DNA of 37,004 bases from an uncultured Clostridia bacterium (GTDB lineage Bacteria; Bacillota; Clostridia; Oscillospirales; Acutalibacteraceae): the NCBI GenBank assembly GCA_905235625.1, contig CAJOLX010000011.1, positions 1-37,004 on the forward strand, given 5' to 3'. Position 1 is the stretch's first letter, and each line of letters starts with the position of its first letter. The position numbers were made by a program, and so were the translations under genes. Below the pieces are notes generated by a model. That model saw nothing but the letters and a program-made list of their open reading frames with translations, had not been told where the DNA came from and made no database searches. Shown one piece after another: positions 1-37,004 of the stretch.

Positions 1-106
1 ACGGGGTGATGTCTTTTGCTTAAGCTTTAATCTCACCCGCATAGCGGGCGGTTGTTGAACGACACCCTTGCGGCTGTCGTTCTATCGCTAAAGCATAATA
101 TAACTG
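1..106. other. Left chromosomal flank, no gene recognised
   Basis: This short stretch lies beyond the left terminator. Reading frames cross it, but none has a ribosome binding site or a recognisable product, so I see no gene. It is the host sequence downstream of the tRNA-Leu locus in the sense of tRNA transcription (minus strand). Confidence 0.4.
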
Positions 107-138
107 AAAAAAGCACTTGCAAATGCAAGTGCTTTTTT
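107..138 (-). terminator. Strong hairpin terminator after a tRNA-Leu 3' fragment
   Basis: Perfect 14-bp arms at 107-120 and 125-138 enclose the 4-nt loop AAAT. The arms end in A6/T6, so the structure can terminate in both directions. It lies directly after (minus strand) the 25-bp tRNA-Leu 3' fragment at 140-164, so it is probably the original terminator of the tRNA-Leu transcript before anything inserted there. Confidence 0.8.
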
Positions 139-139
139 C

Positions 140-164
140 TGGTGCGGATAACAGGACTTGAACC
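140..164 (-). repeat. Third, partial copy of the tRNA-Leu 3' end (25 bp)
   Basis: These 25 bp are identical to the terminal 25 nt of tRNA-Leu(CAG), covering most of the T arm, the acceptor 3' strand and CCA. They also match the outer part of the att repeats at 365-389 and 18925-18949. Identity stops at 164. There is no 5' tRNA half, so this is a scar and not a working tRNA gene. It implies an earlier insertion at the same tRNA. Confidence 0.8.
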
Positions 165-326
165 GCGTCGTCGCAAGCTGCGTATCGCTCGTTTACGCGC
201 CTATCAAAAGCTTGTTTGCGCGAAAACTCACTCGCTCCGCTGCTCCTCCTTTTCCCAAAAAGTCTGCGACTTTTCGGGGACCCCGTTTTATTAAGTTCGT
301 GCATGAACGAAATCCTGTTTTTCGTA
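165..326. other. Hairpin-rich spacer between two tRNA-Leu 3' copies, possible short mobile repeat
   Basis: I see no supported gene here. There is an 11-bp hairpin (254-264 with 268-278, one wobble pair). A degenerate, oppositely oriented match to the tRNA-Leu 3' half lies at about 294-325: an 11-base block AAGTTCGTGCA and then CCTGTT, with roughly the same spacing as in the tRNA. Together with the flanking tRNA tail copy and terminator it looks like a small repeat unit of about 225 bp (140-364) inserted at the tRNA 3' end. Confidence 0.4.
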
Positions 327-365
327 AAAGCGAACGGAGCACGCTCTGCGTACTCCGTTCGCTTT
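327..365 (-). terminator. Hairpin terminator adjoining the left att site
   Basis: Arms of 13 bp at 327-339 and 353-365 pair perfectly, and an inner ACGC/GCGT pair (341-344 with 348-351) extends the stem. On the minus strand it follows directly on the 3' end of the tRNA repeat and is followed by a short T run. It probably ended the tRNA transcript before the element arrived. Confidence 0.65.
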
Positions 366-419
366 GGTGCGGATAACAGGACTTGAACCTGCACGAACTT
401 GCATTCATTAGAACCTGAA
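365..419 (-). repeat. Left attachment site: 55-bp repeat of the tRNA-Leu(CAG) 3' half
   Basis: The 55 bp are identical to 18925-18979 in the same orientation. The repeat begins in the anticodon loop of tRNA-Leu(CAG) and runs through the encoded CCA, which is a classic attachment core for a tyrosine integrase. Identity ends sharply on both sides (364 versus 18924, 420 versus 18980). This copy is only the 3' half. The complete tRNA gene is rebuilt at the right end. Confidence 0.95.
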
Positions 420-708
420 AATGCAAATTTGGAAAATAAAACGGTTTAAAATGTCCCGCTTTATCCCGCAAATCCCTTATGTATCAAGGGTTTCGGCAAA
501 CGCCTTGGAAAAGGTCGGAAAACTTTAAAACAAAGCAAAACAGACCGGTTGTTGCACGTTTTTCGTAAAAATGTTGCACAATTGTTGCACAAAATTCAAC
601 CCAAAAATCAATAAAAACAAACGCTGCATCGGTGCATAACAGTCGTCCGATTTTACTCCAAGATAATCAAAATTAAAAACCGATTTTTCACTGACAGGAG
701 GCTGCAAT
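420..708. promoter_or_regulatory. Left inner end: integrase arm-site-like repeats and tnpV leader
   Basis: No gene is supported here. Three copies of (T/A)TGTTGCAC lie at 549-557, 571-579 and 582-590, the last two 11 bp apart. The same 11-bp-phased pair recurs at the right end (18811-18830). A 20-bp block at 470-489, containing CCCTTAT and TATCAAGG, recurs at 18895-18914 with one mismatch. AATTTGGAAAA-like DNA near 425-437 recurs near 18838-18850. These shared, same-orientation blocks are what integrase arm-binding sites look like. The last 20 bases hold the AGGAGG site of tnpV. Confidence 0.55.
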
Positions 709-1059
709 ATGAAACTGAATTACGTTCAAAACGGTGACTGTCTCATTCCCGATCTGATTCTCAAAGAAGCGGATGTTTCGCCGCTCGGCAAATACGGCCG
801 CATGCGAAAGGCATATATCAAAGAGCATCAAAAAGCGCTGTATGCCGCGCTCAGCATCAAGGGCGAACTTTTCCGTCACTGCGCCGATAACGAAGCGCAG
901 GCGCGCGCCCGGCTGGCGGAAATCATCAAGTCGCAGATGAATACAGCCGGCGTTACAGAGGCGCTCAAAACGTCCGATCCCCTTCGCTGGGCAGGATTGA
1001 TGCAAACGATTCGCGCGCAGGCGGAAGAAGTCATTCTACAAGAAATCATTTTCAAATAA
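709..1059 (+). CDS. tnpV: TnpV-family transposon-encoded protein
   Basis: This 116-aa protein matches the TnpV family of small proteins carried by mobilizable elements of Clostridia; its biochemical role is not established. The family pattern is visible: an N-terminal KLxYxxxGDxxIPDL stretch, then PLGKYGRMRKAYIKEH at about residues 26-41, and an AEEVILQEII-like end. The ATG at 709 follows AGGAGG with a spacing of 6-7 bases. It is the only plus-strand gene at the left end and converges on the ATPase gene to its right, with a strong hairpin (1066-1092) between their stop codons. The length is usual for the family and the gene looks intact. Confidence 0.85.
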   Translation: MKLNYVQNGDCLIPDLILKEADVSPLGKYGRMRKAYIKEHQKALYAALSIKGELFRHCADNEAQARARLAEIIKSQMNTAGVTEALKTSDPLRWAGLMQTIRAQAEEVILQEIIFK

Positions 1060-1065
1060 CGTTAA

Positions 1066-1092
1066 GGAGCCGCTGCAAATCGCAGCGGCTCC
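1066..1092. terminator. Hairpin between convergent genes, copy 1 of a repeated hairpin
   Basis: Perfect 11-bp arms GGAGCCGCTGC (1066-1076) and its complement (1082-1092) enclose a 5-nt loop. There is no long T run, but the position between two converging stop codons suggests transcript ending or 3'-end protection. A 25-bp core (1068-1092) recurs with one mismatch at 3092-3116, also just past a stop codon. Confidence 0.6.
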
Positions 1093-1100
1093 GAACAATT

Positions 1101-2909
1101 TCAGTTTTCTTCGATATTCTCAAGAAATTCCGCCGCGTTCAGATAGTGAATGCCCCATTCCGTAAGCTGCGCTTCTCCGCGATAGATGACGGACTTTTCG
1201 GCGATCTCGCCGTAGATCTGCCGGATCTTATCGCACTCCCGATCATTCAGCAAGTGGCGGCATTGTTCCTTTACCGGAACGGTGCCGTGTTTGATTTCAT
1301 ACAGACGGCAGGCATTGTTCTTTTTATCATAGACAATCATATCAATCTCGCCGCCGATGAACTGATATTTGAACACGTCGTATCTGCGGCTGTTCAAAGC
1401 GTGTTTCGTTTCCGTCAGCACAATCTCCTCAAGCATTCTGCCTTTTACTTCATCGAGGATTTTGCCGATAACATAATCTTTTTCCGCTTCGGACAGCTCC
1501 GCAAACAACTCGTCCTTTCTCAGCGACCATACAAGCGCCTCCGCCTGGCAATAACGCATGCCCGGCTGAGTGATAACGATGTTTTCCGTGTCGGATTCGT
1601 CCTTTGCGCCGTACGCATACCTCACCGGAATATCGTCAATCAAATCCAATGCTTCAAGATACGCTCTGATTTCTTCAACATGCACCGATTTGAGTTCCAC
1701 TGCCGTATCGGATGCATTTTGGATGTCAAGGATCTGCATCAGCCGGTTCGTGATCTTTTCTCGGTCAACTTTCTGCAGGATATTTGTGCGTAAAGCAGCG
1801 TTTCTTTCTCGAACAAGATTTTTCTCGGCAAGAGAGAAATCGCTCGATCTGAAATCATCTTTCAGAACAGACAGGACAAACCGGTGGTTCATATCCTCTA
1901 TGATCCGATTGATCGCATTTGTCAGTTCCCCTGCGTCGTACAGTTCTTTCAGATGCATAAAACGGGTGCCGTTCTCATAGCATTTCAGACTGTGCTGAAT
2001 GTTGCGGCAGATTGCGGAGTCGATATACCTGCGCGTGCTCTCATCGTTGCGGAAGGAGACCGATTCATCTCGCAGCTCGGTATCGTCGAAATCGTATTCG
2101 CCGGCTCTCAGCGTGCCGCCGTAACGGATATAGTCGTCAACGTCGTCCGTGTGCAGCAGGCGCGCGTGCTCTGCAAAGGAAATCCGGGTCGTGTGGATCG
2201 TGAAGGTTCTGTCGTAAAGCTCGTTGCGTTCTGCAAGCCAGAAGCCCAGAGAATCCGTGCCGGAAATGACGATCTTCATACCGCTGGCAGCGTAAATATC
2301 CGAAAGCACCGCCGCCGTGTCGATGAAATCTTCGATAAAGGTAATCTCATCAATAAATGCGTATACATAGCCGGCTTTGAACAGTCGGTCAATCGCATCG
2401 TATAATTCGGACATCGTCTGCCCCTTTTGCGCTTTGATATAAAACGCTTTTTTGCGGGCGTCGTCATCCATTTTGCCGATTGCCTGAAAAAGAAGGGTGG
2501 TCTTTCCGGTGCGGCGCAGGCCGTAAACAACCATAATTCTCGGAGACCACGGGCCGTACAGATATTCTTCAATATCGGAAAAGCAGGTTCTCGTATCGAG
2601 CTTGACGGATTCGGCAACGAGTCGATCAAGCTGCGCGCCGGTGATTGCATTGATGCTGCCGGCAACGGTCGACCGTTTGGGCGTCGGTTCCGGCTTTTCG
2701 AGCGTCTTTAATAAGGCGGTAAGTTCTTTACGCCGCTCGATTTTCGCTTTGATTTCCTCATACTCGTCATCTTTGATATATTTGCTCTTGATTTTTCCGT
2801 TTTCGTTCCATTGCAGATAATGACGAACTTTTCCGCCGATATTCTTGTTGGAAATATAACCCTTCGGTAAATCTTCCAGCTCCTTTTTGATTTGCTCAAT
2901 TCTGTCCAT
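1101..2909 (-). CDS. AAA ATPase (AAA_14/DUF4143-like) with PD-(D/E)XK-like C-terminus
   Basis: This 602-aa protein has a helical N-terminus that resembles the GYISxKxIxGKxxxYLQ domain (DUF6788-like) seen in mobile-element ATPases. A P-loop ATPase follows, with Walker A GLRRTGKTTLL at 130-140 and Walker B AFIDEIT around 184-190. Near the C-terminus D523, E538 and K540 (GEIDMIVYD then LYEIKHG) fit a PD-(D/E)XK nuclease-like fold. The ATG at 2909 is preceded by GGAGG and by a promoter overlapped by a 12-bp palindrome. Proteins of this family are common in genomic islands and their job is mostly unknown. Defence or self-regulation is an inference from context. The gene is monocistronic and ends at the repeated hairpin. 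Confidence 0.75.
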   Translation of the reverse strand: MDRIEQIKKELEDLPKGYISNKNIGGKVRHYLQWNENGKIKSKYIKDDEYEEIKAKIERRKELTALLKTLEKPEPTPKRSTVAGSINAITGAQLDRLVAESVKLDTRTCFSDIEEYLYGPWSPRIMVVYGLRRTGKTTLLFQAIGKMDDDARKKAFYIKAQKGQTMSELYDAIDRLFKAGYVYAFIDEITFIEDFIDTAAVLSDIYAASGMKIVISGTDSLGFWLAERNELYDRTFTIHTTRISFAEHARLLHTDDVDDYIRYGGTLRAGEYDFDDTELRDESVSFRNDESTRRYIDSAICRNIQHSLKCYENGTRFMHLKELYDAGELTNAINRIIEDMNHRFVLSVLKDDFRSSDFSLAEKNLVRERNAALRTNILQKVDREKITNRLMQILDIQNASDTAVELKSVHVEEIRAYLEALDLIDDIPVRYAYGAKDESDTENIVITQPGMRYCQAEALVWSLRKDELFAELSEAEKDYVIGKILDEVKGRMLEEIVLTETKHALNSRRYDVFKYQFIGGEIDMIVYDKKNNACRLYEIKHGTVPVKEQCRHLLNDRECDKIRQIYGEIAEKSVIYRGEAQLTEWGIHYLNAAEFLENIEEN

Positions 2910-2938
2910 GCACTCACCTCCGTTTCAGATTCACCGTT

Positions 2939-2976
2939 ATTATAACCTATTTTATCTCGCTTGTAAATAGGTTATA
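2939..2976 (-). promoter_or_regulatory. Promoter with overlapping 12-bp inverted-repeat operator for the ATPase gene
   Basis: On the minus strand TTACAA (2961-2966), a 16-nt spacer and TATAAT (2939-2944) form a promoter. A perfect inverted repeat, TATAACCTATTT (2941-2952) with its complement (2965-2976) and 12 nt between, covers both the -10 and -35 boxes. That is the layout of a repressor-controlled promoter. No repressor gene is adjacent, so the regulator could be the ATPase itself or a factor elsewhere. Confidence 0.65.
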
Positions 2977-3090
2977 GGTTAAATTTTTGCGAATTCTGCT
3001 CTGTCCCACATTCAACTGCTTCTGTTTCTTTTTTTGCAGCGAAAACCCGACGTGTATAAGTACTATATGCGATATGCTGAAAACGCCAAG
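2977..3090. other. Intergenic spacer between ATPase promoter and MNT/HEPN pair
   Basis: A partial third copy of the operator half-site (ATAGGTT) adjoins the palindrome at 2974-2980. Otherwise I see no gene or site until the hairpin at 3091. Confidence 0.3.
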
Positions 3091-3116
3091 AAGCCGCTGC
3101 GAATCGCAGCGGCTCC
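3091..3116 (-). terminator. Hairpin after the HEPN gene, copy 2 of a repeated hairpin
   Basis: Arms AGCCGCTGC (3092-3100) and its complement (3106-3114) enclose loop GAATC. The 25-bp core is 24/25 identical to 1068-1092. It lies about 10 bp beyond the HEPN stop codon on the minus strand, so it is a likely terminator. Confidence 0.6.
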
Positions 3117-3126
3117 AAATTCATCA

Positions 3127-3537
3127 TCACGCTTCACGCAAACCGGTCTGATATAACGCATCAAACCAAGATTCCGCCTCCCGCAACGCCTTTTTCAAGG
3201 AATCAATGCGGATCTGAAAACCGACCTCATAGCGGCTCCCGGCTTCCCAGCCGGTGAGCACAAGACTGTTCTCTCTAATATAGGTCGGCACATTCAAATC
3301 AATCCCAAGTGATTCTGCATAAAGAATCAGCTTTTCCAGATTGTGCGTAAACATGGATGCGTTGTCGTATGCCGCACCGCTCGCATAGATCTGGATTTTG
3401 ATCAGTTTCTCTGCCGCCTGCTGAATATGATACGCGTCAATGTTTTTGATATCTCTGATTCCATGTGCGTCAAAATACTCGATTGCCTGGCGCGCGGCGA
3501 TGAGGTCCGCTTCGATCAGCGCCATTTTCATTTTCAT
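3127..3537 (-). CDS. HEPN domain protein (toxin half of an MNT/HEPN pair)
   Basis: This 136-aa all-helical protein has the HEPN pattern of pfam05168: YHIQQAAEKLIKI at about 36-48, then a FTHNLEKLI block, then a WEAGSRYEVGF end. In characterised MNT/HEPN pairs the HEPN protein is an RNase-like toxin that its partner nucleotidyltransferase silences by AMP addition. I do not see the canonical R-x4-6-H catalytic motif, so nuclease activity is uncertain. The start codon overlaps the end of the MNT gene by 4 bases, which indicates translational coupling. A hairpin terminator follows. Confidence 0.8.
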   Translation of the reverse strand: MKMKMALIEADLIAARQAIEYFDAHGIRDIKNIDAYHIQQAAEKLIKIQIYASGAAYDNASMFTHNLEKLILYAESLGIDLNVPTYIRENSLVLTGWEAGSRYEVGFQIRIDSLKKALREAESWFDALYQTGLREA

Positions 3538-3896
3538 GATGCAGACCTCCTGTAAATCTCTGTGCCTTTCAGGATATCGCCCATAATTGCGCTGTGATTA
3601 TCAGTTGAATCACAAAAATACAGAATATCATAATCCTGTGCAAAAGAGAACGCGAATAAACGACGCTGAAATTCCTTGAATTCACGCGAACGAAGGTATT
3701 CGGTTTGCGGGCGCTTTCCAAAAACGGCAATATCAATATCCGACTGCTCTGTGCAGCGTGTCTCGAGTGCGGAGCCGAAAAGTACAACACGGGAAATATT
3801 ATCGCAGCGCTTTGCCTGCTCGGCAATATTCAGAATATAGCTTTTTTTAATATCGGCCACAAGACGACCGTCTCCGATATCTGCCATTTGACACAT
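3534..3896 (-). CDS. MNT-type nucleotidyltransferase (antitoxin half of an MNT/HEPN pair)
   Basis: This 120-aa minimal nucleotidyltransferase has the family motif GSALETRCTEQSDIDIAV (residues about 42-59) with the two metal-binding aspartates of DxD, and a third acidic residue in the strand QDYDILYF. In related systems such proteins AMPylate the HEPN toxin. The ATG at 3896 follows GGAGGT at good spacing. It is the first gene of a two-gene operon with its own promoter (3930-3958) and overlaps the HEPN gene by 4 bases. All key residues are present, so the antitoxin looks intact. Confidence 0.85.
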   Translation of the reverse strand: MCQMADIGDGRLVADIKKSYILNIAEQAKRCDNISRVVLFGSALETRCTEQSDIDIAVFGKRPQTEYLRSREFKEFQRRLFAFSFAQDYDILYFCDSTDNHSAIMGDILKGTEIYRRSAS

Positions 3897-3929
3897 GCTG
3901 CTTACCTCCTGTTTGTTGTATTTGCTTTT

Positions 3930-3958
3930 ATTATGTCCGATTGTTACAAAAAAAGCAA
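3930..3958 (-). promoter_or_regulatory. Promoter of the MNT/HEPN operon
   Basis: On the minus strand TTGCTT (3953-3958), a 17-nt spacer and CATAAT (3930-3935) lie 34 bp upstream of the MNT ATG. The -35 box overlaps the last codons of the truncated upstream gene, so the junction that broke that gene also brought or created this promoter. Confidence 0.55.
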
Positions 3959-4192
3959 GGCTTGATCATCACTCGCATACGTCCGCTTGTGCATATCATC
4001 CGGCATCTCTTTGGCCTGCGTCAGCGTTCCCCCGTCCATGTTCTCCCAGACTTCATTGTCACCGAAATGGTCGAATAGACCTACACCGATTACTATATTG
4101 CCTTCAAGCGTCAAGCGTTTTTGTGCTTCCATAAAAGCATCTTTAAAGCGTGTACTGCCGCAGAGAGTGATGACTTTAAATTGTTCAACCAT
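3944..4192 (-). pseudogene. Truncated nucleoside 2-deoxyribosyltransferase-like gene
   Basis: This 82-aa product starts like a full member of the small deoxyribosyltransferase-like family: KVITLCGSTRFKDAFMEAQKRL, then EGNIVIGVGLF at about 31-41 and MHKR near 67-70. Intact relatives continue with a hydrophobic strand and a GGYIG-type motif. Here similarity stops after DDMHKR, and 12 unrelated residues lead to a stop codon. The C-terminal half that completes the active site is missing. It begins 29 bp after the trlF stop and may once have been the last gene of the hsd-trlF operon. The lost end coincides with the promoter of the MNT/HEPN pair. Confidence 0.7.
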
Positions 4193-4221
4193 GCCTGTTC
4201 TTCTTTACCTATTGATAAAAT

Positions 4222-7002
4222 CTATATACGATATTTATGTTTGCGTAAATCAAAGGCAGATTGTCCGCCTTCAAGAATATCGCAGATTTGTTGCTGTATA
4301 CCTTGTTTCCCTAAAGTATCAATTCGGTCAGCTTCTTCCGGCATATCATCTTCGATTGATCCAGATCTGTATTCAAATCGATATTCTCTATTAGGTGAAT
4401 TCTTTCCATTTTGATTTGCTACAATGATCTCATCTGCATCAGCACCTAACACAACATTAGCATTGTGAGTTACTACGATTACCTGCCTCATTGTTTTTTT
4501 CTTTTTAAGGAAAGGAATCAATTCATCAAAAATCGAACGATTATCCAAATCATCTTCCGGTTGATCTACCAAAATGGGACAGGTACTTTCTGCCAGACTT
4601 ATTAGCATTTTAAGTAAGACCAGGGCCTTTTTGCCAGGGGACATTTCGTCGATTAAGTCCCCATCCATACTTACTCTGTAAGCGGAGTTATACCAATCCC
4701 CTAATAATTCACGCAACACATTCTCTGGGGTTTTATTCCGTGTTAAATGTATTGTGCCATTAACTATCGAATCGATCAGTTTCGTTACGTTTTTTTGTGA
4801 TACCCATTCTTCGGTACAATTATCAACATCTATAACTGCTTTAAATGATGTTCTTCGATCAAAACTAGACTGAATTACCTGTATAAATGCCTCTCTTCTA
4901 AAAGGAGTCTCGACGGAAAACTCCAGATCTTCCGCTGCTAATGAAGGGTTGTTATTTATTGAATCAGCGTATACTTGATGAAGATCACGATACTTAATGA
5001 AGCATAATGCAAGTTGGCTTAGCAGAGCATCATACTTTTCCTTGCTTTTATTTGCCTGTCCCTCAATCTCGTTAAACTTTACGAGCTTTGTTTCCTCCCC
5101 ATGCAAAGCATCTGTTAATTTCTTTATTGCTTCATTTTCAGAAATCTTTACCGCCAAAGGTTCTGCAATCGCAGACTTCTGCTCAAGTTCGGCCTGTAAA
5201 GTTTTTAATTTTTCTCGTAAATCATCCAACAATGCAGCTTGATCAGTCCGCCATATACGATCCGCTGCTTCAATAGCTTTTTCTCCCGATATTTTAATTG
5301 ATTCCAACAAATCAGTAGACAAGTCAAAATCCGAATCTAACAGGGCCACCAATGTCTGGATGCCTTGTATAATATCTATATACTTTTCTACTGATGAGAT
5401 TTCTCCCTTCAAGGTCGTAATATCTTTTGTTGTTTCATCATAAGTAGTAATTTCCTCTTCTGACAATGACAGTTCTTTTGAGAGCTTTTCCTTTTCGCCT
5501 TCTAACTTCTTGATTTCCTTTTTAATGCCAGAGCGAGTCCCGATTTCTGCAAGCGTTTTTATCTTGTCTTGCCAATCTGCATACTGCTGTATTAGGGTAT
5601 ATATCGCTCTGTCTATTTCTACTTTGAGTAAAGCAAGGCTCTCATTCATATCATCGTATGATTTTTTAGCATCTGCGTTGATCATTACGATGTCATGAAT
5701 TATCTCATCGATCTCAGTTAATTCTTCATGTTCATCTGAAAGCCGGTTCAAGTATGTTTGAGGGATATAAACTATTTTATGATCTTGAGAATTCTTCCCA
5801 GCCTGACTGACCGCCCCATCTCTCCAATATACTTTTACATCATTTATTACTTTACTTTTGTTACCAGTAACATCCGCTTTTTCTTTAACCTGTTGCGGGT
5901 CTATAGCTAACGCCATATTATGCAACAAAATGGATTTCCCTGTAGATTTTCCGCCAATAATACAGGTCAATTTGTCGTTGAAAAAAATAGGCGTTTGCGA
6001 AAATTCCTCATTATAAACTTCAACTCTATCTATAACTTGGTAATCTGGCTTTGTTTCGGGTTTGATTGGAGATATTCTTACCCTATCTTTAGGCTCATAC
6101 AAAACCTGTCTAAATCCGTTAAACGTCGGATCTGCCTTTATCCAACAATACCGTTTATCATGGGGTTCAAACAACTTCTCGCACGAATGAGCATCAGAGC
6201 CATGTATACATGGCTTTAAGGAACCACACTTATTCTTCACCGTGTTTTCATCATCTGTAGAATCCCCAGTGAAATATTTGATATCAGATTCTTTCGCGGA
6301 GAAAACCATATCGGCAAACTGATATATTTTCCGCCTGGTTGCATCCATTTGTGATTCATTGCCAAGGAAATAAGTAGAATGTTCCACTATCCCTGATGCT
6401 CCATCTCCGCTACTATTTGAAACAACGATGATGCAATGATCTCGGAGGTCTTGATCCGCATCAAAAACGCTTTTCAATGCTGAAAACTCCAAAACAAATT
6501 GAGAGATTCCTGTAACATATGCCTTATCTTTCGGGAGATTTTGATCACCCTTATAATCTCTTCCAAGGCGAATCAACTCATCACGAGATGCGCTGTATGA
6601 ACTCCCTTTATAATCAAATGTAAGCTTACTAAAAAATCGTCCTTCCAGTCCATCAACAGTATTGGGATCAAAAATACAATGAATATTTACAGGAGAGTTC
6701 TTTGCAAGTGGCACCATTCGCAATTCGACATTTTGAAGAATAAGACTAACGCTTTCCGGGATTCTTTTATCTGCGATCACCTTAAGATAGTTATCAATTG
6801 ATAGATAATCTGTAATGCCAATTACCTTAATCGCCTTCAGTGGGTCTGATCCATCACCAATATAAGAAGAGATGGAAGTATAAAAGTTTTCCCATTTCTC
6901 TTCGCTCGTAGATCCAATAAACTGATCATACTTTATAGTACCCGGGGTATGAATGTGTAAGTCCCATCTTCGCCATTCAGATCCTCGTTCGAAATGTCGC
7001 AT
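4222..7002 (-). CDS. TrlF-like protein: PHP phosphoesterase domain fused to an SMC-like ABC ATPase
   Basis: The start is ATG 7002, because AGGAGG lies just upstream, inside the GTG-initiated extension to 7020; this gives 926 aa. An N-terminal PHP metal-dependent phosphoesterase domain carries DLHIHT (14-19) and HGSDAHS (267-273). An ABC/SMC-type ATPase follows, with Walker A GGKSTGKS (350-357), a long charged coiled coil (about 430-650), signature MSPGKKALVLL (about 787-797), Walker B CPILVDQPEDD (808-818) and H-loop VVTHN. This is the layout of TrlF-family proteins found beside type I restriction loci. It sits directly downstream of hsdR. By analogy with PrrC and RloC it may be a second line of defence that acts on nucleic acid when restriction fails; that role is inference. 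Confidence 0.82.
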   Translation of the reverse strand: MRHFERGSEWRRWDLHIHTPGTIKYDQFIGSTSEEKWENFYTSISSYIGDGSDPLKAIKVIGITDYLSIDNYLKVIADKRIPESVSLILQNVELRMVPLAKNSPVNIHCIFDPNTVDGLEGRFFSKLTFDYKGSSYSASRDELIRLGRDYKGDQNLPKDKAYVTGISQFVLEFSALKSVFDADQDLRDHCIIVVSNSSGDGASGIVEHSTYFLGNESQMDATRRKIYQFADMVFSAKESDIKYFTGDSTDDENTVKNKCGSLKPCIHGSDAHSCEKLFEPHDKRYCWIKADPTFNGFRQVLYEPKDRVRISPIKPETKPDYQVIDRVEVYNEEFSQTPIFFNDKLTCIIGGKSTGKSILLHNMALAIDPQQVKEKADVTGNKSKVINDVKVYWRDGAVSQAGKNSQDHKIVYIPQTYLNRLSDEHEELTEIDEIIHDIVMINADAKKSYDDMNESLALLKVEIDRAIYTLIQQYADWQDKIKTLAEIGTRSGIKKEIKKLEGEKEKLSKELSLSEEEITTYDETTKDITTLKGEISSVEKYIDIIQGIQTLVALLDSDFDLSTDLLESIKISGEKAIEAADRIWRTDQAALLDDLREKLKTLQAELEQKSAIAEPLAVKISENEAIKKLTDALHGEETKLVKFNEIEGQANKSKEKYDALLSQLALCFIKYRDLHQVYADSINNNPSLAAEDLEFSVETPFRREAFIQVIQSSFDRRTSFKAVIDVDNCTEEWVSQKNVTKLIDSIVNGTIHLTRNKTPENVLRELLGDWYNSAYRVSMDGDLIDEMSPGKKALVLLKMLISLAESTCPILVDQPEDDLDNRSIFDELIPFLKKKKTMRQVIVVTHNANVVLGADADEIIVANQNGKNSPNREYRFEYRSGSIEDDMPEEADRIDTLGKQGIQQQICDILEGGQSAFDLRKHKYRI

Positions 7003-7114
7003 TGAAATACCTCCTATCACTCCACTCCCAGTGTCTTATATACTGTATATTTTGCTATGCCATAAAAATCAGATTAAAACCTACGAGCTCTAAAAGTATT
7101 GATATATTACACAA
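7003..7114 (-). promoter_or_regulatory. Spacer between hsdR and trlF with a small palindrome
   Basis: The 112-bp gap is large for this operon. It contains the 13-bp palindrome ATATACTGTATAT (7038-7050), which could be an operator or part of an internal promoter for trlF. There is no clear -35 box, so this is tentative. Confidence 0.3.
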
Positions 7115-10100
7115 TTACGCCACGTTGTTATCTGCCCAAAGTTCACACTGAGTCATAACAGTCTGAATTGCATCTTCTCTGTCCTTTGGCGGGTAATCAT
7201 ATTCTTTCAGCAAACGCTTTATCATTTTTCGCATTTTAGCTCTTGCCGATTCTTTTTTAGTCCAGTCGACTGTTCTGTTTTGGCGAAGCTTTTCCGTCAG
7301 TTCTTTTGTCATTGCAATCAGAACATCATTTTCATAGAAATCTTTTATTGCTTGGGGCTTCGTCAAGGCGTCGTAAAAAGCCAGTTCGTCTTCATTCAGC
7401 CCTAAATTTTCGCCTTCATTTTTAGCGGTTTCGATTTGTTTTGCAAGCTTGAGCAATTCAGCAATAACTTCTTCGTTTGTAAGCATTCCGTTCAAATAAC
7501 GATTCATGGACTCCTGCAAGATGTCGCTGAATTTCTCACTTTTTACAACATTGGTGCGTTTGTAGATATGAACCTGTTCTGCAATCAACTTTTTAAGGAG
7601 CTCTATTGCAAGATTTTTCTCTTTCATGTTTGCAATTTCGTTGAGAAACTTTTCATCAAAGAGATTGAATTCATTGCCTACATTTGAAAACAGATTTATG
7701 ACGCCTTCGCTTTTTACACTTTGCTTAAGAAGCTCATTTATGCGGTCATTCACTTCTTTAAGCGAAAGTTTTTTGCCTCCGCCTTGATTCATAAGACGGC
7801 TCAGCATTACTCTTACCGCTTCGAAGAAAGACGCTTCGTAGCGCATTTCTTCGCTGACAAGAGAAGCGCAGAGCGAAAGCGATTGTTTCAACAGAAGCGA
7901 TTCTTTTGCAAAGCTTTCTTTTTGCTTTGATCTTGACGGTTCAACAAGGAAGTTAACTGCTCCGCTGATCGCCTTTGCTCTTTCAAGATCTGTGCCGGTT
8001 GTGAACTTGCCGTAATCGTAGCCGTGCATAAGGTCACGGCATACTTCGAGCTTTTCGATGAATTTCGGATAAGCAATCTTGGCAACATCGGTGTCGCCGT
8101 AGTTCTTCTTATCCCTTACGGTATAATCATTCATCGCCTGCTTCAGAGCAGATGCAATGCCTACATAGTCAACTACGAGGCCGCCTTCTTTGTCACGAAA
8201 CACTCTGTTTACTCTCGCTATTGCCTGCATCAGATTATATCCTGCCATGGGCTTGTACACATACATGGTTGCAAGCGACGGCACATCAAAGCCGGTGAGC
8301 CACATATCAACAACTATCGCTATTTTCAGCGGGCTGTCATTATCTTTGAATTTGGCTGCCAATTCATCTTTATGGCGTTTGTTTCCGATTATATCGTGCC
8401 ACTCTTCCGGATCTTGATTACCGGATGTCATTACAACGGCGACTTTCTCCGTCCAATCGGGGCGCAATTCAAGAATCCGCTTATAAATCTTCATGGCAAT
8501 CGGTCTTGAATATGCAACTATCATCGCCTTGCCGGTAAGCAGATTTTCTCTGTAATTTTCGTAATGATCGAGAATATCAAATACAAGAGAATCAATTGTT
8601 TTATCGTTGCCGAGTATGGCGTCCATTTTCCCAAGCTCTTTTTTGCTTTTTTCGATTACGCCCGGTTCGGTCTGCTCAGCCATAATGTCATATTCATCGT
8701 CAATGAGCCTGAGCGTTGCCTCGTCGAGCTTGAGCTTAATTACACGGCTTTCATAATAAACGGGTCTGGTCGCACCGTCTTCCACAGCCTGGGTCATATC
8801 ATAAATATCAATATATTCTCCGAACACCTCGCGCGTATTGCGATCATTTTGCGAAACGGGCGTGCCGGTAAAGCCGATGTATGTTGCATTAGGAAGGCTG
8901 TTTCGAATAATTCTTGCGGATCCGATAACCCGTTTTGCTACTTCTTCGCCTTCCTCATTTGTCGTTATCTTGATTTTTTCGGTCAAGCCGTATTGACCCC
9001 TGTGCGCTTCATCCGCCATAACAATAATATTGCGGCGCTCGGATAAGCACTCAAAGGATTCTTCAAATTTTTGCATTGTGGTGAAGATAATTCCGTTTGC
9101 CTTCCTTCCCTCAAGCAAAGAGCGCAAATTTTCTCTGCTCTGTGCCTGCACGGGACTTTGACGCAGGAAGTTTTTACATTTCGCAAACTGACCGAACAGT
9201 TGATTGTCAAGGTCGTTTCTGTCGGTTATAACAACAATTGTTGGGCTGTTAAGCGCCTCTTGCAGCAAATGAGCATAAAACACCATAGACAGTGATTTCC
9301 CGCTGCCCTGTGTGTGCCAGAAGACGCCGCCTTTGCCGTCGCCGCCTTCACCTGCCGCTCTTTTTGTTGAAACTATCGCTTTGTTTACTGCAAAATATTG
9401 ATGATAACCGGCTAATATTTTGAATTGCTTTATTCCTTCGTCCGAAAAACAGATAAAATTCTTTATAATATCGAGAAAGCGATTCTTTTCAAATATGCCT
9501 TCAAAGAATGTATCAAACTGCGCATACTGCGTGTTTTCATAGCTGCCATCGGTTGTTTTCCACTCCATGAAGCGGTCTTCACCTGAAGTGATGGTGCCCG
9601 CTTTTGATGTGAACTGATCGCTCATAACACAGATGCAGTTATAAATAAACATGGATGGGATTTCTTTCATGTAATTGCGAAGCTGCAAATATGCGTCGGA
9701 TGCATCCGTTTCTTCTCTTGATGGGGATTTCAGCTCAACAATCACAACAGGCAAACCGTTTAGAAAAATTACAATATCCGGTCGCTTTTCGCTGTTTTCT
9801 TCATACGTCCACTGGTTTGCGACTATAAATGAATTGTTATCAAGGTTTTTGTAGTCTACAAGATAGCAAAGAGCCGAACGTTCTTCGCCATTCTCAAAAT
9901 AACGAACCGGGACACCGTTTTGAATGTAGTCTGTAAACACGGCGTTTTTCTGCACAAGTTCGCCGTTTTCAAAATTTTTGAGTTTATACAGAGCGTCATT
10001 TATGCCGTCTTCGGGCAATGAGGGATTAAGACGGTGTATTGAATCAATCAATATATCATCGTAGACAGGGCTTTTGAAATTTCTTTCAACATCAGGCCCG

Positions 10101-10177
10101 TAAACATATTCATAACCCATGTTGCGAAAAAGCTCTAAAACCGAGTTTTCATAATCGGCTTCGGTAAATCCGGGCAT
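7115..10177 (-). CDS. hsdR: Type I restriction endonuclease subunit R
   Basis: This 1020-aa motor and nuclease subunit translocates DNA with ATP and cuts it at a distance from the unmethylated target. The PD-(D/E)XK nuclease is at the N-terminus: D134 in RPDIVIF, then E148 and K150 in VELKSP. The helicase domain has Walker A HTQGSGKS (288-295), DEAH (389-392), GFTGTP (435-440) and a helicase C-terminal motif QAIARVNR. The ATG at 10177 follows AGGAGA. Every catalytic motif is present and the length is normal. It works with the HsdM and HsdS encoded upstream. Confidence 0.96.
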   Translation of the reverse strand: MPGFTEADYENSVLELFRNMGYEYVYGPDVERNFKSPVYDDILIDSIHRLNPSLPEDGINDALYKLKNFENGELVQKNAVFTDYIQNGVPVRYFENGEERSALCYLVDYKNLDNNSFIVANQWTYEENSEKRPDIVIFLNGLPVVIVELKSPSREETDASDAYLQLRNYMKEIPSMFIYNCICVMSDQFTSKAGTITSGEDRFMEWKTTDGSYENTQYAQFDTFFEGIFEKNRFLDIIKNFICFSDEGIKQFKILAGYHQYFAVNKAIVSTKRAAGEGGDGKGGVFWHTQGSGKSLSMVFYAHLLQEALNSPTIVVITDRNDLDNQLFGQFAKCKNFLRQSPVQAQSRENLRSLLEGRKANGIIFTTMQKFEESFECLSERRNIIVMADEAHRGQYGLTEKIKITTNEEGEEVAKRVIGSARIIRNSLPNATYIGFTGTPVSQNDRNTREVFGEYIDIYDMTQAVEDGATRPVYYESRVIKLKLDEATLRLIDDEYDIMAEQTEPGVIEKSKKELGKMDAILGNDKTIDSLVFDILDHYENYRENLLTGKAMIVAYSRPIAMKIYKRILELRPDWTEKVAVVMTSGNQDPEEWHDIIGNKRHKDELAAKFKDNDSPLKIAIVVDMWLTGFDVPSLATMYVYKPMAGYNLMQAIARVNRVFRDKEGGLVVDYVGIASALKQAMNDYTVRDKKNYGDTDVAKIAYPKFIEKLEVCRDLMHGYDYGKFTTGTDLERAKAISGAVNFLVEPSRSKQKESFAKESLLLKQSLSLCASLVSEEMRYEASFFEAVRVMLSRLMNQGGGKKLSLKEVNDRINELLKQSVKSEGVINLFSNVGNEFNLFDEKFLNEIANMKEKNLAIELLKKLIAEQVHIYKRTNVVKSEKFSDILQESMNRYLNGMLTNEEVIAELLKLAKQIETAKNEGENLGLNEDELAFYDALTKPQAIKDFYENDVLIAMTKELTEKLRQNRTVDWTKKESARAKMRKMIKRLLKEYDYPPKDREDAIQTVMTQCELWADNNVA

Positions 10178-10250
10178 ATTATCTATCTCCTTTTGTGAGA
10201 AGTGATTTTTTGTTCAGCAATATTGAAATTATTGCTTGTGCCTCTTTGGG

Positions 10251-10604
10251 TTATCCTCTAAGTTCCCAAATGCTGTTGGTATCTGACAATTTACAGCCAT
10301 CACATGCAGCGGCTACAATTCCCTGATCTATCAATTCTGATAACAGTTTTATAATGTCTTCTTTCGATTTATTTAGCTTCTTTGCCAATATCTCCGTACT
10401 TGCAACAATATTTTCTTCTAAATAAGATTTTATAGCTTCGAGATCCTGATTGTGTGCTTCTTCTTTTTCCTTTTTCTTTTTTTGTATGACCTGCTTTATG
10501 CATTTAGGGATAATCTTAAAAACCGCTGGAAATATAACAATAAGGATTGCAATAGCAGCAAGCACTCCTTGATTATCATTACACCATTTTAATATTTCTA
10601 ACAT
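10251..10604 (-). CDS. Small membrane-anchored protein with winged-helix-like C-terminus, inside the hsd operon
   Basis: I do not recognise this 117-aa protein. Residues about 13-34 (GVLAAIAILIVIFPAVFKII) form one hydrophobic membrane segment. A very basic, charged stretch follows (QKKKKEKEEAHNQDLEAI). The last 60 residues read like a winged-helix domain (VASTEILAKKLNKSKEDIIKLLSELIDQGIV). It lies 32 bp after hsdS and 73 bp before hsdR on the same strand, so it is very probably co-transcribed. Such an insert is not a standard subunit. It may tie the complex or its regulation to the membrane, which is inference. Confidence 0.7.
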   Translation of the reverse strand: MLEILKWCNDNQGVLAAIAILIVIFPAVFKIIPKCIKQVIQKKKKEKEEAHNQDLEAIKSYLEENIVASTEILAKKLNKSKEDIIKLLSELIDQGIVAAACDGCKLSDTNSIWELRG

Positions 10605-10636
10605 TTATGTCCTCCCATAAACAATAATTTAGCGGC

Positions 10637-11800
10637 TTAGAGTTCTATGTCGGATACATCCAGCTCGCCTGAGATCAATCTTGGTAAAAGAGAATCTCTT
10701 AGCTGAGATAATCTTAGTGATTCGATGCTATTTTGTACTTCTGCATCGTACATTGGCTGTAATACCTTTGATAATTCTCTTGCAGACTCTTCTTCAAAAG
10801 AAACCTCCAGTTTAAGAGTCTCAACCGGACTAAGGTTTTGCTGAGCGGTGCCTTTCGCTATGGTTTCAAGTGAGGTTTTCATCGAAGGCAAGCGGAAGTA
10901 GTAATACAACCACGGTAATAGCTCATTTCTGTTTGGAACAAACTTGGCAACACGTTGATTCAAAAGGAGGTTGTTTTCATAAACAATGCCGACCCTTCCA
11001 ACGTTACCAGTTAGAGATAGCAGAGAATCGCCTATCGATAAGAAACAACCTGCTTTCATATTTTGTGGCACATCATCAATGAAAGCTGCACCTTGAGAAT
11101 CAATCTTTCCATCTTGAACATTTTTGATGGTGATGATTCGATATTTCCCGATAGGCAAATAGCTTTTACTTTGAAAGGCATACCCGTTTTCAAAACGCAT
11201 TATTTGTCCTAATTCGGTGGTAAATGACATAGAGGCACAATAGTTAGTCATTAAAGCCGTTGCTTGCTGCTCTAAATTATTGTTTATCTGATTGTTTAAG
11301 GCAATCTTATCGTCAAGGGCTTTTAGCAGGCTACCAATTTTCCGTTGTTCCTCAAGCGAGGGGACAGATATCATCAAGTTCTCAACTACAGAGGTTTGAA
11401 CACGCTGCCTACCTGATGAACCTACCATTGATTTGATTGCCGGCTCCCGAACAATTGGACTACAAATCAAATAATATAGGAAATCGGGATCGACATTTTC
11501 CTTCGCTCTAAAAACAATGTACTCTGTAGAGCCGAATCCAATCTCATTTTCGTCAAGTATGCTAACCTTTGCTACCTTTCCATTCTCTAAACAAGGGGTA
11601 ATTCGAGCCATGATCGTATCGCCATTTCGAAACTTCGTGCCGCCCGAAAAGGCTTTCCACTCATAAGAGGGAATTTCTCTACAAAACGGTTGCAATTTAT
11701 CCATTGCAACTTTTTTAGCCAATGTACCCTTTGATAATTTTTCTGTGGGATTAAAATAGGCTATATCCGAGAGCTTTACATTGTATCGTTCAGATTTCAT
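10637..11800 (-). CDS. hsdS: Type I restriction-modification specificity subunit
   Basis: This subunit sets the DNA target of the HsdM and HsdR complexes. I chose ATG 11800 (387 aa) over the longer frame to 11857, because it overlaps the end of hsdM by 11 bases and has GGGGG upstream. Two target-recognition domains are visible, at about 1-145 and 190-345. Each is followed by a conserved helical spacer: SLEEQRKIGSLLKALDDKI at 148-166, and ELSKVLQPMYDAEVQNSIESL near the C-terminus. The two half-repeats are complete, so it should read a bipartite site. I cannot predict the sequence it recognises. Confidence 0.93.
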   Translation of the reverse strand: MKSERYNVKLSDIAYFNPTEKLSKGTLAKKVAMDKLQPFCREIPSYEWKAFSGGTKFRNGDTIMARITPCLENGKVAKVSILDENEIGFGSTEYIVFRAKENVDPDFLYYLICSPIVREPAIKSMVGSSGRQRVQTSVVENLMISVPSLEEQRKIGSLLKALDDKIALNNQINNNLEQQATALMTNYCASMSFTTELGQIMRFENGYAFQSKSYLPIGKYRIITIKNVQDGKIDSQGAAFIDDVPQNMKAGCFLSIGDSLLSLTGNVGRVGIVYENNLLLNQRVAKFVPNRNELLPWLYYYFRLPSMKTSLETIAKGTAQQNLSPVETLKLEVSFEEESARELSKVLQPMYDAEVQNSIESLRLSQLRDSLLPRLISGELDVSDIEL

Positions 11801-13298
11801 ACCCAATCGCCCCCAGCTTCTTGCGGATTTCTTCTTCCAGTTCGTGGGATTTGGCAAACATATCGGAAAGCTCGGATGTAAGACGGGTCATTTTCTGCTC
11901 AAAGGGTTCGCCGTCATCTTCCTGCTCTTCAATACCTACATATCTGCCGGGCGTGAGAATATAATCCTGCTTTTCAATGTCCTGAAGCGTGGCAACCGCA
12001 CAGAATCCCTTTACATCTTCCAGCGTTCCGTTCTGGAAAGCTTCAAATGTATCTGCTATTTTGGAAATGTCAGCATCCGTGAAGTCTCTGTGTTTACGGT
12101 CTACCATATAGCCCATCTTGCGAGCGTCAATAAAAACAGTTTTGCCTTTCTGCTTTTTATTTCGGCTGATAAACCACAGTGTAACGGGAATTGTTACAGA
12201 GTAGAAGAGCTGGGTTGGCAAGGCAACAATGCCCTCAATAAGATCAGCATTGATTATATTCTTTCTGATTTCTCCCTCGCCGCTTGACTGAGTGGAGAGC
12301 GCTCCGTTTGCGAGCACCAAACCGATTTTTCCATTTGGCGCAAGGTGATGAATCATGTGCTGAATCCATGCATAGTTGGCATTGCCGGCAGGAGGCAAGC
12401 CGTATTTCCAGCGGACATCGTCAACCAGATCTTCCTGATGCCAGGGGTGATAGTTAAACGGAGGATTGGCGAGAATGAAATCGGCTTTCATCTGCGGATG
12501 CAGATCATTTGTAAAAGTATCCGCCTGATAAGGCCCGAAATCAGCTTCAATGCCGCGAATCGCCATATTGATTTTTGCCATTTTCCAAGTGTCTGCGTTT
12601 GCTTCCTGACCGTAAACGGAGATATTCCCTCTGTTGCCGGAATGCGCTTCAATAAACTTTGCGCTCTGCACAAACATGCCGCCCGAACCGCAGCAAGGGT
12701 CATAAACACGGCAGTTATCAAACGGTTTTAATATTTCAACAAGTGTTTTAACCACGCTTGACGGCGTGTAAAACTCACCGCCTCCGACTCCTTCTTTTTC
12801 GGCAAATTGAGCTATACAGTATTCATAGGTGCGCCCCAAAAGGTCTTCGCTTGCCTCAGAATCGCTCATGTCAATGTTATTGGTGAAAATATCGACAACA
12901 TCACCGAGAACTCGCTTATCAAGATCCGGATTTGCATAATTTTTGGGCAAAACATTTTTCAACGATTTGTTTTCATCTTCAATTGCTCTCATTGCGTTAT
13001 CAATCACCGAGCCGATCTCAGGAGTGTGCGCCGCCGAAGCTATGACCGACCAGCGCGCCTCTTCAGGCACGAAAAATATGTTTTCGGAGGTATACTCATC
13101 GCGGTCATTTTCGAAGCCGTCGCCCTCTTCAACAAGTTCATTGTATTTCTTATCAAAAGCTGATGAAATATAACGCAGGAAAATGAGTCCAACAATAACT
13201 TTTCTGTATTCAGCTGCAGGGATGTGACCCCATAAAACGCAGGCGGCATCCCATATCTGTTTTTCAAATCCAAGATTAGCATTCGTTTTTTCAGCCAT
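11790..13298 (-). CDS. hsdM: Type I restriction-modification DNA methyltransferase subunit (N6-adenine)
   Basis: This methyltransferase transfers a methyl group from S-adenosylmethionine to adenine in the target set by HsdS. The N-terminal helical domain (about 1-140) is followed by the SAM-binding motif YDPCCGSGGMF (199-209) and the catalytic motif NPPF (278-281), the gamma-class arrangement. I prefer ATG 13298 (502 aa) to the frame start at 13328, because GGGG lies 8 nt upstream of it. It is the first gene of the hsd operon, and a TATAAT-like -10 box lies at 13351-13356 (minus strand) with only a weak -35. The stop overlaps hsdS. Confidence 0.96.
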   Translation of the reverse strand: MAEKTNANLGFEKQIWDAACVLWGHIPAAEYRKVIVGLIFLRYISSAFDKKYNELVEEGDGFENDRDEYTSENIFFVPEEARWSVIASAAHTPEIGSVIDNAMRAIEDENKSLKNVLPKNYANPDLDKRVLGDVVDIFTNNIDMSDSEASEDLLGRTYEYCIAQFAEKEGVGGGEFYTPSSVVKTLVEILKPFDNCRVYDPCCGSGGMFVQSAKFIEAHSGNRGNISVYGQEANADTWKMAKINMAIRGIEADFGPYQADTFTNDLHPQMKADFILANPPFNYHPWHQEDLVDDVRWKYGLPPAGNANYAWIQHMIHHLAPNGKIGLVLANGALSTQSSGEGEIRKNIINADLIEGIVALPTQLFYSVTIPVTLWFISRNKKQKGKTVFIDARKMGYMVDRKHRDFTDADISKIADTFEAFQNGTLEDVKGFCAVATLQDIEKQDYILTPGRYVGIEEQEDDGEPFEQKMTRLTSELSDMFAKSHELEEEIRKKLGAIGYEI

Positions 13299-13350
13299 AT
13301 TCATTACCCCATTTATTTCATAAGTCAAGAAAAATCTTTTAAATAAAGTT

Positions 13351-13379
13351 ATTATATCAATATTTGCCCTGAATTTCTA
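13351..13379 (-). promoter_or_regulatory. Probable hsd operon promoter
   Basis: On the minus strand TATAAT (13351-13356) lies about 53 bp upstream of the hsdM start in A+T-rich DNA. The base block 17 nt upstream (TAGAAA, 13374-13379) is a poor -35, so the promoter may be weak or activator-dependent. Confidence 0.4.
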
Positions 13380-13420
13380 CTGTTTTGCCAAATATTTTGC
13401 CGAAAAATATAGCTACGGAA

Positions 13421-14785
13421 TCAGTATTTCAGCCGCTCGACGGGGATGCAATAAAGGCTTTTTGTTTCGGCGGATTCTTTGACGCACCAATCGCTGAAAC
13501 GGTGAAAACCGAACAGGAGCAGGCGGGTATCAAATGGCGGAGCATAGCGGCGCATAACTCTGTAATACCGTTCAACGTCCTCCTTGGTGAAACGCTGCTC
13601 AGCGTTGCGCGGGAAAACGGCAAAATAGGTAACGCCCCGATATTTGCAGATAAAATCAATCTTCACCTTGCAGCCGTCCTTGAATGTGAACGAAACAGGC
13701 TGAAACGCCTGCGGGAAGCGGGTTGCTGCCCAACGAATGTCGGCAGATTCTTCCATGCGATTCTGATAGGAAAACTGCTGCAGATAGCGTTTGCAGGCGC
13801 CATGCACGCAGGGCAGCATCAACGTTTTGTCAATGGTTTGCAAAACTGTTTGCATCACATCCTCCGGATTTGCAATCAGCCGCTCGCGGTTCGGATAAAT
13901 GTAAAGCATCCAGAATTTGAAATAGCTGTTTGTCAGGTGATAGGCGGCGCTGCGCTCGTTTTCCGCTTTGCGCACCTCCACGATGTGACGCTCAATCAGC
14001 GCTTTTAGGTAAGTGTCGGTTTTGTTATTCGGATAGCCGGCGGCTTTCGCAATCTCCGAGATTCTGTGTTTCCCTTGCGCAAGCGCCGAAAGAATCGGAT
14101 AGTAGGATTCCGGCGCACGGATCGACCGATGCAAAAGCGAAGGAAAGAAGGTAACAAGTGAAGAATCAAAATGCAGCATTCGCCGCAAATTTTCTTCCAA
14201 TGAAAGCGCGGCGTCGACTTCTTTGCATGCCGCAGGCAGTCCGCCGGTGATCGCCCACAAACGCGCAGCATCGGCGGCTTCGGCATCCGGCAGCGCTTTT
14301 GCAAAATGCCAAATCGCGCGCGGCAGAATTTCTACGGATTCTTTCCGAAAACTCTTTTCCGCATTTTCTTCCTCTATGTAGATGACAACGAATCTTGCAT
14401 TCTGTAATTTTTTCAATCCGCAGGAAAAGGCTTCGTCTGCGCAGAAATCAAAATCATCCACAAACAGAACAGGTACTCTTGCAAATTTTTCGGCAAGCAG
14501 CCTGTCGAAAACCTCGTCCCATTGATCCGGCGCTTCCTCCTGCGGCAGAAACAAATGCAGAAACGTTTCTTTTGCGTCGGGCGCCGTCAGATGCCGGCAG
14601 GAGAAATACCGCGCTGCCGACAAATGGTTTTGCGCATAGCTTGCGGCAAGCTCTGTTTTGCCCGCACCCGGCAGTCCGGACAGCGTGCAGCGTTTCCGTT
14701 CCTTCCCGTGATAAACACGATCCAGCGCATCGGCAATGAGGGCATTCAGCTTATCTTTTTCAGTATGACTGTCAAACGAAAGCAT
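13421..14785 (-). CDS. AAA ATPase with winged helix and DUF234-like C-terminus
   Basis: This protein of about 454 aa belongs to the archaeal-type AAA ATPases (ATPase_2 plus DUF234). Walker A GLPGAGKTE and Walker B VLFVDDFDF lie about 70 residues apart in the first quarter. A winged-helix segment follows in the middle (KHRISEIAKAAGYPNNKTDTYLKALIERHIVE), then the FKFWMLYIYPNRE stretch typical of DUF234. I favour the ATG at 14785, which lies 8 nt after GGAT; the ATG at 14791 has no room for a ribosome binding site. The gene is alone on its transcript, upstream of the hsd operon. Its function is unknown. Its general plan resembles the 602-aa ATPase at the other side of the island, but the two are only distantly alike. 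Confidence 0.72.
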   Translation of the reverse strand: MLSFDSHTEKDKLNALIADALDRVYHGKERKRCTLSGLPGAGKTELAASYAQNHLSAARYFSCRHLTAPDAKETFLHLFLPQEEAPDQWDEVFDRLLAEKFARVPVLFVDDFDFCADEAFSCGLKKLQNARFVVIYIEEENAEKSFRKESVEILPRAIWHFAKALPDAEAADAARLWAITGGLPAACKEVDAALSLEENLRRMLHFDSSLVTFFPSLLHRSIRAPESYYPILSALAQGKHRISEIAKAAGYPNNKTDTYLKALIERHIVEVRKAENERSAAYHLTNSYFKFWMLYIYPNRERLIANPEDVMQTVLQTIDKTLMLPCVHGACKRYLQQFSYQNRMEESADIRWAATRFPQAFQPVSFTFKDGCKVKIDFICKYRGVTYFAVFPRNAEQRFTKEDVERYYRVMRRYAPPFDTRLLLFGFHRFSDWCVKESAETKSLYCIPVERLKY

Positions 14786-14791
14786 AAACAT

Positions 14792-15035
14792 CTATCCAAT
14801 CTTGTTATGATACAATTCTTATCATCGCATATTTTTCGGCAGGAATCAAGAAATTTCAACCGTTTTTCAAAAATTTTTTCGAAGCGCCAATCCCAATGTC
14901 AGCAAAGGGATACGGCGCTTTTTTGTTTATAAGTTCAAAAACAAAGGGTATTCAATTGCAACGTATGGGAGGCTATACAATGAAGGGCAAAAACGGGGGT
15001 GATTAAAAAATAAAAGAATGAACACACGATAAATT
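14792..15035. other. Spacer between cargo and mobility module: inverted repeat, terminator, mini-ORF
   Basis: Next to the ATPase start a small inverted repeat (ATGATA 14807-14812, TATCAT 14820-14825) could be an operator. A plus-strand terminator follows at 14882-14924. At 14980-15006 an 8-codon open frame (MKGKNGGD, then TAA) has GGAGG 7 nt upstream of its ATG. It could be a leader peptide or the stump of a lost gene. I see no other gene. Confidence 0.45.
14882..14924 (+). terminator. Terminator insulating the mobility module
   Basis: AAGCGCC (14882-14888) pairs with GGCGCTT (14914-14920), with further pairing of ATCCC and GGGAT inside, and a T6 run follows on the plus strand. It separates the minus-strand cargo from the plus-strand mobility genes. 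Confidence 0.6.
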
Positions 15036-15125
15036 CTTTCGGTCACAAAAAGGCCGAAAGCGCACTTCTATATCATATTCCAAAATATGATATCCGTGCG
15101 GTTCGGAGCAAATTTGCATCCGAAC
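15036..15125 (-). other. oriT: Probable origin of transfer (oriT), MOBQ type
   Basis: On the minus strand a hairpin with perfect 10-bp arms (15084-15093 and 15070-15079, loop of 4) is followed by AGAAGTGCGCTTT (15069 down to 15057). This copies the oriT plan of RSF1010 and pIP501: hairpin, then TAAGTGCG|CCCT with the nick after the G. By analogy the nick would fall between 15061 and 15060. Two further inverted repeats flank it: CTTTCGG 15036-15042 with 15054-15060, and GTTCGGA 15101-15107 with 15119-15125. The relaxase gene starts about 0.55 kb downstream on the plus strand, the usual proximity. Confidence 0.72.
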
Positions 15126-15269
15126 AAAACTCGCCTGCGGCTCAGAAGGGCTCTGCCCTTCGATGCTGCGCATCTACCTTTTTGAGAATGGCTTTGCAAA
15201 TCCGAAAATCAAAATTTCGGAAAAATCGGTTTTGCCCTTCACAAATACAAAAGGGAAGGAGCGGATTTT
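15126..15269. other. Leader of the mobilization genes with short hairpins
   Basis: Short self-complementary blocks are packed here (for example GAAGGGC/GCCCTTC near 15146-15161 and GATGCTGCGCATC near 15161-15173). No gene is supported. The stretch ends in the ribosome binding site of the ORF at 15270. Confidence 0.35.
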
Positions 15270-15377
15270 ATAGAATCCTGTTTCACATCGGAAGAACTGA
15301 AAACTGCACTTATTGAAAACGGCTTTATGGATCTGACCGATGCGGAAACCAAATCCATCATAAAATGTCTGAAATAG
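15270..15377 (+). CDS. Small ORF of the mobilization operon with ATA in the start position
   Basis: A 35-aa frame reads IESCFTSEELKTALIENGFM and then DLTDAETKSIIKCLK to a TAG stop. GGAG at 15258-15261 lies exactly 8 nt before an ATA codon, with no ATG, GTG or TTG nearby. The only in-frame ATG is residue 20. The leader GGAGCGGAT is the same as in front of the excisionase-like gene at 17254, which also has ATA. I do not recognise the product. Its stop overlaps the ATG of the next frame (15365). It is either silenced by a G-to-A start mutation or read poorly from AUA. Confidence 0.5.
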   Translation: MESCFTSEELKTALIENGFMDLTDAETKSIIKCLK

Positions 15378-15647
15378 AACGCAAAGGAAGAAGCGCATTT
15401 GCACCGTGCCGTGCGCGCAGCCAACCGCGCAAAAACGACTGCTCGGAAAAAACGCGACGCCCGCACTCATCAGCTCTGCAACATCGGCGGCGCAGTTTTG
15501 AAATTCTATCCCGATCTGCAATTTCTCTATCCCAATGAATTGGAAGCATTGTTTGAATCGGTTTTTTCGTTCGATCCTGCAATTGATAACCTTGTGCAAA
15601 ATGCAATTGCAAATCGAAAAAACAATGTTGACGGGAGGAATGCGTAA
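15365..15647 (+). pseudogene. DUF3847/TraD-like small mobilization protein, frame-broken near the N-terminus
   Basis: The frame that ends at 15647 encodes KEEAHLHRAVRAANRAKTTA, then RKKRDARTHQLCNIGG and about 50 more residues. The ARTHxLCxxGG motif is typical of the small DUF3847/TraD-like proteins encoded next to MobA relaxases. The natural ATG (15365, MSEIERK) is in another frame, and a single-base change near 15383-15386 (AAAGG) would join the two. As it stands, translation from the ATG leaves the frame after about 7 codons. A TTG at 15399 could start a shortened product of 82 aa without a good ribosome site. The stop codon overlaps the presumed relaxase start. Confidence 0.6.
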
Positions 15648-17209
15648 CGGCCTGCTTCCATTTTCACGTTACGCAGGTCAAGCGTTCCGCCGGACAATCC
15701 GTCACACAAATGGCGGCGTACCGCGCGTGTGACAAGCTGCATTCTGCATATTATCACGAAACCTACAACTATTCTTCAAAGCCCGGTTTGATACATTCTG
15801 AAATTTTGCTGCCGCCGCACGCGCCGGCAAGATTTGCGGATCGGGAAACACTTTGGGACGAGGTAGAAGCTGCGGAAAAGCGTCCGGATGCGCAGCTGGC
15901 ATTCAACTTTGATTTCAGCTTGCAGTCGGAATTCACAAACGCAGAGAATATTGAACTTGTGCGAAACTTCCTTTTGAATCATTTTGTTTCGCGCGGCATG
16001 ATCTGCGATTGGGCGTTTCATTATCCCACAGAAAACGACGAGAACCCGAATCCACACGTGCATTTGCTCTGCCCGATGCGGCCGCTCAATCCGGACGGAT
16101 CATGGGGCAACAAGCAAAAAGCGGTTCCCGTGTTTGACGAAAGCGGAAATCCTGTGATCGGAAAAAACGGGCGGCAAAAAACAAACGCCGTGAAAACGAC
16201 AGACTGGTCCGACCCGGAAACTCTGACCGAGTGGCGGGAAGCATGGGCGCAGCTCAACAATGAGCTTTTTGAAAAGAAAGGACTGCCGGTGCGGGTCTCC
16301 GCCGACACGCTGGAGGCGCATGGCATCGACCGCCTGCCGACGATTCACGAAGGGCCGAACGTCCGCGCGATGGAAGCGCAGGGGCTGAACACCGAACGCG
16401 GCGAATACAACCGCTGGGTGCGCAAGATCAATCAATCGTTCGTTTTGATAAAATCGCATCTGGAACGTCTGGTGCAATGGGCGCGCAATCTGCGTGAACA
16501 TCCGCCGAAAGAAGAGAATCTGATCGACCTGCTGGACGATTACATGACCGGGCGCAATTTCGGCGCATATTCGCAAAAGGCGAAAGCGGATAATCTGAAA
16601 CAATTCAACGCTGCCGTGAACTATTTGCAAAAGCACGCTCTGAAAACGCCGGCAGATCTGGAATATCACACGCAATCCGTGCAGGGTGAATTTGACGCTG
16701 CAAGGGCGCAGAAGTCAAAAATCAAAAATCAAGCGGATGCACTGAATGCCGATCTGAAAGCGATTCACCGCTGGGAGGCCGTGAAGCCAATCGGGAAAGA
16801 ATATGAAAAGAAAAAGTTTGGCAGAGATAAATATTACAGCGCGCACGAAAAAGAAATCAAGGCCTACTACTATCTCAAGAAAAACAAGCCGGCGCTGATT
16901 TCGGAAAATGCGGAAGCAAAAATCAAAGCCGAACTGCAAACGCTGAATGCAGACCGGAAATCGCTGAACGAATCGCTTGATCTTATTGAGAAAAAGCTCA
17001 AATTTCTTCACGCCGTTCAGCACAGCATCGACGTTGCCCTCGGCAAAGCCGACAACACCGAGCCTGTTGAAATCGGCGGTAAAACCGTGTTTGTTGAAAG
17101 CAATGGATCAGTTCTCTCAAAACTTGAACGGGCGAATCGGCAAATCACGGAACAATCCAAAACGGAATCACCTGTCGAGAAAAATTTGCGGCAGGAGACG
17201 AAAGATTAA
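15647..17209 (+). CDS. mobA: MobA/MobL family relaxase with ACG in the start position
   Basis: Relaxases of this family nick oriT and lead the strand into the recipient. The frame is intact for 520 codons if it begins at ACG 15647. The first residues (ACFHFHVTQVKRSAGQS) are the diagnostic start of MobA/MobL proteins, and AAYRACDKLHSAYY follows. The HxH motif NPHVHLL has histidines near 137 and 139. A long coiled, lysine-rich C-terminal region follows. GGAGG ends exactly 8 nt before the ACG, and TAACG replaces the TAATG stop/start overlap expected here. A downstream ATG (15710) would delete 21 residues of the catalytic N-terminus. Confidence 0.85.
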   Translation, partial: TACFHFHVTQVKRSAGQSVTQMAAYRACDKLHSAYYHETYNYSSKPGLIHSEILLPPHAPARFADRETLWDEVEAAEKRPDAQLAFNFDFSLQSEFTNAENIELVRNFLLNHFVSRGMICDWAFHYPTENDENPNPHVHLLCPMRPLNPDGSWGNKQKAVPVFDESGNPVIGKNGRQKTNAVKTTDWSDPETLTEWREAWAQLNNELFEKKGLPVRVSADTLEAHGIDRLPTIHEGPNVRAMEAQGLNTERGEYNRWVRKINQSFVLIKSHLERLVQWARNLREHPPKEENLIDLLDDYMTGRNFGAYSQKAKADNLKQFNAAVNYLQKHALKTPADLEYHTQSVQGEFDAARAQKSKIKNQADALNADLKAIHRWEAVKPIGKEYEKKKFGRDKYYSAHEKEIKAYYYLKKNKPALISENAEAKIKAELQTLNADRKSLNESLDLIEKKLKFLHAVQHSIDVALGKADNTEPVEIGGKTVFVESNGSVLSKLERANRQITEQSKTESPVEKNLRQETKD

Positions 17210-17253
17210 AACAAAATTTTTATTGCCGCAAGCGGCAGAAAGGAGCGGATAGT

Positions 17254-17433
17254 ATACTGGAATCTTACAATGAATTACTCAGCGTTGCAGAAATGAAAGA
17301 AGCGCTCGGAATCGGGCGCAACGCGGCGTATCAGCTGATCAGCGACGGAAAAATGAAGCACATCATAATCGGAAACAAAATTTACATTCCGAAATGGTGC
17401 ATTCTTGAGTTTTTGAAGGATGTGGTCCGTTGA
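17254..17433 (+). CDS. Excisionase-like helix-turn-helix protein with ATA in the start position
   Basis: A 59-codon frame reads (I)LESYNELLSVAEMKEALGIG and continues RNAAYQLISDGKMKHIIIGN, then KIYIPKWCILEFLKDVVR. This is the MerR/HTH_17-type winged fold of excisionases, which bend attachment-site DNA so that the integrase can excise the element. GGAG (17242-17245) lies exactly 8 nt before ATA 17254. A CTG follows as the next codon and the first in-frame ATG is codon 14, which would remove the first helix. It sits between mobA and int, and its TGA stop lies inside the -35 box of the int promoter. It is likely poorly translated or silent. Confidence 0.7.
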   Translation: MLESYNELLSVAEMKEALGIGRNAAYQLISDGKMKHIIIGNKIYIPKWCILEFLKDVVR

Positions 17434-17458
17434 CAAACGCCGTCAATCAAGCTACAAT
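17430..17458 (+). promoter_or_regulatory. Integrase promoter, TTGACA-N17-TACAAT
   Basis: TTGACA (17430-17435), a 17-nt spacer and TACAAT (17453-17458) make a near-consensus vegetative promoter. The -35 box contains the stop codon of the excisionase-like gene. Transcription would begin near 17465, just ahead of the AGGAGG and ATG of int, so the integrase can be made independently of the genes upstream. Confidence 0.75.
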
Positions 17459-17501
17459 GAATACGATGTTATGCACCGATGCGGTCAAAGGAGGCAAGAA
17501 G

Positions 17502-18713
17502 ATGACCGCAAAGGAGCCGCGCGGCACATTGTCCGAATTCAGAGGAAAATATCGTTTGATCGTTTCCTACTATGATTTTGACGGTAACCGCCGGCAGAAA
17601 ACCAAAACTACGGATTTGCCGATCCGAGGCAACAAAAAGAAAGCGGAAGAGCTGCTCGATGAATTTGTTCAAGCCGTGGAAAAGGAACTGAAAGAAGAGT
17701 TTTATAAACGTTCCGTCGGCACGGATGAACGGGAATTCACCGCCTATCTCAAACATTGGCTTTCAGTCAAAAGAGATATCGGCACTTTAGCGGAAAACAC
17801 CTATCACAACTATCATGCGACGATTTACGGAAAGATCTGCCCGTATTTTGATGAACGCTATCCGCATCTGGCACTGCGCGAAGTGACTGCGCCGATGCTG
17901 GAGGAATATTATCATTACCGCATGAAGCATGACGGTGTGAGCGCAAACACGATCAAGCACGAGCATTCCTATATTTCCGGCGCTATGCGCAAAGCATATC
18001 GGCAGGATCTGATTGAACGGCCGATCGTGGATAAGGTGGAATTACCCAAGCGGGAACGATTTCGCGGCTCTTTCTACAGCAGAGCGGAAATGCAGAAATT
18101 CCTCGCCGCAGTGGAAGGAGACGAACTGGAGCTTCCGATCAAGCTCGCCGCATACCTCGGCCTGAGAAAAAGCGAGGCGCTCGGTCTGAAATGGAGCGCT
18201 GTTGATTTTCAGGCAAACACCATCACAATCGAGCGCGCCGTTGTTGCCTATTACGATTCCGAGCTGAAAGCCGAAGTGGAACTGGTAAAGGAAAAGACAA
18301 AAACCGAATCCAGCACCCGCACATTGACCATGCCGACGCCGCTTGTGCAGCTGCTCAAGCATGCGCGCGCAACTCAGCTTCAAAACATGATGCATCACAG
18401 GGCAGAATACAACACGGGGCAAAGCGATTTTGTTTGTGTTGACGCCTATGGCAACCGCATTCGTTCCGACCGCTGCTCACGCAGCATGAAAGTGTTTGCG
18501 GAAAAAGCCGGTGTCAAAAAGATTCGCTTTCACGATCTGCGTCATTCCTGCGCAACGCTTCTGCTGAGCAGCGGCGTGCCGCTGAAAGAGATCCAGGCCT
18601 GGCTCGGGCATGCGGATTTTCAAACGACGGCAGATATTTATGCGCATGTTTGCGAAGACTCTATGGATCGGCAAGCAAGGGTACTTTCGGAAATTTTTTC
18701 GTTCACCGCATGA
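17502..18713 (+). CDS. int: Tyrosine site-specific integrase
   Basis: This 403-aa phage-type integrase catalyses recombination between attP and the tRNA-Leu target. The start at ATG 17502 follows AGGAGG at 7 nt; the longer frame from 17430 begins inside the promoter and is not credible. An arm-binding-like N-terminal domain (RGTLSEFRGKYRLIVSYYDF) is followed by a SAM-like core domain (about 75-175) and the catalytic domain with R222 (GLRKSEAL), H344 and R347 (HDLRHS), H370 (LGH) and nucleophile Y380 (DIYAHV). All five residues are present. It lies next to the right attachment site, as is usual. Confidence 0.96.
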   Translation: MTAKEPRGTLSEFRGKYRLIVSYYDFDGNRRQKTKTTDLPIRGNKKKAEELLDEFVQAVEKELKEEFYKRSVGTDEREFTAYLKHWLSVKRDIGTLAENTYHNYHATIYGKICPYFDERYPHLALREVTAPMLEEYYHYRMKHDGVSANTIKHEHSYISGAMRKAYRQDLIERPIVDKVELPKRERFRGSFYSRAEMQKFLAAVEGDELELPIKLAAYLGLRKSEALGLKWSAVDFQANTITIERAVVAYYDSELKAEVELVKEKTKTESSTRTLTMPTPLVQLLKHARATQLQNMMHHRAEYNTGQSDFVCVDAYGNRIRSDRCSRSMKVFAEKAGVKKIRFHDLRHSCATLLLSSGVPLKEIQAWLGHADFQTTADIYAHVCEDSMDRQARVLSEIFSFTA

Positions 18714-18728
18714 GAAAAAAAGGCGCTT

Positions 18729-18830
18729 GCAATTTTTTCTGAAAAAGAGCAAAAAAATTGCGCGGCAAAACCCTTGACAGGCTTGGCCGCGCGCACAAAA
18801 TTGCTGCAAATTGTTGCACAATTGTTGCAC
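18729..18830. promoter_or_regulatory. Right inner end: A+T hairpin and integrase arm-site-like repeats
   Basis: A 10-bp hairpin (18729-18738 with 18752-18761) follows the int stop and may end its transcript. GCGCGGC (18760-18766) and GCCGCGC (18786-18792) form a second inverted repeat. TTGTTGCAC is present at 18811-18819 and 18822-18830, 11 bp apart, and a diverged TTGCTGCAA lies at 18801-18809. The same phased repeat occurs at 571-590 at the other end in the same orientation. Confidence 0.55.
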
Positions 18831-18894
18831 AATTCTAATTTGGAAAAATAATTGCAATGGAAAAAGCCTTGATTACAAGGTGACTCAAAGCTCG

Positions 18895-18914
18895 AAATCC
18901 CTTATATATCAAGG
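18895..18914. repeat. Sub-terminal 20-bp repeat beside the right attachment site
   Basis: The block with CCCTTATATATCAAGG is 19/20 identical to 470-489 at the left end, in direct orientation, and lies 10 bp from the 55-bp repeat. It is close to palindromic and could be an integrase or excisionase site. Confidence 0.5.
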
Positions 18915-18924
18915 CTTTTGCCTG

Positions 18925-18979
18925 TGGTGCGGATAACAGGACTTGAACCTGCACGAACTTGCATTCATTAGAACCTGAA
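18925..18979 (-). repeat. Right attachment site: 55-bp repeat inside tRNA-Leu(CAG)
   Basis: This is identical to 365-419. It is the 3' part of the complete tRNA-Leu(CAG) gene, from the anticodon loop to CCA, so integration preserved a functional tRNA. Confidence 0.95.
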
Positions 18980-19011
18980 TCTAACGCGTCTGCCAATTCC
19001 GCCATATCCGC
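18925..19011 (-). tRNA. tRNA-Leu (anticodon CAG)
   Basis: The 87-nt minus-strand gene folds as a class II tRNA. It has acceptor GCGGATA/TATCCGC, a D arm, anticodon stem TTAGA/TCTAA with loop TTCAGGT (anticodon CAG), a long variable arm, a T arm with GGTTCAAGTCC, and an encoded CCA. It reads the leucine codon CUG. It is the integration target: its 3' half now belongs to the element's right repeat. No promoter is seen between it and the tRNA upstream, and a terminator-like hairpin lies in that gap, so it may depend on readthrough. Confidence 0.95.
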
Positions 19012-19030
19012 ATTTATTGCATTGCTGCGT

Positions 19031-19067
19031 TTAAAAAATTGAGGGGACTCCGATGGAATCCCCTCTC
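19031..19067 (-). terminator. Terminator-like hairpin between the two tRNA-Leu genes
   Basis: On the minus strand GAGGGGATTCC pairs with GGAGTCCCCTC (11 bp, loop of about 5), and AATTTTTT follows. It has every mark of an intrinsic terminator, yet tRNA-Leu(CAG) lies directly beyond it. Confidence 0.75.
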
Positions 19068-19068
19068 A

Positions 19069-19152
19069 TGGTGCGAGAGACGGGACTTGAACCCGTACGT
19101 CGTAAACACACGCCCCTCAAACGTGCGCGTCTGCCTATTCCGCCACTCTCGC
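19069..19152 (-). tRNA. tRNA-Leu (anticodon GAG)
   Basis: The 84-nt class II tRNA on the minus strand has acceptor GCGAGAG/CTCTCGC, anticodon stem CACGT/GCGTG with loop TTGAGGG (anticodon GAG), T loop GGTTCAAGTCC and an encoded CCA. It reads CUC/CUU leucine codons. It has a consensus promoter 28 bp upstream (19180-19208). Confidence 0.95.
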
Positions 19153-19179
19153 ATATCGTCCTTTTTCGGAACGCTCGTA

Positions 19180-19208
19180 ATTATATCAAATGGCAAAGCA
19201 AATGTCAA
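19180..19208 (-). promoter_or_regulatory. tRNA promoter, TTGACA-N17-TATAAT
   Basis: On the minus strand TTGACA (19203-19208), exactly 17 nt and TATAAT (19180-19185) give a perfect consensus promoter for the tRNA-Leu pair. Confidence 0.9.
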
Positions 19209-19280
19209 GCCTTTTTGAGATAAATTTTTGCCTTGTGTTTTTTAGGCAAATTCGCGCTCGCCCGCGCGATAAAATAATGC

Positions 19281-19309
19281 TTGTAAATATAATTTCTTTA
19301 TAGTATAAT
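19281..19309 (+). promoter_or_regulatory. Promoter of the 610-aa membrane protein gene
   Basis: TTGTAA (19281-19286), a 17-nt spacer and TATAAT (19304-19309) lie 57 bp upstream of the ATG at 19367. Confidence 0.7.
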
Positions 19310-19366
19310 CTCGGTATACGGGGTTCGGCGTGAGGCTTTGCCCCATACTGTTAAGGAGATAATGTG

Positions 19367-21199
19367 ATGGATCCAATCAAGGTTGATTTTTCAAAGAAAG
19401 AAAGCGGCAGGCAGAGCGAAATAGTTATACCGCCCGAAAAGGCAGGGCTCAAAATCGCAATCTGCCTTATTCTGACCGTTATTACGGGCGCCGTTGCTTA
19501 TTACGTGATGCTGCCCGCGATTAACTTTAAGTCATACGACCTTTACCTTTTCATCGGAATCACGGCTCTGTCGTATATCGTATGGAATGCTCTGATAACG
19601 AAAGCGATCGCAAAGCCCGAATACATGCCCTACGTTAAGAAGAGAGCCATCGTGCCGGGAATAATCATCGGCGTGCTCGTTCTCGCTCTCGTTGTGGGCT
19701 ACGTCGTTTCTTCTCAGTTTTTCAGGGCGAAGAGCTACAGCAGAATCATCGACGTTGAAACCGACACAAGCTTTTCCGATGACCTTAACGAAGAGGATGC
19801 GGAATCCTTCTCTTCAATCCCCCGTCTTGACGCGGAGTCGGCTTATCAGGTCGCTTCAAGAGCTATCGGCTCGCTCGGCGAAATGGGCTACGTTTCTCAG
19901 TTCACCGTCGCCGCCGAAAACACTCAGATAAACTACCGCGAAACTCCCGTTAGAGTCGCTCCCCTTCAGTACGCAAGCATAATCAAGTGGCTTTACAACA
20001 CGAGAGAGGGCTTCCCCGGCTACGTTATAATCGACATGGCCAACGAAAACGCGGAATTTGTTGAGCTTGAGGGCGGCAATATCAGATATTCGCCCTATGA
20101 GCATTTTAACAAGCTGCTCCAGCGCAAGCTCCGTTTTGAATATCCCACCTATCTTTTCGCGGAAGCCACTTTTGAAATTGACGACGAAGGCAATCCTTAC
20201 TGGATTTGCGCCCGCCTTGACAAGACCATAGGCCTCTTCGGCGGCACGGACGTTATCGGCGCTGTGGTCGTTAAAGCGAATTCCGCCGACTTTGAAAGCA
20301 GCTATTACACCATTGAGCAGATAAACAACGACGCAGAGCTTCAGTGGATAGACAGAATTTATTCAGCCGACCTGCTCGTTGAGCAATACAATTACTACGG
20401 CAAGTATTCCGGCGGATTCTGGAATTCAATTCTCGGCCAGAAGAACGTTGTAAGAACCACCTCCGGCTACAATTACATCGCGAAAGACGACGACGTGTGG
20501 ATGTACACCGGCATCACCTCCGTTACCTCCGACCAGTCAATCACCGGCTTTGCGCTTGTAAATCAGAGAACCAAGGAAGCTAAATTCTACTCCGTAACGG
20601 GCGGCACGGAAAATTCCGCTCAGCTTGCCGCGGAAGGCAGAGTTAAAGACCTCGGCTACACCGCCACCTTCCCCCTGCTGCTCAACATCGGCGGAGAGCC
20701 CACTTATTTCCTCTCGCTTAAAGACGTTTCGAGCGGCAGCAACATCGTGCAGCAATACGCTCTCATAAACGTTAAGCAATACAATAACAACAAGATGGGC
20801 GCTAACGGCAACGACCTTGCGAAGTGCCTTGCCGCTTACATAGAAGCCCTCAGCTCCTCCGGCATAAAGGTTGATATAGACCCCGAAGAGGTTGCAAGGC
20901 AGATAAGCGAAAATGAAAACGGAAACGGCGAAAATTCCGGTGAAACCGAAAATCAGCCTGCCGTTCAGCCCGAGCCCGTAAGCTCCGACACCGTTACGGG
21001 CAAAATCGCCGATATACGCTCAGCGGTTATCGGCGGAGAAAGCGTTTACTACGTGAAGCTTGACTCCGGCAGCGCTTATTACAGCATAAAAGCTTCCGAT
21101 AATCAGGCGGTAGTAATTCTCAACGTCGGCGACACGGTAACGATTAAATTTGAGGGCAGCGGAAGCATACTCACCGCAAAGTCGATAACCAAAAATTAA
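19367..21199 (+). CDS. Uncharacterised membrane protein with three TM segments and a large exported domain
   Basis: I do not recognise a named family for this 610-aa protein. ATG 19367 lies 8 nt after GGAG; the GTG 3 nt earlier is too close. Three hydrophobic segments (about residues 27-48, 58-77 and 94-114) are followed by a hydrophilic domain of roughly 390 residues, an acidic linker rich in N, E, G, P and Q (about 525-553), and a final small beta-rich module of about 65 residues (VTGKIADIRS to KSITKN) that resembles an OB-like fold. With an odd number of membrane passes the large domain probably faces outward. It has its own promoter. An 11-bp hairpin lies between it and hflX. Confidence 0.7.
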   Translation: MDPIKVDFSKKESGRQSEIVIPPEKAGLKIAICLILTVITGAVAYYVMLPAINFKSYDLYLFIGITALSYIVWNALITKAIAKPEYMPYVKKRAIVPGIIIGVLVLALVVGYVVSSQFFRAKSYSRIIDVETDTSFSDDLNEEDAESFSSIPRLDAESAYQVASRAIGSLGEMGYVSQFTVAAENTQINYRETPVRVAPLQYASIIKWLYNTREGFPGYVIIDMANENAEFVELEGGNIRYSPYEHFNKLLQRKLRFEYPTYLFAEATFEIDDEGNPYWICARLDKTIGLFGGTDVIGAVVVKANSADFESSYYTIEQINNDAELQWIDRIYSADLLVEQYNYYGKYSGGFWNSILGQKNVVRTTSGYNYIAKDDDVWMYTGITSVTSDQSITGFALVNQRTKEAKFYSVTGGTENSAQLAAEGRVKDLGYTATFPLLLNIGGEPTYFLSLKDVSSGSNIVQQYALINVKQYNNNKMGANGNDLAKCLAAYIEALSSSGIKVDIDPEEVARQISENENGNGENSGETENQPAVQPEPVSSDTVTGKIADIRSAVIGGESVYYVKLDSGSAYYSIKASDNQAVVILNVGDTVTIKFEGSGSILTAKSITKN

Positions 21200-21217
21200 A
21201 ATCAACAAAAGCTTTAA

Positions 21218-21251
21218 GTCGGATGCCGCAGCTATCAGCCCGGCATCCGAC
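21218..21251 (+). promoter_or_regulatory. Stable hairpin in front of hflX
   Basis: Perfect 11-bp arms GTCGGATGCCG (21218-21228) and its complement (21241-21251) enclose a 12-nt loop. No T run follows, so it is not a standard terminator. It ends 13 nt before the hflX ATG and could cover or shape the initiation region, or mark a processing site. Confidence 0.5.
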
Positions 21252-21264
21252 GCGGATTATTAAG

Positions 21265-22518
21265 ATGGAATTATACGAAAACAAAACCGAGCCCGAAAAA
21301 GCGGTGCTTGTTGCCGTTGACACGGGCGAATATGACTGCGACTCATCCCTTGCGGAGCTTGAGGAGCTTGCCGATACCGCCGGAGCTCAGGTCGTGGGCT
21401 TTATCACTCAAAAGCGCGACAAGCCCGATAACGCCTCTTTTCTCGGCAGCGGCAGGCTTGAGGAGCTCGCCGAATATTGCGAAAACAACGAGATAGACCT
21501 TGTTATAGTTGATAACGAGCTCTCCCCCGTTCAGCTCAGAAACATGGAAAGAGCGGTCGACACGAGAGTGATCGACAGAACGACGCTTATTCTTGACATT
21601 TTCGCGGGCAGAGCTGTCAGCAACGAGGGCAAGCTGCAGGTTGAGCTCGCTCAGCTCAAATATTCTTTGCCGAGGCTCACCGGTCAGGGCTCCCGCCTTT
21701 CGAGGCAGGGCGCGGGAATAGGCACGAGAGGCCCCGGCGAAACGAAGCTTGAAACGGACAAAAGGCACATTCGCCGCCGCATATCTTCGCTCGAAAGCAA
21801 GCTCGACGAGCTTGAAAAGCGTCGCAATCTCACGAGGGCGAGGCGTGAAAAAACGGGCGTTGAAACCGTGGCGATAGTCGGCTACACAAACGCCGGCAAA
21901 TCCACCCTGCTCAACACTTTGACGGATGCGGGCGTGCTCGCGCAGGATAAGCTCTTCGCGACTCTCGACCCAACGGCGCGTTCGCTCACCCTGCCCGACG
22001 GCAGAAACGTTGTGCTCATAGACACGGTAGGATTTATCCGCCGCCTGCCTCACGAGCTCGTGGAAGCGTTTAAATCAACCCTTGAAGAAGCGGCGAGCGC
22101 CTCGGTGATAATAAACGTTTGCGACTGCTCAAACCCCGAGTGCCGCGAGCATATTGAAGTGACTCAAAAGTTGCTTACGGAGCTCGGCTGCGAAGATATA
22201 CCCGTGGTAACGGCTCTTAACAAATGCGACCTGCCGGGCGTTTGCGAGGATATTCCCCCGGTTTCGGGCGAAACGGTGAGGATATCCGCCAAAACCGGCG
22301 AAGGGCTCGACGAGCTGCTTCTCGCCGTTCAAAAGGCTTTGCCGCCCACGAGAATGCGAGTTAAAATGCTCATTCCTTATTCCGACGGAGCGGCTGCCGC
22401 GGCTCTCAGGCGTGACGGCGCGGTGCACGAGGAGAGCTTCACTCCCGAGGGAGTCCGGTTTGATGTAACTGCGCCCGCAGCGCTTCTCGATAAATACAAA
22501 GATTATATAACCGCATAA
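21265..22518 (+). CDS. hflX: GTPase HflX, ribosome-splitting/rescue factor
   Basis: HflX binds stalled 70S or 50S ribosomes and helps split them under stress. The 417-aa protein has the N-terminal HflX domain (to about 190) with the GTRGPGETKLETD signature (153-165), a coiled linker, and the G domain with GYTNAGKST (206-214), DTVGF (G3) and NKCD (G4). I chose ATG 21265 because the longer frame from 21223 runs through the hairpin and is not conserved in style. There is no clear Shine-Dalgarno sequence, which is unusual next to the strong sites elsewhere in the window. Confidence 0.95.
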   Translation: MELYENKTEPEKAVLVAVDTGEYDCDSSLAELEELADTAGAQVVGFITQKRDKPDNASFLGSGRLEELAEYCENNEIDLVIVDNELSPVQLRNMERAVDTRVIDRTTLILDIFAGRAVSNEGKLQVELAQLKYSLPRLTGQGSRLSRQGAGIGTRGPGETKLETDKRHIRRRISSLESKLDELEKRRNLTRARREKTGVETVAIVGYTNAGKSTLLNTLTDAGVLAQDKLFATLDPTARSLTLPDGRNVVLIDTVGFIRRLPHELVEAFKSTLEEAASASVIINVCDCSNPECREHIEVTQKLLTELGCEDIPVVTALNKCDLPGVCEDIPPVSGETVRISAKTGEGLDELLLAVQKALPPTRMRVKMLIPYSDGAAAAALRRDGAVHEESFTPEGVRFDVTAPAALLDKYKDYITA

Positions 22519-22536
22519 AAGTTTACATTTAACGGC

Positions 22537-22565
22537 TTGACAAAGCCGCGCCGAAAATATATAAT
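22537..22565 (+). promoter_or_regulatory. Consensus promoter TTGACA-N17-TATAAT before a small orphan gene
   Basis: TTGACA (22537-22542) and TATAAT (22560-22565) are both perfect and exactly 17 nt apart, 51 bp upstream of the ATG at 22616. A gene of 69 codons with a promoter this strong is probably highly expressed. Confidence 0.88.
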
Positions 22566-22615
22566 CAACACATAGTAAAGTCGATTGACTGAATTTTTAT
22601 TAAGGAGGCTTTTTC

Positions 22616-22825
22616 ATGGGTGACTTTTTCCAGGATCTCGGTTATGAGATCAACGCTGCCGCTCTTGAGAATTTCATCGTTTATTTCTTTGAGTGGATTA
22701 CCAAGTTCGACGTAAGAACGATCAACGTTGATTATCTTTCTCAGCTTCTTACAACCTTCAGCCCCATATGGAATCCGATCTGGGCAGCGATAAATCAGTT
22801 CCTTGGCGAACATTTCGGCTTCTGA
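22616..22825 (+). CDS. 69-aa orphan protein under a consensus promoter
   Basis: I do not recognise this protein. It has an acidic start (MGDFFQDLGYEINAAALENF) and then amphipathic, aromatic-rich helices with three tryptophans (FIVYFFEWITKF, FSPIWNPIWAAINQFLG). No cleavable signal is clear. It may lie against the membrane. AAGGAGG sits about 7 nt before the ATG, the promoter is perfect consensus, and a terminator follows at 22840-22868. The gene is therefore a complete, strong transcription unit of its own between hflX and murD. Confidence 0.75.
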   Translation: MGDFFQDLGYEINAAALENFIVYFFEWITKFDVRTINVDYLSQLLTTFSPIWNPIWAAINQFLGEHFGF

Positions 22826-22839
22826 TAACAGCCGATCAT

Positions 22840-22868
22840 GCCGGTTGGCTTTGCCTGCCGGCTTTTTT
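22840..22868 (+). terminator. Terminator after the 69-aa gene
   Basis: GCCGG...GGC pairs with GCC...CCGGC across two mismatches, and a T6 run follows (22863-22868). The ribosome binding site of murD begins only 8 bp later, so murD is served by readthrough or by a start I cannot see. Confidence 0.75.
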
Positions 22869-22888
22869 CTTGTAAAGAGGTGATTTTT

Positions 22889-24187
22889 TTGTTTTCGCAG
22901 TTTGTAGATTTTATAGACAGCCACTCCGTGCTGATACTCGGCTTCGGCAGGGAGGGCCGCTCAACCTATGACATTATCCGCCGCCACCTGCCCGATAAGG
23001 AAATCGGCATCAGCGACATAAGAGAAATAGATATATCCGACCCTCACGTTAAAACCTACAGCGGCAAAAATTACCTTGAGTGCATGAAAAACTATGAGGT
23101 GGTCATAAAAACTCCCGGCGTTTCGTTCAGCGACTTCATAGTGCCTAAAAATATTATTCTGACCTCTCAGACCGATTTGTTTCTGCATTATTCCGACTGC
23201 CTCTGCGTGGGCGTTACGGGCACAAAAGGCAAAACGATAGTGTCGTCGCTCATTTACGATATGCTCAAAAGGGACGGCAAAAGCGCCTGCCTTATAGGCA
23301 ACATCGGTCTGCCCGTTCTTGACACTCTTGAGGACGGCGAGCCCGACATAGCGGTAATAGAAATGTCGTCGCACCAGCTTGAATTCACAACGGCGTCGCC
23401 TCACATCGCCGTGCTCACTAATATCTTCCCCGAGCATCTCGAGCATCACAGCGGCTACAACGGATACGTTGCGAGCAAAATGAACATAGTGCGCCATCAG
23501 GCGAGCGACGATTATTTCATCTGCGGCGCCGATAAAAGCTACGACCTTTATTGCGACTTTGCGAACGTTCCGTCAACGGTCATAAAAATCGCCTCGGATA
23601 TTTCGGGCTACGAGAGCATATACACCGCCTTTGAGCAAAACTCAAGCCTCATAGGCGACCACAATCTCAAAAACGCTTTTATGGCGGCGTGCGCCGCGAG
23701 GCTGCTCGGAGTGAGCGAAGAATCCATAACCCGCTCCATAATGGAATTCAAGGGCGTCAGCCACCGTCTTGAATACGTGGGCACCAATAACGACATTGAT
23801 TTTTATGACGACTCGACCGCCACCATTCCTCAGGCGACCATTGCGGGCATGGAGGCTATAGAAGACCTTGACACGCTGATTTTCGGCGGCATGAGCGTAG
23901 GCATTGACTATGCGGAATTTGAAAATTATCTTTTCCGCTGCAAGGCGCGCAATCTCATAGGTCTGCCGGACACGGGCAGAATTATCTGCTCAAACCTCGC
24001 AAACAGAGGCTGCAAGAAAAATCTCATTCTTGCGGAGGATATGGAGAGCGCGATAGAAAGCGCTTTTTCGCTCACCGAAAAAGGAAAAAGCTGCCTGATG
24101 TCTCCGGCAGCCTCAAGCTATAACGTATATAAAGACTTTGAGCACAAAGGCAACCATTTCAGAGACCTTGTGCTCAAGCATAAATAA
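22889..24187 (+). CDS. murD: UDP-N-acetylmuramoylalanine--D-glutamate ligase
   Basis: MurD adds D-glutamate to UDP-MurNAc-L-Ala in the cytoplasmic stage of peptidoglycan synthesis. A start at TTG 22889 fits best: AGAGGTG lies about 8 nt upstream, and the longer frame from 22838 overlaps the terminator. The 432-aa product has an N-terminal nucleotide-binding fold (SVLILGFGREGRS, 13-25), the Mur ligase P-loop GTKGKT (111-116), a central HQLE stretch (SSHQLEF), and a C-terminal domain with SHRLE and YDDSTAT. Length is slightly short of E. coli MurD. Its stop codon abuts that of the convergent RACo-like gene with no gap. Confidence 0.93.
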   Translation: MFSQFVDFIDSHSVLILGFGREGRSTYDIIRRHLPDKEIGISDIREIDISDPHVKTYSGKNYLECMKNYEVVIKTPGVSFSDFIVPKNIILTSQTDLFLHYSDCLCVGVTGTKGKTIVSSLIYDMLKRDGKSACLIGNIGLPVLDTLEDGEPDIAVIEMSSHQLEFTTASPHIAVLTNIFPEHLEHHSGYNGYVASKMNIVRHQASDDYFICGADKSYDLYCDFANVPSTVIKIASDISGYESIYTAFEQNSSLIGDHNLKNAFMAACAARLLGVSEESITRSIMEFKGVSHRLEYVGTNNDIDFYDDSTATIPQATIAGMEAIEDLDTLIFGGMSVGIDYAEFENYLFRCKARNLIGLPDTGRIICSNLANRGCKKNLILAEDMESAIESAFSLTEKGKSCLMSPAASSYNVYKDFEHKGNHFRDLVLKHK

Positions 24188-25639
24188 TTATTTGAAATTT
24201 ATATTTTTTAAGTAAAGCTCGTTGAATTCTTCATCCTGCGGCAGATCCTGCTTCAGGATGATTTTTTTTATTTCTTCAATTTCGGCTTCGCTGCCCGATA
24301 CGAGATATTTCTTCGCTCCCTCAAGCGATGAGTTGCCGATTTGGACCGTTTCGCAGTCCGTTTCGGGCAAAATGCCGAGCTTCATCGCGTTTGCGGGGTT
24401 TATCCCTTTGCCGAAATTCCCGGCAACGTAAACCCTGCCGTTTATTTCTTTGCCGAAACGCTTTGTCAGAATTTCCGCGCCGGTTTTAAAAGCCGCTTTC
24501 GCCTGCTGAATTTGCCTTATATCGTCCTGAGTGACATAAACCCCGGGGGCGACCGGGAAGCCGCTTTCGGAATATTCGTCTTTTAAATTTCCGCTTCTGT
24601 CAATAATGCCGCTTCTGAAAAGCGAAACCGCGGCGTCAATAACTCCGCTCGCGCAAATGCCGCAGGGCTCGGCGCCGGCTGTCGTGGTGCAGCCGACCTT
24701 TTCGCCGATGATATACATGCTGTCAACCGCGCCCGGCACGCTGCCCGACCCGCAGGAAAGGGAGCTGCCCTCAAAAGCGGGGCCCGCGCTCACGGACGAA
24801 GCGATTATGCCGTGCGAATTGCCTATCGCCATTTCGCCGTTTGTGCCGAGGTCTTCAAAGAAGCTGACCTCTTCGCTTTGAGCCATTCCGCAGCTGTATA
24901 TTCCCGAGAGAGCGTCGCCGCCGAAAAAGGCGGAAACGCACGGAAAAACGTATAGCGGACATTTTATGCCGCTGCCATTAAAAACGCTGTCAAACTCCGT
25001 TTTAACGCCGTCAAGGCTGTAAGGGGTGAAAGGATAAGCTCCGAGCCCCGAGCAGTCGTAACCGAGCAAAATATGGGTCATAACGGTGTTTGCGGCAACG
25101 GCTGCGCCGATTACCGAGCCGGGCTTTGCCGAAACCGAAGAGCAGAGCTCGTCCGCTTTCTTCGCGACCGTTTCGGCAAGAAGCGCCTGCATCTCTTTTG
25201 ATTTGCCCGATGAAGACGCCGCCACTCTGCTGATAACGTCCGCTCCGTAAATTCTCAGAGGGTCGTTGAACACCTCGCCGCCCAAAGTGTTTCCGCTCAA
25301 ATCAATAAGCTCCAGGGCTATGGTCGAGGTGCCTATGTCTATGGCAAGGAGGCATTCGTCTGCCTTTGCGCTCTGCGCTTTATTCTCGTTTTTAAGCATG
25401 GCCTGCTCGGGGAAAACGGCGTATGTTTCGCCCTCTTTGGGAAAAGTTTCGCAGGCTGAAACGCTCTCTTTGCCGCGCGGCGTTATAAGCTCCGCTTTGC
25501 ATTTTTTGCATCTGCCCGCTCCGCCGCAATCGGACCGAATGTAAATTCCGTTTTCGGCAAGCGCCTCAAGCAGCGTTTCACCCTCCCGGGCGATTAAGTT
25601 TCTCTCCCCTTCGCCGGGGATTATCACTTTAAATTTCAT
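24188..25639 (-). CDS. RACo-like ASKHA protein with N-terminal [2Fe-2S] ferredoxin domain
   Basis: Members of this family use ATP and an iron-sulfur cluster to reactivate corrinoid proteins of methyl-transfer pathways. The start at ATG 25639 (483 aa) is 7 nt after GGAG; an upstream frame to 25678 lies within the preceding gene. Residues 1-75 form a ferredoxin domain with cysteines 38, 44, 47 and 63 (DCGGAGRCKKC). The remainder is the ASKHA/DUF4445 region (LLAIDIGTSTIALELID, about 110-126; EDLGTNGE; a VAGNFGKGIN motif). No corrinoid protein or methyltransferase is encoded nearby, so the client is unknown. Its start overlaps the end of the phosphoesterase gene. Confidence 0.85.
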   Translation of the reverse strand: MKFKVIIPGEGERNLIAREGETLLEALAENGIYIRSDCGGAGRCKKCKAELITPRGKESVSACETFPKEGETYAVFPEQAMLKNENKAQSAKADECLLAIDIGTSTIALELIDLSGNTLGGEVFNDPLRIYGADVISRVAASSSGKSKEMQALLAETVAKKADELCSSVSAKPGSVIGAAVAANTVMTHILLGYDCSGLGAYPFTPYSLDGVKTEFDSVFNGSGIKCPLYVFPCVSAFFGGDALSGIYSCGMAQSEEVSFFEDLGTNGEMAIGNSHGIIASSVSAGPAFEGSSLSCGSGSVPGAVDSMYIIGEKVGCTTTAGAEPCGICASGVIDAAVSLFRSGIIDRSGNLKDEYSESGFPVAPGVYVTQDDIRQIQQAKAAFKTGAEILTKRFGKEINGRVYVAGNFGKGINPANAMKLGILPETDCETVQIGNSSLEGAKKYLVSGSEAEIEEIKKIILKQDLPQDEEFNELYLKNINFK

Positions 25640-26408
25640 AATCAAGCTCCGCAGACCTTTGCAGGCCGTGACCCTCAATTATTATTTTTCCTCTGCCCGC
25701 TTTTACCACGGCATAGCTTTCCTCGTCATAGTTCACAAGGGCATTAAAAGTGAAATAATGCACGCCGCCGTGTTTAACGTGATCGCCGTAATGATAGTGG
25801 CCGCAGAAAACGGCTTTGACCTTGCCGCTTTCCTCAAAAATACTTACAGCTTCGTCTCTGTTTCTTATTACGTGCGGATTATCCTCACCGTAGGCGCCGA
25901 GCATAAACAGCTCGTGGCAAAAGACGAGAACGGGTTTGTCCGCTTTGTCGATTGAGGATTTGAGAAACTCAAGCTGCGAAGGGTCAAGGTAGGTTTCCGA
26001 CCATTCGATTTCGCTTTCGGGCAGGGGCTTTTCGGGCGAATTCATATTCGCGTCAAGCACTATGCAGTGAAAATCTTCCGTTTCAAAATCGTAATACCTT
26101 GACGGCATGCGCAATATTTCCGCAAGCTCCTCTTTGCGAAGAGACGTGTCGTGATTGCCTATGGCGCAGTAAACGGGCTTTCCGCTCTTTTCAAGGGCCG
26201 AATAAATCTCACGGGCGAGAAAACGCTGATCGCCGAAGCCCGGCTGAGAATCCGCCGTGTCGCCGAGATTTATCACAAAATCACACTCCGGCGGGCAGCG
26301 TTTTATTATATTTTCGAGCTTCTGTTTTGACAGATAATTCTGCCTTTCGTCGCCCTGCACGTTTCTCATGCAGTAGTGCAAATCGGTAACCGCGAGAAAT
26401 TCGGTCAT
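25629..26408 (-). CDS. Calcineurin-like metallophosphoesterase
   Basis: This 259-aa phosphoesterase has the complete dinuclear metal site: DLH (D9, H11), GD (D50), GNHD (84-87), a histidine at 165 (VFCHE) and GHYH (203-206). The substrate cannot be told from sequence; relatives cleave cyclic nucleotides, phospholipid headgroups or other phosphodiesters. No signal peptide is visible, so it should be cytoplasmic. Its last codons overlap the start of the RACo-like gene, and it follows the aldolase-like gene by 27 bp, so the three are probably co-transcribed. Confidence 0.88.
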   Translation of the reverse strand: MTEFLAVTDLHYCMRNVQGDERQNYLSKQKLENIIKRCPPECDFVINLGDTADSQPGFGDQRFLAREIYSALEKSGKPVYCAIGNHDTSLRKEELAEILRMPSRYYDFETEDFHCIVLDANMNSPEKPLPESEIEWSETYLDPSQLEFLKSSIDKADKPVLVFCHELFMLGAYGEDNPHVIRNRDEAVSIFEESGKVKAVFCGHYHYGDHVKHGGVHYFTFNALVNYDEESYAVVKAGRGKIIIEGHGLQRSAELDYEI

Positions 26409-26435
26409 AATTTAACCTCTGTTAAAAACGCGGAA

Positions 26436-27635
26436 TTATTTCTCCGCCTGCTTTGAATACTTCTTGAGATAAACAACTCTCATCAGCAGAGCCTCAAACG
26501 GATTTATTGCCTTCGCGGGCTCAAGCACCTTCGCGGTGAGCTGAGCGAGAGCGGCTTTGCTCATTATCATATCGACAGCCTGAGCGTCGCCTTCGTTTTT
26601 GCCGCAGCAGAGAGCGCCCTTATCCTTGAGGAGAACGGCGTCTTTGCCCTTGATCTTTTTGCCGCAGGCGGAAGCTTTCTTCGCGGTCTTTACTTTTGTG
26701 CCGCAAATCTGGCTGAAGTCGTCAAGAAGAGGCTTCATGGTTTTGCCGAGCATTGAAACTCCGACGGTTTCTTTGTCGGTGTTGTGAATGATGTAATTCA
26801 CCTCGGGGCGGGCAATATAAATCTGCCTGTGAGCCTCGGCAGTGTCGGAAACGTTTGCCGAAGCCGCGCCGGTGCTTATATCCATTGAAACGGCGGCGCC
26901 GTCCGCATGATTTACGAGAGTGATTTTGCCGTCCGCTCCGTTACGGCTGCTGTTATAGAATTCCGACTCGTCAACCTCAAGGGTCCTTTCGGATTTTGTG
27001 AGCTTTGAAACTATCTGACCGCAGAACTCGTCAAGGTCGCCCGCAGCCTTGCCTATTTTGGCTTTCGCGCCCTCGAGAATGTACTCCGCGCACGCCTTCT
27101 CGAGAGTGTCGGCAACGACGAAAGCCTCGTCCGCGTCCTTGCCGAAGCAGAGAGCGCCGTGGTGAGCCATAATCGCCGCCTTTGAAGACGACGTGTTGAG
27201 AGCCGCGGTAACGCCTTTTCTGAGCTTGCCCGTGCCGGGAAGACCGTAGCCCGCAAGCAGAATATTGTCGCCTATAACGTTTTTGTTTTCGCCCGTCAGA
27301 GTGTTGATGCCGCTTTTGAGCACGCTCACCGCGGAGGCTACCTTCTGATGAGTGTGAATAACGAAATTCGCGTCGCTGTACTTTTTGTAAACCTCGGCGT
27401 GAATGCCCTTTTCGCTTGAGGGCTTAACGTCGCCGCTCCAGGCAAGGTCTTCAATCGCCACCTCGACTATATCGTCGGGAGTAAGGCCGATATAGGGCTT
27501 GCCGCTCGGAGTGATAACGAAGGTTTTGTCGTCCACGCGGCAGCTCACGTTTCCCCATGTTCTCGCTATAAGGCCCGCCTCAACAAGGCGTTCGCCCGCC
27601 GCTATAACTTCTTTTTTGGCTGTTAATACGTCCAT
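26436..27635 (-). CDS. Tandem class II aldolase/adducin-domain protein, second domain degenerate
   Basis: This 399-aa protein carries two class II aldolase domains. The first (about 1-190) keeps GNVS (28-31), SSE (73-75), the zinc ligands of HTH (94-96) and AHHGAL (H158, H159), as in L-fuculose- or ribulose-phosphate aldolases and epimerases. The second (about 230-390) has IHNTD where IHTHQ is expected and LKDKGAL in place of AHHGAL, so its metal site is gone and it is probably structural or regulatory. The start at 27635 follows AAAGGATG. It is 46 bp from smc. The substrate is unknown. Confidence 0.82.
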   Translation of the reverse strand: MDVLTAKKEVIAAGERLVEAGLIARTWGNVSCRVDDKTFVITPSGKPYIGLTPDDIVEVAIEDLAWSGDVKPSSEKGIHAEVYKKYSDANFVIHTHQKVASAVSVLKSGINTLTGENKNVIGDNILLAGYGLPGTGKLRKGVTAALNTSSSKAAIMAHHGALCFGKDADEAFVVADTLEKACAEYILEGAKAKIGKAAGDLDEFCGQIVSKLTKSERTLEVDESEFYNSSRNGADGKITLVNHADGAAVSMDISTGAASANVSDTAEAHRQIYIARPEVNYIIHNTDKETVGVSMLGKTMKPLLDDFSQICGTKVKTAKKASACGKKIKGKDAVLLKDKGALCCGKNEGDAQAVDMIMSKAALAQLTAKVLEPAKAINPFEALLMRVVYLKKYSKQAEK

Positions 27636-27681
27636 TACTTACATCCTTTCTTTGATTTTATATTACTTGATTGACTTTTGA

Positions 27682-30600
27682 TTATTCTTCAAGGCCGAGC
27701 TTCTTTGCCATTTCGGAGCTCTTGAGCTCAAGCATTTTTGACACGCCCTCTTCCTGCATCGTCACGCCGTAAAGCACGTCAGCTTCGTCCATTGTGCCTC
27801 GTCTGTGGGTGATGAGGATGAACTGCGTGCTGCCGGTCATGCTTCTGACGTATTGAGCGTAGCGCGACACGTTAACGTCGTCAAGCGCCGCCTCAACCTC
27901 GTCAAAAATGCAGAACGGAGCGGGATTTACTTTGAGAATTGCAAACAGAAGGGCTATTGCGGCAAGACCCTTCTCGCCGCCCGAAAGCAGGTCGATATTC
28001 TGCACGTTTTTGCCCGGCGGCTGCACCTTGATGCTGATGTTGCACTCGAGCACGTCCTGGTTGTCGTCGAGCGAAAGCTCCGCTCTGCCGCCGTCAAACA
28101 AATCTCTGAAGGTTTCGCCGAACGCGACGTTAATTCTTCTGAACTGCTCTCTGAACCTCTCGGACATCTTGCCCGTGAGCTCGTCAATGAGCTTTTCGAG
28201 CTCTTTCTTTGACTGCTCAACGTCGCCGAGCTGAGCGTTCAGATATTCATATCTTTCGCTGACCTCTTTGTATTCTTCAACGGCGCCTACGTTGACCGAG
28301 CCCAAAGCTCTTATCTTGCCCTTGATTTCCTGCAAAGTGCGCTGAGCCTTGCCTATATCCTCGGGAATATCGCAGGTTTCCTTCGCTTCTCTGTAAGAGA
28401 GCTGATATTCTTCGTAAAGCTTGCTTTGCGTGTTTTCAAGGCTTGCCTCGAGCGCTTCTTTTCGCTCCTCAAGCCTCGCGAGCTCGCCGCTGAGCCTTTC
28501 TTTCTCGGCGTTCTTCTCTTTTTCTTTGCCTCTGAGGTCGGCGTTGAGCCCCTCTTTTTCGGTCCTTGAGGCGGTGAGCGCTTCGATTCTCGCGCTCGCT
28601 TCCTTTGAGTTTTCTCTCAGCTTTGCGGCGTCCGCCTCGTGCTGAGCTATCGTTTCTTTGGTGCGCTCAATGGACTGTTTGATATTTTCGATTTCCTCAT
28701 TGAAGCCGCTGTTTCTTGAAGCGAGAGCCTTTTGCCTGAGCTGAGCCGCCTCAATGACCTCTTTGCACGCTTCTATCTCTTTGCTGAGCGAAACTATCTC
28801 AATATTGAGCTTATTCTGGATTTCGGCTGATTTTTCTCTGAGAGAGCCGAGCTCTTCTCTTTCGCGGTTGAGGCCTTCGAGCTCGAGCATGACCGCTTCG
28901 TTTTCTTCGCTTGCAACGGCGGTTTCTTTTTTGATCTGCTCCGCTTTTTCGGAGGCTTCCTTTATTCTCTGAGCGCAGCGCTCTTTCTCTTCTTCAAGGT
29001 CTTTGGCGTGCTGCGTCGCGTTTTCGAGCCTTTCGCAGATAAGGCGATGTTCGCTCTGAGCGGTGAGCAGCTTCTCGCCGAGCTTAATGCTCTCCGCCTC
29101 GCAGGCGTCAAGATGAGCCGCCGCTTCGTTTACTTCCGCTGAAAGAGCGTCAAAGCTTTCCTGCTTTTTGCTCTTCTCTTTTTCAAGTGAAGCGACCTTT
29201 TCTTTGAGGGACTCTATCTCGTTTACTCTGCTTAAAAATCCCGTGCCGCTGCCCTTTGAGCCGCCCGTCATCGAGCCGCCCGCGTTCATAACCTGACCGT
29301 CAAGGGTCACGATTTTGAAGCGGTAGGAATATTTCTTTGCCATATCCACGGCGTCGTCGATGTTTTCAACGACCACCGTTCTGCCGAGCAGGCTCTCGAT
29401 TATCTGAGAGTATTTTTTATCCGCTTTAACGAGCTTTGAGGCAACGTCAACGTATCCGTCGCATTTCTCAAAGCCTTTTTCCGTAAACGGCCTTGCGCTG
29501 ATGGACGTAAGCGGCAAGAAAGTCGCTCTGCCGGCTCTGTTATCCTTGAGGTAGGCTATAGCCCTTTTCGCCGACGTTTCGTCGTCGGTGACTATGTTTT
29601 GAATTGCGGCGCCGAGCGCTATTTCAACAGCGGTCGAATACTCCGCGGAGGTGGTGATGAGCTGCGACAAGGTGCCGTGAATGCCTCTGAGCGCCCCTCT
29701 TTGTGACTCCTTGATGACCTTCTGAACCGAGCCGGAATATCCGTCAAGATTTCTCTCAAGGTCGTCGAGCATTTTTATGCGCGCGTTTTTCTGGTAAATA
29801 TCGAGATTGAGCTCGTCAAGCTCGCTCTGCAGCTTATCCACCTTGCCCTGTCTCATTTCGATAATGAGCCTGTGGCCTTCGATGGAATTTTCGTTTTCCT
29901 GCTTTTCTTCCTCTATGCCCTTTATGACGTCGGCGGCTTTTTTCTTCTCTTCGCCGAGAGAATCGAGCACTCCCGCTCTCTCTTTAAGCAGGTTTTTGAT
30001 ATTTTCGGAGCGCTCGCTCATTTCCTGCACGCTCGTTTCGAGCGACGACTGCTCAACCTTTAAGTCGCTGAGCCTGAGAGCGCACTTTGTGAGGCGTTCG
30101 TTAGCGAGCCTCGCCTTTTCGCCGTTTTCGCCGTTTTTGTCAAGAAGGGAGTTAAGAGTGCCTATTTCGTCTTCGAGCTTCTTTCTCGCCTTGCCGGCAA
30201 GAGCCTCTTTTTCTTCGATTTGAGCGTTGGCGTCGCTTATCTGACGCTCCGCCTCGGCGGCGCTTTTTTCGTCGTCGCCCATATCGTTTTTAATTCTCTC
30301 TATGGTAGCGAGATTGTGCTCAATGGTGTTTCTCTCAACTGCCGCTTTGCCGTCGAGCACCGCCGCCGCCTCTTCAAATTCGGAAATCTGAGAGGTGAGA
30401 TTTTCAACCTCAACGGTCAGCCCGTGGCTCTGCTCAATGGCTTCTTCTATGCTTTTCTCTATCTCTTCGAGCTCGGTTTCAACGCCCTCATACTGCGCTG
30501 CGGCTATCGAAAGCTTCGTTTCCTGATCTTTAAGGCCGTCTCTCGCCTTCTCTATGGTGTGAAGCCAAAGGCCTATTTCGAGCCCCTTTTTGTCCTCCGA

Positions 30601-31254
30601 CAAAGCGAGGAATTTAATTGCCTTTTCGCTCTGAGTTTTGAGCGGACCGATTCTGCTTTCGAGCTCCGCGAGAATGTCGCGCAGCCTCACGAGATTTTCT
30701 TCCGCCTGGTCAAGGCGTCTGTTGGCGTCGGCGCGCCTGTATCTGTAGTGCGAAATTCCCGCCGCTTCCTCAAGCATATCTCTGCGCTGAGAAGACTTTG
30801 CGGAAACGAGGTCGGCAATTTTGCCCTGGCTGACCATGGAATAGCCGTCTCTGCCAAGACCCGTATCCATAAAGATTTCGTGTATGTCGCGCAGCCTTAC
30901 GACCTCGCCGTTGATTTTATATTCACTTTCGCCCGAGCGGTAGTAACGCCTCGTCACGGCGACCTCGTCACTGTCCGCCGCAAGGCTTCTGTCGGTGTTG
31001 TCGAGCCTCAGAGTAACCTCGGCGTAGCCGAGAGCCTTTCTTCTGCTCGTGCCGCCGAATATAACGTCTTCCATGCGCGAGCCTCTGAGCGCCTTCGTAG
31101 ACTGCTCGCCGAGAACCCACCTCACGGCGTCCGATATATTGCTCTTGCCCGAGCCGTTCGGCCCAACTACTCCGGTTATTCCCTTTCCGAGCTGAATTAC
31201 CGTTTTGTCCGGAAAGGATTTGAATCCCTGCATTTCAATCGATTTAAGTATCAT
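27682..31254 (-). CDS. smc: Chromosome segregation protein SMC
   Basis: SMC is the ring-forming ATPase that, with ScpA and ScpB, organises and separates bacterial chromosomes. The 1190-aa protein has an N-terminal head with FKSF and Walker A GPNGSGKSN (31-39), two long coiled coils (about 170-500 and 670-1020), a hinge between them with the GRATFLPL and GGSMTGG motifs, and a C-terminal head with the ABC signature LSGGEKG (1090-1096) and Walker B FCIFDEVEAALDD. Full length. It starts 4 nt after the stop of the radical SAM gene, in the rnc-smc order common in Firmicutes. Confidence 0.97.
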   Translation of the reverse strand: MILKSIEMQGFKSFPDKTVIQLGKGITGVVGPNGSGKSNISDAVRWVLGEQSTKALRGSRMEDVIFGGTSRRKALGYAEVTLRLDNTDRSLAADSDEVAVTRRYYRSGESEYKINGEVVRLRDIHEIFMDTGLGRDGYSMVSQGKIADLVSAKSSQRRDMLEEAAGISHYRYRRADANRRLDQAEENLVRLRDILAELESRIGPLKTQSEKAIKFLALSEDKKGLEIGLWLHTIEKARDGLKDQETKLSIAAAQYEGVETELEEIEKSIEEAIEQSHGLTVEVENLTSQISEFEEAAAVLDGKAAVERNTIEHNLATIERIKNDMGDDEKSAAEAERQISDANAQIEEKEALAGKARKKLEDEIGTLNSLLDKNGENGEKARLANERLTKCALRLSDLKVEQSSLETSVQEMSERSENIKNLLKERAGVLDSLGEEKKKAADVIKGIEEEKQENENSIEGHRLIIEMRQGKVDKLQSELDELNLDIYQKNARIKMLDDLERNLDGYSGSVQKVIKESQRGALRGIHGTLSQLITTSAEYSTAVEIALGAAIQNIVTDDETSAKRAIAYLKDNRAGRATFLPLTSISARPFTEKGFEKCDGYVDVASKLVKADKKYSQIIESLLGRTVVVENIDDAVDMAKKYSYRFKIVTLDGQVMNAGGSMTGGSKGSGTGFLSRVNEIESLKEKVASLEKEKSKKQESFDALSAEVNEAAAHLDACEAESIKLGEKLLTAQSEHRLICERLENATQHAKDLEEEKERCAQRIKEASEKAEQIKKETAVASEENEAVMLELEGLNREREELGSLREKSAEIQNKLNIEIVSLSKEIEACKEVIEAAQLRQKALASRNSGFNEEIENIKQSIERTKETIAQHEADAAKLRENSKEASARIEALTASRTEKEGLNADLRGKEKEKNAEKERLSGELARLEERKEALEASLENTQSKLYEEYQLSYREAKETCDIPEDIGKAQRTLQEIKGKIRALGSVNVGAVEEYKEVSERYEYLNAQLGDVEQSKKELEKLIDELTGKMSERFREQFRRINVAFGETFRDLFDGGRAELSLDDNQDVLECNISIKVQPPGKNVQNIDLLSGGEKGLAAIALLFAILKVNPAPFCIFDEVEAALDDVNVSRYAQYVRSMTGSTQFILITHRRGTMDEADVLYGVTMQEEGVSKMLELKSSEMAKKLGLEE

Positions 31255-31258
31255 TATC

Positions 31259-32254
31259 TTACCTGACCTTGACCTCGTATTTAGCTAAGCTGTCATCCTG
31301 TATTATTTTGCAGACGTAGCCCGCCTGCTCAAGATATTCCGTGTTGCATCTGCCGTGACCCGCCATTCTGGAAGCCATGCCCGGGGCTACGGCAAGCGTG
31401 ACACGCCCTTTCGGCGCGCCCTCAAGCGCTTTAAGCGCCTCGTTTCTGTAAATTCTGCCCTCGCAGAGCTCTCTGAAAGCCGGGTGATAAGCTCCGCCGA
31501 CGATTTCGCCGTCGAGCCCTCCTCCCGAATGAAGGCCGACTCTTATGACCTTGATGCCTCTTTCTTCAAACAGAGGTATCAGCTTTGCGCAAAGCTCAAC
31601 GGATTCTTCGACCCCGGGCGGGTCGTAAAGCCCCGCCTGCATAAGAGAGCAGAGAGCGGTGTTTTTGAGCACGACGGTGGGATAAATCCTAACGGTGTCG
31701 GGCTCCATATCCGCCATTTTTTGAGCCGTCAGCAGGCTGTCTTCGTCCGACGAGCCGTAAAGCCCCGTCATCATTTGCAGCCCCGTTTCAAAACCGTAAC
31801 GCTTTAAAATGCGCATCGCGTTTTCAACGTCCGCCGCGGTGTGTCCTCTCTCGTTAAGGCTCAGCACGCGGTCGTCAAGGCTCTGAGCGCCCAGCTCAAC
31901 CGCGGAAACGCCGTAGCTTTTGAGCAAAGAGCAGATTTCGTCATCTATGCCGTCGGGCCTTGTGGATATTCTTATGCCCGAAAAGAGCCCTTTTTGCACG
32001 TAAGGATAGGCGCTTTCGAGCAGAGAAATCATATATTCCCTGCCAATCATTGTGAAGCTGCCGCCGAAAAACGCTATTTCGCCCTCGCCGGTGTTTTCTT
32101 CGCCGAGCGAACGCAAGGCGGTTTCCGCCGATTCAATAACGTCTTGCGGCGTAAGCTCCCTCTGAAAGCCCGTTATGCTTCTCTGGTCGCAAAAGCTGCA
32201 CTTGTGAGGGCAGCCCTTATGCACGACAAAAAGCCCCACGTTTATATGCTTCAT
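31259..32254 (-). CDS. Elp3-like radical SAM protein
   Basis: This 331-aa protein has the cluster-binding cysteines C15-x3-C19-x2-C22 (GCPHKCSFCDQ), then FFGGSFT near 63-69 and a GAQSLDDRVL motif, matching the radical SAM half of Elp3-type proteins. The acetyltransferase domain of true Elp3 is absent. Such stand-alone proteins are often encoded between rnc and smc in Clostridia, and their substrate is not settled; tRNA modification is only a guess. Its ATG shares one base with the rnc stop (TGATG), indicating coupling. Confidence 0.88.
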   Translation of the reverse strand: MKHINVGLFVVHKGCPHKCSFCDQRSITGFQRELTPQDVIESAETALRSLGEENTGEGEIAFFGGSFTMIGREYMISLLESAYPYVQKGLFSGIRISTRPDGIDDEICSLLKSYGVSAVELGAQSLDDRVLSLNERGHTAADVENAMRILKRYGFETGLQMMTGLYGSSDEDSLLTAQKMADMEPDTVRIYPTVVLKNTALCSLMQAGLYDPPGVEESVELCAKLIPLFEERGIKVIRVGLHSGGGLDGEIVGGAYHPAFRELCEGRIYRNEALKALEGAPKGRVTLAVAPGMASRMAGHGRCNTEYLEQAGYVCKIIQDDSLAKYEVKVR

Positions 32255-32925
32255 CAGTTAATACCCATGAGCGCGAGCGCCTCTTTTGCAGCCATTTGCT
32301 CCGCGTTCTTTTTGCTTTTGCCCTCGCCCTTGCCTATGACGTTGCTGTTGAGATGCACCTCAACGGTAAATCTTCTGTCATGAGCGGGCCCGGTTTCGGA
32401 CACAAGCACGTATTCAACGTTTTCTTCGTGGTTTCTCTGCACCACTTCCTGAAGAATCGTTTTATAATCCTTGCTGTCGTCAAGAGAATCGTGGCGAGCA
32501 ACGAATCTCAGGGCTATGCGCGACGCCTCTTCAAGACCGCCGTCAAGAAAAACCGCCGCGAGCACCGCTTCAAAAGCGTCGGCGAGCATTGAAGGCTTGC
32601 TTCTGCCGCCCATTCTCTCCTCGCCCTTGCCAAGAAGCAGGCACGAGCCGATGTCGAGCTCCGTTGCGAAAACGCAAAGCGCCTTTTCGCACACTCTTGC
32701 CGCCCTGTGCTTGGTGAGATCGCCCTCGGGCAAATCATAATTATTGTAAAGATAGTTTGCCGAAACGAATCCGAGCACGGCATCGCCCAGAAACTCAAGT
32801 CTCTCGTTGCAGACGGTGCCGTTTTCGTTGGCGTAAGACGAATGTGTAAGAGCCGTTATAAGCAGGTTTTCGTCTTTGAATTTATAACCGAGCTTTTCCT
32901 GCAAAGCTCCGAGTTTATCATCCAT
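32254..32925 (-). CDS. rnc: Ribonuclease III
   Basis: RNase III cuts double-stranded RNA in rRNA precursors and regulatory duplexes. The 223-aa protein has the catalytic signature ERLEFLGDAVLGF (41-53), a second acidic site in the helical domain (DAFEAVLAAVFLDGG), and a C-terminal double-stranded RNA-binding domain (about 155-222, ending SKKNAEQMAAKEAL). Complete and of usual length. It is coupled to the downstream radical SAM gene by a one-base stop/start overlap and follows the ACP-like gene by 27 bp. Confidence 0.96.
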   Translation of the reverse strand: MDDKLGALQEKLGYKFKDENLLITALTHSSYANENGTVCNERLEFLGDAVLGFVSANYLYNNYDLPEGDLTKHRAARVCEKALCVFATELDIGSCLLLGKGEERMGGRSKPSMLADAFEAVLAAVFLDGGLEEASRIALRFVARHDSLDDSKDYKTILQEVVQRNHEENVEYVLVSETGPAHDRRFTVEVHLNSNVIGKGEGKSKKNAEQMAAKEALALMGIN

Positions 32926-32952
32926 GATAATGCTTCTTTCCCTTTTTCGATT

Positions 32953-33171
32953 TTAAAGCGAGGCTATATGATCGGCAAGGTCTTCTATGCTCCAATCCTC
33001 CGCCGGTTCAAAATCCGCTTCAACCTCGAATTCCTCTTCTATGCTTTCCATAAGCTGCTGCATTTCATAATCATCGCTGACCAGCGTTTCAAGAAGAGAA
33101 TTTTTGTCAATATCCGATCGCTCTATGCCGAATTCATCGCATATGAGCTCCAACAATCTATTGATGATCAC
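32953..33171 (-). CDS. Acyl-carrier-protein-like protein lacking the phosphopantetheine serine
   Basis: A start at GTG 33171 (72 aa) fits: GGAGG lies 8 nt upstream, and the TTG at 33186 comes before the ribosome site. The sequence follows ACP helix by helix: an N-terminal helix (NRLLELICDEFGI), then LLETLVSDDYEMQQLMESIE and EEFEVE, then EDLADHI. The DSL motif that carries 4'-phosphopantetheine reads DDY here, so the serine is replaced by aspartate. It sits in the usual acpP position just before rnc and smc. It is either a non-carrying relative with a structural role or a decayed copy. The cell must have another ACP. Confidence 0.72.
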   Translation of the reverse strand: MIINRLLELICDEFGIERSDIDKNSLLETLVSDDYEMQQLMESIEEEFEVEADFEPAEDWSIEDLADHIASL

Positions 33172-33192
33172 CTCAGTCACCTCCAATTGATT

Positions 33193-34515
33193 TTATAACT
33201 CGAAGAAATAATCACCTAATAATTGCTTTTTAAGGTCGTCAAGCCCTCTTTGAGCAAGAAAAGCATACCTTTCCTGTTTGTTTCTTATTTTTGTGTCGAG
33301 CGGCGGCAAAAGCCCGAATGCCGCGCCCATAGGCTGAAAGTTTTTAACGCTCTCATCCGCAACGTATCTCGAAAGAGCCCCGAGAATGGTCGTGGGCGGA
33401 AGAATGAGCGGCTCTTTCCCCTCAAGCCTTCTTGCCATATTTATGCCCGCGAGCATGCCGGACGCCGCGCTCTCCATATATCCCTCAACGCCCGTTATCT
33501 GACCTGCGAAAAACAGGGAAGGGCGTTTTATGAGAGAAAAATCGGATGAAAGCAGACCGGGCGAATTCAAAAACGTGTTGCGGTGCATAACTCCGTATCT
33601 CACAAACTCCGCGTCTTTGAGAGCGGGTATCATCGAAAACACTCTCTTTTGCTCGCCGAATTTGAGATTTGTCTGAAAACCTACGAGGTTATACATCGTG
33701 CCTTCGCGGTTTTCTTTGCGAAGCTGAAGATTGGCGTAAGGCATTCTGCCCGTTGACGGGTCCTTGAGTCCCGCCGGCTTCATCGGGCCGTATCTTATGG
33801 TGTCTTTGCCTCTCGACGCCATGACCTCTATGGGCATACAGCCCTCATAAACCTGTTTGCGTTTGTCAAAAGAATGAGTTTCGGCGCTCTCGGCGTTTAT
33901 AAGCTCCTCGTAAAACGCCTCATACTCTTCTTTATTCATAGGGCAGTTTACGTAGTCGTCGGGCTCGCCTCTGCCGTATCTCGACTGTGTGAACGCCCTG
34001 CTCATATCAATGCTTTCCGCCGTTACTATCGGCGCGGCGGCGTCAAAGAAGCTGATACTTCCTCCGCAAAGCTCCGCTATGCTTTCACTGAGAGCATCGC
34101 TCGCGAGAGGGCCGGCGGCAATTATCACGTTGCCCTCAGGTATCTCGGTAACCTCGCTTCTTATGAGCGTGACGTTTTCGTCCGCAGTGATTTTTTCGGT
34201 CATCAAAGCGGAAAACTTCTCTCTGTCAACGGCAAGTGCTCCGCCTGCCGGCACCGAGCATTCGTCGGCGCATTCGAGGCTCAGGGACGAGAGCATTCTC
34301 ATCTCCGCTTTCATCATGCCCACCGCCGATTCAACGCGCATCGCCTTGAAGGAATTGGAGCAAACGAGCTCCGCAAGGTCGGGCGAAGAATGAGCGGGAG
34401 AATATTTCACGGGCTTCATTTCGTAAAGCTCCGTCTTTATGCCTCTTTTTGAGAGCTGATGAGCCGCCTCGCAGCCTGCAAATCCCGCGCCTATTATTTT
34501 AACAACGTCGCTCAT
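33193..34515 (-). CDS. trmFO: Folate/FAD-dependent tRNA (uracil-54-C5) methyltransferase
   Basis: TrmFO makes ribothymidine at position 54 of tRNA using methylenetetrahydrofolate and FAD, the Gram-positive alternative to TrmA. The 440-aa protein has the FAD-binding GAGFAGCEAA (9-18), the conserved PVKYSPAH and SNSFKAM stretches, and RYGPMKPAGL and GQITGVEGY motifs. The true start is ATG 34515, overlapping the topA stop as ATGA; a longer frame to 34776 runs antisense-like through topA and is not real. The topA-trmFO order is common in Firmicutes. Confidence 0.96.
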   Translation of the reverse strand: MSDVVKIIGAGFAGCEAAHQLSKRGIKTELYEMKPVKYSPAHSSPDLAELVCSNSFKAMRVESAVGMMKAEMRMLSSLSLECADECSVPAGGALAVDREKFSALMTEKITADENVTLIRSEVTEIPEGNVIIAAGPLASDALSESIAELCGGSISFFDAAAPIVTAESIDMSRAFTQSRYGRGEPDDYVNCPMNKEEYEAFYEELINAESAETHSFDKRKQVYEGCMPIEVMASRGKDTIRYGPMKPAGLKDPSTGRMPYANLQLRKENREGTMYNLVGFQTNLKFGEQKRVFSMIPALKDAEFVRYGVMHRNTFLNSPGLLSSDFSLIKRPSLFFAGQITGVEGYMESAASGMLAGINMARRLEGKEPLILPPTTILGALSRYVADESVKNFQPMGAAFGLLPPLDTKIRNKQERYAFLAQRGLDDLKKQLLGDYFFEL

Positions 34516-36599
34516 TTTGATTTGGTTCTCGTCTTTTTGGCGTTTTCGCAGTCTTTGTTGCCGCAATAAGGCTTCTGCCCTTTTTTGGCAAACATCGCCT
34601 TGCCGCATTTGGGGCAAAGCTCGCCTGTCGGGGGGTCCCACGAAGCGAAGCTGCAGGCGGGATAATTCGCGCAGCCGAAGAAGGATGTGCCTTTCTTCGT
34701 TCTTCTCTCTATGAGGTCGCCGCCGCACTGCGGGCAAAGGCCTTTGCCTGCGACCATCGGCATGATGGTTTTGCACTCGGGGTAGCCGCTGCAGCCGAGA
34801 AATCTGCCGTATCTGCCGGTTTTAACGACCATATTTTTGCCGCAGTTCGGGCAGATAATGTCGGTCTTGTCCTCCTCGAGCTGAATTCTCGAGCCGCGCA
34901 TTTCCTCTCTCGCTTTATCCACCTGCTGCTTGAGCTCGGGATAAAAATCATCGAGCATCTTTATGTAGTCCGTTTCGCCGCTGCCGACTCTGTCAAGGTC
35001 GCTCTCCATCTGAGCGGTGAACTTGGTGTTTACTATTTTGGGAAATTTATCTCTGAGCAGGTCGGTGACAGCCGTGCCGAGCTCCGTGGGCGCAAGCTGC
35101 TTCTGCTTTCTCTCAACGTAGCCCTTGCCCGTTATCGTTGAAATAATGGAGGCGTAGGTTGAGGGCCTGCCCACTCCGTTTTCTTCAAGCTCTTTAATGA
35201 GAGTCGCCTCGGTGTATCTTGCGGGCGGCTGGGTAAAGTGCTGAGCGGGAGTTATTTCTCTCTGCTTTAATTCTTCGCTTTCTTTAACGTCCGGCAGCAG
35301 CTTGCTCATATCCTCGTCTTCGGTTTCATAAACCTTGGTGAAGCCTTCGAATTTAACCGAGTGACCAGTCGAGGTGAGCACGCAGTATCCGCTTTTGCCT
35401 TCTTTTTGAGAGAGAATTTCGACCTTGGTCGTGTTGAGCACGCACGGAGCCATGAGGCTCGCCATAAACCTTCTCCAGATGAGGGTGTAAAGCTTATATT
35501 GGTCGGGGGTGAGGTCGTCCTTTACGGATTCGGGATAAATCGACGGGGTCGAGGGTCTTATCGCCTCGTGGCCGTCCTGAGCGTTGGAGCGCGTTTTGTA
35601 GTAATTGGGCTTATCGGGCAGATACGCTTTGCCGTAGCAGTCCTCAATATACCGGCAGCCCGCCGCTCTCGCTTCTTCGGAAATTCTGAGAGAGTCGGTT
35701 CTCATGTAGGTTATAAGACCTATGCTGCCGTGGCCCTGTATTTCAACGCCCTCGTAAAGCTCCTGAGCGGTTCTCATGGTTCTTGAAGCCTGGAAGCCGA
35801 GCTTTCTTGACACATCCTGCTGAAGGGTGGAGGTGGTGAAGGGCGGCATCGCTCTTTTGGTTTTAATGCCTTTCTTCACGCTCCTCACGGTGAAGCTCGA
35901 GCCGTCAAGGCGCTCGTAATATTCGCCGGCTGTTTTTTCGTCGCCTATTTTGACCTTGCCTTTTTCGTCGGAGTCAAGAGAAGCTTTGAGCACTCTGCGC
36001 CCTTCCGTTGCGAGCTTTGCCTCAACGGTCCAGTATTCTTCGGGCACGAATTTCTTTATTTCTTCCTCGCGGTCAACAATGAGCCTTACCGCAACGCTCT
36101 GCACTCTGCCGGCGGAAAGCCTCGGCCTTATCTTCTGAGAAACGAAGGGGCTGAGAGTGTAGCCGACGAGCCTGTCGAGAATTCTTCTCGCCTGCTGAGC
36201 GTTTACAAGGTCCATATCGACCTTGCGCGGAGCAGCCATGCCCTCTTTAACGCCGGTTTTAGTTATTTCGTTGAAGGTTACCCTGTTCTTTTCGTTAAGG
36301 TCAATTCCGAGCACCTCGGCGAGGTGCCACGATATGCCCTCTCCTTCGCGGTCGGGGTCGGTCGCGAGATAAACCATCTCGCTCTTTTGAGCCTTTTTTT
36401 TGAGGTCTTCGACAAGCGCCTGCTTATCGGGTATTATTTCGTATTTGGGGGCGTAATTGTTTCTTACGTCCACGTTGAGCTTTTTATCCGGCAAATCTCT
36501 GACGTGGCCCTTGGAGGCTACAACCTCGTAGCCGGGGCCGAGATATTTCTTTATTGTCTTCGCTTTTGCCGGAGACTCCACAATTACAAGCTTTGACAT
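34512..36599 (-). CDS. topA: DNA topoisomerase I
   Basis: This type IA enzyme relaxes negative supercoils. The 695-aa protein has the TOPRIM domain (LVIVESPAKAKTI at 4-16; DPDREGE at 81-87), the active-site tyrosine Y298 in ITYMRTDS, and three C-terminal four-cysteine zinc modules (CPNCG...CSGYPEC, CPQCG...CANYPAC, CPKCG...CGNKDC). All are intact. It starts at ATG 36599, 15 bp after dprA, and its stop overlaps trmFO. Confidence 0.97.
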   Translation of the reverse strand: MSKLVIVESPAKAKTIKKYLGPGYEVVASKGHVRDLPDKKLNVDVRNNYAPKYEIIPDKQALVEDLKKKAQKSEMVYLATDPDREGEGISWHLAEVLGIDLNEKNRVTFNEITKTGVKEGMAAPRKVDMDLVNAQQARRILDRLVGYTLSPFVSQKIRPRLSAGRVQSVAVRLIVDREEEIKKFVPEEYWTVEAKLATEGRRVLKASLDSDEKGKVKIGDEKTAGEYYERLDGSSFTVRSVKKGIKTKRAMPPFTTSTLQQDVSRKLGFQASRTMRTAQELYEGVEIQGHGSIGLITYMRTDSLRISEEARAAGCRYIEDCYGKAYLPDKPNYYKTRSNAQDGHEAIRPSTPSIYPESVKDDLTPDQYKLYTLIWRRFMASLMAPCVLNTTKVEILSQKEGKSGYCVLTSTGHSVKFEGFTKVYETEDEDMSKLLPDVKESEELKQREITPAQHFTQPPARYTEATLIKELEENGVGRPSTYASIISTITGKGYVERKQKQLAPTELGTAVTDLLRDKFPKIVNTKFTAQMESDLDRVGSGETDYIKMLDDFYPELKQQVDKAREEMRGSRIQLEEDKTDIICPNCGKNMVVKTGRYGRFLGCSGYPECKTIMPMVAGKGLCPQCGGDLIERRTKKGTSFFGCANYPACSFASWDPPTGELCPKCGKAMFAKKGQKPYCGNKDCENAKKTRTKSK

Positions 36600-36614
36600 T
36601 TACATCACCTGATT

Positions 36615-37004
36615 TTATATAAGAATGTAGTTATTCCCCTGAATTTGCTCCGCGTAGCCTCCGAGCTCGAGCTCGGTGAGCGCGGTTATTACTTTCATGA
36701 GCGGAAGAGAGCTCGATGCGCTGATTTCGTCGGGATGCATCGGCTCTTTGCCGAGCAGCTTATAAACGACGAGCGCGTCGCCCGAAATATTTTTAGGCGC
36801 GCTTTTCTTTGAAGGCGCGAGCGGTTCGGGTTCGCCCCGACCGACTTCTATGCCGTAAACTCTCGAAAGAGGGCTTATTATATCGTCGGCGCAGGTTACC
36901 GCTGCGGCGCCGTCTCTTATCAGCTTGTTAGCGCCCGTGTGAGCGGAGCTGAGAATGCTGCCGGGCACCGCGAAAACGTCTTTCCCCTGCTCCGCGGCGC
37001 ATGC
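36615..37004 (-). CDS. dprA: DNA-processing protein DprA, C-terminal part (cut by window edge)
   Basis: The frame is open to the window edge. It reads AAEQGKDVFAVPGSILSSAH, then TGANKLIRDGA, which is the DprA Rossmann-fold signature, followed by a linker and a winged-helix C-terminal domain (about 70 residues: ALVVYKLLGKEPMHPDEI and on to NNYILI). DprA loads RecA on incoming single-stranded DNA during transformation. The N-terminal part lies outside the window. The dprA-topA-trmFO order supports the call. Confidence 0.9.
   Translation of the reverse strand, partial: ACAAEQGKDVFAVPGSILSSAHTGANKLIRDGAAAVTCADDIISPLSRVYGIEVGRGEPEPLAPSKKSAPKNISGDALVVYKLLGKEPMHPDEISASSSLPLMKVITALTELELGGYAEQIQGNNYILI

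Follow-up and report, generated by a model that had tools for sequence, protein, structure and literature searches.

The stretch of DNA analysed here, henceforth referred to as the window, comprises 37,004 nucleotides of contig CAJOLX010000011.1 from an uncultured Clostridia bacterium and contains an element bounded by two 58-nt repeats (Table 1). Four mobility genes on the + strand make up the right end of the element and encode a DUF3847-like product, a MobA/MobL relaxase, a small HTH_17 protein and a tyrosine integrase. The remainder is mainly defence-like cargo on the opposite strand, including a type I restriction system. The integrase, the fourth mobility gene, begins with the ATG at 17502, which is preceded by AAAGGAGG.

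Table 1 Coordinates of the attachment repeats, mobility genes and ribosome sites in the window.
Feature	Position	Strand	Remarks
Left attachment repeat	362..419	.	58 nt, 98% identical to 18922-18979
Right attachment repeat	18922..18979	.	Overlaps 3' part of tRNA-Leu(cag) 18925-19011
GGAG ribosome site, DUF3847 gene	15258..15261	+	8 nt before ATA
DUF3847-like gene	15270..15647	+	ATA (15270-15272) at start place; in-frame TAG 15375-15377; PF12958
GGAGG ribosome site, relaxase	15634..15638	+	8 nt before ACG
MobA/MobL (MOBQ) relaxase	15647..17209	+	Probable ACG start (15647-15649); frame intact
Perfect 9-nt inverted repeat at relaxase start	15641..15675	+	Arms 15641-15649 and 15667-15675
GGAG ribosome site, HTH gene	17242..17245	+	8 nt before ATA
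Small HTH_17 protein	17254..17433	+	Probable ATA start (17254-17256); excisionase-like by position only
Tyrosine integrase	17502..18713	+	Ordinary ATG start

Direct reading of the other three start sites placed a GGAG or GGAGG Shine-Dalgarno (SD) site at a suitable distance from ATA, ACG and ATA, respectively, and both codons are a single transition away from ATG. The relaxase ACG stands within TAACG, where it overlaps the DUF3847 stop codon (TAA, 15645-15647). The 8-nt spacing at 15270, 15647 and 17254, the one-transition distance from ATG, and TAACG in place of a TAATG overlap had all been reported in a preliminary description of this DNA and are borne out by these readings. The in-frame TAG of the DUF3847 gene and the ordinary start of the integrase are absent from that description. 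In-frame ATG, GTG or TTG codons (collectively NTG) were sought upstream of all three genes back to the preceding stop codon, and none was found. The first downstream in-frame NTG is ATG 15327 in the DUF3847 gene (codon 20, no good SD), ATG 15710 in the relaxase (codon 22) and ATG 17293 in the HTH gene (codon 14). Folding of the three start regions gave z scores of -1.68, 0.00 and -0.10 and thus indicated no general hairpin. The sole feature to stand out in the folding check was the inverted repeat with 9-nt arms at the start of the relaxase, whose left arm includes the ACG codon; the next longest such repeat among 69 cluster representatives is 6 nt.

The position of the relaxase start is constrained by the protein. 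The relaxase matches PF03389 with an E value of 1.5e-72 and 244 bits against a curated cut-off of 26.7. Residues H4, A23, Y24, H136 and H138, numbered with the residue after ACG as 1, are invariant across 33 relaxase rows, so that the AY and HxH residues, which we take to be catalytic, are present. A profile of the 33 relaxases aligns with the solved nicking enzyme 4HT4 (presumably the staphylococcal NES) and the mobilization protein 2NS6 (presumably RSF1010 MobA) from their residue 1. Position 1 of the profile is the residue directly after ACG, and the preceding codon is therefore the expected initiator. At the protein level, these two MOBQ relaxases share the domain and the first residue of the window relaxase. 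Past ACG, 519 codons of the relaxase frame are free of stops, and 5' of it the frame is closed 6 codons away by an in-frame stop, with no NTG in between. ATG 15710 falls past the invariant H4 and R12 and the nearly invariant S17, in agreement with the earlier claim that the relaxase N-terminus is encoded upstream of the nearest ATG. The closed upstream frame, an NTG only after conserved residues and the profile match point to ACG as the initiator, provided that the gene is alive.

Relaxase start codons were compared in two samples of related Clostridia. The first contained 135 non-identical start regions, read by one script and drawn from whole-genome searches in the family, the order and the phylum, from one collection scan and from individual stretches. 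After review, the NTG codons comprised 58 ATG, 9 TTG and 3 GTG, near-cognate codons were present in 57 regions (ATA 35, ATC 12, CTG 7, ACG 2, ATT 1), and eight rows with other codons were set aside. Two rows were re-read by the codon adjoining the aligned one, L041 as ATG and L002 as ATA. The class-wide sample contained 57 rows, 19 of which were re-read by hand as ATG or GTG one or two codons upstream; it gave 45 NTG, 11 near-cognate starts (9 ATA and 2 ATC, in the four further families f168, f173, f183 and f198) and one AAG row that was set aside. Taken together, 68 of 192 starts were near-cognate, 115 were ATG, GTG or TTG and nine were set aside (CCC 4, GTC 2, ACT 1, TGG 1, AAG 1), the loci sampled being mostly best-scoring rather than random. 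ACG is rare among the near-cognate starts (2/68), and the other one-mismatch codons were nearly absent in both readings (AAG once, with no SD; AGG never). NTG is the rule in some families, such as f27 in the class-wide sample, and all six readable phylum-level rows outside that sample have ATG or GTG. Among ten named plasmid records, eight had ATG or TTG and two were near-cognate, namely Subdoligranulum variabile OY725846.1 (ATA) and Monoglobus pectinilyticus NZ_OY725736.1 (ATC). The PLSDB gene table for the latter, which omits pseudogenes, lists no gene over the ATC-start relaxase.

The non-NTG starts were enriched in codons with one mismatch to ATG. Such codons accounted for 57 of 65 non-NTG starts in the first sample, against an expected 6 of 58 (p 1.5e-47), and once rows had been clustered at 85% identity they accounted for 24 of 29 (p 1.6e-19), although related rows are not independent and these p values are indicative only. 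SD spacing, measured by the script to the aligned codon, was 7-10 in all 24 near-cognate representatives. The length of the SD was rejected as an explanation for near-cognate starts, since after clustering the mean match was 7.5 for near-cognate and 7.0 for NTG starts, a small difference.

The relatives also bear on whether the odd codons are conserved. When 75 relaxases were placed on a tree, that of the window (ACG) grouped with L002 (ATA), L031 and L032 (CTG) with SH-aLRT 100, and NTG is absent from the start place throughout this four-row clade, with L002 counted by the ATA beside its aligned codon. More widely, the nearest relatives have CTG in L031-L035 and ATA in L002, the nearest of all. 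The codon of L002 that aligns with the start is AAC; its ATA directly precedes this codon, and in-frame ATG codons lie 14-15 codons upstream. The near-cognate label required 13 changes on the tree, 7 of them forced by starred branches, compared with a shuffled mean of 21.7. On this tree, the near-cognate state is conserved in clades and has been switched repeatedly; because the label is clustered, the row counts given above overstate independence.

Conservation was examined more closely in seven of the ten multi-member clusters with near-cognate members; L012 (2 ATA), L157 (2 ATC) and L148 (ATT, CTG, ATG) were omitted. The start codon was invariant in six of the seven (10, 4 and 3 ATA; 4 CTG; 2 and 2 ATC), and the seventh, L016, had 11 ATA and 1 ATC. 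Fourfold sites in the same seven clusters differ by 11-64%. Within codons 2-30, silent pairwise differences outnumbered non-silent ones by 298 to 68 in the L037 cluster and by 376 to 116 in the L016 cluster. Closed frames of at least 350 codons were found for 52 of 56 near-cognate and 59 of 68 NTG relaxases. A conserved odd codon, silent changes and intact frames are not the behaviour expected of a dead start. The occurrence of ATT, CTG and ATG together in the L148 cluster, at an identity of at least 85%, suggests that ATG is readily gained and lost at this place. As judged from these alignments, it is the codon class that is kept and not any single codon.

These data weigh against the locking that the preliminary description had offered as one of two readings, in which selective loss of the mobility gene starts would leave the element fixed in its host as a defence island. 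Such an outcome would suit the poor quality of ACG and ATA as starts, the in-frame TAG in the DUF3847 gene of this copy, and the defence-like genes that the element carries besides its restriction system. However, the nearest relatives also lack ATG at the relaxase start and odd codons are conserved in most clusters, the relaxase, HTH and integrase frames are open, and the two attachment repeats are retained at near identity. Locking by decay is accordingly unlikely. The companion statement that the frame is otherwise undamaged holds for the relaxase and does not extend to the module as a whole, given the TAG in DUF3847. Alignment with relatives, which had been proposed as the means of separating the two readings, favours weak non-AUG initiation in the case of the relaxase. 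The odd relaxase start thus probably belongs to a recurrent pattern in Clostridia, as indicated by the comparative data, rather than to decay.

It is very unlikely that the relaxase starts elsewhere, either at an upstream in-frame NTG, such as the GTG in GGAGGTG, or by a frameshift or fusion from DUF3847. An in-frame NTG lies within 40 codons upstream in 41 of the 57 near-cognate genes, often as a GTG inside the SD, and in the window the DUF3847 and relaxase genes overlap. In the remaining 16 genes, the window included, and in 11 of 24 after clustering, no such codon is present, and the closed window frame described above leaves no room for one. The GTG itself overlaps the SD, and L130, which is of the DFCHIP type like the ATA relatives, lacks the GTG yet retains ATA. 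In three of the seven clusters (L016, L164 and L009), variation in the 7 nt 5' of the start equals or exceeds that at fourfold sites; it is lower in the other four, with zero variation in L037. The first residue of the solved relaxase chains, moreover, corresponds to the one that follows the near-cognate codon.

Whether the pattern is specific to the relaxase was assessed with homology-anchored controls, in which one start rule was applied to all genes. Under this uniform rule, the relaxases gave 53 near-cognate, 67 NTG and 15 undefined starts. The corresponding figures were 10, 97 and 11 for DUF3847 (n = 118), 3, 34 and 1 for the integrase (n = 38) and 3, 23 and 1 for the HTH gene (n = 27), with Fisher p values against the relaxase of 3e-9, 3e-5 and 0.002, respectively. 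DUF3847 rows were dropped when the match began after profile position 8 or lay near the locus edge, and the 118 do not include the window's own gene; the integrase and HTH sets do include it. The rule scored the window's HTH gene (L190) as CTG, as ATA and CTG there share one SD, and scored one relaxase as AGG. All four integrases without an NTG call, three of which were called near-cognate, have an in-frame NTG, and four of the ten near-cognate DUF3847 genes have none. In 100 paired operons, a near-cognate relaxase accompanied an NTG DUF3847 in 39 and the reverse was found in 3 (p 6e-9).

Two further controls were set aside. The uniform rule failed on MOBP relaxases (PF03432; n = 30), giving 10 NTG, 5 near-cognate and 15 undefined starts (Fisher p 0.58 against MOBQ), because the profile begins well downstream of the MOBP N-terminus. 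Read by eye, 27 of the 30 have ATG or GTG at or before the conserved start; the exceptions are L308 (ambiguous), L297 (CTG with ATG two codons earlier) and L315 (an Ile codon). Another control drew on SD-like sites from the window and from 20 stretches of the same genome, each 20 kb long; of the 115 strong sites that had an ORF, 48 lacked an NTG. It was too noisy, since SD-like words inside genes dominate, and was replaced by the homology-anchored controls.

The two neighbouring genes in the window differ in how well their odd starts are supported. The HTH gene has ATA in one same-genus relative (L022/L192), which has no in-frame NTG upstream, and it is probably under the same brake as the one proposed below for the relaxase. 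In the DUF3847 gene, the TAG is codon 36 counting ATA, and the piece after it matches PF12958 with an E value of 1.7e-7 and a score of 31.6 bits, below the cut-off of 40. Near relatives are mixed, with TTG in L002, ATT in L032-L035 and ATG in L031, so of the three odd starts this ATA has the weakest footing; the gene is possibly under the same brake. Weak non-AUG initiation, the other reading of the preliminary description, is accordingly favoured for the relaxase by CTG and ATA in its nearest relatives and by the conservation of non-AUG codons within most clusters; the HTH gene has one supporting relative, and the evidence for DUF3847 is mixed.

Near-cognate starts were also observed in the host gene infC. 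All 30 genomes counted by hand have ATT (14) or ATC (16) where a start would be spaced from a GGAGGTG-like SD, with ATC in the window's own genome; 13 of the 30 genes also have an in-frame NTG 3-8 codons further on. The hosts therefore probably use the near-cognate effect on IF3 itself. A dedicated initiator tRNA or altered code that makes such codons ordinary starts would account for infC, but it can be given hardly any credence, as ACG, ATA and CTG occur within one clade of close relatives and no one tRNA could fit all, and the integrases and most DUF3847 genes of the same genomes use NTG.

In E. coli, infC and pcnB have AUU starts, and infC is autoregulated, with IF3 discriminating against the rare start. 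The rare start holds expression down in these genes, as proposed here for the relaxase, although they are housekeeping genes. A study in S. aureus describes near-cognate starts with an extended SD in infC (AUA), ccpN (AUA), cvfC1 (AUU) and citZ (AUA). Relative to AUG, it gives a yield of approximately 10% for AUA and AUU in poor medium, rising to as much as 30% for ccpN when the medium is rich, and it implicates inefficient P-site decoding modulated by IF3 (PMC13009471). These genes resemble the window in their one-mismatch start, well-placed SD and intact protein, and ccpN and cvfC1 resemble the relaxase in that the non-canonical start is conserved across relatives (PMC13009471). The S. aureus examples are single chromosomal genes (PMC13009471), whereas the present case is a mobility gene family. 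The relaxase family further differs from that set in its repeated switches, interchangeable codons and up to three genes per element. No description of non-AUG starts in relaxases was found in a mainly open-access literature, which is weak evidence of novelty. The preliminary description had known of no such set; within the literature searched this stands for use in relaxases, and it does not stand for the kind of start, which is already known from S. aureus (PMC13009471). On the comparisons made here, the observation is more general than that description supposed, and its best reading is conserved use of weak start codons in a relaxase family.

A reason for a brake on the relaxase is provided by Tn916, in which expression of the DNA-processing genes, relaxase included, lowers host fitness while the element is integrated (PMC11658703). 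The Tn916 terminator T1, as described there, answers the same need, silence of the DNA-processing genes during integration, by transcriptional rather than translational means (PMC11658703). Together, the data make it probable that the relaxase is subject to conserved weak initiation from ACG, a near-cognate codon with a well-spaced SD, which would keep mobilization rare. Translation would begin at ACG, which has one mismatch to the initiator tRNA and would be usable through an SD at the right distance. Weak initiation would then yield little relaxase, and scarcity of the enzyme would keep mobilization, and nicking of the integrated element, rare; both the reduced yield and its benefit are what we infer. 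Selection would hold the near-cognate class while the codon drifts among ATA, ATC, CTG, ACG and ATT. Comparison establishes that a non-AUG codon occupies a fixed place and is conserved, that the N-terminus after it is constrained, and that neighbouring genes differ in this respect. IF3-dependent control of the relaxase is possible by analogy. A more tentative suggestion, prompted by the same codon class in host infC and rather doubtful at present, is that relaxase output tracks the balance of IF3 to ribosomes, such that elements sense the translational state and mobilize when initiation fidelity drops.

Common gene callers generally accept only ATG, GTG and TTG. For relaxases of this kind, the consequence would be a truncated call, a spurious GTG start within the SD, or no call at all. 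The proposed mechanism offers a simple account of how elements may keep nicking of their integrated copy rare, and horizontal transfer would gain a translational brake that gene callers tend to overlook.

The start codon of the window's relaxase lies within the left arm of a perfect inverted repeat of 9 nt (15641-15649 and 15667-15675), compared with 6 nt for the next longest such repeat among the 69 cluster representatives. In the preceding DUF3847-like gene, an in-frame TAG was read at 15375-15377, followed shortly by a TTG placed about 9 nt past an AAAGGA. Speculatively, the DUF3847 core domain could be translated from a restart at this TTG, in which case the first part of the frame would act as a leader.

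Unusual codons were also observed at the start places of genes in other sampled loci. Four relaxases (L027, L028, L029 and L050) carry CCC there, immediately preceded by ATA or ATC, and the Shine-Dalgarno spacing suits neither the CCC nor the preceding codon well. Beyond the MOBQ relaxase, two isolated near-cognate starts were noted: one in the DUF3847 gene of locus L174, which has ATA whereas those of L164, L172 and L175 have ATG, and one in the MOBP relaxase of locus L315, in which an Ile codon precedes the conserved N-terminus.

A DUF3847-MobQ-TnpW module resembling the Clostridia ones was noted on Campylobacter coli plasmid NZ_CP017026.1 (L251). Its relaxase start is ATG, and a predicted aminoglycoside phosphotransferase gene is located nearby.

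The element's cargo includes the type I restriction-modification genes hsdR, hsdS and hsdM and a gene for a large SMC/Ppl-like protein. One member of a small gene pair is a weak match to candidate PDC-S09, and the cargo ATPases likewise match candidate systems weakly.

Additional features of the element, its flank and the window's own genome (contig C28)
Feature	Location	Position relative to other features
Extra copy of 25-nt tRNA-Leu end	window 140-164	225 nt before left attachment repeat
Two 38-nt hairpin-like repeats, 87% alike	window 1058-1095, 3082-3119	close to cargo gene ends
Cargo region of element	window 1101-14791	
Second integrase, 40% identical, plus a short 162-codon MOBP relaxase frame	C28 19587-22939	

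The extra tRNA-Leu end may be a scar left when something inserted here previously, and the C28 segment may represent a further element, itself partial, of the window's own genome.
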